From assembly GCA_950295325.1 (NCBI GenBank), contig OX485805.1, positions 53,592,758-53,656,757 on the forward strand: a DNA stretch of 64,000 nucleotides, given 5' to 3'. Positions 1-64,000 of this stretch are shown piece by piece. Source of the DNA: Polytrichum commune. Taxonomy: Eukaryota; Streptophyta; Polytrichopsida; Polytrichales; Polytrichaceae. Numbering within the stretch: position 1 is the stretch's first letter; the number at the start of each line of letters is the position of its first letter. A program made the translations under genes and the position numbers. Below the pieces are notes generated by a model, which saw only the letters and a program-made list of their open reading frames with translations, was not told where the DNA came from and made no database searches.

Positions 1-296
1 TCAGTTTCTTCCTCATCCTTGTAGATAGGCTCTGCCCAAGCAAAAAAAAAGCAACCAAAGGAGTTGGAATTGGCAATTCTTCTCATAGGACTTCTTATCG
101 TCGCTACTCTCACCAATAGGAGTTGTTGGTTGCACACTACCCTCCTAAGTGGGAACAACAATATCAACAAGAGACACTTAACTAGTGCTAGTAGTGATAG
201 GATTTGGTCTAGAGAAAAATCTACAAAATTTGAAGGCCTTGGAAGGGGCTAGAGTCGGAGCAATGGCCACAAACATGGCTATGGTTGCAGCTATGG

Positions 297-1282
297 TGTC
301 GCAACCCTTGCTAGCCCCCCCTTGACCATCTTGCCAATTTTCAATTCTAGCAAAGGTTACGAGTGGCTAACCCTTCGCATACCGCCATGCTAATGGTTAG
401 CTTCTTTAACCCCGGACCAATAGTTCATAGGAGGGAACCAACCCTCCTACTTTGCTTTCGGGACTCACCCCTTAATCGGTAACCCATTTCCCCAATGTGG
501 ACTTCCATCCATGGAAGTCCAATCCTATGTTGATCATCGCGTTGCCGGAGCAACACTACAACAACCCGAACCATACTAGGCAACTATGGCCTCACAATGG
601 GCCAATGCCCATGGAGGCCGTGCCGTTCGGCCTCGGGTGGGTGAGGCCACACCACCTCACCCATATAAGCCTCTAGGACTCTACGCGGGGCCCCTACCCC
701 ACCGTCAACCAACCTCTTGTCTCTCTACCAAGAGTTGGGGCCAAGTGGACATTTTCCCTTAGCCGCTGGGCGTAGAAGCCCCCAGCAGCTTCAGACCATC
801 ATAACTTCCTTGTATGATGTCTGATTCCAGCAACCAACCACTCCATCGGCATCTACGCTTCACGTAGATGAAGCGTAGATGCCGATGGACTCCTCACTTG
901 CCCCATTCGGGCAAGTGGTGAGGAAGTTATGCCTGTTTGAACCCTGGCAGTCCCGGGAATCACTCCCAGGCACTGCTGTACCAGGGCGCTGTCCCGGGAC
1001 AGCGCCCCACTCAAATGGCCATAACTCCTAGCTCACACCTCCGATTGAGGTGTTCTTGAGCATTCTAGAATCACCACGCCATGAGCTACGCATAGCTCAT
1101 GGCCTTACCCTTGTGCCTCCTAGTCTTCGTGGATGGGAGGCGTTCCCAACGCCCGGGGACCTCACCCACACTAGGATCACTTGGGCCCTCTCACCAACGG
1201 CGCCACAAGTCCCGGGTGTCACTCCGGGGTCCCCCTTGTGCCCATGGTGTTTCGGGCACTCCTCATGGAGAGGTGCGCGACA
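297..1282 (-). mobile_element. Solo LTR, copy 1 (986 bp, TATGG target duplication)
   Basis: The + strand begins TGTCGCAACC and ends GTGCGCGACA, so the terminal inverted repeat is TGTCGC/GCGACA. The 5-bp direct repeat TATGG lies immediately outside at 292-296 and 1283-1287. No internal retrotransposon sequence is attached, so this is a solo LTR left by LTR-LTR recombination. Orientation is set by the copy at 62382-62985, which carries a primer-binding site on the opposite side. The LTR is rich in perfect hairpins: a 24-bp palindrome centred on CCCGGG (984-1007), another at 1079-1102 and a longer foldback near 845-890. Reading frames inside it (for example from 1050) recur in other copies and are not genes. 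Confidence 0.93.
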
Positions 1283-1287
1283 TATGG

Positions 1288-2599
1288 CCAAGACAAAGGT
1301 AAAATACAAAATAAATTGAAATGCATACAAAGAAGATCAACAAGGGTATGGCTTGCCACAAAAATAAAAAATAAAATCCAAGCAACATGCTTGAAACTAG
1401 CAAAGCACTAACTAGCAAAGCTTTCAACTTTAGTTGATGAAACCAACAAAGGTTTTGAGGCCACAAAACCATTGTAGCAAAGTTTAAGCACTTAGGTATT
1501 GCACAACAAATCAACAACTTGCAAAACACCAAGAAATATGTGAGGCCACAAAATACTTAAAGGAGGGGTTGTCAAGTGCAAGGACGCGGGTGTGTTAGGC
1601 AACTGCCTATAGAAAGAAGTATCTTACATCAAATCTCATATTGATGTCACTCAACCATGGTCAAAACATCTAAACTAATGAAAACAACAACACAAAGACG
1701 AGGGTTGTAATTCTATGGCAAGAAATGTGCCACAACAACCATTGACCAATGCTCCCACCTATAAAACAACAAGATAATGATTAATAGAGACATAACCTCT
1801 ACAACATAAAACAAAAACATTGCAAAAAAACAAAAATTTAACAAAAATATTCAATTCCAAAGGAAAGGTAAGAATTCACCTCCATTTTGAAACTCAAATA
1901 GTAGTTGGGGAGGAGATTGCGCTGCCATGCAATCCATATTCCCTAATCTCGCACCTTAATAGTTTGTTAGTACAAGGAGGGTAGCTACTTGTGCGGCCAT
2001 TGAAGTATGTGATGGTCACTACAAAGAGGAGCATGTCTCGATATTAGGAGGACGTCTATGGTGAATTAGAGCAGGCAATGCTGAATATGAGGAAATGGGG
2101 ATGAAGAGGAGGAATATTGCAACTTAGAGGAGGAATGGGGCGATCTGGTTGAGGACGACTGCAATGATCACCACGATGAAAAGGAAGATTAACACGGCGA
2201 TCAACATGAGGAGGATGAATGTGACGATCATCAAGGAGGAGGAAGACAAATGCGGCTAATGTGATGATCAGTAGCAACATCAAGAGGACGATCACCATGT
2301 AGAGGCAACAAGTTTTTAGGCTTCCCAATGCAAAATACAATTGGGGAGCCCTTCAATAATTTAGCACTCAGGGGGTGACACCTAGCAAAAAATTGCCACA
2401 TAGTCAAATAAAAAATTGACGATTCTAGTAATTATATCAATGACAATGCTTCACCAGAGTTTACCATGTTGAATTTTCTATGCTAAGACAATAAACATAG
2501 TATAATTCCAAATGGAATCTAGCTTATTCCCAACCTTCCGCAATGCTAGGGACACCGATTGGGCTAGATCTTCCTTGTCATCACTTTTCTCTCCATTTT
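1288..2599. other. Intergenic, no gene seen
   Basis: AT-rich sequence after the solo LTR. Open frames are short and show no recognisable motif. The G/A-rich stretch near 2000-2300 gives only a low-complexity frame. Confidence 0.5.
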
Positions 2600-3010
2600 T
2601 GAATGTCCATATGTTCCTAAAATATCAAAATGCAATTCTGAAGGGTTTGAACACACTAACTTCTAAGGGCTATAGGGCATGGGAAGTATGGCTAGGTAGT
2701 GCTAGGAAATCAATTCCTATTTGCATTGCTTGATGGACAATGTCTAGGGTGACATGAAAGGTGTGGCCATCTATAATGAGTAGATGTTTGTGCTCAAGTG
2801 AGACTCCTCCCTTTTCTTCAAGCGATTTCATAAATGGGAGATCCACTTGTTGAATAATATGCATGTCATCCACATTTTTTTTTGCATTGCCATTGTTCCT
2901 CTAGATTCGCAATTAATGATGTAGTTTCTCCTAAATCTCATGCCCTTGAAGATATAGAAATTTGGGATAGACTAACCTTGAGCAATAATGAATGACACGA
3001 CATATCCTTG
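2600..3010 (-). pseudogene. Degraded pogo-like (DDE_1) transposase fragment
   Basis: The minus strand encodes the motif LLIIDGHTFHVTLD followed by FLALPSHTSHAL (2670-2800). This matches the second-aspartate block of pogo/Tigger-type DDE superfamily endonucleases (usual form LLLLDGHxSH...LPPHTSH). Just upstream in a different frame (about 2903-2972) is IPNFYIFKG, another conserved block of the same family. Stops and frame changes separate the pieces and no complete N-terminal DNA-binding domain is visible, so this is a relic. It is in the opposite orientation to the related relic near 6.6-8.0 kb. Boundaries are approximate. Confidence 0.7.
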
Positions 3011-5580
3011 ATGATGTTTTCATTGGGCATCCATCATCAATGGCCGCAAGAGCACCTTGTAGGTCCGTGGACCAATTCCCATTTTTCGCAACACTTAATT
3101 TAAGTCTCTCCCTCTAGTGTCATGGGCTCCTTTATATGTATTCGTCACAACTACCAAGCTTGGCCTTAAGACATTGTGATCTCCACAAACCTCCTTCCAG
3201 CTATTGGTTGGATTGTAGGTCTCGAGTAGCCCCCATGGTTGTCGGCTCAGGATGTGTGCCCCAAACACTATGGCCAATCATGCTCCGAGCTCGTGAGGTT
3301 TTGTACTATTTAGAAAAATAAAATATGTTTTCTTGATATCCAACCGTACGGATGTGAACTAGACTACCATAAATTTTTGATGTGAGGATTTGAAGCCAAT
3401 CGGACAACACTAACTAGGTCGGATGACATATGAACATTCATCCGAGGGGTAGCTAGAGACTCGGAAATTTTTCACTTCATGAACATTTCATTCATGCCAC
3501 AAATTTTAGAAAGTTGGCAAGTTTGCCATACCATCTATGTGGATGACAAATGAGCTACTTCCAAAATTTTGGATTTTTTCAAAAAAAACATTTGGATGAA
3601 GTTTGTCATCCTCCAAGTGGGAGGGCCACATGATGTCATTTTTGAGAGGTTTCCCCTTTTCCATGGAGCAAGTGACATGTGCACTAATTTTTTCCAAATC
3701 CGTTGTCAAGTTGTGCACAATCATCACATTGTACTAATGGAAAAAAAACAACCCACCCAAATTGGGCATCATATGTGAAAATAATTAGCTCCTAAATTTG
3801 GCTCCTACATTTAGGTAGCTCTTTGAACCACCTCCCTAAACTAGTAATGCCAAAAATAACCAAAAAACCCTACATGCTTGGACTATGAGGATTTTATATG
3901 TTATTTTGGCCCACATGGTAATTTGCACCACCCTACACCAGTAGATACCTTCCATCCAAGAAGAATGTCACCTAGTGGATTGTAGACCCATCTTAATATT
4001 AGGTGGCAACCCATTTCGGATTGCATGAGCACTTAAGGGTTAAACCCCATCTACCTTATACAAGACTGTAAACTTAAGGTGCCCAAACTTCTTTATGAGC
4101 CCCTCTTGCAAAATAACAAGTTGTACGACATGCATCATCATAAGAATGCTTGGGTGGCTGAGAATGAGGGATTATATAACATTCCATACAAAATTTGAAT
4201 GGGTCCATGGGCCCCATTTTGAGATCTAGGTCTTTTTCTCCAAACATCTTAAAGATGGTTCACAGTTGTCCCTTCATGGAAGCACCAATGTGCCCTTTAG
4301 GCAAATATTTGGGCCGGTCTTCCAAGGTGGGTCAAGCCTAAACTTGAGGCAACATGCAAGGGGAAGTGGGATTATGACCAAGTACCGTACAACATGGCAA
4401 CCGTGCCATAGTTGCACAACCGGCCCTTGTCCCATGCCACCCTTCCAATTATTATGCTGGGTTGAAACATGTGTCATGCAAAGGGGTTAATTGGTAGGCA
4501 TGTGGACCTTTTTATTAAAACATGCCACCTTAAATCTCTAATTGCCGTTCATAATCTCATTCTTCACTCTCACATCATGTTTTGTAGTTGTTACAATGAA
4601 ATTGATGTTCAAAAACTAGTTTGTGTTTGAAAAGTATTTTGAAGTTTCCCAAGAAGTGATGGGAACTTGGAAACATATTTGTGAATTCCTCCATGGATGT
4701 CATTCACCACCTTTCATCATGCTAAGGTGCGAGTGAGGGGGTAAATTCTTCATGGCATGAATTATAGACCGGGGTTGAGAGAGATCTTCATTCTTACCCA
4801 GTAAGGTAGTACGGTGTTAAAGTAACACCAACCCAACACTGCAACTTAATAACCGTTGGCAAAAGGGCGAGAAATCGGTCGGTAAAGGGATGCCAAAGCA
4901 ACGGCCATGAGAGACCACAGTTGCACACTTCAAATGCTTCATCAAAAACTACAGGTGCCGAGAACTACAGCAACGTTTGCACAACCAAACGCTTAGTACA
5001 CACAAAATTCTAATCATACACCCAAACCTGCAAGGATTAGTAATTAGCTCACAGAGCTATGGCAATGAGCTTCAAATTGGTTGAGATTAGGGTATAATGT
5101 TGGCAAGATCAATTTAATTATGGGCGATCCCAAAGTTCATAAACAAGCTGCGAATTGGCACAATCACCTAGCAACCCACATCGCAATTGCTTTCGAGCAC
5201 TCTCAGTCTCTGAGATCCTGCATTAAATAGCCAGCAATCACTACATCTTCCGACTTCTACCTGATACTGCTCCAGAGGGGGATTATAGTATCGAATCTGA
5301 TGATCAAGTTCAGCACCAGAACTTGATGGCGAGGGGGCACAATTGGGAGGAATCTGCTATGAATGTGGAGGCATTGTTGCAGCAACAACTCTTGTTGTAG
5401 AGGGCATCAAGGATGGTGGAACGAGGAAGCTCGCAACAATGCATGCCATCCCAGGAAAGGTTTGGGTGCATCAGGGACCTCAGAATTCAGAGTTCGAGGG
5501 CAAGCAGGTAATTTCTTGGCCGAAATTATGTTTCCCTTGCTGAAATTTGGTCCTTCCATCCAACTGGAACCACCGACATG
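3011..5580. other. Intergenic, no gene seen
   Basis: AT-rich sequence with no recognisable coding region, RNA gene or clear terminal repeats. Short frames near 3.5, 4.3 and 5.4 kb show no family motif. Confidence 0.5.
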
Positions 5581-5961
5581 CTACTGAATATGATATTTAG
5601 TGTCATATGGTATTTGATGTCACTATGGTACTGTAGTTTTTCGGATGACACTTCTTATGAATAAGTGAACAAATACTGTAATGGATGATGGATGAGTTCA
5701 TCCATTGGCCAAAACCCTATCTTCTCTTTTCAGCAACTTGTGATGAAATATCGTCACGGATGATTGAAATTTGGATGAAAAAACACTTGGTAAGTGACAG
5801 TTTTTGCAGCACTGTAAATCTACCATCCCCCTAAAAATTTACAAGGAATGACAAATGATGTTGGGTTAACATTTAGTGTTGGTGACACTATACCACAGTT
5901 TAAAATTAGTAGTGACCAAGTCAACTATAATTGATGACACTAAATATCATATGTAGTGTAG
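5581..5961. mobile_element. MITE, family A, copy 1
   Basis: A ~380-bp non-coding element bounded by imperfect inverted ends: CTACTGAATATGATATTTAG at the left and the complement of CATATGTAGTGTAG at the right. Each end contains a near-palindrome built on CACTAAATATNATATTTAGTG. The interior (GATGGATGAGTTCATCCATTGGCC) is shared with copies at 19255-19618, 32518-32885 and 33020-33416. No target duplication could be fixed, so the superfamily is left open. Confidence 0.75.
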
Positions 5962-6639
5962 TTGCTCCTCACATTTAGTGCCCTTCGATCCAAGCTACTG
6001 GGCTAATTTGTCTTCAATTTCCGAACTTGACTGCAAACTTGGAAACTTATTCGATTATCTTTAACTCTGAATTTGGAATCTCATTCGGTGAAGGTGGATG
6101 GCAAACATGTTGTGGGTAGATAGGCTTGCATGCCTCCTGGCCATTGGTGTGATGGGTTGACTAGGCTTTCTATGGGTCTTTGGGCTCTTGTGATGAAGCT
6201 TTTGTTGTTGAAATCTTGCAAGTTTTTTGGGCTTCCTGCTTGTTGGGCTTCAGAAGGCTGATGTGATTTAAAGGTTATGAATGTCATGAAAATTGTGCTT
6301 GTACTTAGAGTGTATGTGGTGTGTGCATACAAATCTCAGCATGCTTCAAACTCACACGCAGTACTTTAAACTCGACCCTCACAAACAATATGAGTTTCTC
6401 AAAGGTCAAGGGCTTTTGGCGTCCTGTCTGGCCAAAATTTGGCATCCTTTTTTTGCCAAGTATTAGAAATGGCAATGACAATGTCACGCCGTTGGGTACA
6501 CCATCTAATGATCCTCCAAGGGTGTCACAATCAAACATAGAGGAACTGCCATTGGGTAGCCAACCACAGAGCAGAAAGATAAATCCCCACTAAGAAATGG
6601 TAATTGGAGTGATGAGGCCCTTGCCACGGCAATAGCCGT

Positions 6640-8050
6640 AGTGGATAGTGGGGGAATATTTTAACGACAAGCAACAATTTTGGAATACCGGTTACCACTC
6701 TTTGATGTCACCTCTCCGGGATGATAAAATCAAGGAAGCGAGGGGAGAAAGGTGTGTTGAACACAAAGGAGGAGGAAGAGTTGGTGCAATTCATTCTCCA
6801 TATGGCATCCATCGGTCATCCATTGTCTTTGAGGCTATTGCATAGAGATCACTCAAGATCAAGTGACTCCATTCAAAGACGGGATGCCCATACCTTTGTG
6901 GGTTGAGTGGTTTTGCAAACGCAATCCAACTATTTCATTACGTGTTGCGCAAAGGTTAGAGATGGCACATGCACGAGGCTATGTCCAGAAAATGTGAAAA
7001 TTTTCAATAATAACCTCCGCAATACATACCTCTTGCACGACTACTCTCCAAACCAAATTTGGAATTGTGATGAGAGCATGCACAAGCCATGAGGATCGGG
7101 AAGTGGTTGTGTTGGCTAGGATAATGTGAGGAATATGCACACCATGACGCTGGACAAAAGACAACACCTTTTGGTGCTAAATTGCATCAATGCGGGCGGG
7201 AGAGTGCATCCTAAATTTCTATATATTCAAGGGAAAGCAAATGAGAATAAACTACATTTACAACAAACTACATTTCATAAATGTGAAACATGAGTTTGCA
7301 TGGCAATGCAAGTCCAAGCATGGATGACCTCGTTCCTCTTCAACAAGTGGTTTTCTCACTTCGTAAAATATGTCTAAAATGTGGGTGGAAACTTGTCACC
7401 TTCCAACCATCACCTTTTGATTCTTGATGGACACAACTTTCACAACACATGTGATGATTGATGTTGTTTGTCAAGCTCGTTGATTGGGATTGGATCTAAT
7501 TATTCCACCCTCTCATACCTCTCATACTCTTCAACATATCAACATCCCCTGCTTTAAGACCTTTAAGATGGTGTTTAGACATTGTTGAGACATATGAGCA
7601 ATTGCAAACAAAGGCACTGGAGGAAGAAAATAGGACCTTGCTCATTGGGTTTTGGTGTTGTGTCTAGAGAACATCATCACCAAATTCCGAGCATCCGATA
7701 TTGGACCACTTGATGACACTAAGATGAATGACAAGATGGCCCCTTTTGAGTGTTGGCCTCTTCGAGAAGAAGGTGAAGGGGTCGCAACATGCACTTTAAT
7801 ATTAGTTGAAGACTTCATTGAAGTGTAAACATTGGAGGAGAGTTCGAATCCTTCTCATTACTTTGCGGAGGTTGATAATGAGAGAGAAGATATCATATTG
7901 ATTCTAGTGCCAATTGAAAGTGATGAAATGTGCATTCCAAGCACACATTTTATTGATTTGGAACCTATTATTCATGTTCATGAGACAAAGTTCCATGCTC
8001 TTGACCCTTCCAACACTTCCGGAATCAACCACAAGGAGGAAGAATGCAAG
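6640..8050 (+). pseudogene. Degraded pogo-like (CENPB-type HTH + DDE_1) transposase
   Basis: Blocks typical of plant pogo-like transposases occur in the expected order, spread over several frames. They are an HTH block with EEEELVQFILHMASIGHPLS (6770-6840), a linker with MPIPLWVEWFCKRNP (about 6880-6930), YSPNQIWNCDES (about 7040-7080), INAGGRVHPKFLYIQGK (about 7190-7240) and LLILDGHNFHNT (about 7406-7445). The last carries the second catalytic aspartate. Frameshifts and stops throughout show that it is dead. A charged, coiled-coil-like tail may continue to about 8420. It is an independent relic from the one at 2600-3010. Exact ends and terminal repeats were not found. Confidence 0.8.
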
Positions 8051-8429
8051 TGAACCCATGACTGACTACATCAAGTCAATTCACTTGACATTGGACAAAT
8101 ACATAGCACAATTAGGGGAGAAAACACTAAAAATGCAGAGATTGATGTGGCTTGAAAGAGGAAGAAGAAAAACATAGAGCTAAACAAAGGGATAAGGGAG
8201 GCGGAGAAGCAATTGCGTGAAGAATCAAAGAAGGCCCACATTGCAATGAAGGACTCTAAGAGAGTTTTTGACTTGCAATGGAGTGCTGAAAGTTGTGCAG
8301 TCGCAAGCGAACAACTCCACTCCGCCATCAAAACCAACCCACCCATTGTTGTTGGATCATACACTGGTTGTTTTATGATTCCAGACCACCAAAATTATAA
8401 GGTAGAATTTAGCATTGTGTTTTAGGAAC

Positions 8430-9390
8430 ATAAATATCCGTAGTAAACCAACTAGTCAAAAACATACTAGTTGGTCACAAATCGTCAAAAGGGCAAAAAA
8501 TGCCGATTTACTATTTGACGCCAAATCTATCCCTAATACAATTAGTTGTTAAGACATCCACTAGTTGGTTTTGTATTGTTTTATTGTTGAATAGTCTATT
8601 TAGTAGTAGTGATTATTTGGTGTTAGTAACTTAGTTGGTCAGAAAATGACTTGTAGGTCCAAATTTATTAAAATGTCATTGTCAATCTTTTATTAGTTGA
8701 CCGTTTTTAATGACCTTAGTGTGCTAGCTGGTCATGAAATGGACAGAGAGAAAAACGCGTTAGGACATCTAGTTGTAGTATTTTGATAGGGTAGCAACCT
8801 ACCAAGTTGACCCACCTAGTATGTAGATTTGGACGGGTAATTTATTGGAAAATTGTGGCAGTCCAAACGGACAAGTCATGGAAAACAAGCAGTTAAGTGT
8901 TGAAAGACGAATTTAAAGAGTAGATTCATTGCTGGTATTCTCTAATTACTACTCTTCTTGTAAGCTAAGATACTTCTTAGTGTTGACAAGATGAAGGTGT
9001 TGAACTATGATCGGGGAGAATTTGCAATTAGTTATAAATGAACCGGTCGAGTTTGAGAAATAACCGATTGAAGGTCAAGATTGCAAGAAAATTACTGATC
9101 ATTTTAGAGGAATTTATAGAATATACCCCAATTTAATAAAGGAAAGCCAAAGGATGTCAACATGTAACCGGTTGGACTTGCGAACACTAGGATCTTAACC
9201 GATTACGCCCAAAAATCTCCCCAATCACTAGTGTTGAATGTGTTACTGAAAGTGTGCATTGGACAACTTGTGATGCATTATACCAACCTATGGTATAGTT
9301 TTCAAGTCATTATGACGACTTGCTCTAGACGCCCTCTCATGAGCGTCACATGTACCCATACCCACCCTCTCTATATCCGAATGCATTCCT
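8430..9390. repeat. Intergenic with recurrent ACTAGTTGGTC-like motif
   Basis: No gene is seen. Variants of ACTAGTTGGTC recur irregularly on + between about 8445 and 8790, and again near 9465. They look like the decayed edge of the tandem repeat that follows. Confidence 0.4.
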
Positions 9391-9394
9391 AGGT

Positions 9395-9770
9395 AATGTT
9401 AGAGAGGTCAAATCCGGACTCGGTTTGCGAAAACCACCTCCGGAAGTTGGCCAATCTAACCAAAAATGCTAGTTGGTCGGCAATACGAAAGTGATTAGAA
9501 TGACTCAAAAACTCTACCATAGGTTGCAATGGTAGAAGGTTAGAGAGGGTAGATCCGGACTCGGTTTGCAAAAACCACCTCTGAAAGTTGGTTGATATGA
9601 TAAAAAAAACGTCAACTGGTTGGAAATATGTAAGTGGGTCAAAACGACCCAAAAACTCTATCATAGGTTGAGAGAAGGTTAGATATGCCAAATCCAAACG
9701 TAGTTTGTGGAAACGACCTCCGGAAGTTGGTTGATTAGGCCAAAAACGTGAGTTGGTAGGTAGTGTTCAG
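9395..9770 (+). repeat. Three-copy tandem repeat, ~135-140 bp unit
   Basis: Three diverged direct copies start near 9398, 9538 and 9673. Each contains GTTAGAGAGG-like sequence, CCGGACTCGGTTTGCG-like sequence, ACCTCCGGAAGTTGG and a closing CTCTACCATAGGTTG. There is no coding potential. Confidence 0.8.
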
Positions 9771-10055
9771 AGCATATTTTCAAGCCTTAAACATAAGTTT
9801 TAGGGTAGTATACGTTGGAGCAACATTCTAGGGATGAAGGACTAGCTTGGGAGGCATTTTTGCAAGGTTGGATGTGACTAGCGGCAAACTAGTTAATGGA
9901 GCAAGGAAGGAGTGCGAAAACCCATTAACACACAAATGTTGCCCAAACATGCACATTGCCATGGCCCAGCTTGGAGCCAAATGACAAGGAGGTCCTGTAC
10001 CATAATTGGACTTCATAGAGGCCCCTTGGACTCATAAACCCAACCCCCACTTTCC

Positions 10056-10408
10056 ACCCATTGACTGAGAGTCCTCCAAATGATAATTTATACTTCGTTG
10101 GTGTCATAATTACGTGCTCTTTAGATCTCAATTTTTTTCCAATCATTTAATGTGAATTGCACAATGATTTTGATGTGTTCAATCAGAGTAATCACTTAGT
10201 TAGTTAATTAGAGTAACACCCATTGACTGAGAGTCCTCCAAATGATAATTTATACTTCGTTGGTGTCATAATTACGTGCTCTTTAGATCTCAATTTTTTT
10301 CCATTTTTTTCCAGAAAAAAGGAATCAATCATTTAATGTGAATTGCACAATGATTTTGATGTGTTCAATGATTCAGAGTAATCAATTAGTTAGTTAATTA
10401 GAGTAACC
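10056..10408 (+). repeat. Two-copy tandem duplication, ~161-bp unit
   Basis: CCCATTGACTGAGAGTCCTC starts both copies (about 10056 and 10217). They are nearly identical through ATGATTTTGATGTGTTCAAT. The second copy carries a small extra T/A-rich insertion. Non-coding. Confidence 0.88.
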
Positions 10409-11656
10409 AAGTTAATTAGTTAGTTAAATTAAAGAAATCAGATAAGCTGATTACAGTCATCTTGCTGTGACAATAGTTGGGCAACTAAGAGTTAACATTT
10501 CAGTTGCTATAGGGAAATCAGGCTGTAATTTAGAGCACCATTAACAGCTTTATCAGCTTGGCCAATAACATCAAAGGGCCCATGTTTATATTGGAGTAAG
10601 GTAGTAGTTACTGTGCATTAGCAAAGTCTTGAATGTAGTAAGCAAGGGAGATAGGCAAGTTGATAGCCTGACAACGAGGACTATGGATATTGGCATGTCA
10701 TGCCTCAAAGTACAGGTCTCAGGTGTGGTTTACACCATGACCATGAAGTCGGACCATGGAATATGGTCATTTTCCATGGTCTGATTTTATGGCCCAATTT
10801 CTTTAAAAATCAATTTGCAAAGTCTTTGGGCCTCTCACAAGGTGTAAATTGGATGTGGACCAAGAGGAATGACTTATGCACCAAAAAGTAAATGTGTTGA
10901 ATTTTTTTATATATTTGTCCAAAAAGTACAGTTTTGAAAAAAAATTCAAGTTTGACCATTTTCTTGTCTTCTCTTGTCTTCATCTTCTCAATCCCCCAAA
11001 AAAAATCATTCAAAATTTATCATAACAACATTTCTCTGCAATGGGCCCTTGCCTTTTTTACTAGAGTACCTCCTTTGTCTCTCCCACCGCAAAACCTTTT
11101 GGATCATGTTAGTAAATAATGTAGGTCTTAAAATGTGTCTTTTGGGGACCTATAACTTCATGATCACTCTGGCATTTTTTCCTTGGTGTAAACCAAAGTG
11201 GTCCCAGGACGAGTTCAACAACCAATTACAAATTTCACATGACCTTTGGACGGCTTCATGATCCATGGTGTAAGCAACCCCTCGGAGTGGCGGTTGTAGG
11301 TTACAATAAGCTCACTTTGCAAAGGTAGCTTGTGGTGGGTTTAAAGTCTAGATGACCTTATTTATAGGGGCACCTATATGATGTGTAAATGCCCTAAGGG
11401 CAGATGGCAAACTATTATGGCTTCACAAGAAATCAAAATTTCCCAAAACTTCAATGGTTTGATTTGTGTTTCATTCGTGAACACTCGAGAAACTTCCCAC
11501 TTTTATTTTAGCATATTTCAGCATCCATATGAGCCATACACTCTGAAAGTATTACTTTAACATAATACTACTTTAAGTTAATACTACACCCAACTCCAGT
11601 TACTACCCTCCACTTGAGACAACGATGGGAGCCTGGAATGCAAAGTTGCCTTGTCA
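10409..11656. other. Intergenic, no gene seen
   Basis: Short frames only, none with a recognisable family signature. Confidence 0.5.
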
Positions 11657-11664
11657 GTGGGGAC

Positions 11665-12503
11665 CAGTGTTGAACGGGTATGTTGTAAAGTGCATACAGG
11701 GGAGGCCTGGTTTTTGAAAATTTCTTGGAAATGTAGAACATCGAGGTATTGATATTACAAAGGTTTTGTATTTTCAAGGTAGGGTATGTGTATGTGGTCT
11801 TGTAAAATTTCTTGAATTTTAGGGTGCGTGTTATGGTGTGATTCTTTTTCATATACCAGGGTGCCCAGTGCAAGGGTATGGTATGTCATTTAAAGGTTTT
11901 TAAGAGAGAATTTAATTAATGTTGCCAATCACAAGAGTGACTCACATTGCCAATTGCAACTGTCTCTTCATGAGCACAAACACCCTCATCGTCAGACAAA
12001 AGTTGAATCGTTGCTACAGACTCCATGGCGACAAATCACACTCCCCTAAACACCCTAAGCAATCTCCTAAATCCTAACCCATAATCACTAAACTTGTTTA
12101 GCAAACACAAACCCTAGTTGTTATATGAAGTTGGTGCTTCAAGCAAAGACAAAACGGAATTACCTCTTCTTGAAGGTGCAACACCCTCTCTCCCACATTA
12201 ATCAATGTTGCTAGCTTAACCCCAGCAACAAAGCTCCACTACATGTAGTACGTTGTGCACACAACAAACCAGTACATCGCCGGAAGCAGGCATAATGAAC
12301 AAAGACGTGCATGTTTAAGGGTTTCCAAGCTCATCGTTGAGCAAGGTACGGGTTAGTGACCAGGTTTAGGGTTGGCAGTGAGTCCAGGGCCCGGGTATGA
12401 ACCTGGTATTTGCGCACTGCTTGGTAGTTCAAGCTGGTATCACAAACCAGTGTACATACCTTTTTACAGACCCGTGTGCGGGACAGATACCCGTTCAACA
12501 CTG
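11665..12503. mobile_element. Non-autonomous hAT element, 839 bp, perfect 8-bp TSD
   Basis: The element has terminal inverted repeats CAGTGTTGAACGGGTAT at 11665 and its reverse complement ending at 12503. The direct repeat GTGGGGAC lies directly outside at 11657-11664 and 12504-12511. An 8-bp duplication plus a CAGTG-type end is the hallmark of the hAT superfamily. No transposase frame lies inside, so it must have been moved in trans. Its ends differ from those of the giant hAT at 40968-58201 (CAGGGTTGTCTAT) and from the MITE family at 13750 and 58433. Confidence 0.93.
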
Positions 12504-12511
12504 GTGGGGAC

Positions 12512-13749
12512 CCTTGCACGTCAACACATTGCCACGTAATTAACCAGCATGTTCACGTTCCCAAGTTGGTGCACAATAAGGATTTCCCCAAGTTGATTAA
12601 AGACCATACACTACTAGAAGATGTGATCCTAGAACACGCTTTCATTAGGAAATGACCCCATTCACATGAGTCAAGTCCAATCTACAATTGTCAAAGATTG
12701 AACATAATGCATGTAAATGGGGTCATGCCCTAATGAATGCCCGAGTCAAATGGGAAGTGTGTTCTAAGCCCCACAATACCTTGTGAATAAATGAGGAACT
12801 TGGAGTTTGGACATGAATCTATTATAAGCATCTCGAACCTTATAACCCTGCATTTGCACCTGTATTTGTCCTTTGATTTTCTTTTTACTGATACCTTTAA
12901 TACCAAAAAAAATCACATAAGAAGCATGGTATACAATGTCATGTAATTTGATAGAAGTTGCAAACTTTATGGCAACTAAACTTTTGGTTGAATTTGCAGT
13001 AGCAACAAAAATATTTTACCAAACGAGACATCAAATCTTGGGTAGGTTACTCATGTCAATTTTAAAACCTACTTGCAACAAATATAGAGTGAAATCAAGC
13101 ACCTAGTCATTGGAGGTAATATTGATAGTAATACCACTTGTATTATGAGACCATGGATATGGAACCAATGGTCTTATAAGAACTTTGAGAGTTTATTGCA
13201 TTTGTATATCTACTAGAATTTGTTACAAAAACGGGTACAAAATGAATACAAAACGAGAAGCATATCACACAAGCAAGATCGTATAATCCTTGAGAGCTAG
13301 AGAGCAAAACCGAGATTTCGATTCATTTCTCTCTCAACTTCGGTGTTTATTTAAGGTCTTTGATCATCACCACCTCCTAGGACGATGGGGCACCATATCG
13401 GCACCTAGTTGGCCGGGGATTCGTGGCACTCATGTATTTTCATTAGTGTAAGTTCATTCATCTTTGCATATGAGATGAACCACTTTAGACACTATCTTAC
13501 GTCTTCGGCTCCTTGTCTCAAGGGTTTCAAAAATACCAAGTTTTAGTAGTTCTAAATAATCCCAATTTAATCTAATACTAAAGGCAATAATATAAAGGGT
13601 GTTAGACATTAAGAAAAAAACCTCATATAGAAGCAAGTGGGTGCATCATGCGTTGCCAATCTATCATTACTAGTCCGGTTATTTTAAAGAAATTAATATG
13701 GGCGGACATTAAATAGCCCCTCACAAACTGTTGGCCATCCCACCTAATT
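12512..13749. other. Intergenic, no gene seen
   Basis: AT-rich with no recognisable coding region. It includes one arm (about 13403-13436) of the inverted pair described separately. Confidence 0.5.
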
Positions 13750-15226
13750 CACGGGGGGATCACTCCATTGTCAAGTTGAACACCACGTGCGACCAAAAAA
13801 AATCTTCTTTTGGTAAGTTGCACCACCGAAATGGGTCAAAATTTTATCAATTTTTTTTTCATGAGTAGATATACACAATACCTATGACATAGTTAAAAGT
13901 GGTAACTAAATTTGATGATTTTTTTTTACCATAAAACATACCGTTTCTAACTAGAATGACACATAATTGAACTAAAACAATTACTAAAAAAAAATAAAGA
14001 TGACTAAAATTTTCAAAAAAGTATACAAAAGATACTATCAATGGTTATGTATATGTAGAAAAAATATCATAAATTTTAAAATTATATATGGCATGTAATA
14101 TAGGGGTAGCAAACTTTGTCCGCACGTGGTGTCAACTTGACAATGAAGTGACCTCCCCGTGACCTAATTTCGAAAAAAACATTGCCCTTGCATTCTTGAA
14201 GGCTGCTTGACTACGTACAAATCCCATATTGAATGCACTTCACCTTCAAGGTCTAAAATCCAATATATACATGTGCACTTCCAATTAGTAAATAAGCAAT
14301 TGATTGGGATTTCATTCTTGAAGTGAAACCATCAATCAAGCACGTAATTAACTTGGAGGTCAAAAATATTACAAAATCCTCATTAATATTGAGGATATAA
14401 TTTTGTGACTTACCATTTTTCATTATCTTTGTCATTCTAATAATAGATCAGTACAAATTTTCATAAGATGACCAAAATGAAATAATGAAGATAGAATATA
14501 GAACATATAACAAAAATATCATATAGAAATCAATTTTATTTTTTAGATAATATAATATGAGGTATAAATAAATGGTATGTTATTTGGCATTAGACTTGTG
14601 GGACAACGTTATGGATGGGGTATACTCAGAAAATCATAAGTTTCTGACTACAGTCTATCTAAATTATTGTAATATTTTATCCTCATCACATATTGTATAA
14701 TCTTTAAAATCACATGATGTATATTAATTATTTTATATTATTATTATTATTATTATTGAATTGATTTTTGAGTTCATCAATCTACCATAAGGTGATATAT
14801 ATTATTTTGACATATTACAAATGTTTGAGCAATCAAACCCGTGCAAAATAAATGAATTATGAACAAAAAAAAATGTCTATGACAACACGTCATAATTATA
14901 TGTTGCACACGTTGATATCTTGCGATATTTATCAAAGTAACCATGTGGAATTCAAAGCCACATCATGGCCTTGGAAACAATTCATGGGAGGTTAGAAAAT
15001 AGGCTTAGAGCATCCAAGGCCACATCGTTGCCCCTTGCCAACTAATTAATATTTACAAAATAGTTAGTAATTCACAATAGCTGTAAATGAGAAAATAGGT
15101 CTTACATGCCAACTTGGAGGTGTTTCACTAAAGTTAGCTCCATCCGAGCTTCTTGATGGACTCATCCGATTTTTGTTACCGGATGACTTTGCTTGAGTGC
15201 CACGAATCCCCGGCCCACCTAGTTGC
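13403..15226. repeat. Inverted repeat pair (~34-bp arms) enclosing ~1.8 kb
   Basis: GGCCGGGGATTCGTGGCACT at the left arm reappears inverted at the right arm (about 15192-15226) with only a few differences further out. The pair may be the ends of a 1.8-kb non-autonomous transposon into which the MITE at 13750 inserted. No target duplication could be assigned. Confidence 0.45.
13750..14161. mobile_element. hAT-type MITE, copy 1 (412 bp, perfect 8-bp TSD)
   Basis: Long imperfect inverted ends of about 40 bp start CACGGGG and include CATTGTCAAGTTG and ACCACGTGCG. The direct repeat ACCTAATT lies at 13742-13749 and 14162-14169. The 8-bp duplication points to a hAT-type transposase. The interior is AT-rich and non-coding. 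A nearly identical copy lies at 58433-58842 with its own different 8-bp duplication, which confirms the ends. Confidence 0.95.
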
Positions 15227-18054
15227 CATTCTACGATGACGAGGCGTCCTTGACGACGAGGCGTTTACGACGATTGGGCGTCCTCGACGACGAGGTTGGG
15301 TCTACAGACACCTAATCATCGACGATAGTGTCATAACATGATTCAAAGTACTATAGGGTCCTTGATTATGAAGGGGGAGGACTTTTATACATTTAATACA
15401 AATAATTTGACTATTGTAGAGGGCTCCCTATTCCAACATAAATCAAAATTTTAACCCTCAAAATTTGCCACATGCCATGCTCACATTTGCCAAGACCCAC
15501 TTGTATCCCATGTGGAAACTACATTCCGACACATGTAAAGATGAATTAGGGAGCCCTCTATATTATTTGAGATGCAATTATAATAGTTGATGGCTTGGGA
15601 GGCTAGGGATTTTAGAACATCTAACAAAGTCTTTACCAGATTTTTACTAATTCCAAAATAATGTATAATTTGAATGCCAAATCTATCATGGTATTATAAC
15701 TAAAAAGAAAGGTTATTTTATTGGTTTTGTGCCCTTGGATGGCAGAGCCTATGTAAAGGCATAATGAGAGGACAAAGTCCTTAGTTGGTAATAGAGGGTA
15801 AAGCATATGCTTAATAAAAAGCAAACAAGGTAAAAATAGAGTTATGAATTTTGAAGTGTTTATAGTTGAACTCTCAATTATATAAGTATTTTATATTGAT
15901 CAATTCTTAAAATTTTATGATAAATCAGCTGAAAACCTATTTAATATGTGTGTTCTAGAAGATTTTAACACTCAAACTCTATAACTTCTTACACCATAGA
16001 TTCTAGAAACTATGTGTGGGAGAAGATTTTAGGATCTTGTAGACAAATAGAGTCTAGAATAATAACAATGTGTATATTCTTAGAATATTTTGGAAAAAAT
16101 ATTCTAAATATTCTAAAAAATGGATTTGAAATCTTCATAAAAGTAGATTCTAGAAAAAATTATAACATTAGATTTCAAAAAACTTCAAGTACTGCAGATT
16201 TCAGAAGCTTTGCAGAAGTAGATTTTAAAATTTTATAATGATGAAAATTTGATAATCTTCTAAAAAGTAGGTATTTAGAATCATCTAAAATGTAGATTTC
16301 ATCATCTTTGGAGAAGTACACGGTAGGCTCTTCTTTTTAAATAAATTTGAGAAGCTTGTTATGCACTAGACTCTAGAAACTACATCAAATATAGACTCTG
16401 GAAAATTCTCACGGCTTGGTATCTAAAAACTCTTCAAGAGATTGCTCGGAAGTCTCTATATATACTTATTTTCTAACATTTCTTAGAACCCTAGGAGCTC
16501 TTATCATGTCTTTCAATTTCACATAGTTTCATCCATTTTATCCACTTTAATCTACTTAATACAATGGCTTTGCAATTTTATAGTAGGTTCAACTTTTGAT
16601 ATTTATTAAGAAGCATGGCAAAAATATTTTGAAATTTGTGGAGTCAAATTGCTAAAAATATGAAAAAATAACAAATACCTAAGGATAGTAGGTGTGAAGC
16701 ATGTGGGATGTTGAGATGGTGAGGATGAGGTTTGCTTAAGCTATGTTATGACCAAAGTGGCTTTACTAGTTGTTATTAAGGTCGCTCTTGGTCATGTAGG
16801 ATTCCTTAGCCTTAGGCAATGTAACCCACTACTAACTGATTTAACAATCTTATAACTTAGGAGATTAGGTTAGCTCATAAGCCTTTGACTAGTTCTTATT
16901 TCCATATTTTTCTAAGTATTTGTATAGAACTGCCAATTACTTAGACCTTTACACTTTAGCCCAATAATTTGTCTTTTAGGATTTCATAACCTATGTTTTT
17001 ATGAGTAATAAACCTCTTAGGAATTGAGCTAGTGGAAGCCTTAATTCCTAAGAGTGAGGAAGAATATTCTCTTCCATGTATATTTTGAACTGCGTATTTT
17101 TCAAATACACCTCTAAGATAATTTACTTTTAGAATGCTAATATGTTGAATTTATCACTAAGGAATCCTTTTAGACTTTCTAGAAATCCACATGAATTAGG
17201 TGCTCACGTTTTTCAAGTTAATGTTCCCATAAGACCTTAATGTCAAGATGAAGTATCTTTTGAGTAACAAGGAATTTGCATGCTAACATCATTCTTAACG
17301 TATATTAATAGTTGTAGATATGTTTATCCATTTATGACCTATGGAATCTAAGTCAAACATTCTTCATTCTACTTGCCAAAATTCTCTTTGTTTATAATAC
17401 CTTATAAGTGTTTCGAACATGATTCAAAATGTATGTTCTTTAATTAATCGTATTCCAATTTTCCTAATTGATAGGATGTTCCTTGTGTTGAACTTCTAAG
17501 TTGTATTGAGTTCTTATGCTTAGTAGTTTTCTATGAGGCAAGCACCCAATGCTTTTCAAGTTCATATTTTCCCAAGACCTAATGTCAAGATTAAGTGATT
17601 GTTCCTTATCAATTATAAGGATCTATTCATGTCTCATAATACTACCTTCCCATTGTAGTGTTAAGACTACTTCTCTTTAGTCAAGATTCTTTCTCTAATT
17701 CCTTCAAAAAACCTCCTTCTATTATAAAAAGAATATTCCAATCATTAAGTAAAAGTTTGACTTAGGAATTAGAAATGATGTTTCATTTGGTTTGAGAGGT
17801 TGGAGAAGATTTGACAGTGGAATGTCCGTTGATTTGGTTGGCTCGAAACTCCAAGTCGTTTTGAACTTCCAAAAGTCACCTCCAACTCCAAAAAGGGTTG
17901 AGGCGATCCCAAATTACTCTTTGCCGTCCAATAATAATTACCCTCATTTGCACCTAGGTAACACATCCACTTAACAATCCCCTTAAGTAGTATTAATCCA
18001 CCTAAACTAGAGGAGTGGTAAGTGTGCTTGCCCTTTTATATGACCGATTCTCAT
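14170..18054. other. Long AT-rich stretch without genes
   Basis: No coding region is seen. It contains a short ATT/TTA microsatellite near 14733-14757, a run of GACGAGGCGTC-like repeats near 15235-15300, and a segment (about 15950-16480) where TTCTAGAA and variants recur in a very AT-rich context. The rest is unique-looking. Confidence 0.5.
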
Positions 18055-18345
18055 TTTGAATGCCATGCAATTGTTCAAGTGTCCGCGTCATAGTTGAGTG
18101 TCGAAGTAATTAATCCGATTGATCAATTTTCACATGCTTGTTCAAGTGTCCTAATTCCTAAGTTAACCGATCCAATTGATCAATTTTCACCTCTCTCGGA
18201 AATCTTCAAGTATTCCAATCCCTAGGCTAATTGATATGGTTGATCAATTTTCACTTTATCTTGGAATCTTCAAGTCTCTTGGTAATTGATCCGGTTCATT
18301 AATTTTCACTTTGTCTTGGTATCTTCAAATCTCTTGGTAATTGTG
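18055..18345 (+). repeat. Degenerate tandem repeat, ~56-64 bp unit
   Basis: Four or five direct copies share TTGATCAATTTTCAC followed by a CTTCAAGT-containing spacer (near 18120, 18178, 18241 and 18295). Non-coding. Confidence 0.7.
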
Positions 18346-19254
18346 TAAGTTATACGAGTATTTAATTAAGTTCTCAAGTGCTCAAGTTTCCAAGTTTTCC
18401 AAGTAATTTCTCAAGTGTTGAAATTAACATTATGAGGTAACAATTTCCGAGGTAACAACGTGACACTTCTTGTAAAATTCCAAGACCGGGGGTATTATGG
18501 TGCTCTCAGGCTCTTTGTTCCTAAGGTTCCCTTGATTGTTCCCGATACTTGTCCTTCGTTCCCGAGTTGGGGGAACTTTGTCTCTCTTTCTCAACTCCCG
18601 CTCTTATGAATGGCTCCTTCTCCTCTCAGCTCCTGCTCCTACGAATGTGTGTGTCTCTCCCCCCCCCTTTTGGATATGATCATGCTTTTGCTCTTATTGG
18701 TGCTTCTCATTCTTCCTTTTGATAATTATGCTCTTAGTGTCCTATATAGTTGCATGTTTGGAACCTAAGTGACTTTGATTCAAACCCTTTTGGCATCACA
18801 TTTGGCATTTTTACATTTTAGGAGTCGAAATTTCATTTCATTTAAATAAAATAATAATTTTTTTCCATTTTTAATAATCATTTGGCACTAAACTTGCTTT
18901 GAACATACAATATTATGCCAATTTTACATTGAAACTATAATGTCAATTTACACCACCATTGTATAGTACGACCATAATTATGCCATTTCTATTAGATTGA
19001 ATAGATCAAGTGGGATAGAACCTATCATGGGCATGCTATCTTGTGTAAAGTCACCATTGGTGACCCTAATAACATTACAAGCAACGAGTCATTATATTGC
19101 ACAATTCATTTTCTAGACTAAAGGAGGTGGTGCATGTGAAGTTACTCATTCGGTTCTAGGTTAATCTAGACACATGCATGAAATTTGGACAATGTGAAAA
19201 TGTACATATATGTAATCATATTAGTGGATCCAACTAGACCAAGGACTTGTTTAC
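18346..19254. other. Intergenic, no gene seen
   Basis: AT-rich with C-runs near 18658. No recognisable coding region. Confidence 0.45.
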
Positions 19255-19618
19255 ACTACACAAAATATTATATTTTGTGTCACTATGGTAACTTTTTGGA
19301 TGACACTTATGAATAAGTGAACAAATATTGTCATGGATGATGGATGGATGAGTGGATCCATTGGCCAAAACTCTACCTTCCCTTGTCATCAACTTGTAAT
19401 AAAATACTGTCATAAATGATTGAACTTTGGATGAAAATTCACTTGGTAAGTGATAGTAATTGCAACACTGTAAATCTATAATGCCCTAAAAAATCTAAAG
19501 GAATGACAAATACTGTTGGGTTCAAATTTAGTGTTGGTGACACTATACCGTGGTTTACAATTAGTATTGAGCAAGACAATTAGAATTGGTGACACTAAAA
19601 TATCATATTTAGTGTAGT
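19255..19618. mobile_element. MITE, family A, copy 2
   Basis: The ends ACTACACAAAATATTATATT and the complement of CATATTTAGTGTAGT are inverted. The interior matches the copy at 5581-5961. A further partial copy of the right half follows at about 19690-19808 (GACACTAAACGG through ATATTTAGTGTAG). Confidence 0.75.
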
Positions 19619-19810
19619 ATCCAATGATCATGACTATTGCTTTCTAAATTCTTTCATTGGTGGAGGAATGAGTCGCGTCCCACCTTGCTTTCATAAGGTG
19701 GTCAAATATGGAATGACAAATAATGTTTAGTTTACATTAAGTGGTGGTGACACTAAACGGAGACACTGCAATTAGAATTGGTGACATTAAATACGATATT
19801 TAGTGTAGTC

Positions 19811-21085
19811 CTAGATCATTCCACATGTAAAAATTCCTCCTGCAGCAATTACTTGTGCATGAAACTGCCAAAGTTAGTCTCCACTTCCCGGCTTATTAGG
19901 CTAATAAGCCCCACACCTCTTTGAGACGGCCCCCACCACTATTAGCTAAGGCGACAAATTAGCACCACTAGCCCCGAATTCGTGTCCAGTCAGACCCATT
20001 TGAGATGCATAAACCACAAATCTATGGGAGTCAAGGTCTTACTAAACCCCTTTCTTTGGGTATAGTGGGGGGCCCAGGTCAAAGAGGTGGGTGTCAAGAC
20101 CCGGCCCCGCTTCGTTGCAAGCACACGTTGAATGCGGTGGGTCAAGATCAATCACCGAATCGCCACCAAATATGGAGCAATCTGCAGACTTCGAAGTAGG
20201 CGCCATGATGTGGGGAATTAGGAACAGTGTGAAGGCAGAAGTTGGTCACGTGTCAGACGCATTTTATGCAGCGCGGAGCAGAGATGATCGAGCCGCGGCC
20301 CGCGAGCAAATCGATGCAAGGCAATATCAGAGGAAATAGATGATACTTCCCCCAGGCCATGCCTCCCTAACCGATCCCTCTGTCCTCCCTCCGATCCAGG
20401 ACGGTGCACGACCGCATGACTCCCCACCATGACTTAAGCCTAGTCGCCGTTGCTTCATCAGTGCCAGTCACATTCGATCGCTACCTGAGGGTGCAAACTG
20501 CATGCTTTATAGTCTTACGCGAACCTGCTGCTTTTCACATTCACTCATCAGCTCCCGCTCTAAATTCTTCCTTCTACTGCAGATTCAGATTCAGGTCCAG
20601 GGTGCGCAACCCATTTTTGATTCATCTAGAGCTTCTTGTTACTGACCACTGCACGGGGTTGTGTGGACCCAACAACTTTGAACGCATGCCGCAAGTCCTT
20701 GAATCTGCTGCGTCTCACTTCCATTCAACTCTTGCTGTGCTTTCCTCCTACTGCAGGTCCAGTGTGCACAATCCATCAAGACCTTCGTGTATCTAACACT
20801 GGGGCTCTGTGGATGTGAACTTATAAAACGTGCCAGCTGTATCTTAGAAGAAGATAGAAGAGGCTATGATAGTCTAGGATCTATCATCTTTCATTACAGC
20901 ATTTAAAGATTTTTTCTTCATAATCTTCCAGATGGAACCCAAACAGCGTTCCTTCGACGTATAGGTATAGCTACGCAGCAGTGTAAGAACGAGCTTGAAC
21001 GAAACTGGTCGACTTGACTTACATTTCCGATCTGTGTCCGATGGCTTATTTAGGATGTGCAGTGCGGAAGGGTCATGGGATCCAC
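19811..21085. other. Upstream region of the cytochrome b561 gene
   Basis: From about 20.0 kb the composition shifts to higher GC. This fits a promoter and 5' untranslated region of the gene that follows. The frames at 20091-20339 and 20404-20796 show no family motif and are probably chance. No core promoter element could be assigned with confidence. Confidence 0.4.
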
Positions 21086-22981
21086 ATGGCAGCAGTGGGA
21101 ATGCTAGTGGTGCTAAGTTCTGGTATTAGTGTGGTTGCGCAACCGGTGGCGTCTGGACCGGTGGCTGGACCGGTGGATCCCAATCAGGGCAACCCTTGCT
21201 CCATTCAGTGGTTCGAAGCCCACGGGTGGCTCATGTGGCTGGCATTTGGGGTGTTCTTTCCCATCGGCATCCTCGTCTCCAGATACGGTCAGTTCTACTT
21301 CCGGCAGTGGTTCTACACTCACATCGCTCTCCAGGTACTCTAACATGTTGCATTGCCCAGTCTCCAATCTTTTTCCTTTGCAATCTTTTTTTGATGAAAA
21401 GATGTAGTTGCTACTGGTAAAAATCATGTCATTTTTGGAAGGATGGTGGTCTCCCATTCTGCTGTCCTACAGGATTTTCTGCAATGGTGTTGATTTGAAA
21501 ACATTCATTCATGTTTGATGACATGCGCAGGTTGCAGGAGTGATCTTGTCCACAGTTGCCGCAGCCATTGCTATCAACAAATTTCAAGTTGTGCCTTTGA
21601 ACAACACGCATGTGAAGCTAGGATTAGCCATCATGATCCTTATCTGGCTCCAACCTCTTCTTTCAATCGTCAGGCCAAAGAGGTACTCTAAGCATTTGTG
21701 TGCTGCTCTGAACTTGGTGAAGCCCCAGCCGGACACAGCTTGATCTTGCTAGTTTGGTGCGACTTTTAAACGTGCCTAAAATAGATAGTCTGGATCTTTT
21801 GGTCGGTTCTCCATTTTCTGGATGATAACCAAGTTCAAGCCCGGTCTCTGAAACTTGTAGACATCGGACTTGAAATTCCTACATGTTTAAATTTGAGTTG
21901 AACAGGAAAATCAATCGAGAAAAAACAGGGCCTAAGCTTAAGGCAAAGCTCCACAATATGAGGCTCATATGAAGGGCTCAGATTCTTTTACCTTGGCCCA
22001 CCATATTTGCAAGCTTGAAGAGCTTGAGCTGCGCCTGTGTGTGGCAATGGCATGAGGAATGGTTTTCATAATGTGAGTCTTCTTTAGGAAATACTTCTGC
22101 GTGGTGTTATCAACTTCACATAACGAAGTGGATTTTACTCGTGTGAAAGAAATCGAAGTGTGAATAACGTTTCTCCTGCATGAACCTCTTGTAACAACTG
22201 CTCCTAAATTCAGTTTGTTTGTCGTAAGCTTAACCATCCGATCTGCTAGTCTTGGGTGCAAGGGCAGATTATAGATATTCAACATTACCGGGAGATCGAA
22301 GCAGCCTTCCTAGAGGCTATTTTGGTGTATGAGGGTAGAGAGTTCTATCTTCAAGAGCTAAATTTCTCTTTTTTGTGTGATGCAGAGGAGCTGCATCCAG
22401 GCCAGTTTGGTATGTAATGCACTGGTTATTCGGCACCACGGCTGTTGTCCTGGGATGGTTCAACATCTTTAAAGGCTTGGACGAGTATGTGCAGGCTTGG
22501 GCGGGTGGTGAACGGAAGGTGAGTCGTACATTGGATTGGCTGCGAAATTCAAACAATTAAAGCACCCGACTGCAACCCGCTGGGCATGGTGTTACTATAA
22601 TGTAGATGGAAGTTCAGTGTTTTGGCATCTTGTGGGAAGTCTGATTTTGTGGTGCTTGGTGAGATTAATCTGCGGCCTATATGGCGGGCTGCATTGTGTT
22701 GGCTTAATAGGCAATAATATTTAATTATTTCTTTATCGGTTTTATTTGTACAGGCGTGGTACGTGATTTGGGGAGTCCAGGTAGCGATCATGTCCTTCAT
22801 ATACCTCTTTGTGGACAGGCTTCCTCACATAAAGATGCAATCGAGCGACCCTAGAATCGTGAACCCAAATATCAAATATGATATACCTGTGGGACAACAT
22901 GACAGAGGCTATGAAATCGAAGTGAAAACTGTGTATGGGAATGGCAGCTCCAGCAACCTTACGGCAGAATCCGGTCAATAG
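21086..22981 (+). CDS. Cytochrome b561 domain-containing protein (4 exons)
   Basis: Exons are 21086-21334, 21531-21682, 22386-22518 and 22754-22981, all with GT-AG introns, giving 762 nt and 253 residues. The start ATG at 21086 opens a hydrophobic signal-peptide-like stretch (residues 1-20). Five further hydrophobic helices follow (about 47-66, 84-99, 110-130, 143-162 and 173-195). The four histidines expected to hold two b-type hemes are present at His46, His79, His110 and His146. Plant members of this family without a DOMON domain are predicted transmembrane ferric reductases or monodehydroascorbate-linked electron carriers; the substrate here is not visible. The C-terminus is a hydrophilic tail with a Ser/Asn-rich end. 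The frame is intact across all exons, so this is probably a functioning host gene. The upstream ATG at 21014 would add 24 unlikely residues and mask the signal peptide. Confidence 0.88.
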
Positions 22982-24645
22982 AACTAGACGTCGTAAATTC
23001 GGACATGCAGAGAAATGGTATTCTGGTGGCTAAGGTTCCATTGTGGTTTTTTAGAGAGCCATAAATATTACTGGCGGCCCTGGGCTTATAAGGATGTCGA
23101 CGGACTACGAGCTCTAGAGGCGGTGCACTTTTGTACAGAATGGGCGTCAACGCTAGATACTTCTGTAGATTATTACCTGCACATTTACAATTGCAAATAT
23201 ATAATAGGTAGGAGGCCGAGATAGGTAGATCAGGATTCTTTAGGCATGCGATGAGTGCTTCGCAACTAGAGTCTTTAGATATGAATTAGACGGTGGTCAG
23301 ATCCCACCATTGTCTAATGATGTGGCTATGAGCAAAAAAAATCAGAAATTACATCCTCTGAATTGCATCCCTCTCAATCTCTCCTCCTCGCAATTTCCCA
23401 ATTTGAAAATGAAATTTTGTAGCAACTTGTTGCTCATTTCAACCTTCTGCCCGGAATGAAAAGCTCCATATAATAAAGTACTGTAGTTGTTAGTGAGGTT
23501 TAAGTCCTTGAATCGGCAGTGCCGGAAGAGAATAATGTTACCAGCTTCCATTTGATGCAGTCCTTAAATTGTCTTTAGCTCTGTATGTGACCAGACTGTT
23601 ATGTCTTGCATCATCCATCGAAAGAAGAGTTTCTGGCAAAAACCCTGCTTATGAATGTATTCACATAATCCCACACTCCACATGTCCTGATCTGCAGAAG
23701 ACCCTCGATCCGATCATACCCTGGGAGGTCAGGAAAAAGTGTTGAACTTGTTTTGTGGAGCCAGGCTCTCATCGGAGTCTGCACTTAGCTCTGGACCTTT
23801 CCTTCCTCGTTTGGCTCCAATTACTCGGCCTCCAAGGCGGTCCGAAATTTAATGTCTGGTGGAGCCTGCGAGCAGAAATTCATAGGCTTGGCGCCGAGTC
23901 GGTGCCAATATTAGTTTTAAAAAACTCAGAATTGTAGTGTTATCAGCAGTGGACTCAAATTAGTATACTGGGTTCCAGCCAATACCTGGATCTAGGGATA
24001 TGCAAGCAATTTCTTGGCTTCCCCAGTTCCAACACAAGCCTGCTATGGTGACCTTTGACGAGGGAGGTTTTGTGGCGATGGGAAGTTAACTACGTTACTG
24101 CACTAGGTCCATTCAGCAATACTTGGGAGATGGACATCTGAAATTCAGCAAATATTTTGATTTGAAGTCGGCGTGCTGACCCTTGCCAAGTCGGCGTTCG
24201 CATTGTAGGAATTTGGTTGCAGTGACTTGGGTACGGACAAGTCACTCGCAGCACCAAATGAACGGATTGAATCTTCTAGAGCGGGTAGCACGGCCTCTTC
24301 CTTCCAGTCGATCAGAAAAGCTGGCTAATGAAGCGTTTCAATTGAAATTGCACGGTAGCTTTGCTGGTTGTGCTCTGTTGTAAAACTCGCATATTATGAG
24401 TTTTAATCCCATTTGATTCGCTTTTCCGATGTCTCAAATAGTGATCGGAACGTACTGCAGGAGAGTGAAGAACCTTCATCCGAGGACAAGGAGGCACACT
24501 ATTCCCTACTACATTAGTCCTGGTGCTGCTGGGGCAGGTGAGAATATCAACTTCCAGAACCAAGAGACATAGAGCTGAAGATGAAAATTGAGCTGGAGCT
24601 TGTAATTTCCAAGAACATGCACATGTTCATACTAGGAAAACTTGA
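22982..24645. other. 3' flank of cytochrome b561, no further gene seen
   Basis: Probably the 3' untranslated region followed by intergenic sequence. Short frames carry no recognisable motif. Confidence 0.45.
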
Positions 24646-25351
24646 TGTAAAGAGTACTACAACCCAAATTCGTTTCAAATTCCTACTGATGCTCTTGCTT
24701 TCAAATTTGATTTTGAAGGATTTCAAATTGCGATTGGACCCAGTAGACATGTGTTGATACCTTATTTTATGTTTTCTGAGGACGAGAAATATGAAGAGAG
24801 AACGCGAATGACAGATCTCGAGCACCTAGGAGAAAGGTCTTCAAATTGGGGTTTTGAGGATGCAGAGTTGTTGTTCGAGTATAGAAAGCAGATTCGAAAG
24901 CGGTGCCAACATCAATATATGGAGTATTAAAGGCGCAGCTATGTGGAATAAATTTGGGAAGAATATCTCAGGCAAAACAAGCGATCCATGTGGACTTAGA
25001 TGGGACATTCTAAATAAGTCGAAGGCGTGATCAGAGCATACTGCATCAAAAACGGAAAACAATACTCGCAACTTGATGAAGTTGATGTTCCGAAATAAAG
25101 CTGGCCACCATTTTATGCCTGGCTGGTATCATTATATTGACGTATCTTACAAGCCATCAAAGAAATACCACGAGTTCCAGGTCCAGAAACTTGAAAACTG
25201 GCACAACAAAGTAGCTCCAAACAAGATTCCTTTCGCAATTGATGTTGACCAGCCAGTTAGTTACACACCCTTAATAGATAACTTGCGGCCAGTAGTTCAT
25301 AAAGATGAACCAACTTCAGATGGTTTGGAATCGATTGCATGTTTAGAATAG
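24646..25351 (+). pseudogene. Unrecognised open stretches, possible exons or gene relic
   Basis: A 94-codon stop-free frame runs 24646-24927. It includes FKFDFEGFQIAIGPSRHVLI and a charged segment rich in Glu and Arg. A second frame starts at an ATG at 25073, runs 92 codons to 25351 and includes FMPGWYHYIDVSYKPSKKYH. The amino-acid composition looks protein-like rather than random. I do not recognise a family, find no convincing start for the first block, and several stops separate the two. They could be exons of a small host gene, a decayed gene or chance. No function is proposed. Confidence 0.3.
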
Positions 25352-25622
25352 CATTCTTGATGTACTAATCTGGATAAGTAGGCTTACTACAACAAACTTG
25401 GTTACATGTTGTAGTGAGGCTCCTCAACCTCCAACATGATTACTAAACAGGTGAGCATGTGAAGGAGTTGATTTTGGAATGTAATAAAGCCTTGTATGAA
25501 GTTCGTGATTATCAGATCGTAATTGGTTTTCCGAATTCAGCCTACTTTCCTCGACATATATGATGATATAGGTTTGCCCTAGCATTGTAACATCCCACTG
25601 GTGCAGATCTTACCCCAACTTA

Positions 25623-26132
25623 TGCCCCCTCCCCACTTGACATTAGCTAAGCCTAAAAGTGGGTTCTTAAAAATGAGCGTTCACACTATCGACATTATCT
25701 AGTGCCGAGCCTAGTTGGCAAATGATGTGGCATGGCTTAAAAGTGGAGGTTTCAAGCTAAAACTACCGACCCTCCCATCGGTACCTAGACATGAGGCAAG
25801 AATGTAGGACCTCTAAAAGTGTTGCCTCCCGCTCTTGTGATTGGTTGCTTTTAGTCTTAGCTATGAGGGCACGAGGAGCTCCATTAACAAAAACCGATGG
25901 TAAGTACTAAGGCATTTGGGGATGGGACAAAAACTATCCAACATTCATTGGTTGGTAAATAAAACAATGAACATGTGTGAAAGCTACTTAACTAAAACCT
26001 ACTTGAAAATCTCCGGAGCAAGTTCTTGTAGGTGCATTGGGATAGTCGGATGTTCCGCTATAACCGAGGGAGCTTTACCCGGGTTTTAGGGAAGTCTTTG
26101 GTTATTTGCTAATGCCAAGTGGGGAGGGGGCA
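25623..26132. mobile_element. MITE with TTA target duplication (510 bp)
   Basis: The inverted ends TGCCCCCTCCCCACTTG and CAAGTGGGGAGGGGGCA (about 26 bp with one mismatch further in) are flanked by TTA at 25620-25622 and 26133-26135. A 3-bp TTA duplication is typical of PIF/Harbinger-mobilised Tourist-type MITEs, although the G/C-rich end is not the common Tourist consensus. The interior is non-coding. Confidence 0.8.
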
Positions 26133-26135
26133 TTA

Positions 26136-29115
26136 GCGTGTCCTAAACAAAATCAGTAGATATTAAATTCCCAGTAGCTGACAGCATCACCAGGTGTGAG
26201 CCAGCTAAGCCAATATTTTGTGGCACTTTTGTGGATGACCAATCGCTTGGACCATATCAGACATGAAATCAACATTTTCCAGGTTCAGGACATTCGGTTA
26301 TGTTGTTCTTCATGAGAATTTTGACTTGAAATAAGTGGTCTACAATTATATTCATACTATTAGAACTGAGAAACATCCTTCAGCATCTAAATCCCGCTAG
26401 CGTCCAAAGTGAGATGGCTTACTATGAATGAAGTGCAGCTGGTTCATAACCACCTTGCTGGTTCCTACATCGTTGATTTACATATTTACTACAAATTAAT
26501 CCCCAAGGCTCTGATGAAACATTGGCGGTGTTATTATAACCCATCGTGGCCATGCACACCTAGGCATGTGGCACAGATGCATCTGAATAAGATGTTTTGG
26601 GATATTAGCCTTGAAATCATTGTTGATTTTAAACAAAGGATCCTGCCTTTCATGTGACGACCGATTTTTACATCACTATTTCTTTGATGGGTTGGTCAAA
26701 TTTCAACATGTCTTCTGGCACCTAATTACTAAAACCGCTATAACCTTTACTATGTGAAAATTGGAATAATGCACTTGAGTCCTTGTGTAGGAAAAACTCC
26801 TTCTCCCCATGCTTCCTACAAAATTGACGTGGAGATGTGTGTATGTAAACGTCTTAAAAAAAACTAGGATAAAAAAAATAAAAAAAATAAAAAAAATAAA
26901 AAAATAAAAATATACACACATGGCATGGTCTTCACTGTTTTTGACAGTCAATAGTCACATAGGAAAACCTATTAGGATCATTAATGTTAGCCACTCATCC
27001 TAAGTGGGGATTTAATTAGGAACAACCTGCTAGGTTAGTTAGTCAAGCTCATGGTCCAGCTCACTTGTATATAGTGAACCATTATTCATTTGGAATATAT
27101 CTGTATAGTTCCTATCGTAGGCATCTGATTTTTCAATCTATGCTTCAAATACAACAAATGTTGATAATCAACGGTGATTTGAAAGATAATGCACTTGCCA
27201 TTGAATAGCATGCAAAGACACGTGAAATGCGAGCTTGATAAAGCTTTAACCTTCACAGGCAGTTGCAAAAGTGGATGCACATAGCTCCACATTTCTTGAT
27301 GATAGGATGTTGACATGTATTCTTAAATTTCACATGTCATTTTGCAATTGAGATGTCAAGTAATAGGTTGAAAATCTTGGACAGGGTAGGTGGAGCCCAT
27401 GGCAGTAGCCAACTTTCAAATGAGTTTGATGGGTGCAAAAGCAACTTTGCTTAAAAGAAGAGTTCTGGATTAGAGAAATTAAACTTTAAATTTCTCATTA
27501 TTTGTTCAAGGAGTAAAGAATGAATTTCTCTATTCCAATGATTATTATTTTCAAACTGCAATCAATGAACAGGAACCATGATTGATTTTTAGACCCATAC
27601 AAACCCCAAATGTCCAAAATCATAACTCCAAATGTATACATGATACACATTTGATAGGCGTGATAGACATTTGACAGGTACCTAACGAATGCAAAAATTA
27701 ACACTGACAGGGAGAACCAACTGCTACATAGAGATGCACCAGTTGAGTTAGAAATTTAACCTGTTCAAATTCAACACTTCAAGAAAATAACTGATCCATT
27801 AAGAGGTGTTTACAGAATATTCTTACATTTGTTGAAGACTGAAAAATGTTAACACATAACTGCTTTGTCCTGGAAACACTACAATTTATGTCCAAAAATG
27901 TTCCTGGACACTGATTCCAATATTTCATAGTGGACAACCCTCTCTGAGCAGGTACATTCCACTTGTGCTTATATTCAGTTTATTATTTTACTAGAAATTT
28001 GCCTCATGTACCAAAAGAAAATCGACAATACACTCTAACCTCCTTAACATCAAGCTTGCGACAACCAAAATGCATGTAATATTACGGAGGGTTGTAGTGT
28101 TAACATAGATGCATATAATAAAGAATTAGTGTAGCATGTGACATTTTGAATTAACACTAAGTCATCGTTGCAATAATGAAAATAATAACAATGTGAGCAT
28201 GTGTTTTGAATTGTTTGGTTGGATTATGGAGGGCAATGTGACAACGAGGAGGGAGGTTTAAATTGCACACTTCAATTCACTATAGTTTCAGCATATTACT
28301 GAGGATGACGTAACGGAGGGTAGGGTGTATCAGGAGGAAAAACCTTGCTATATAACTAGACATTCTAAGATTTAACTATTATCTTCTCTAATATTTTCAG
28401 AATGGAATGAATTCATTTCATTTACCTCACAACTAGGAATATATATATATGTATATATATATATATTCTCCACGGTGCAGGTCGATTCCATTATCGCTCG
28501 CCATAACGATTTGCTAAAACATAGCATTGCAATTTGAGCTGTACTTCCGGTAGCTGCACGGAATTGACATATATGCTGCAATGGCCACATCTGGACAGAA
28601 TCTGAATGGTCGTGACGAATCACTGACCTTATTAAAAGAATAGTAGAATGCTCCACCATGGCTGATCCACGATTCGCTTACAAATCTGTACATCGGCGCT
28701 CCAGCCTAGTACTCAGCCGAGGCTTCTATTCATGTGTTTGCACTACAGCCCAAGAAATTGCCTGCACTAAGTTACTAAGATGCAAACACCTCCTAAACAT
28801 CCACAACTCATCACCACCTTATTCTCGACACTATTCCGATGAAGGCAAATCCTCCAAAAATCCCAATCTAATCAGACACCACTAGTCACCAGACCAATTT
28901 CCGCTGCTCTGCACATTCACTTTTCGGCACATGGACGCAAAGCCCACACGAATGCCATAGCTCTATACACCTCATGTCAATCCCGGGGTGGCTGAGATTC
29001 GATTCTCAGTTAGAGGCAGTGAGACTCGCGCCTTACGATTATGTGCCTGTATGTTTACCCTGAGAGACGTGCCCAGAAGAATTGGTTGGTCTGCCTCGGC
29101 TTGGCTTGGCTCAGC
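26136..29115. other. Intergenic between MITE and XTH, no gene seen
   Basis: AT-rich. It contains an (A6-8T)n microsatellite at about 26866-26911 and a (TA)n tract at about 28438-28467. The frame at 26409-26657 has no family signature. Confidence 0.5.
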
Positions 29116-30966
29116 TTAGTTGCGGCTGCACTCGGGCGGGGGCGTGCTGTATCGGGCGGAGTCGGTGCAGTAGTCGTACGTCAGGTAGTTCGCCTTCACG
29201 TCCGCCAGGCCCTGCTGCTGAATGGGGCTCAAGCCTTGGGACTGGGGAGCGTCCCACCACTTCCCGCTCGAGCAGGCGGCCACGTCGCCGTTGTTGCACA
29301 CGCACCCGTCCAGGTTCGCGAAATTCTGGAACGAGCACACGAACGGCGCTGCCGTCCAGTCGATCTTCACGCGCCCGCCTTGCGTCGCCCAGTTAGACCC
29401 GTCCCACAGGCTCGCGTACATTCCCATGGCCTTCATCTTCGGGAACGCCACGCCCAGATCCTCGCTGTTCTTGAACACGCGGATGGGCTTGCCGTCGATC
29501 TCGAAACTGCATACCAAAATCAACAATCCCAACCATCCGTACATCAGCCGATGATATTCCCGAATAACTATTCTCAGATGCTCCTGAAACAGGTTTTGAT
29601 TCCAACATGCATGTGACCATATGTGACCACTTTATACTAAATCTGCCTATTACATCCGATGACGTGCCAAATGCACCGCTTACATGATGATGTTTTTGTT
29701 CCAGAAGAAGCCGTAGGTGTGGAAGTCCAACGTGGGATCGAACCACAGCGCGATGCGCTGCTCCCTGCCGCCTATGCCGTTGGCGAACACGTTTGTCTGC
29801 ACGAGGTACGGCTGGTTCGTCGAGTTGCCCAGCATCTCGAAGTCCAGCTCGTCGTGGCTGCTGTCGGTGGAGGACAACTGCACATCACATGTTACGGCGC
29901 ACTTCGTCATCCAATATCCAATCACTAACCCATTTTCAACTCCCGAATCATTCCGCCATAATCATCATATTTCAGGAAATATGATCCAGCTACTTTCTCA
30001 TCGCCCACTGCCGCCTACATGCTCTCCAAGCTCATCACAACACACATCCCAACTGCATCCAGGGTTCTACAGCCGAGTGCATACAGCCTTGCCTGATTTC
30101 ATACGAAATGGAGCACTGATTTCCCGGTGGCCACTGATTCCGGAGATCTCTAAGTAGTGCACATACGTTTCCATGCATGCAGTGGAGATTAAATAATGGC
30201 ACTTACGTAGTAGGCTGTGACGGTGCCGGCCGAGTTGCCGGGCACGAACTTGATGCGCACTTGGAGGTGTCCGAACAAGTACTTGTTCACGGACCAGAAT
30301 CCAGAGGCTGAGGCAACCCTCCCAACACAAATAAAGTCAGCGTATTGCGGTAAATCTGTTCATTGCAAGAATCACCAGAAACAGAGTACCAACCACACAG
30401 GCTCGCCTGACAGCCTTGATGTTGCGAAGGCAGGACCCTCACTAGGTTGGATAACAGTTTACTATTGAACATAGACAACCTCATTCACTGTGGGGGGGCA
30501 GGATTCTCATCCTCTTGCCAAAATTAAGCATATCCCAGTGCATCGACCAAACTCATTGTCATCCAGACAATACACTTCTAACTTCTGCTGATCACCACAA
30601 GCATGCACCGTCTGCCAGTGTGCCCATATCACCGCTGGAGCATGACTTAGTCCGCGGATTGGGACCCAAGAATCTACATTGATCAAACATTAATACCCCT
30701 CTTACACACAGCAGATTTCCCAAGACGGCGATATCCTTGCCAATCATGACTGCCACCGACCATGGTGATGAGAGCCTTGAACACCTCACGTTACCTGATC
30801 CTTGCGTTAGCACCAGATTCGCGCTCTGCCCATCGGGACTAGTTTGCACATGATACCCATCGCTGGGGTAGTATAGAAATTGTTCAGTGAATCCCAGGCT
30901 CTGCGCTCCCGCTACCAGCATCGCGAATCCCAACACTGCGACAAGGGCAGCCATTGCTGACCCCAT
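29116..30966 (-). CDS. XTH: Xyloglucan endotransglucosylase/hydrolase, GH16 (4 exons)
   Basis: Minus-strand exons are 30966-30795, 30307-30207, 29877-29684 and 29506-29116, joined by GT-AG introns. They total 858 nt and 285 residues, a normal XTH length. Residues 1-22 form a signal peptide, so the protein is secreted to the wall. The GH16 active site is [11 protein letters not shown] at residues 99-109: Glu101 is the predicted nucleophile, Asp103 the helper and Glu105 the acid/base. The family consensus is HDEIDFEFLGN, so Leu102 and Met106 are mild variants. An N-glycosylation sequon (Asn109-Ser-Thr) sits directly after it, as in most XTHs. The C-terminal XTH extension has paired cysteines ([11 protein letters not shown], and YC...EC near the end). 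The enzyme cuts and rejoins xyloglucan chains during wall loosening. The frame is intact, so this is probably functional. Subfamily is not assigned. Confidence 0.93.
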
Positions 30967-31569
30967 TCTACCACGACTCCTTCACAGAACCCAGCCAGGG
31001 CCACAGCCGCTTGATTTCAACAGTTGCTGCAACTAGAAAGTCTGCTCGGAAAGACGTCGAACAGTTTCTCTTCTTTAAATCTCAGAACAACGCAAGACTT
31101 ATGTAGCTGCAGTCCAGCTGAGCTTCACCAATGGAGCTCAATCACCTGTCTGCGAGGCAGGTCCTTCAAAAATCAGGCTCCGACTGCGTAGTATGTGCGT
31201 GTCTAGAGAGGTTTATGACTTCTAACTTATTCAGAAGCAGCCGGGTGAGAGGCTAGCAACGCAACGGTGCGATGTGGAGATGTCCAGACGGACGATGCCA
31301 ATGGAGGAGCATATCAGGTGTCTTTATTAGCGATGCGACGCGGTTATAGGATGTTGTTGTGGTGCTTCCTTGGCATGCTAGCCCTCATGCCTAGGACATC
31401 CACCAGTTGGCTTCCCTCAGTTTGTCTAATTATAAAACAGGTTGTGGGATTGTGTGAGTCTGTATTGTTTGTCCACTTGCAAGCTGCAATACATACCCAC
31501 AGACTTTGTTGTCTCTGTAGGAGCTGGCTTCCAAAGCTTTCCATAAGTCGTCACTGCCAGTGATTGGGT
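30967..31569. promoter_or_regulatory. Upstream region of XTH
   Basis: About 600 bp upstream of the XTH start (minus-strand gene) before a fold-back element begins. It should hold the promoter and 5' untranslated region. I cannot assign specific sites. Confidence 0.35.
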
Positions 31570-31945
31570 GGTCAAGAGGAAGCCACACAAGTTCAAAAAT
31601 GTGGGTTTCAAAACGGAGTTTGGTAAGCCAAGGTTAAAGAATTTAGGCCTTTCACAAGTGCCTAACTTCGAGGAGTTGGGTTTCAAGGTTGGTCCTTCTT
31701 TTTTTGGTCAAAATCATTTATGTCCAACACCAATCGGAATTAGAGGTTTTAAGCCCTGCAAAAATGTCGGCTTGAATTAGAGTTGAAAACAAACGGTTTT
31801 AACCAAAAAAAAAGCGGGACCAACTTTGAAACCCAACTCCTCGAAATTAGGCACATGTCAAGGCCGAAATTCTTTTACCTTGGCTCACCAAACTTCATTT
31901 TAAAATCAGTGTTTTTGAACGTGTGTGGCCTCCCCTTTAGTCATG
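31570..31945. mobile_element. Fold-back MITE with ~125-bp inverted arms
   Basis: The arm at 31575-31700 reappears inverted at about 31815-31940 with high identity. GCCAAGGT and GAGGAGTTGGGTTTCAA are present in one arm and complementary in the other. Only about 115 bp separates the arms, so the whole element folds into a hairpin. No target duplication was fixed. Confidence 0.75.
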
Positions 31946-32517
31946 AACAAATATATATACGTTTATGGTTGCATGATTGTAGAATCTTTACTTGGGTTAC
32001 AAATGGTCATTAGATGCACATCTTGTATATTGGTGGAGATGCAGTATCTAACTAAGGGGCTTTAAATGGACACTTTAAGCACTGCACCCAATCCTCGTAG
32101 GGTATGAAACACACAATTAGTGTGAGATGATTGCCATTCCAATTTTCAAATGATAAACCCTAAACCCTTCAAACCCACAATAGCTTACGTTAAAAACTAA
32201 GAATACAAAATCAATGCTATACAAAACATGAATTCTAGTGGGTTGGAAATATACTTTCAATATTACACCAAAATATAAATATTTTGTTAACGATTTATCA
32301 CATTGGATTTATATGTTTGTAGTATATAAACTATAACTGGTCCTAATTTTCAACTTACACATTAAATATAGTAAGCCATGGTATTTTCTACCCACACTAC
32401 ACGATTTTGTCTAATTAGTGTGGGTCACCATTCGCAAATACATGTTGCTATAACTTTTTACTGATATAATCATTTTTCTACCAACTAAGTTATATCATAT
32501 TCTTCAGTGTGCATATG

Positions 32518-32885
32518 ACATTAAATATGATATTTAGTGTCACCAATTCTAATTGTCTTGCTCAATACTAATTGTAAAGGGCGGCGTAGTGTCACCAACA
32601 CTAAATGTTAACCCAACCTTTTTTGTCATTCATTTTTTAAAAATTAGAGGATTATAGATTTATAGTGTTGAAATTATTGTCAATTACCAAGTGATTTTTC
32701 ATCCAAATTTCAATCATCCATGACAATATTTCATGACAAGTTGGTGACAAGAGAAGGTAAAGTTTTGGCCAATGGATGAACTCATCCATCATCCATGACA
32801 ATATTTGTTCACTTATTCATAACGAGTGAAAGTTACCATAGTGACATAAAATACCATATGACACTAAATATCATATTTAGTGTAG
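32518..32885. mobile_element. MITE, family A, copy 3
   Basis: The end TTAAATATGATATTTAGTGT near 32520 mirrors CACTAAATATCATATTTAGT near 32865. The interior is the reverse of the 5581-5961 copy, so this copy is inverted relative to it. Confidence 0.78.
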
Positions 32886-33019
32886 CTACTTCTATTATTT
32901 GGGTAAAAGTCCATGCTTGCATTAAAATGTTATCACAACATGTAACTTCAAATGAAAACCCGCACTAATTAAACAAAATAGTGTAACTTTCAGCCCACGG
33001 TCAATAGGTGTGAAAGGTG

Positions 33020-33416
33020 CACATTAAATATTGTATTTTGTGTCGCCAACTCTATTTGTCTTGCTCAATACTAATTATAAACCACCCATGTAGTGTCACC
33101 AACAATAAATCTAGACCTAACATTATTTGTTATTCCTTGTAATAAAATTATGCATCACAAATTTACCATGTTGTAAAAAATGTCACTTAGTAAGTGATTC
33201 TTATCCAAATTTTGATCATTTAAGACTACATTTCATTACAAAAATATACGGATGCAAAATATACCAAACTTTGCTTAATTCATTGGCGTTTGAAAGAACT
33301 AAAAGTAAGTTGGGATGACAAATATTTATAAACTTCATTATAATAAGTGTTCACTTGAAATGTTGCCACAATGACATAAAACACCATATGACACTAAATA
33401 CAACATTTAGTCTAGT
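33020..33416. mobile_element. MITE, family A, copy 4 (diverged)
   Basis: The same end and interior motifs as copy 3 occur in the same orientation, but diverged. The left end reads ACATTAAATATTGTATTTTG and the right end CACTAAATACAACATTTAG. A short stretch resembling its left flank recurs near 35060-35100. Confidence 0.7.
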
Positions 33417-34432
33417 AACTCCAACATGTTATTCAGAAGAAGAGAATGAAGAACAAACTTATCACGATGACCCAAATTAGACTCTTAGCGTTCAAGAGCA
33501 ACGGTCTTCAATTCCAGAAGCTGATACAGTATATTACTTCACCCTCGATGCATGATTGTAAAAGCAGATTTGAGCCTCGAGCTCACAATTTTCCATCCAT
33601 GTGTCACAAGTGTCACACATTTAAGAAAGTAGTCTTCTTGATAAGTGAAACTGGAAAGGCTTGGCCCAAGTGTTCACCTACTACCAAGGCCACGCCCCCT
33701 CCCCCCCCCCTCTTCAAGGGTCACCAAGTGCTCTTTGAGCGGAGAGCCACCGGAAGAAACCAGTGCAAGACACGTGGCACGATACGAGAGGCCGCACCCA
33801 TGACCTCGTGTGTCAAATTATGCCAGCTAGGCCTCCATTATAGGTCAAAAAGGTCTTTCGTTTAAACCCCACTAAATCTGACCCACTACATTTCTGGAGG
33901 ACCTCAGACCTTTGCATGCAATTTTAGAAAACCCTTTGAGTGTGGTTGATTTCAAAGGATCAAACTGGCCATGGTTTCGGCAATTAAAAACGGAGAGAAT
34001 GCTAAGAAAAGCAAGGCAAAGGACTTCTATAACATTTTTAAGACATCTACCAGGCCTCAAACGGCAAGCAGATGATATTATTGAGTGCCGTTTAATAGCA
34101 TGGCCGTTGCTGACTCACTGAACCCCATAGACCCTAAGCCAGAGGGTGCTTAATCCATCGCTTTGGCTCATTTAACCTATATAAAGCATCCCATTTATTC
34201 AAAAACAACTTAGCAAATGGAAGCACACAAAAAATAATAATTGTTAGATCTTGTTGAGTGCAAGACCTAACACCGATACCAAAACATTGAAAAATCTACA
34301 ATCATCTTGATGGATAATTTTGTATCAAATACCCATGGTAAATGCCATGTCCAATCCCCAAGATAGCTTGTTGGGCCATGAGCTCATGTGGCTAGAAAAA
34401 GTTGGCACATTGCAATGGACAAGTCTAAATAA
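33417..34432. other. Intergenic, no gene seen
   Basis: The frame at 33446-33865 passes through a C-run and has no family motif. Nothing else is recognisable. Confidence 0.5.
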
Positions 34433-34446
34433 TCTACAAGAGGATA

Positions 34447-34808
34447 GAGCACCACGGGCCTTGGCTTGGTGGTTAGGCTCATGGCCCCCAATGAGGAGGT
34501 TGTGGGTTCTATTCCCCATGCCGGCGTGGTGCTCACCACCTTAGTCCACCCAACTATGGTGGGGGGTCCTTGGACCTTGTTGTATGGGTACCTCAAAGCC
34601 CTTTGGGGGGGGATACCATGTCCGGTATCTTCAAGGCCACACTAGTGGCTAGCTAGGAACTAGTATAGTGTGTCACTATAGTGTCCATCCTCGAAAGGGG
34701 AGAGTAGTATTGTCCCAGTGTCCCCTTGTCCAGTGGCCATCGGGTTCATTGGCATTACGAACGGACACTTTATTCATGCCAGCCCCTTGTAGACTGGAGT
34801 TTCTCTCT
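34447..34808 (+). mobile_element. tRNA-derived SINE with 14-bp target duplication
   Basis: The left part carries Pol III promoter motifs: a box-A-like TGGCTTGGTGG at about 34463 and a box-B-like GGTTCTATTCC at about 34505, at tRNA-like spacing. The 14-bp direct repeat TCTACAAGAGGATA flanks the unit at 34433-34446 and 34809-34822. This is typical of target-primed LINE-assisted insertion. The body is non-coding and ends in a pyrimidine-rich TTTCTCTC tail. It resembles plant Au-like SINEs in layout, but family membership was not tested. Confidence 0.85.
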
Positions 34809-34822
34809 CTACAAGAGGATAT

Positions 34823-35949
34823 ATATATATAATTACACTCACCAAAGTCAATAAGCTTAGGTAACAAATGGACTTGGGCCATAAACATTTTCATTTTGCC
34901 TTGACTACCATAGGTTGATAGCCAGTCCGGTACACTTGTGCCAAATAATTATTTAAAGTGCCAAAAGTTGGTCCGGCACTTCAAAATAATAATTTCAAAA
35001 TTCTAACAATTTTCCCATGACTTTTTTCGTAATTCGATCTAGTTCCCAAATAACCAATCAATAGGTGTAAGGTGTTCACATTGCACATTAAATATTGCAA
35101 AAGAAATATGTTTTAGTACATAAGTCCTCCCCTTGAGGTGTCCACAATCCTCCTGGGATACGTAAACTTGAGAGATGAAGCCATGGTAGTCCACTTGTAT
35201 GTATTTGTCCGTATATTTTTACATAATATCTTCAACTTGCATTTTTGTTGTTGTTGGAGGCACCTAGTACTATGTTTGATTGTCTAAGCTTTTTTAGTTC
35301 AACACAACTCCAAAAAAAAAATTGTCTTAGCACAATCAAGCTCCAAAAATCCGTTCATAACACATTTTCTCTACAAACCTCCTTACTTCTTGAAAATGCT
35401 TGCTAAGATTCATTTATATCTTTTGCTACCAAATTTAGGACACAAACTTATTCTTGGATGTAGTACTTTGTTTCATGTACCAACTTTCTTTGCAGTGACT
35501 TAGGACGACTTGGAATATAATGGAATCCCTCCTATACATAATAACCTACAGTGAATTGTGAACATTACGTAAGCTTGTGAGAATTTACTAAATTTTGGAA
35601 AAAAACTTAAGATAAATTAAAATAATTCTGAAAAATTGTGTCTATCATTTCACAAATAATCAAAACTTATTTTTATAATTATTTTGTGCCAAATCATCTA
35701 TCAACTTACGGTATCCAATCATACTCCTACAACAAAAATAGGTAAACAGGAAAGTAGACATCAAGGTGTAAATTGTAATCACAAATCTCTGCATGCTTGT
35801 AAGTTTATGTAACCGGAGATGATCTAAGGACTTTTGTGATGGCCTATTTCTGGATGTCATAAGGATTGGCTTCCAAGACAATAGTCGGATTACAACCTCC
35901 CTTGGTTGCTCCCTCATGACAATGTACCTTCACCAATGTCGTCACACCT
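34823..35949. other. Intergenic, no gene seen
   Basis: AT-rich with no recognisable coding region. A (TA)n tract immediately follows the SINE duplication. Confidence 0.5.
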
Positions 35950-36400
35950 GAGTTAGCCCCCTAACATTACGGAGCCCAAAGGTGTTTACTCCAGCTCTCG
36001 CATCGAGGCGCGGCAGAGTGCGTCAGAAGAGTAGTAAAAATTGCAGCACTGCTGACCGTGCATGCGCCTCATGCCTGAGGGCTTCCGGTCCCGCCCCGGC
36101 CCGGGCTGCCAGCGCCACCCTGTATCCCCACAGCGCCACGTTGTCTGCCATGTCGCCTCGCTCCATGCTGTTTGCCACGTCGGGGATTCCAGATGTGCAT
36201 GCCCGCCCGCCCGCCCCCCGAGGTTACGAGGATCTGCGCATCAGATGCGCATGCCCTGCATCATGCCATCTTAGCATGAGCACCATGGCCTTCACCCGCC
36301 ATCCATCCATCGTGGCAACCTTAGCGCCCTCGGGGAGTGCGCTCTCCATACCTTCCTTAAAACCCTCATTCAAGCACCCATGACGATTCTTTGTAACCTG
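35950..36400. other. GC-rich island at the left edge of the transposon nest
   Basis: Composition changes sharply from AT-rich to GC-rich at about 35950. Frames here (35982-36383 and its shadows) are Pro/Ala/Arg-rich and unconvincing. The change may mark the left edge of the outer MULE-like element. No inverted end could be matched, because the other end is probably outside the window. Confidence 0.35.
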
Positions 36401-38408
36401 GACACTCCTGATTGCTGGTGCTATGGAGTGTGTTGTATGAAGTGACAGAGTGAATGGTTTACGGCCGAGATCGCTGCTTTGGAGTGGTCCTTTTCCAGGA
36501 CGGTTGGTACAATGAAGGTGAGTTACATCACTTCTCATATTTCTTTTCAAACCCCCAATCTATTATCACTTCTAATTTATTGTAACCTACTCATTTGTGA
36601 AATAGTCCGGGTTTGTGGCGCACTGGAGTGGCTTCTTTGAAGTGATGATGTAGCAACAAGGTTAGGACAATGATGTGGTGAAGAGTGACGTGCAAGATCT
36701 CGTAATCAAGTTTGTAATGCAGTGAATGTAATTGGATGATGAGGTTTTTGATCATGGCAGTCATGTTACATATGACTTAATTGCATTCCTTAAATTGTGA
36801 TTGACCAATAATATGGGCTGAGGTATTCGTCATGGTTCAGGTTTATGTGTTGCTTGTGATGAGGAGAAACTGGATCTGCCATTTTGTGAGAGATCGTTGA
36901 GCGGCGCATGAGGAGATCCGGCACAGACGTTTGTTACAAGGGGCGTACTCCATCCAAGAAGCGGTCAGTGTTGTAACCTGTCATCCTTTAGGGTTTTTTT
37001 GCTGCATTTGTTTCTTCTGTTTGGTTTGTGTTTGAGCACCGCTTATGCGATTTAGATGCATGCTTGGGCATTCTTTGTGTTCTGGTCCCTTCCTTCATGT
37101 AGGCAGTGCACATTTCTGAATAGTATATCAACGGTTTAGGGAGGTTTTCGGGGCGTGCTTTGTAATAATGCTGGCCATGGGCGTTGTTGGTGCATTTTTT
37201 TCTTCCCTTTGCTGTTTGTGTGTGGCAGCGTTTCTGGAAACAGATTTAAGCTCCGTAATGTATATGTTTTGGTGGGTTGCTTCGTGTATGTAGTCTTTAG
37301 GGTTTAGGCTGGCTTCAGGGATGCGATTCGGAACATTGCTTACTTCTTACTTCCGTTTCTTGTTTGTGCCATTCACATGTATGCTTAGGCGTTTCCTCTG
37401 TGTAGGTGCGTTGCGGTGTGTGGGCATTGCAGTTTTTGCGGTATAGATTGTGTAGGGTGGAGGGTGGTTTTCTGGACGTCGGTTGCAACATTGCATGTCA
37501 CAGTTCTTGCTGGTCTGTGTGTGGCATCGTTTGTACCAGACACGTCTATGCTTTTGGCTTGTCCCTGTTTTGGTCGTTTCCTTTGTGAGAGCAGTGTAGT
37601 ATTCTGTATACAATATTTAGGGTGGAGGGTGGTTTTCGTGGACGGCATTTCCAACTTTCGTGGTCACGGCTGTCCTTACTGCTTTTGGGTTGTGTTTGTT
37701 TGTGATTGGCCGCCTTTCGGGCATTCACGCTCATGGTTAGGTGTTGTATCTGTTGTGGTTTGCGGTCTTGGGTATCTGCAGTCTTCATGTGGCCGCGCTT
37801 TGCGACCTTCCCAGCGACGCCCGTTTCCTGCTGCTTTTCTTGGTGAATCTTCTTGTTTGTCAGCGGCCATTTTTTGGGCATTCACCTGTGTGCGAGTGCA
37901 TTTGAAAGTCTTGTTTGGCACTGCCCGCATTTAGGGCATTCAGATTTAGGGGTTGTATATGTTTTCGTCGCATGGTTGGTCTAGGACAACAACTTTTCGC
38001 TATAGATTAAGGGTTTGGGGTTTAGGAGGTCGCGGTTTAGAACATTCCAGGGCACGGCCAATCTTGGTGGTTGTTTACATTTTTGGGTTTAGGGTTTTTA
38101 CAGTGTGATAGCGTCTCTGGCATTCAGGTGTATTCTTAGGCGTTGTCTATGTTTCAGGGTCGGGGTTCGTCCAGGAATTTCAGTTTATGGGACACAGTAG
38201 TTACGGTGCTGCACGTTTGGGTTTAGGATCCTGTTGGACTTGGTGGCCATGGCCTTTGGTGCGTTACCTCCCATGGAGGGATACAAGGACCATCTACCAC
38301 GCGCATTCTGCATGCACCCTGACCTTCAAATTTCCACCCCCCTCCTTCATGCTCCCGCCTGAAACGGCATTATTCCTTGCTATTGACTTGCATTGTCGCT
38401 TGCAGAAT
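36401..38408 (+). repeat. Degenerate repeats upstream of the outer gene
   Basis: Between about 37060 and 38170, loosely similar units recur. They carry GGGCATTC or CATTCA followed by a TTAGGCGTTGT-like sequence and TATGTT (near 37067, 37369, 37719, 37936 and 38119). GGTGGAGGGTGGTTTTC is repeated at about 37455 and 37621. The long frame 37416-37934 is an artefact of this repetition. The block probably represents promoter or leader sequence of the gene starting at 38409. Confidence 0.45.
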
Positions 38409-41186
38409 ATGGATTCTGGTGCACACAGGCCATGCAACGAAGGAGACGAGGTTGTATACTACGTGAACAGGGATTTTGCTGGATGGGTGGAGCAGCGTGT
38501 GAGGAGGCGGGTGTACATCGAGTTGAAATTGGAATGTACTCGCAATCGATCTCGCGATGTCCAGAAGGCGCGGGATGACTGGTTGTGCCTGTATTGGAAA
38601 TCATCTTTTCCAAGCAAATTGCGCTTGACAGATCACCGGGTGGTGGGTTGCCCGTGTGGACCTGTGGATTCCACTGGCACAAAGTGGGAGCTTCCAGTCT
38701 ACCCAAATTTGAAGACAGCCAAACAAGGTAAGGACTTGAAACTGGCGTTGCAACGAGGAGACGGCTCCGTATGGGACAATTTGCAGGACAATTCTATTTG
38801 GTTGGAGCTGAACCCGGAGCTGAGGGAGCCCACTTTCCCGCCCGCTGGAGCAAGAGTGCAAGTGCGAATGTTCATGGAGCCCTCACTTGAGAGATTGGCA
38901 GCTTGCCCATCCATAGCAGGAGGTAGCGAGCAATGGCAACCGAGACCCGAACGCACACCCAAGCCACGTACTGCACCAGCCGCGGCACCGAATTTTGTGG
39001 ACCTCGAAGATGACGGCAACGATGACTATGAAGCGTCCCATCCTCACAACAGGAAGCGTCGTCATGCGGAGATGGAAGAAGGCCGTCCGAAGAAGCGTCC
39101 TCATTCAGAGATGGAAGATGGACATGGCGTTTTCCACTCTCCCCGGCAGTTCAGACCTTCGCAAAGGAAACCCAACCCAACCCCTCCCCGCCGAAGTGCT
39201 GGTGGTGAACGGCAGAGAACGCACCCGCCACGAAACCCACCACGACCGTCGCGTCCTTCGTCTGGCCCGCCTCCCCATCCCATTCTCGTAACGCCCATCC
39301 AGACTCGCAGCCCATCGCCAGAGAGGGTTGCGATTCTGGCTCCTCCTACTCCCGTTCCGCATGTGCCACATGCAATCCCTATGCCATCGCAGACGCCTGT
39401 CCCGGAGAAGGAGAACTCAACAGGTGAGCATGATATTGCTGCAACGTTACGAAAGGAGCGGCAAGCCTTTTACATCAAGGCGGCAAGCCTTTTACATCAA
39501 GGCGGCAAGTGCAGCACATGCGTCTGTGAGGATGGACATCCCCAAACCGAGTCTAAGGCCTCCAATACAACCCCCCGGTCTGTTCCACTTGTTGGTGTGT
39601 GGTTTGTTAAAATTTGATGTGGAGTCCGGCGAGTTCCCTGCTTTCCAGGAAGAGGTTGACAATTGGAAGAAGGACCCATCATTCATGGACCGGTTGTTTG
39701 CTGCCTATGGCAGATTCTACTCACCTTCGCATCAGGTACAACCTCTATGCATTTCACAATTCACCTGAGCTTTCATTTACTCATTCAGGTTTTGCAATCA
39801 CTGTTGTAACATGCGACAGTCTGGTCATTGTGGATTGCAGTCAGCATGCCCCCCTAGTCCGCCTTCTGTGCAAGCTTAGTAACATGTGTTCATGTAAGGT
39901 TTAGACGTTGTAACATGTGGAGTGGATGCGGGTGCAGGCTAGACCGGACGTAGGACCAGCAATCACAGAGACTGTCGTGGCCACAATGACCAAGGTAGGG
40001 GACGAATCCGGAATTGCGAATGAGATTGCTGCTCTATTGAGCTACATCGAACACATATTTGTCATGCGTAACCTGATGAAGCAGTGCAAGCAGTGGGACG
40101 ATGACCGTCAGGCAAAGGTTAGTGCAGCCATCGCAACGGCCATGACTCGGTGGGATGACGAGCATTACCCACGTTTGCTTGAAGCAACATGGGGTTGGCA
40201 CCCTTTCTATCCATCATTTGTGGTTAATCCCCTTTGCACCAGCTTTAAACCCGCATACCCTTTGTATCATTCAGTTGTAGAGGGTTTACATGTGCATTCT
40301 CAGCTCTTGCAACAATCTCATGTTGAAAGGGTTTACCCTGTCCCATGGTCTGTCCTTCTTCTTCGTTGTTTCCTTAAGTATCACACCCTATCCCCCCCCC
40401 TCATATCGCACCCTTTTAGTGGCGGATCCGTCGGCAATGTTACAAGATGGCTAAAGCTGGCAGAAGAAGACGAAGGAGATGGTTGGCGTGCGTGGCATTT
40501 GGCGACCACGTACTTGAAGGAAGAAGGCTTCCTTGTGTTCGCAGGGGCAAGGCCAGTGGAATCGAAACAACGGTGGCTTGTAGAGGTGGATGCAGCTTGG
40601 ATGGATTTGAAGAATCCAACCCCTGGTTGGTGGGCAGAATTGCATGTATGGTGCCAATCCACCCAGTTCAGGGCAGTCCAGGACATGGCCTTTCACGACA
40701 AGCCGTCCTGGCTCAATGCCTGGGTGATTCGTGATCAGCCCGCAACCTCTTTGCCCCCCCTTGCATGTTACGACAGCTGGCTTCAACATCGGGAGGACTT
40801 GGACATTGGCTATGTCCTTGCCAACCCACGTAGTTTTCCTCACCTCTTTTTGCAACCTGAGCTTCCAATTTCAACATCCATTCCCAATGACTTCTTTGTA
40901 ACATGCCCGTCTGTGTAACATGTCCCCTTGCAGATGTCATGGTGCCCTCGCTGGAGCGTACAAAGTACAGGGTTGTCTATTGTGTCGTGACGGAGGGTAA
41001 TCCCGGCATAATGTCGTGCCGTCACGACATTATGCCGGATGCTGTCTTCATCCTGACGGATTTGAATTTTACCGATTTTTTTGTGTAATTACATTAACCC
41101 AATTCGGACACGTAGGATTTACAATGTCCACGTGTGATGACATGTCAGCAAAGTAAAGGTAAAGTGGGGAAAATTTTACTAGAGCC

Positions 41187-41427
41187 CGTCCGCCCCCCCG
41201 TCCGCCCCCGTTCCCAACCCGAGTTCGCCCATGTTCCCCCCCGTCCGCTCCCGCTCCCCGCCCCGTCCCCGCCCCGTCCGCTCCCCCCCCCTCCGTCCGC
41301 TCCCCCCCCCCTCCGTCCGCTTCCCCGTCCGCCCCCCGTCCGCTCCCCCCCTCTCCCGTCTGCCCCCCCCCCCCCCCCCCGTCCGCTCCCCACCCTCCCC
41401 CGTCCGCTCCCCACCCTCTCCTGTCCT
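41187..41427 (+). repeat. C-rich minisatellite array 1 (CCGTCCGCTCC units)
   Basis: Short 11-14-bp units of CCGTCCGCTCCCC and variants with long C-runs, C-rich on +. It lies just inside the left end of the giant hAT, upstream of its transposase. The minus strand has many G-runs with G-quadruplex potential. Pro/Ser/Arg frames here are artefacts. Confidence 0.93.
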
Positions 41428-41784
41428 GTTATGCCTCTTTGAACCTTGGCAGTCCCGGGAGTCACTCCCAGGCACTGCTGCACCAGGGCGCTGTCCCGGG
41501 ACAGCGCCCCACTCAAATGGCCATAACTCCTAGCTCACACCTCCGATTGAGGTGTTCTTGAGCATTCTAGAATCACCACGCCATGAGCTACGCATAACTC
41601 ATGGCCTTACCCTCATGCTTCCTAGTCTCAGTGGGTGGGAGGCGTTCCCAACGCCCGGGGCCCTCACCCACACTAGGATCACTTGGGCCCTCTCACCAAT
41701 GGCGTCACAAGTCCCGGGTGTCACTCCGGGGTCCCCCTTGTGCCCATGGTGTTTCGGGCACTCCTTATGGAGAGGTGCGCGACA
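41428..41784 (-). mobile_element. Truncated LTR fragment, copy 2, between two arrays
   Basis: Matches 926-1282 of the solo LTR and ends at the authentic terminus GTGCGCGACA (41784). The other end is missing. It is bordered directly by C-rich array on both sides, so it inserted into, or was rearranged within, the minisatellite. Confidence 0.92.
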
Positions 41785-42062
41785 CCGTCCGCTCCCCACC
41801 CTCTCCCGTCCGCCCCCCCGTCCGCTCCCCCCGTCCGTCCGCTCCCCCGTCCGCTCCCCCCCCCCCCGTCCGTCCGCTCCCCCCCCACTCCCCCGTCCGC
41901 TCCCCCGTCCGCTCCCCCGTCCCCCCCTCCGTCCGCCCCCCCCGTCCGCTCCCCCCCCCTCCGTCCGCCCCCCCGTCCGCTCCCCCCCCTCCGTCCGCTC
42001 CCCCCCACTCCCCCGTCCGCCCCCCAGTCCGCTCCCCCCCCTCCGTCCGCCCCCCCGTCCGA
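41785..42062 (+). repeat. C-rich minisatellite array 2
   Basis: Same CCGTCCGCTCC-type units as array 1, starting on the base after the LTR terminus. The transposase start follows about 250 bp later. Confidence 0.93.
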
Positions 42063-42308
42063 TTCGAATACTATAAATTGAGGGTTCAAGGTGCCATTTT
42101 TGCCTCCACTGACATAGTGTGTCTCAAGTCTTTTGATTCTCCTTTGAGGAGTGAGGATTGAATGCGTGAGACCCGAATGCAGAGGATACTTTGTCCAATC
42201 TAGTGACTGTGAATTAGGGTTGCCCTTGTGGCACTCTTGAATAGGACCTAGTATGCGATCAAAGTTACTTGCTCTAACTTGTTTGTATTTGCAAGTTTTG
42301 TTGAAGTC

Positions 42309-45300
42309 ATGCCACGCCGAAATGATGCATGGGATCATTGGTACGAGGATAAGGGGATGGTTCCCGGTAAATCACAAAGGCAGGTTAAATGTAGGTTTTG
42401 CCCGTTCGTCATATCTTACCGAGGAAATAGAATGTTGGCCCACCTTGGTTATAGACCTCCTGTAGGGGGTGCTTGTGATGTTTCCACATGTAGGATGGTT
42501 CCCCCGCATATTAGGGTCTTGTTTGAACATTGCGGAGGCATTGTGCCCTTACATGTACGCATTGTAAATGAGGACTCTCCGGTGCCAGATATTGTACCTC
42601 TGGAGCCTATTATAGCGGACTCCGTAATTAGTGAAACAGAGCCTTTGCTTATGTCCCAATCCACTCAACATTCTGATGTTGTGATATATGGCACACCTCC
42701 TCGTGAACTACGTCAACTCAACATAACGGAGGGGTTCAATGTGTCAACAAAACAACTCCTTGATAAAGCATGGGCAACGGCTTTTTATGAAGCTAACATT
42801 CCTTTCAACATTGTGAGACATCCTGCATTTGTTAATGCTGTGCGTGAAACTGCCCGTCATCGAATGCTAGCCTACACACCACCATCGTACAATGCCATCC
42901 GTACGAAGTTGTTAACTGATAAAAAGGTTGACCTAGATAGGCAAGTGAAGGAGAAGCTGGGGAATTCCGTTGACAAATATGGCGTTACACTATGTTGAAA
43001 CCGACCTCTCCTAAACGTTCTTCAATGTGGCACAAAGGGAGACGTTTTCTTGGGTACCATTGACACCACAGGAAATCACAAGGATCATGTCTACGTTGCT
43101 GCTCAAATTCAACCATTTGTGGAAAAGGTTGGTCGACATAATGTGGTCCAAGTTTACACCGACAATGCCCCAGTTATGGCCTCCGCTGCTCGCGACTTGA
43201 TTCGAGCAAATCCCGATCTATATTTTCAAGGATGTGCTGCACATTGCCTAGATCTCCTCTTAGAAGATTGGGGGAAGGAGGAATGGGTGAAAAAGTTGGT
43301 AAAAAAAAGCGCCATATTTGTGTATTTGTTAAAAACCATCATGCTTCTCAAGCTATATTCCGGAGGTTGTTACCAAATCTCTCACTCCGCCTACCTGTAG
43401 AGACCCGTTTTGCAACGAACTTCATCATGATAGAACGTCTTCTCCAAGTACGCAATGCTTTGGAAAAAATGGTGGTTGATGAGGATTGGCCTACTCTAAT
43501 GCGTGATATGAGGAGGAGATCTCGCACCTCTTATATGAAGGGCTCTGCTGTGCGAAGCTTTATACGTTCTGATGGATTCTGGAACACGTGCAAAAATTTC
43601 TTGTATATGGTGATCCCGGTTGTTAAAGCTCTTCGTGTATTTGATGGCAAGGCGCCTGCAATGGGAATGGCTTGGAGGGTCATGCATGATTTACAAACCC
43701 ATATTCGTGGATTCAGTAAACCTCCATTTCGCTTAAGCCCTGAGCTTGCTGCAAATGCTATGCTAACGTTTCAAAATAGATGGAGGTTGATGTTGAATGA
43801 TCTACATTGGGCTGGAGCGATGTTAAATCCGCTTCTACATGGTTGGGCCCCACTCCATGAGGATGACAATTCGAGGACAATCCTAAATCGAGTTCTTCGC
43901 AGGTTTGCTCAAGATGAGGACACTTATGTCCAAATCCTCCACCAGTACCAAGATTTCCTTGAAAATCGAGGGCCTTTTGCTAATTCTACTGACTCGAGCG
44001 TGCATGCCGCACCTCTCCATGAATGGTGGGATGCAATGGGAGGTGGAGCTAAAGCCCTCCAAACAATAGCAAGACGTATCCTTGCACAAGTATGTTCTGC
44101 ATCCGCATGTGAACGCAATTGGAGCATGTACTCATATGTTCACAACAAGAGTCGCAATCGCTTGCAGCATAGTCGTGCTGAGGACCTCGTCTACATATAT
44201 ACCAATAGTAGGCTCATTCGACATCGGAGGGGCCCAAGACCTGCGCAATGGTACGAATTGAACGAGGTCCATTCTGACGATGACCTTGACGAAGAAGATG
44301 ACAACGAAGATGACGTGGATCCAAATGATAGGGCCGGAAATGATGATGACAACAATGTTGATGACATCGACTTTGATTTGGATGACCTCGATTCCGAGAA
44401 TCATGATTCAGAAGATGAGGATGGCAATGATAGTGATGGAAACCTTGGGGTGTTTGATTTTGATGAACCGGATGTCCCCCAACATAACAACGGAATGCAT
44501 GATGATCATGAGGGGTCTATTGGAGGACCGCCTTTTGAAACTCTCCACACTGGACAAGGGTTTCGCCCTGACCATAATGTTGCTATGGGGGCAAGTGAGA
44601 ATGTAGGAATTGAAGTAGATTCCTTGCAACCTCGGAGCGATTATCTTTCTTTTGGTGAAGGTGACAATGTACTACCCGCAAATGAGCCAACGCACGTTCA
44701 ACAGGATCCACTTCCAGCCCGAGTACATTCTGAATCCATAGACGCCTCCCTCATATCCAACCATTGTGTAGAAGATCAAACGCCCAATGTTACTGAAATA
44801 CCTACAACTCGATTCCGTGCTCTTCAAAGAACTGCATCCACCTCTACGGTGCAAGTGCATGCACAAGGTCAACGTCGTCCTCTCACTCGAAATATTGCCA
44901 ATACTTCTAGATTGGGTGTTTCACGTGCAACTACGGTGGGTGCTACTTTGGTTGCTATACACAATGTTTCAAGAAATGTTACTACTGAGGCGCCACGTCG
45001 TCAATCTGTTCGTCGACATGTTGTTGAGAACATACCAATTGCAATTCCGTCCGCATCAGTTTCACTTCCACATAGTCAATCCAATGGAACAGGTGGCCTT
45101 GGAGTTGGAGGCGGAAGTACAACGGGGGATGTTTTTATAGATGGAAGTAGAGATGAAGTGCACTCAAGTCGTGGTCCGGGTGGAGGGCGTCAGATAACTA
45201 CGAGAGGTGTCAAACGTACTAGGAAGAGGTATCAGGGAAGATCGCTTCCGTTTACTGCTGAAGACTACAATGAAGATGAGGGTAGTCCACATCTAGATGA

Positions 45301-45484
45301 AAATGGCATACAGGATGCAGAGGGCTCCCGGCCGACCAAGAAGATAATTTTCTCACAACGTGACCGAGAGTTGCATCTTCGGAGCGCGACTCCCCAAACG
45401 GATGATGATTGCAGCACAGACGAGTCTGAAGAGGACCCAAGATGTGTCAAAGCAAATGATCCCACAGTACGGATTCGAACGTAA
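42309..45484 (+). pseudogene. hAT transposase (BED finger, DUF659, hATC), broken
   Basis: The start ATG at 42309 opens a BED-type zinc finger (CRFCPFVISYRGNRMLAHLGY, with later Cys). Next comes a DUF659-like region ending GVTLC. The usual SDGWT block carrying the first catalytic aspartate is missing, and an in-frame TGA (42996-42998) sits there, followed at once by NRPLLNV. The second aspartate region (VYTDNAPVMASA) and GCAAHCLDLLLEDWG are present. A frameshift follows at an A8 run (43301-43308). The C-terminal dimerisation domain is well preserved (SACERNWSMYSYVHNKSRNR, about 44095-44155). An unusual ~400-residue tail (44230-45484) follows the hATC domain, first Asp/Glu-rich, then with basic RGVKRTRKRYQGR and another acidic end. 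It shares strand with the left end and has C-rich arrays upstream. This is the element's own transposase, now inactive. Confidence 0.88.
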
Positions 45485-46183
45485 TGGTTTTGCACAAATG
45501 TGGTATTTCGGTGCTCCCACGTACTCCCATAATTTATTACTTACGTCAAAATTGATACAAGTTACAACCTTAGGGCCTTCGGTAAGACATTTAGACCACA
45601 AAGCGAACGTTACCTTCGAAGTTGTATCATTTTATTATAGTAATAAAATTATTTATTGCATGTTTTTAAAATTTTTAAAAATATAATATGGTTGTCAACT
45701 TAGCATTGCAATTAATGTCCGACAACATGTTATGCCTTTATTAATTACTATTTTGTATTATTCTTACTGTGAATGGAGTTTTATGTTTATTTATTAAGCT
45801 TCTTAAAGAAAATACTTTTATAAATATTGCAATCCCCTATTGCTCGATTGTACATGCTTTGTTGGTGACATCCTCTTTTTGAGGACCTTTCTATCCGTTT
45901 TATATCATTATATCTTTATGTGGTATTCAATATTGACTATGTAGTCAATAGTACTTTTGGTTAGACTATCATATGAATTACTAATATTCAAGTAAGTTTT
46001 TAAAAGTTTCGAATAACATTAAAACATATGGCATCCATATGCTATCTTTTACACGATCTTAGAAATGACAACTTGTCGGTAAATCCTCTTTATATTACAT
46101 ATTCTTTGAACATGAAATATGTTCATTGTATCCAAAGTCTTCCTCCGTTTCTATACAGCTTTCTAAACATGGTACAAAAATGC
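45485..46183. other. Non-coding between convergent hAT cargo genes
   Basis: AT-rich, no gene. Probably the 3' regions of the transposase (+) and the RING gene (-). Confidence 0.5.
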
Positions 46184-48488
46184 CTAATCCGAATCTGAAT
46201 CGAGGTCTATTCTAGCTGAAGTAGATCCTCGTCGTGCTCGAGATGATTTCCCCGCTTCCATGCTTCGCGTTGTTCCACGGGTGAGGTATGGACGACTACC
46301 AGGAGACAATTGAACGGCATTACGTGGTCTAGGCCCACCATTTAGCCATCTCAATACCACATCATCCGCAACTCTATGCAAGAGTGCATCAATTGCAGCC
46401 AACTGCAACCTATTCTTGTGGTACCCCACCTCTAACTGCAATTCATATCTCGGATCACGTTCCGTAGGCATGTCATCTACATCTTCTTCCAAATCATGCT
46501 CCGATACTGATTCGAGACTTGCTGCATTGTACCAAGGAGGCTGAATGCCTCTCTTTAATTGTCTGCTGGTTGTATCCCAATGTCATTCAAGAGTTTGGTA
46601 TAAAAATCTTTTCAAGCCATGATCGGGGGGCTTGTTGGGATACAACTCGTCTGCAACATACAAAATTTGACGTGCATCCCGTGTCCAGTCGCCATCTCTG
46701 TTCTCGTGCCATAGCTCAACTTTGGCACAATTGTATAACCAACTCCACTCAATATTCTCCCCATCAAACTCTTGAAGATCGAAGGGAAAGTCCCATGGCT
46801 TTAATACCCAGTCGTTAGGCATGTAATCCCGAAGGCCAAATTGGAGGTACAAACGAGGGTGGAAGGATGATCTGCAATGAGGACATTGGCGTTTCTTGAT
46901 CATATTCCCTATTAGACATTGTGGATGGAATTGGGCCCCACATGATCCAACTTGATAGCATCCTTCCGGGCCAAATGGAGATTGACAAATCGCACACGCG
47001 GTTCCGTCGAAGACCATTGTATGTGGATTTGGCCATAACAACTCACCCCTCATGCGGAATGGATATTCATGCACTTGGGTCACATTCCAATGGTGATTTG
47101 GGTCGGTCACTTGACGCCAATCGATGCTCCCGTTTGGCAATATCCACTCATTAGTTATATCCCACCTACTAGGGTACATATGCTCGTCTTCTGGCCATGA
47201 CGTGAGCATCATGTTCCGCATTCTCTGATTGTGGTTCCATTCATTCTGGATGCTCTCAAACTCAGCTTCAAATTGACGAGCCTTGGCCATAGCAAGCAAT
47301 GTGTTTGTCCTCATATATTCTTGCGCTCCACAATCGCATCAAACAGGAATTTCTTCAACCTTGCATTTTGCTCCTCCAGTCCGTCAATCTTGGCTTCGTG
47401 ATCAACAACCACTTCATTGACCACTTGAAGTTATTGTTGGATGTCCACCACCTGCTTTTGCAAAGCCTTTATCTTTCCTCGCATTACTTCATTCCTCATA
47501 CATACTTCCAGAGCTTGTGACTTTGCAATCTTGGCCTCCTGTAAAGCTGCGTCCCTCTCTACTTCCAAAGACTGAAGGTTAAGTGATGTACTACTTGAAC
47601 TGCTAGCCTCCCCCATCGTAAGTGTTGCAACTCGATTTTCCAACTCGAAAATCATCGTTTTATACTCACGAATTTCCAACGCATGTTGCTTACGCAATTC
47701 CTCCATTCTGCTCTCCATCGGGTCCGCTCCAAGTTCACCAAGGTTTACCTCGTCTAGGACCTCATTAACCACGTCGTTGATCAGGTTGTTGACCTCGACA
47801 TTTGCCTCCATGCCTCATCCACATGCTCAAACGCCTCCTCGATGGCCATCTCCACGTCATTGGCTGGTCGTTTACGATTACGTGGTTTTTTTGGTTCCCG
47901 ACCCTCTGGAATTGGGGCCCCAGGCTCGTCCACTAGTCGAGGATTCCTCCTGAACCACTCCGGAACGGGAGTGTATGGAATATCTGGAACTGTGCATTTA
48001 GTGAATGCAATTCCAATACCCCCAAATTTTTGATTATGCAGAGCAGCCAAACTTGACTAATCCACCCTAACTCGCAACACGTGCTCCGCATACATCATAC
48101 ACGCCACCGACTTTGGAATTGCACTCTTGGGCCATCTATCCAAATTAAAGATTCTTCTAAGTATCGTTATGAATCTCCATTTTGCCTCCACGTCATCAAG
48201 CTGCATATAACTCGCACTGATGGCCTTGCAATGTCGCTCGTGACAAGGTCTTGGCCACAACCGATCAAAGTGAGGGAAGCCCACGTACTGCATTGCAGTC
48301 TTCGCTGACCACGGTTGTGGTACATTCTCCCAACCTGCCCTGGCTTTTTGTGTATTGTCATCATAAACATCCCACTCCAACCCAGCGGCCTTGCGTACAT
48401 GTGATCTGTGACAACCTGATCCTCCACTTGCCATGTCCCCAGATCCTCCACTTGCCATGTCTGGAAATCCTTCACTTGCCGTATCCAC
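46184..48488 (-). pseudogene. hAT cargo: RING-type zinc finger/coiled-coil protein, broken
   Basis: Read on minus from an ATG at 48488, one gene-like frame continues to 46184 with five lesions. These are TAG at 48057-48059, a frameshift near 47800, TAA at 47431-47433, a frameshift near 47314 and TGA at 46583-46585. Coding sense resumes directly after each, so these are decay events rather than separate genes. The N-terminal part is unrecognised. A middle acidic region leads into a coiled coil (about 47760-47340, with EVERDAALQEAKIAKSQALE and LEEQNARLKK). The C-terminal part holds a RING-like finger: CAICQSPF, then CGAQFHPQC, then CPHC (about 47000-46870). RING proteins are often ubiquitin ligases, but the spacing is atypical and activity is not shown. 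Its 5' side faces the C-rich array at 48933-49556. Confidence 0.72.
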
Positions 48489-48932
48489 CCAAATTGTAGT
48501 TTCTAATTCTAATCTAGAATTCTAATTTTTAAATTACTAATTGCACTTCATAATAGTGCTACAAAACATCCAAACATACACTTCAAAATAGTGTTGCTAT
48601 GGAATTAGTTCAAAAATGTCGTTAAAAATTAAATTTCAAAAATTCAGCACACCCTTCGAGCACCCCGCTACCAGCGCTCACGCAGAGGCCAGTTGACTGG
48701 GCGCGTCATAAGGAATATGCCAAAAAGGCAATATGCCACGTCACAAGAGAACGGGTCCACGTGGATCACACCTACAAACAGGTCAGTAAAAAGAGTATAA
48801 AAGGATCCCAAAAAAGGGATCCTAAACTCCTCCGAGCACCCCGCTACCCCGCACTCTGTAGTAGAGGAGGGTCGTCCGGGCGCCCACAAGAAGTGGAGTG
48901 GGGTATGTAAGTGGTCCCCTCCACTTATATAC
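48489..48932. promoter_or_regulatory. Upstream region of the RING cargo gene
   Basis: Non-coding, between the RING gene start (minus) and array 3. It contains CTCCGAGCACCCCGCTACC, closely repeated at about 48655-48672 and 48831-48848. It presumably holds the promoter. Confidence 0.4.
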
Positions 48933-49556
48933 CCCTCCATCCGCTCCCCGTTCCCACCCTGTTCGCACCCGTTCCCCACCCAGTCCGCACACATTCCCTA
49001 CTGTCCACGCCCGTTCCCCTCCCAGTCCGCACTCGTTCGCACCCGTCCGCACCCGTTCCCTCCCGTCCGCTCCCGTTCCCCTCCCAGTCCGCACCCGTTC
49101 CCACCCCCGTCCGCGCCCGTTCCCCCCCAGTTCGCACCCGTTCCCTCCCGTCCGCTCCCGTTCCCCTCCCAGTCCGCACCCGTTCCCGCCCCCGTCCGCA
49201 CCCGTTCCCCTCCCAGTCCGCCCACGTTCCCCTCCCAGTCCGCACCCGTTCCCTCCCAGTCCGCCCGCGTTCCCCTCCCAGTCCGCACCCGTTCCCCCCA
49301 GTCCGCACCCGTTCCCGACCGTCCGCGCCCGTTCCCCCCCCCGTCCGAGTCCACACCCGTTCCTGCCCCCGTCCGCACCCGTTCCCTTCCGTCCGCCCCC
49401 TCGTTCCCCTCCGTCCGCTCCCCTCCGTAGGCTCCCATGTTCCCCTCCGTCCGCCCTATGTTCCCTTACGTCCGCTCCAACGTTCCCTCTCGTCCGCTCC
49501 ATGTTCCCCTACGACCGTTTTAGAGTTCCCATCCGTCCGCTCCCGCGTTCCCCTTG
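48933..49556 (+). repeat. C-rich minisatellite array 3 (~22-bp unit)
   Basis: About 25 units of ~22 bp, typically GTTCCCCTCCCAGTCCGCAC, C-rich on +. Long frames on both strands in this stretch are artefacts of the repeat. Confidence 0.94.
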
Positions 49557-49569
49557 AATCTGCACTTTT

Positions 49570-49725
49570 TAATTTTTTTGGGAAGTTTGGACATAGTCTC
49601 GGTTTTTTGGCTCTCAAAAATTCATATGAAGTCCAAAAAATGAGTTCTTAGTATCCATGGATAGGTAATGAAGTCCTGTACATGAATATGCAATAATATT
49701 TCTACTGCACATTCCCACGTTCCCC
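49570..49725 (+). repeat. ~150-bp module, copy 1
   Basis: Runs from GGACATAGTCTCGG through CTCTCAAAAATTCATATGAA, TATCCATGGATAGGTAATGA and ATATTTCTACTGC. It is followed by a stub of C-rich array (CACGTTCCCCCATCCG). Nearly identical copies lie at 53045-53190 and 57470-57625. Confidence 0.9.
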
Positions 49726-50067
49726 CATCCGCACCACATCTAACTTAGGCCCTTCACAAATAATATATGTGACACTAAATATCATAACCGGTGTACTTAT
49801 TCACAAAAAACTAATGAAGGATCCCTCAAGCAACAAAGTAACCAATGTAGTATGATGACCAACAAATTATCACCCCATAGAAGTATGCAATAATAAGCGG
49901 TTGGTTGAAATTTTATAAAAAATATATATCATAGAAGTGGTATAACATATTGTACAAGTAATAGTTTTATTATTGCGACGACGGTACAAATGCCCTTTAT
50001 AAATCACATATATGAACAAACTATGCATGATTTAATATTCCACTTCATTCCGTCAACTTGACTTCCG

Positions 50068-50622
50068 TCATGGCAACCTCGTAGATGCTTGTGGCTTCCG
50101 TCGAGGGTCCATTTTTGGGAGAGGATTCGGTCGAAGTAAATCAACATAGCTAATCGTTCGGTCTTTCATCCGTTCCTTCAATGGTAGCCGATGAGGCGAT
50201 AATCCTCTCCTTTTCTTACGAAAAGGCAAAGTCCTTGAAGATTCTCCCGTTACCTTGACATCTTCAATGTCGATTGAATTGTCATCCACATCCCCGGGCT
50301 TTACCCAAATATCCACGCTCAAATCAACCACATCATTTGGATCTCCACCCACGTTTTTTGTTAGGTCCTTCTCCACTGCATTGATCTCGAATTTCACTGC
50401 ATATCATCGTTGGTCCTCCTCCTTCCTCAACTTCCATGCTTGTCTGGATTGTGAGAAGGGGGTCATGACATAGTCATCACGAAATCGATCTCTAGCACTT
50501 CTCTCATCTCTCTCACGCTCGAGTGATGGATTGAATGGAATATTGGGTTCACCTAAATTTGCTATCTCCTCATCACATCCTAGACCCTCAAACATGTCTC
50601 TCTTCTCTCCCATCCTATCCAT
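50068..50622 (-). pseudogene. hAT cargo: small unknown protein, broken
   Basis: Read on minus from the ATG at 50622, a ~184-residue frame is interrupted once by TGA at 50404-50406 and ends at 50068. The first half is Arg/Glu-rich (SLERERDERSARDRFRDDY). The second half is acidic then basic, ending KMDPRRKPQASTRLP. I recognise no domain. It lies between the module at 49570 and the tandem repeat at 50885. It could be a separate cargo gene or an exon of a larger one. The stop fits a TGG-to-TGA change. Confidence 0.45.
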
Positions 50623-50884
50623 GATACTCTACTCTCGTTATATGTATGAGTCTAAATGCTCTACTTATATACTGAGCTCAAATGACTTTATGAAATTTAC
50701 AATATTTGATGTAATCCAAGATGTAGAGGATCCAATTCTCGTTGGTAAGATAAAGACAACACAATAGGAATAAAAAGAAAGTTGGTGAAGTCAAAAAGTT
50801 AGTTGCACTTTTAGAAAAAGTCCCCCCGACACCCGCATTAGAAACCTCTTTGATACCTCTTTGAAGCTTCTATATTTGATGGGT

Positions 50885-51362
50885 TGTCCTTTCATTCAAC
50901 AAATCACATATTTGTGCTTCAACCTTAGTGGTTCGTATGGTTTCACAACCCACACGCATTCGAATGTCATTTTAATTCAACAAACTACATATTTGTGTTT
51001 CAACCTTTGTAGTTCATATGGTTTCACAACGCATTTCAGGCATCCGAATGTCATTTTCATTCGACAAATCACATATTTGTGCTTCAACCTTAGTGGTTCG
51101 TATGGTTTCACAACCCACACGCATTCGAATGTCATTTTAATTCAACAAAGTACATATTTGTGTTTCAACATTTGTGGTTCATATGGTTTCACAATGCATT
51201 TCAGGCATCCGAATGTCATTTTCATTCGACAAATCACATATTTGTGCTTCAACCTTAGTGGTTCGTATGGTTTCACAACCCACACGCATTCGAATGTCAT
51301 TTTAATTCAACAAAGTACATATTTGTGTTTCAACCTTTGTAGTTCATATGGTTTCACAACCC
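50885..51362 (+). repeat. Dimeric tandem repeat (81 + 84 bp, 165-bp higher-order unit)
   Basis: Six monomers start near 50890, 50971, 51055, 51136, 51220 and 51301. Odd and even monomers form two subtypes, distinguished by ACACGCATTCGAATG versus TTTCAGGCATCCGAATG. The higher-order unit is therefore 165 bp. Because 165 is a multiple of three, a 170-codon frame stays open through the array (50861-51373). It is more likely a by-product than a protein. Confidence 0.9.
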
Positions 51363-52440
51363 TAAACCCCTAAACCCTACGTCTACGTCATTCCAAATTG
51401 CTACCACATATGTGCCATTGTTTTGTTCTCACACTCATGTAGAAGTGTTTCCATACATGGTTTGAGGGTTTAGGTTCCCAGCTTTCCAACGAACCCACCC
51501 GCTTTTTTTTACGATGCCTACAGCGAAAGATAAACGTTCGCAAATCGCGAGGACTACTTCAAGTTGGCACAATCTCTACTTAGACATATAACTTATGGTA
51601 TACATTGGGGTTTTTAGAAGGGGTCATGAACGCACGTGATTCTCAAACATAATGTAGAGTGCATCCCCCGAGTTCCCATAGGCTTCATAAAAATATCTTA
51701 CCAACACCTTACACAAATTAGAACATTATAGAAAAGAAAATTAATCTGGTCCACATTGATATTAAACTAGGGAATTGGTGTGGGCTTAAATTTAATGTGG
51801 CCCACATTAGTGGTCAATTGGGGGGGGTGCACTATACTAAATCCGTATGAGTATATGTGAGTGCACAAAAGAGGTATTGATTTGAACTTTGTTGTATTAT
51901 GTATACATATTCTTTACAGAATTATAAGTTGTAGTTATGTAAATATATAGAATAATTTAAAAAAATATACAACATCTCTACTAACTTGTATGGTAGTGTC
52001 ACTAGATTTTATAGAATAAGGTTTATTTTATTTTAGTATTGGCTTAAACTGGTACATAAAAAGAACCAACCACATGTGAACATACGATCTTACATATCAT
52101 TTGATGGTAGACTTCAAAACAATAATTGCATTAGCTTTTATGACATGTATTACAAATCAGATTATAGGAGGATTGAATGGAAACATATGCTTAGGGACTT
52201 GGAAAAAGGGTCGGACGTGGCCTACCATGACATTCTTAACAAATTTGATTTGATTTGGGGGGTCAAAGGTCTTATTGTGACCCGTAGCAACTTAGTCCCT
52301 ACTTGGAAGGATAGGCCTCAAATGAGCATTATTTATAGATTTCCACTTAGGCTGCGCTGTTTCGGCTGGGTTGGTTGTATTTTGAATTTGAATTTTCAAT
52401 TTGTGCCAAAAAAAGAATAAGACATATATTGCAAATCTAA
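51363..52440. other. AT-rich stretch, no recognised gene
   Basis: Contains a 114-codon frame at 52076-52420 with no family motif and low confidence. Nothing else is recognisable. Confidence 0.4.
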
Positions 52441-53027
52441 GGGCCGGTTCACAATATGGCCAAACTTTGAGAGGTTCAACATTTGGACCAATGAAAATGC
52501 TGAAATGCCCAAAGTCCGTCCTCTCGGCCTTCACACTAGAGGCCGAAGTCCAAAGGACGTCGCCTCCAAAAGAGCCTAGGTGGCAACACTTTTAGGAAGT
52601 TATGGCGCCAAGAGTTCGGCCTCTCGAGCAAAGTTTGGGTATAGCAAAATGCTCAACCCAAACTTCCGTCGAGAGGCCGAACTTTTTTTTCATTAAAATA
52701 ATCAATCATTGACAAGATCTTGGCCGTTAGATTGGAGGGGTTATTTTGAGCAAGGAATAAAGTGGCATGCTCCTTTGAGTTTGGACTTTGGGCTTGGCCT
52801 TTGGAGGCTTCACACTTTGGCCATCCAAGCCGAGAGGCCGTGGGAGTTCATGGCCAAAGGTTTGGACTTTGCGCTTGGCCTTTGGAGGCTTCACCTTATG
52901 CCCAACTAAGGCTATCCTTACTATATTTTATTGGCTATTTTCAGTTCATTTCTTTGGACTCTTAACAAATTTGGGCCACTCAATCGCACGGCCTCTCGAC
53001 TTGGACGGCCATAGTGTGAACTCGGTC
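52441..53027. mobile_element. MITE-like element with inverted ends and an internal hairpin
   Basis: The left end GGGCCGGTTCACAATATGGC and the inverse of the right end, GACCGAGTTCACACTATGGC, match at 16 of 20 bases. GAGAGG follows in both. A perfect-looking hairpin of GTTCGGCCTCTCGA...TCGAGAGGCCGAAC lies inside at 52614-52682. No target duplication was found. Confidence 0.6.
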
Positions 53028-53044
53028 ATTTACACTTTTTTTTA

Positions 53045-53190
53045 AAAGTTTAGACATAGTGTCCGTTTTTTGGCTCTCAAAAATTCATATGAAGTCCAAA
53101 AAATGAGTTCTTGGTATCCATGGATAGGTAATGAAGTCCTCTACATGAATATGCAATAATATTTCTACTGCCAGAAAATACATGGACGCA
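53045..53190 (+). repeat. ~150-bp module, copy 2
   Basis: Nearly identical to the copy at 49570. It leads into array 4 through CTGCCAGAAAATACATGG, a joint shared with copy 3. Confidence 0.92.
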
Positions 53191-53204
53191 ATTCCACGTT
53201 GTTC

Positions 53205-53530
53205 CCCTGCCCCCCTTCAACCCGTTCCCTCCCGTCCGCCTCACGTTCCCCACCCGTCCGCTCCACGTTCCCCTCCGTGCGTTCACGTTCCCTCCCGTTC
53301 CCTCCAGTCCGCCCCACGTTCCCCTCCCGTCCGCCCCGCGTTCCCCTCCCGTCCGCCCCACGTTCCCCACCCGTCCGCCCCACGTTCCCCTACCGTCCGC
53401 CCCACGTTCCCCACCCGTCCGCCCCACGTTCCCCTACCGTCCGCCCCACGTTCCCTCCCGTCCGCCCCTCGTTCCCTCCCGTCCGCCCGAGTTCCCCTAC
53501 GTCCGCCCACTCGTTCCCACGCTCCCCATA
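53205..53530 (+). repeat. C-rich minisatellite array 4 (22-bp unit)
   Basis: About 14 units of CCCCACGTTCCCCACCCGTC or close variants, C-rich on +. It lies directly upstream of the kinase-like gene start. Confidence 0.93.
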
Positions 53531-53827
53531 CGTCCTTTTCGTGCCCCATGTCAAATCCGACCGGGATCCCATAATGATTGTGCACCGCTTTGCCTATATA
53601 AAGCCGTGAGGCTTTAGTTCCCCTCACTTTCCTCTCCTCCCACCACAAAGGGACCCGAGACCTTGTTGCCGTCCCAAGGATAGCGGCACCGCGCGGGTCT
53701 CAGGGGGTTTGGGAGGGCAGGGCAAATTGTGGGGGAACCCTCGCAATTTTTTTTCCAGATTCACTTGCTGATTTCTACATTCACTCACTCATTTCTACAT
53801 TCACTCACTCACGCGGTTTTTTTCACG

Positions 53828-56729
53828 ATGGAGGGGGAGGACATTGCTCCTTACCAAGACGAGGATACGAGGGTGCACCGTGCTTGGTTCCAACGCACTC
53901 CATCTGCGTATACCGGAGAGGGTACGGGAAGCGATGCCGGAAGTGGAAGTACTGCAGCCCGTCCCCCACGTCCAGATCCTTTTCGGTTTGGCGAAGAGTT
54001 CTTTGTTGTTGGTCATTCAGGAGGCAACCAAACACGTGGAAGCCATGGAACACGTGGGAGTCGGGGAAACAGTGGCCTTAGAGGGAGAACAGGAAGGGGA
54101 CCAAGCTCAGGCAGTTCCACAGATATAAATGCAGCCACTCGTGGTGAGTCCGTGCCACCACGATCTCCGACACGGCAGACATCAAGACCGGAGAGCCCTG
54201 CACGTGATGTACCTCAGGGTTCGAAGCATGGTGAAAGACGGGGACAGAAACGCCCAGCAGTTTCGGAAGGGACGGAGGAGGGGTCCGTGGTATCAGGTTC
54301 GCAATCGAGGAAAAAGAAAAATAGAGGCAAACGCGACCCGCGGATCGATGAGGCTCGAAACCATTGTAGGGTCGTGCTGTTGGAGTGGTTTAGAAATAAC
54401 AGCATGGTTTATTTGGAAAAAAAAATACCTCAATGATGGTACAAAGGGTTTAGAGTTGGTGAGGAACGAATTGATGCTTATTCTCACGGAAGCCACGGCT
54501 GGACCGGAGTTTGAAGAAGCTAGGGGCATGAACGATTGGGACACCTGGATTGAACAACAAGCCAGGGAAGCAATCTACAATCCAACAATGGCATATGATG
54601 CTCTGCATCCTGGCGAGGGAAATAGTAGTGGCAGGAAGTCCGAGCTGTACATGAAGCTAGAGAATTGGAAAAGAGGCGTAATAGCAGCAAAAAGAACATC
54701 CGCCCGCAACCTTCCCATTTTTATTGACAGGCAGATGGCAGACAACATTGCCACTCAGGGCCGGCAGGGTGTCATATGGTTGCCTAGGAATGCGGAGATC
54801 AAAGCCTTGGATAAGAAAATCTTCCAAGGGACCTTCGGAGTGGTGCGGAGAGTCACAATTCATGGAGCATCATTCATCCCTAGCTGGATAGAGTGGGCTG
54901 GGAAGACCATGAAGGCCACGAATAGTCTGGAAAACCGAAAGGAGCGTTCAATTGAAGCATTGGCCGGCGTGTCCAGTAGATCATCCTGGGGTAATCAAGC
55001 TACAATACCTCAATATGAAAACATACGAATCCTATTCGATGTGGTGGAATGGAGGCTCCTTGAAGAACATGAGGGTCTATGACTTCAGCGTTCCGGAAAC
55101 CCACGAGCGCACAATCCTTCAAATGCCTGGGGCAGACTTTGAAGCACGGAAACGGTTGGTTGTATATCGAAGGCATCGAGCTTATTTGGCATGGGCTTTA
55201 ATGTGCATTGTGGATGTAGTGCACAAGCATGACGTGTTGCACAATGACCTTAATCCCAACAATGTCATGCTGCATTTCCCACAAGACCATGATAACACGG
55301 TTTACATTGGTGTGTGTGATTGGGGCATGGCATCCTGGGGAGGTGAAGACGCACTGTCGCAACCCTTGCTAGCCCCCCCTTGACCATCTTGCCAATTTTC
55401 AATTCTAGCAAAGGTTACGAGCGCTAACCATTCGCATTCCGCCATGCTAATGGTTAGCTCCTCCTACCCCGGACCTTATAGTTCATAGGAGGGAACCAAC
55501 CCTCCTACTTTGCTTTCGGGACTCACCCCTTAATCGGTAACTCATTTCTTGGATGTGGACTTCCATCCATGGAAGTCCAATCCTATGTTGATCATCGCGT
55601 TGCCGGAGCAACACTACAACAACCCGAACCATACTAGGCAACTATGGCCTCACAATGGGCCAAAGCCCATGGAGGCCTTGCCGTTCGGCCTCGGGTGGGT
55701 GAGGCCACACCACCTCACCCATATAAGCCTCTAGGACTCTACGCGGGGCCCCTACCCCACCGTCAACCAACCTCTTGTCTCTCTACCAAGAGTTGGGGCC
55801 AAGTGGACATTCTCCCTTAGCCGCTGGGCCTAGAAGCCCCCAGCAGCTTCAGACCATCATAACTTCCTTGTATGATGTCTGATTCCAGCAACCAACCACT
55901 CCATCTTCATCTACGCTTCACGTAGATGCCGATGGACTCCTCACTTGCCCCATTCGGGCAAGTGGTGAGGAAGTTATGCCTGTTTGAACCCTGGCAGTCC
56001 CGGGAATCACTCCCAGGCACTGCTGTAGCAGGGCGCTGTCCCGGGACAGCGCCCCACTCAAATGGCCATAACTCCTAGCTCACACCTCCGATTGAGGTGT
56101 TCTTGAGCATTCTAGAATCACCACGCCATGAGCTACGCATAGCTCATGGCCTCACCCTCATGCCTCCTAGTCTCCGTGGGTAGGAGGCGTTCCCAACGCC
56201 CGGGGCCCTCACCCACACTAGGATCACTTGGGCCCTCTCACCAACGGCGCCACAAGTCCCGGGTGTCACTCCGGGGTCCCCCTTGTGCCCATGGTGTTTC
56301 GGCCACTCCTCATGGAGAGGTGCGCGACACACACCCTCCAACTATGGAAGAAATTCAGTGGATGAGATGAACAAGCACAAAGCAAAATACAACTGTGCTG
56401 GTCCAGAATTATTCCATGTACGAGGGCAGCGTGGAACATCCACCTCTCCGGTGAGGATGGCTCGGAAACATAGGCACACGTTTCTCTCGGAGTCCTTCTC
56501 AGTGGGTGCTTTAGCAAAGAAGATTTATGCCAGGGATGCGACTTCCCCCTTGTTTCAGCTAAACAGTGATCCAAATGGCTTGAATATGCGGTTTGAGTTA
56601 GCATTGGATTCATTGACGAAGACCAATCCAGCGGAAAGGTCAACCATCACACACGTAGTGAACATTTTGAAGTCCCCTCCATACAACATGGTTAACCCGA
56701 CAATGTGCTTCCGTGACACTGCAAAATAG
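53828..56729 (+). pseudogene. hAT cargo: protein-kinase-like gene, frameshifted and split by a solo LTR
   Basis: The ATG at 53828 (TTCACGATGG) starts a ~190-residue Gly/Arg/Ser-rich low-complexity N-terminus with a basic patch (RKKKNRGKR). A frameshift at an A9 run (54417-54425) leads into a linker and the kinase domain. Motifs in order are GTFGVVRRV (glycine loop), AGKTMK (likely the ATP-binding lysine), a second frameshift at about 54958-54975, HPGVIKL, GGSLKNM, the catalytic loop HNDLNPNNVML and DWG in place of DFG. The solo LTR at 55355-56329 splits the gene between DWG and the activation segment. The frame then gives AGPELF (APE motif), SESFSVGALAKKIY and NPAERSTITHVVNIL, stopping at 56729. 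The HxD, N and DWG aspartate are all kept, so the ancestor was probably an active kinase. The C-rich array at 53205-53530 sits just upstream. The host family of origin is unknown. Confidence 0.82.
55355..56329 (-). mobile_element. Solo LTR, copy 3 (975 bp), inside the kinase gene
   Basis: The same TGTCGCAACC to GTGCGCGACA ends and hairpin-rich body as 297-1282. The flanks CGCAC (55350-55354) and CACAC (56330-56334) form a 5-bp duplication with one mismatch. The kinase frame stops here and resumes after it. Confidence 0.93.
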
Positions 56730-57469
56730 ATTTTTTTTATTTTTTTTGCAGCAATTTTGAATCATACCAATTTTGTAACCGTTGGAGATGTAAATAAAGC
56801 CATCATTTTTTCATACAAAACTTGTATATTGTATGAGGTTTATGGATCTTAGTGCAATGTTCATACTCCATGAGGCTTTTGCTCCATGATCGAGAAGAAG
56901 TCTATGGGAGGCTAACCAAGGTTCTCACCTCTCGTGAGGCCACATCGTTCTTTCACATCGTTGTTATCACATCCATGTGCTAAGTTCAAGTTACCTATAG
57001 TTGTTTGTGATATGTCTTGCCAAAATGCAATTACCTATATTTATTCTAATTTTGGTATGCCACAAAATATAGTCAACTATAGTTATATCTAGTTAACTAA
57101 AGTTGAGCACAATATTGCAATAGTTATATCGGTTGTACACGTGATCCTCAACATCTCTAAATGTTAACTTTCTTCTACTCCCCACATATTGCACACTATA
57201 AATGTTAAACGTGTTAAATGTTAACAAAATGGTACTCCCTTCTTTGTAAATCTGACTCTATAAACGTTAACGGATGAAATACAACCATAATATGGATGAT
57301 AAAAACTACACATCCAGTTACATTGATTCATATTCACTCGTGATTTGTAAACTTGATATTGAATAAAGTTTTGATTGGGTGTGCAATTTTATGAATGGTA
57401 TTCTCTCACAAGGACTCTTCACAATTGCTTATATTTATATTTATATAATTCAGAAACAATTTTTTTTGG
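56730..57469. other. 3' flank of the kinase gene, no gene seen
   Basis: AT-rich, probably the 3' untranslated region (AATAAA-like ATAAATAAAGCC near 56790) then spacer. Confidence 0.45.
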
Positions 57470-57625
57470 AATTTTGGACATAGTCTCGGTTTTTTGGCTC
57501 TCAAAAATTCATATGAAGTTCAAAAAATGAGTTCTTGGTATCCATGGATAGGTAATGAAGTCCTCTACATGAATATGCAATATTATTTCTACTGCCAGAA
57601 AATATATGGCCGCAATTGCACGCTG
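57470..57625 (+). repeat. ~150-bp module, copy 3
   Basis: Nearly identical to copies at 49570 and 53045, and leads directly into array 5. Confidence 0.92.
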
Positions 57626-57935
57626 TTCCCCTCCCCCCCGCTCCCCTCCGCGTTCCCCCGTCCGCTCCAGCGTTCCCCCCCGTTCCCAACCCCCCTCCCC
57701 CTCCGTCCGCCCCACGCCCCACCCCCGTCCGCTCCACCCCCTCCCCTCCGTCCGCTCCACCCCCCCGTCCGTCCGCTCCACCCCCTCCCCTCCGTCCGCT
57801 CCACCCCCCCATCCGTCCGCTCCACCCCCTCCCCTCCGTCCGCTCCACCCCCCCATCCGTCCGCTCCACCCCCCTCCCCCGTCCGCCCCCGTCCACCCCA
57901 CCCGTCCGCCCCCGTCCGCCCCACACCCTCCTTAG
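57626..57935 (+). repeat. C-rich minisatellite array 5 (~22-24-bp unit)
   Basis: Units of CCGTCCGCTCCACCCCCTCC and variants, C-rich on +, close to the right end of the giant hAT. Confidence 0.93.
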
Positions 57936-58200
57936 TCATATTTTTCTACTTTGATTTTAACAGAATGATAAGCACAATGGCAAAATGGTTTACTTGGCAA
58001 GGGAAATATACACATCCACGTCGGCGTTTTCTGCCACATAGGATGCCACCTTGGCAAGAAGGTAAGTATTTTACCCACCCTAGTCCATTCACCCTATGTT
58101 GACCCTACGTGGACCCTATTGTGTCGTGACGGAGGGGTCCGTCACGACACGACACGACATGACGGCACGACACCGTCATGACGTCGCGATAGACAACCCT
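57936..58200. repeat. Right subterminal region of the giant hAT
   Basis: Clustered GTCGTGACGG and CCGTCACGAC motifs and CACGACACGACACGACATGA lie next to the inverted end (58121-58200). They mirror the motifs of the left end at 40984-41030. They are likely transposase-binding repeats. Confidence 0.7.
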
Positions 58201-58432
58201 GACAGAGTACATGTATGAGCTTCACAATATTGCCGAAAATATTGTGAGAGAGCGTTGCAAGCATTCGGAAGTGCACCTGCCAACACATACAGGTGGTGCT
58301 AAAAGTTACAAGGTGGCAGATGCTTCGGAAGACGTGCAGCCCCCGCCGGACCCACACCCCGTAGACGATTGTCCATCCATACCTACAGACGTGCATGTTA
58401 CACCTGTCTTCCACATACCCATGACTCAGGAG

Positions 58433-58842
58433 CACGGGTAGATCACTCCATTGTCAAGTTGAACACCACGTGCGACCAAAAAAAATCTTCTTTTGGTAAG
58501 TTGCACCACCAAAATGGGTCAAAAAAATTTCAAATTTTTTTCATGAGTAGATATACACAGTACCTATGACATAGTCAAAAGTGGTAACTAAATTTGATGA
58601 TTTTTTTTTTTCATAAAACATACCATTTCTAACTAGAATGACACATAATTGAACTAAACAAATTACTAAAAAAAATAAACATGACTCAAAATTTCAAAAA
58701 AGTATACAAAAGATACTATCAATGGTTATGTATATGTAGAAAAAATATCATAAATTTTAAAATTATATATGGCATGTAATATAGGGGTAGCAAACTTTGT
58801 CCGCACGTGGTGTCAACTTGACAATGAAGTGACCTCCCCGTG
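58433..58842. mobile_element. hAT-type MITE, copy 2 (410 bp, perfect 8-bp TSD) in an exon
   Basis: The same ends and interior as 13750-14161, flanked by CTCAGGAG at 58425-58432 and 58843-58850. It interrupts the last exon of the outer gene. The codons ATG ACT CAG GAG before it connect in frame to AAG ATG TTG CAA after the second duplication. Confidence 0.96.
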
Positions 58843-59312
58843 CTCAGGAGAAGATGTTGCAAGACTTGCCCAGTCAACTTGATTTTGACTGGCAAGATTC
58901 CGCGACAACCGAGCGCAGCACTGCACCAGCCACTGCTCGAAACTTGGGTGAAGAGTTGGACGTTGTTAGCACACCCGAACTTGGAGCGTTACCCATACAA
59001 GTGGACGTCGACACATTTGTTCAGGTTTCCCAAATCGCCCACGAGGCCGTCATGGATGCCACACAGCACCAAGTACCACACCCTCTCAGCACAACTACGA
59101 CGGGCACTGCAGATGACTCTTTGCTTTAGGGTTACATATATGTTACAGCAGCTTAAATTACACAGGGTGCCCCTATCTATATTCAAGAAAAACAACATAT
59201 ATTTTTGGTAAGGGGTGTTCTCGTGACTACAAGCCATGTGCACCCACAGTTGATGTGTAAAACGGGTAACATTTGAAACATGATGTAACATGGCCATATT
59301 GTGCTGTCATGT

Positions 59313-59631
59313 ATTGTTGCCTAAACCCGAATGCATGAATGTTGAAAAAATGTTATACGCACTGTTACACGCACTGTTACATGAACATGTTACACGTACT
59401 GTTACATGAACTGTTGTCCACAAACCAAACAATAAAATGAAACATGGCATGTTCACATATGTCAGTCCAAAAGACACTCTCCATTGTTGCCTAAACCCGA
59501 ATGCATGAATGTTGAAAAAATGTTATACGCACTGTTACACGCATTGTTACATGAACATGTTACACGCATTGTTACATGAATTGTTGTCCACAAACCAAAC
59601 AATAAAATGAAACATGGCATGTTCACATATG
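59313..59631 (+). repeat. Two-copy tandem repeat (149-bp units, 170-bp period) with CATGTTACA motifs
   Basis: The copies at 59313-59461 and 59483-59631 are nearly identical. Each contains several GTTACA motifs (GTTACACGCA, GTTACATGAACATGTTACAC). They lie between the convergent outer gene and MULE transposase. Confidence 0.9.
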
Positions 59632-59712
59632 CAAAAGCACCCCTAGTCAACTCCATTTTTCATTCAAAAGAAAAAAGTGTGCAACACGCTGAGTCTACCT
59701 TAGAATGTGACA

Positions 59713-62381
59713 CTACGGTGCCCAGTTTGGCCTGTACACCATAACCGGGCGTTGGTATGCCTTCAGCGGAGCATGTGGGCGGGGTTTCACAACTGGAGGC
59801 GGAGTAGTGAGTTGCCGCACAACCTCAGCATGTCGGCGGTGGAGTCGACGCGTTTGCGCTGGTGACAGCAGCCGTTGTGCGTCCCCTGGTGGAGTGATGA
59901 GGCTGGAAGGGGATGCACAAATGCCCCCCATGTTTTGGTCTCCGACGCCATTGGAAGGACTTGTTGGAGGAGTGAAGAATTCCTCATCGCTGGATATATC
60001 TCCAACCGGTCCTATGGCATCTAGGCATCTGCAAAGCCACTTCCAGACGGCCGCCCGAACTCGGTTCACATGAAAACGCGGCATGGTGAGGGAAACGAGG
60101 CAGCACGCCAAGAAAACTGCTGAATGAATGTTGTTTGGGTGGAAGTGTCCAAGGGAAATGAAGGTGCAGCCTTTAAATGACAAACGTCGCATGCTCGGAC
60201 CGCATGTGTGAACTGTTGTAACATGCAGATATGCTTGTAACATACGCGGTATCCAATACAGGTTTGACCAAGAATATAACCTACCGACGGTGTTCCAAGA
60301 AGTCCTTCCTACGCTTGAGGGACATGTTACTGCCGTCGTCGTTGGCCTGGAAATGAACATCCTCCTGGGATGGCTCCACCACCCCATGTTTTATTTGAGC
60401 CAACAATGTCTGTTGTTTGCCTCGCACGACGTGGAAATCTGTGAGGAGGTGCTTCAACAAGAATCTGTCCCCTGTAGCAACTTCCATGAACTCTGCTGCA
60501 AGGTTACGAACATGTTTCTCCATGTCCTCCCCACATGGTGTGAGACATTGGCTTCCTCGTGCTCGCATGAGCGTAGGGGTAGACCAGGGTGGTCCGGTAT
60601 CATGTGGAAAATGCTCAACAGGATCCAGCATGTTGCCACGGCCTCCCTCCCTTGTGTCTGCAAGGGATCCACAGTAACGTGTAATTGTTCCTTCTGCAAT
60701 GCTAGGATGCAACATCATGAGGACTTTAATCTGGTGTTTACATATGTTCCCCTTCATTGCCCACAAGCAATCGCAGCAGCCCCACTCGCAGTCTGGGTTG
60801 TACACAGTGTACAATTTACCAGCATTGGTCTTGGATGTCACCAACGCTGGACCGTCATTTGCAATGGGGAGAGTAACACAGGAGTCGGGAATTTCTCTCG
60901 CCTTCAGCACTGCGTTGATAACGAATTGCTCTTGTTTCAAGTTGGGTACAAACCCATGTTGTTTCCTCATTGCTTGGTACCAATAATGGGAGAGAATCTC
61001 CTCTGTCAACTCGTATATGACTCAGTCTAAACGACGACCGTGGGTTCTGCCTTTTGAGGCACGCAAGGTGGCTTTAAGGTTAGAGTGGTAACTTTCAATT
61101 GCTGCATTTGTATCCTGCCCAGCATATGGTAGGTTACGATGCCCCACAACCCACATATGGATCTTGTCTGCCCATTGTTTGTCGAAGTAAGCCCAAAAAT
61201 TGCTCACAATGGGGAAGCTATCCCTAAGAGCATTCAATTGGCGAATAGCCCAAGGCCCCATTTCATCTCCCTGAGGGCACTTAGTGTTGTACATGATACG
61301 GCCCAACCCCTTTAGCACACCCGCACGTACCGCATGGTCCTTAATTTTGGCCACCGCTTGTTTCAACCAGACACGACGAACATGCAAGAGGCACAAAAAG
61401 ACTTTCACTCCAGGCCATACACACTGCAGCCCTCCAATCTCTGCTTGCGCGTAGTCTGTAATGAATGCATTAGGCATCCAATCTTCTTGCACAGACGCCA
61501 TTTTCTTGGCTAGCGCCCTCATCCATGGTTCAAGATCAGGTTGCTTGGAACTAGAGGTGATAATGTACGCCACGGGCACTCCGTTTAGCCAGTCATCAAA
61601 GACCATCAAGGTGTACAATGGAAACTGCAGCATATCTCCAAAAAAATAACATTAGACTATGGGGGAAAGCATGCAAGTTACAAACAACAGTCTTGTAACA
61701 TTCATTCCGGCAAAACACCTAGTGCACATGCTTTGTAACATGCTGAATTAAGGAATACGGTATAAATAAACCTTATTCTCATTGGTTGCGAACGTGGCAT
61801 CAATGGACACAGCCTTTTTATGCCCGTGCTTGAGCATCATATCTTGTTGCCAAAATGTCTAGATTCCTATTGTGAATGGAATGTTATCACGTGTAATAGC
61901 TCCACGCACATGTACGTCCGACTCTTTGTAGTAGAAGACGAGGAGGGGATGTTCTTGCACCCACATGCGCACAGATTTTGCGTCATTGTTGTCACGTTTG
62001 TAGGTCTCTATTGCAAGGCGACCAACGACGTTGCGAATGTCTTGGTCACATATGAATAGGTCCTGGGTGAGTTCCTCCCCTCTTTCACATACCTCCAAGA
62101 AGTGTTTCCTGTGTTTTGCCATTATTTGTGGGATAGACAAACCCAAGTGCAAATGGCTCATGATGAACTCCCGAACTTCTTGCGACAGGTGGCTGGAGAA
62201 TCTGCTCTTATGGCCAGCTTTTGTGGCACCATGGCAGAAGAATCCTTTCAGGTTCACATGCTTCATCTGGTGGTATGTTATTTCTGCCACTGAAGGCTCC
62301 AAGTATAATCGCTTCACGACAAAACAACATTGGCACCCCCTTCGTTGGCCTGATCCTCGCATCCTCGTAGATGTGCGTGGA
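59713..62381 (-). pseudogene. MULE transposase with SWIM finger, broken and cut by an LTR element
   Basis: Read on minus. The N-terminus is lost at 62381, where an LTR begins. Exon A (62381-61772) has the pre-catalytic region (YKRDNNDAKSVRMWVQEHP) and SIDATFATNENK with the first catalytic Asp. Exon B (61624-60285) has FPLYTLMVFDDWLNGVPVAY, FITDYAQAEIGG (second Asp), HVRRVW, AAIESYHSNLK (catalytic Glu) and a SWIM finger (CEWGCCDCLWAMKGNICKHQ). C-terminal sequence (about 60187-59713) is Pro-rich. Two in-frame stops break it: TAG at 61859-61861 and TGA at 61022-61024, where the family usually has DWL. Introns and flanks contain TGTAACATG. This is the MuDR/FAR1-related transposase of the outer element. 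It is dead, but its DDE residues are still readable. Confidence 0.88.
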
Positions 62382-62985
62382 TGTCGCGCACCTCTCCATG
62401 AGGAGTGCCCGAAACACCATGGGCACAAGGGGGACCCCGGAGTGACACCCGGGACTTGTGGCGCCGTTGGTGAGAGGGCCCAAGTGATCCTAGTGTGGGT
62501 GAGGCCCCCGGGCGTTGGGAACGCCTCCCATCCATGAAGACTAGGAGGCACAAGGGTAAGGCCATGAGCTATGCGTAGCTCATGGCGTGGTGATTCTAGA
62601 ATGCTCAAGAACACCTCAATCGGAGGTGTGAGCTAGGAGTTATGGCCATTTGAGTGGGGCGCTGTCCCGGGACAGCGCCCTGGTACAGCAGTGCCTGGGA
62701 GTGATTCCCGGGACTGCCAAGGTTCAAACAGGCATAACTTCCTCACCACTTGCCCGAATGGGGCAAGTGAGGAGTCCATCGGCATCTACGTGAAGCGTAG
62801 ATGAAGATGAAGTGGTTGGTTGCTGGAATCAGACATCATACAAGGAAGTTATGATGGTCTGAAGCTGCTGGGGGCTTCTAGGCCCAGCGGCTAAGGGAAA
62901 ATGTCCACTTGGCCCCAACTCTTGGTAGAGAGACAAGAGGTTGGTTGACGGTGGGGTAGGGGCCCCGCGTGCAAGGGTTGCGACA
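62382..62985 (+). mobile_element. 5' LTR of a retrotransposon (604 bp, internally deleted)
   Basis: Starts TGTCGCGCAC, ends GGGTTGCGACA, and is followed by a primer-binding site. It is the same family as the solo LTRs, in the opposite orientation. It lacks about 380 bp present in the solo LTRs, between CCCCGCGT and GCAAGGGTT. It interrupts the MULE transposase. The 3' LTR is outside the window. Confidence 0.93.
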
Positions 62986-62987
62986 CT

Positions 62988-63003
62988 TGGTATCAGAGCA
63001 GGG
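62988..63003 (+). promoter_or_regulatory. Primer-binding site, initiator-Met tRNA type
   Basis: TGGTATCAGAGCAGGG starts two bases after the LTR end. TGGTATCAGAGC is the classical plant PBS complementary to the 3' end of initiator methionine tRNA. It fixes the direction of the retrotransposon as rightward. Confidence 0.93.
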
Positions 63004-64000
63004 TTCCAATATTTGAGCTAGCACTTTGAGGGAAGCATGGCTATCAAATAAGCGGGTTATGATGGTGACCCGGGGTTTCCAAAAGGTTGTGAGGCTCAAA
63101 TTGGAACAAAGATCATGTGTAAATGGAATTTGACCATACCATTGGTTCTAATGACAATGGTGGGCATGATGGTGGATTCGGTAAGGAAAATGGTGTAGTC
63201 CTTTGAAAGGGCACCCACTAACCTCAAAAAAACATTTGGGGCCTAGAATACCGAATGCACCCAAAACCTTGGAGGGCATTAATGTTGGATTGAAATTCCA
63301 ATTCGAAATGCTTGGAAGGTATTGATGATAGAATGAATTTGGTGCTAATGAGGCACCCGGGGCCTCTTAAGGCCTATGTGCGCTATTCAAACGCACAAAT
63401 GAAGGATACACCTAAAACGGACGAGCTTTCTAAGAAATGCATCCTTTTAGGTGGGGTTTTAAAAGCAGGTGGTGGATGCCTTGTTTAAGTCCCTAAGGCT
63501 TCTTGAGGACATGGTGGGGACCATCAAGTTTGCAAGAGCATTGAAGCCGATGGTCCCAAAGAGAAGTTTGGCGGCGCATCACCACAAGTGGCTTTAGCCA
63601 AAGTAGGTCCCAAAGAAATGAGTGCAAATTGTTTGGTCCATTTTATTTAGGCAAAACATGTTGGTGCCGCGGACGGAATGTTGAAAGGTGGCTTTATGCT
63701 TCCAAAGCAAATCATACTTGTGCCGCGGATGGAATGTTGGGAGGTGGGTTTGTCCTACCAAGGCAATTCATGTTCGTGCCGTGGACGGAGTGTGGGAAGG
63801 TGGCTTTGTGCTACGAAGGCAAAACATGTTTGTTTTGCGGACAAACTATTAGAAATTGGTTTTGTGGCACCAAACCAATTTGTCCCGCGGACGAAATGTT
63901 TAAAGTTGGCTTTGCGGACCAAGCCAAGCCAAGTTGCCGAGGACCGAATGTAAGACGATGGCATTGTGGCCAAGGCTAGTAGCCTTAAGCCAAGGCCAAA
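63004..64000 (+). mobile_element. Retrotransposon leader with ~55-57-bp tandem repeats
   Basis: No gag or pol motif is seen before the window ends. From about 63640 to 63985, a degenerate ~55-57-bp unit recurs. It carries GCCGCGGACGGAATG then GGTGGCTTTGTG (starts near 63666, 63722, 63778, 63834 and 63884). The Cys-rich frame 63629-63979 follows this repetition and is probably not a protein. A long repetitive leader suggests a non-autonomous element or an unusually long 5' untranslated region. Confidence 0.7.

Follow-up and report, generated by a model that had tools for sequence, protein, structure and literature searches.

Our results indicate that a 17-kb stretch of the Polytrichum commune genome is very probably one decaying member of a giant hAT transposon family that is present in many copies. 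Those with open frames encode a transposase along with kinase-like and RING-like proteins in modules separated by C-rich arrays. hATs are usually small, one-gene elements of a few kilobases, with 8-bp target duplications and short terminal inverted repeats (TIRs). What is new compared with these is the large size and the presence of two extra recurrent genes, the products of which may have functions of their own in the life of the element. If this reading is correct, a plant DNA transposon owns regulatory machinery, namely kinase-like and RING-like genes that have been kept through the divergence of subfamilies.

Ends, insertion and copies across the genome

The element lies in a window of 64,000 nucleotides, by which we mean the whole stretch of DNA that was analysed. 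Its boundaries are as follows:

40968..58201, + strand, 17,234 bp: whole element, one worn family copy, delimited by its ends and an empty site
40960..40967, no strand: left target duplication copy, ACAAAGTA
58202..58209, no strand: right target duplication copy, ACAGAGTA
40968..40980, + strand: left terminal inverted repeat, CAGGGTTGTCTAT
58189..58201, - strand: right terminal inverted repeat, CAGGGTTGTCTAT
40984..40993, + strand: subterminal GTCGTGACGG; the left 250 bp contain two such sites, counting both strands
58123..58132, + strand: subterminal GTCGTGACGG; the right 250 bp also contain two

The initial annotation had described one giant element moving as a unit, with exact 13-bp inverted ends, an 8-bp flanking duplication and matching subterminal motifs, and all of this was borne out. 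The TIRs form an exact inverted pair and are the sole two matches to CAGGGTTGTCTAT in the whole window at up to two mismatches. Given that such a search has a chance expectation of 1.8 matches, the pair within the window is by itself no proof. The flanks of the window copy agree at 7/8 bp, and there are two GTCGTGACGG sites within 250 bp of either end but none in the element interior; these motifs are probably binding sites of the transposase. In addition, a paralogous target on contig C7 is uninterrupted and reads ACAGAGTA once. Based on this empty site, together with exact and mutually different 8-bp duplications across the family, we conclude that 40968-58201 is a single hAT insertion that moved as a unit.

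The 13-mer end motif has 1009 exact matches in the genome (494 + 515), compared to one (0 + 1) for the reversed control. Among 32 long end pairs, the 8-bp duplications were exact and mutually different in 27, agreed at 7/8 bp in two, and did not match in three. These pairs consist of the window copy (7/8 bp), eight pairs on contig C1 (six exact), three copies chosen by their genes (two exact, one at 7/8 bp), and 20 further pairs (19 exact), and those bearing duplications are spread over all seven large contigs. Because the eight C1 pairs were picked by their ends, those ends provide no test; the gene-chosen copies (C1:46.39, C7:0.51, and C4:24.41) also had family ends, in one case with an end carrying one mismatch. 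The three failures were all scored within the 32. One of them, C1:24625648-24636481, was rejected as an element since it has two right ends with palindromic flanks, a case where pairing by motif only is misleading. The other two, C1:2.52 and C3:37.99, have flanks unlike each other and may be recombinants. For short elements, 12 of 14 duplications were exact, one agreed at 7/8 bp, and one at 6/8 bp.

The ends therefore delimit what is inserted, with 8-bp duplications on either side, and the gene set is retained in most copies. Specifically, all three genes were enclosed by 20 of the 24 inward pairs with the strictest end types, 22 of which were checked for duplications (all but a 1.0-kb and a 26.9-kb pair). 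A genome check for end pairs 10-25 kb apart, as had been suggested, did recover the same gene set with differing duplications. Exact duplications also surrounded one copy of 8.1 kb that lacks a kinase match and another of 10.7 kb that lacks a transposase match, so that neither gene need sit in the moving copy, unless it was lost after insertion. Copies with and without the kinase can be compared using exact duplications as markers of success, which offers a handle on any benefit that the kinase confers.

Three genes and their recurrence

All three genes of the window copy have decayed:

42309..45484, + strand: hAT transposase gene (1060-1065 aa in open subfamily A frames; one frameshift in the window copy)
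46184..48480, - strand: RING-like gene (777 aa in the only open copy among those fetched; the window copy has three stops and two frameshifts)
53828..56729, + strand: protein-kinase-like gene (635-638 aa where the frame is open; the window copy has two frameshifts)

The transposase carries the hATC dimerisation domain that had been noted (PF05699, E=3.8e-10 and 5e-10, the latter in the window copy, both above the Pfam cut-off), and a family member whose frame is open matches DUF659 (PF04937, E=6.5e-35), a domain of plant hATs. A BED finger was weak and below cut-off in the window copy (E=0.1) and was unreported for the open copy. A PDB sequence search with the transposase found no match at E up to 1. 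The RING-like domain of the window copy is above cut-off (PF13639, E=1.6e-6), and a PDB search with this protein returned solely RING domains (RNF38 and others). Its motif is CAIC...CGAQFHPQC...CPHC, the middle part of which reads C-G-A-Q-F-H-P-Q-C; judged by the eight-ligand zinc pattern of RING domains, the usual fourth ligand is absent, making E3 activity doubtful. The kinase-like gene, which in the window is interrupted by an insertion at about 55355-56309, falls under the cut-off for PF00069 (E=3.7e-6), as does an open family copy, and matches APH (PF01636) slightly above that model's own cut-off. Subfamilies A and B share GTFGVV or GSYGVV, HNDLNPNN, and DWG, corresponding to the G-loop, HxD...N, and DxG motifs of kinases. 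A PDB search with the kinase gave no match at E up to 0.01. Structures predicted for A3 (kinase-like) and A4 (RING-like) were built on three-row alignments and had low confidence, with mean pLDDT of 30 and 38, respectively.

The family has about 100 members, with elements that are mostly 11-18 kb. After merging same-strand matches less than 6 kb apart, we obtained 110 transposase loci. A RING-like gene lies within 20 kb of 99 of them, always antisense and downstream, and a kinase-like gene lies within 25 kb of 91; both are near 86 loci and neither is near six, although some of the kinase or RING genes counted within these 20-25 kb may be part of an adjacent copy. These counts use 118/118 transposase, 127/137 RING, and 115/122 kinase matches. 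Those left out are distant matches (29-45% identity), which were used instead in a relic co-location test, where the three gene kinds were again found together in old relics at 27-42% identity; the test assumes random placement of hits, ignores the clustering of repeats, and uses lists merged by eye. The six loci with neither partner consist of one full-length transposase with one stop (C3:48424454), one that is split in two, and four partial matches.

Taken together, the kinase-like and RING-like genes are components of the family and not cargo gathered by the window copy, because the full trio is found again at 86 of 110 loci and in diverged subfamilies, shows purifying selection between subfamilies, and has very old relics. 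The initial annotation's suggestion that this element had assembled several genes is thus contradicted. Of the two findings it had named as damaging, the first was ends flanking the transposase alone, and no intact transposase-only element was seen among the 110 loci. As for the second, cargo with its own ends, the three gene-chosen copies had family ends. A kinase relative does sit inside a different, unrelated-looking repeat family. That relative is one of three distant kinase matches inspected out of seven; the other two are in relics, and no host donor gene was evident in the three. An origin of the kinase or RING gene from giant viruses was unsupported, with no relative on viral contigs at the sensitivity of single-sequence patterns.

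Selection and frame integrity

Comparison of one subfamily A copy with two B copies gave dN/dS of 0.44-0.45 for the transposase, 0.55 for the RING, and 0.47-0.49 for the kinase (p of 2.3e-6 or less), against dN/dS of 0.71-1.18 in the other two frames. For the kinase of A versus M, dN/dS was 0.58 (p 0.0017). When the linker was read as coding, it gave a nonsignificant 0.67-0.73; neutrality may thus correspond to a value under 1, which makes the signal of selection moderate. Broken frames are much commoner in the RING than in the transposase or the kinase. Among near-full-length matches read by eye, stops per 1000 codons were 0.93 for the transposase (85 of 118 matches), 1.24 for the kinase (104 of 122), and 6.04 for the RING (73 of 137). 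After correction for codons that a single transition would turn into a stop, the RING excess was 3-4 fold. Some RING stops go back to common ancestry, so the counts are not independent. Ten fetched copies, compared to one reference, contained 32 RING stops, one transposase stop, and 0 kinase stops; in the same copies, frameshifts affected the kinase in five (three at one A-run) and the transposase in two. Of nine additional kinase genes, picked at regular intervals along the match list, six were unbroken, one had only a frameshift, one only a stop, and one two stops and a frameshift, for 11/19 unbroken when the samples are pooled. Intactness was not judged from open-frame length, as a frame can extend into an array.

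An argument can be made that an ordinary hAT family once captured two host genes, which have since been copied as inert passengers along with the ends. Plant DNA transposons do capture host sequence, most examined RING copies are broken, and copies that lack one gene keep exact duplications. Furthermore, the frameshifts in five of ten kinase copies weaken the argument from retention of the kinase frame. Nevertheless, both genes have a lower dN/dS between subfamilies in their own frame than in the other two, stops are no commoner in the kinase than in the transposase, the same gene kinds are paired in relics, and the three distant kinase matches inspected out of seven revealed no evident host donor. 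We therefore regard inert passengers as unlikely.

Under our preferred interpretation of a family with its own helpers, the transposase would recognise the 13-bp ends and the subterminal GTCGTGACGG sites. The kinase-like protein may serve the element, for instance through modification of the transposase or of a host factor; this is suggested by its frame, which has been preserved far better than the RING frame and to about the same degree as the transposase frame. The RING-like protein could be a helper that acts in trans or in some lineages only, perhaps against host silencing.

Arrays, modules and known gene-carrying elements

The gene modules are bounded by C-rich arrays, which in the window are arranged as follows:

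41184..41446, no strand: C-rich array between the left end and the transposase gene, first part
41775..42075, no strand: second part of this array, separated from the first by an inserted repeat
48932..49554, no strand: C-rich array from the RING gene to the linker
49569..49752, + strand: 184-bp repeat adjoining an array, copy 1
49951..51384, no strand: linker of 82/165-bp tandem repeats, with no conserved gene noticed
53032..53215, + strand: 184-bp repeat adjoining an array, copy 2
53223..53518, no strand: C-rich array upstream of the kinase-like gene
57456..57639, + strand: 184-bp repeat adjoining an array, copy 3
57635..57922, no strand: C-rich array preceding the right end

The placement of C-rich arrays beside genes, which had been pointed out, is real, and most arrays go with the family. 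Of 75 sites of one 16-bp array unit listed for C1 up to 34.63 Mb, 71 were within 10 kb of an exact TIR, compared to 3.8% of random points; the other four sites formed one cluster. The window also contains an XET_C exon, which is indicative of a plant, and scans of the window with Rfam (gathering) and for tRNAs found no match. The seven large contigs of the genome suggest n=7.

Could the element instead be a small, normal hAT into which two unrelated repeats, bearing the kinase or the RING, were inserted? The module boundaries with arrays and 184-bp repeats would fit, and the window copy does hold an unrelated repeat, inserted twice. But the blocks recur jointly at 86 of 110 loci, 20 of 24 pairs enclose them between the same ends, no intact transposase-only copy was seen, and the kinase and RING modules that were mapped are flanked by family arrays, making such nesting very improbable. 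Least credible is segmental duplication or an assembly artefact. A C1 triplicate near 21.9 Mb and a C2 duplicate pair near 35.9 Mb do resemble copies of larger blocks, but the empty site and the exact, differing duplications of 27/32 long pairs on all seven large contigs refute this for the family as a whole.

A giant hAT family with a constant gene set can be compared with several known systems. Like Ac/Tam3-like plant hATs, it has 8-bp duplications, short TIRs, hATC and DUF659 domains, subterminal repeats, and short non-autonomous derivatives, but those elements are a few kilobases and lack the two further recurrent genes of this mostly 11-18 kb family. VANDAL/MULE elements carry an anti-silencing helper gene beside the transposase. 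The adjoining position is similar, yet the superfamily and the protein are different, and an anti-silencing role in the moss would be a guess. Giant or accessory-gene DNA transposons are already known in fungi. ToxhAT of fungal wheat pathogens is 14.3 kb, bounded by 74-bp TIRs that are ~92% identical, and contains a hAT-like transposase, further genes, a nested second transposon, and other cargo, with no target duplications found by its authors (PMC6737239). The moss family differs in its 13-bp TIRs and exact 8-bp duplications, and cargo acquired through nested transposons is not what we observed, with the gene set constant in 86/110 loci. Starships are likewise giant and gene-carrying, but they are fungal, use a tyrosine recombinase, and have diverse cargo; no such captain domain was among the Pfam hits of the ORFs scanned. 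Among TET/JBP-carrying DNA transposons, there is also a recurrent accessory gene, and one lineage has a kinase gene in conserved order and orientation. However, that kinase is an alpha-kinase in another superfamily, the TET/JBP hATs make 7-bp duplications, and RING is not mentioned in their description (the word occurs 0 times).

More tentatively, and with less confidence than we place in the family itself, this may be an ancient three-gene hAT lineage that had its kinase and RING partners before the transposases diverged to 27-42% identity, in which the kinase is a true transposition factor and the C-rich, strand-asymmetric arrays are joints for flipping and swapping modules between subfamilies. 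We know of no such kinase partner for hATs. Under our preferred interpretation, too, recombination at the arrays would re-order the modules, which occur in at least three arrangements. Values of dS are unequal between modules (~0.11, 0.26, and 0.20), and A-B identity drops from 90-93% to 82% from the transposase to the RING genes, a pattern that fits module exchange. Module flipping at the arrays would then preserve a natural trace of the way in which composite mobile elements come together.

One insertion in the window

The block in the window, a worn copy of a multicopy hAT family, is bounded by exact 13-bp inverted ends at the positions claimed in the initial annotation. The element is 17,234 bp long and its flanking 8 bp are ACAAAGTA and ACAGAGTA. 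When the window flanks were joined through one 8-bp copy, they matched an uninterrupted stretch of C7, a large contig of the same genome, with 97% identity over all 118 bases. There were 17 matches to this junction in all: fourteen further places also span it (73-88% identity), and the other two are the window's own flanks. The C7 site, which has ACAGAGTA once, represents a repeated locus in its uninterrupted state, and it shows that the entire block inserted in one piece, as had been proposed. The simplest explanation for the mismatch in the duplication is that the left copy changed afterwards. The proposal that the element itself captured its genes did not hold, since the kinase and RING-like set recurs across the family. 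Features in and around the element are as follows.

40968-58201, giant hAT element
41428-41727 and 55973-56272, two insertions of a separate repeat (at least 300 bp; 96% identity between these two copies), one of which interrupts the kinase gene
61859-62632, minus strand, range containing the separate repeat again outside the element (by translated sequence, by eye)
60281-61651, minus strand, Mutator-like transposase directly right of the element (PF10551, E 1.3e-7; weak SWIM)
29116-29631, minus strand, xyloglucan endotransglycosylase-type exon (PF06955, PF00722), the clearest pointer to a plant host

A giant hAT family and its gene set

Our search of the genome (407.8 Mb, 64 contigs, seven of them large) returned 494 + 515 exact matches to the 13-bp end, compared with 0 + 1 for the reversed control. 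These ends form two classes, a left type in which the 13-mer is usually followed by TGTGTCGTGACGGAGG and a right type in which C[G/C]CGACGTCATGACGG is usual. In the sequences examined, GTCGTGACGG occurs 1-3 times per terminal 250 bp and is absent from the interior, as expected of putative transposase-binding sites. Duplications were exact in 6/8 long pairs on C1, in 19/20 additional long pairs spread over all seven of the large contigs, and in C7:0.51 and C4:24.41, two copies chosen by their genes; the window element and C1:46.39 each had 7/8 bases. Overall, 27/32 long pairs had exact duplications, all 27 mutually different. Short elements of 0.5-1.8 kb, which cannot hold the gene set, had exact duplications in 12 of 14 cases, with one 7/8 and one 6/8. 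A block at C1:21.85-21.97 Mb, in which a single giant copy lies with several short elements, is present in triplicate. One candidate element, C1:24625648-24636481 (L013, L014), was rejected: its two right ends face outwards, its flanks are palindromic, and it is a large inverted duplication.

The genome contains 118 transposase, 137 RING, and 122 kinase matches. After merging, there were 110 transposase loci, 99 of which have a RING gene no more than 20 kb downstream, in every case antisense, and 91 a kinase within 25 kb; both genes lie near 86 and neither near six (one full-length with one stop, one split in two, four partial). No transposase match was in range of 19 kinase loci and five RING loci. 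Relative to the transposase, the kinase is downstream antisense in 50 cases, downstream on the same strand in 32, as in the window, and upstream on the same strand in nine. Pairing restricted to ends of the strictest types (84 left, 41 right) gave 24 inward pairs, 20 of which enclose all three genes; the others comprise one without RING, one without transposase, one without kinase, and a 1.0-kb derivative. The 23 long pairs span 8.1-31.7 kb, with 18 in the range 11.5-18.4 kb. Exact duplications also flank a kinase-less 8.1-kb copy and a transposase-less 10.7-kb copy, which show that single copies can be served in trans or that a gene was lost later. Taken together, the giant hAT family is real and well supported.

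Selection and probable exchange of modules

The genes occur as intron-less open frames. The transposase (DUF659 and hATC domains) has 1060-1065 aa in six copies of subfamily A and 1002 aa in one copy of subfamily B, the two being diverged groups within the family. The RING-like protein (777 aa, one copy) has long helices predicted at low confidence, followed by a RING-like motif missing one of eight usual ligands. The N-terminal region of the kinase-like protein (635-638 aa) is conserved, and its usual catalytic motifs occur in both subfamilies. Codon 195 of the kinase gene (window ~54.4 kb) bears an additional base in an A run, also seen in C7:0.51 and C4:24.41. This recurrence in three diverged copies may reflect repeated slippage, an error of sequencing or assembly, or, with lower probability, programmed frameshifting.

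When one reference copy of subfamily A was compared with two B copies and one intermediate, Nei-Gojobori dN/dS was 0.40-0.45 for transposase, 0.53-0.55 for RING, and 0.47-0.58 for kinase (every p <0.002). The other two frames of these genes gave 0.70-1.18 (17/18 not significant, one p=0.011), and the linker, a tandem-repeat stretch treated as coding, gave 0.67-0.73 (not significant). Inside subfamily A, ratios were mostly higher, reaching about 1, as would be expected of decaying dead copies. Stops per 1000 codons were 0.93 for transposase, 1.24 for kinase (no difference; Fisher p=0.35), and 6.04 for RING, which differs from both (p <1e-12), with shared descent and codon make-up as caveats. 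Among ten copies, frameshifts affect 2/10 transposases, 5/10 kinases (three at one A-run), and 7/10 RING genes; one copy is without most of its transposase and two without part of RING. Of nine additional kinase genes, six are unbroken. Frame upkeep is thus intermediate to good for kinase and poor for RING. Our reading is that both transposase and kinase are required in lineages that continue to move, whereas RING can be dispensed with, is provided in trans, or has come under relaxed constraint recently.

Mapping of twelve sequences gave the layout. The window form begins with the left end, an array, the transposase and RING genes, and a second array; there follow a linker containing 82-bp tandem repeats, a third array, the kinase, a fourth array, and the right end. 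The most frequent form has an inverted kinase block, whose array has moved with it; in subfamily B, kinase block and linker precede the transposase. Inversion breakpoints lie at or near the C-rich arrays and their adjoining 184-bp repeats, and the tested array unit occurs mostly in association with the family. Between subfamilies, dS is ~0.11 for transposase, 0.26 for RING, and 0.20 for kinase, and identity drops abruptly from the transposase gene to the RING gene. Had the genes always travelled together, their dS values should be similar, so exchange of modules between subfamilies is probable. Mutation-rate differences between modules could also account for the unequal dS.

Relatives and possible age of the partnership

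Cargo-bearing relatives have been described. ToxhAT is reported as a 14-kb hAT-like element carrying further genes, for which its authors state that duplications were not found (PMC6737239). Fungal DNA transposons including hAT7 are described as bearing TET/JBP genes, and IS3EU elements as combining transposase, TET/JBP, and alpha-kinase (PMC12730594). Giant transposons are reviewed in PMC6431247, whose main text does not contain "hAT". By title or abstract opening, no hAT with a kinase and RING gene was apparent among the open-access papers surveyed. What is new here is a recurrent kinase and RING-like gene set, selected between subfamilies and re-ordered as modules.

Distant matches co-locate, which is suggestive, but not proof, of an old partnership. 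A relic at C4:33.9455-33.9645 Mb has pieces of transposase (27-42% identity, ~2.1 kb), kinase (28%, 245 aa), and RING-like motif (40%, 47 aa) within ~15 kb; neither a family-like end pair nor an array was found there. Transposase (34%) and RING (35%) lie at most ~1 kb apart at C2:55.50 Mb, and C1:17.22 Mb has a kinase (29%), a RING relative, and a 25-aa BED-like match. Five close pairs were observed compared with 0.11 expected at random (0/5000 runs reached five), although these come from three loci, are not independent, and repeats cluster.

There is also a second multicopy element of ~15 kb (C6:9370000-9388900, L041/L042; C4:20344500-20361500, L043/L044; L037), with no DNA match to the giant hAT family. 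It encodes a long protein with a SWIM-like motif at its end (by eye), other ORFs, and a kinase, the only product named by Pfam. This kinase, present in about ten copies at 87-95%, is related to the family kinase at ~28% identity.
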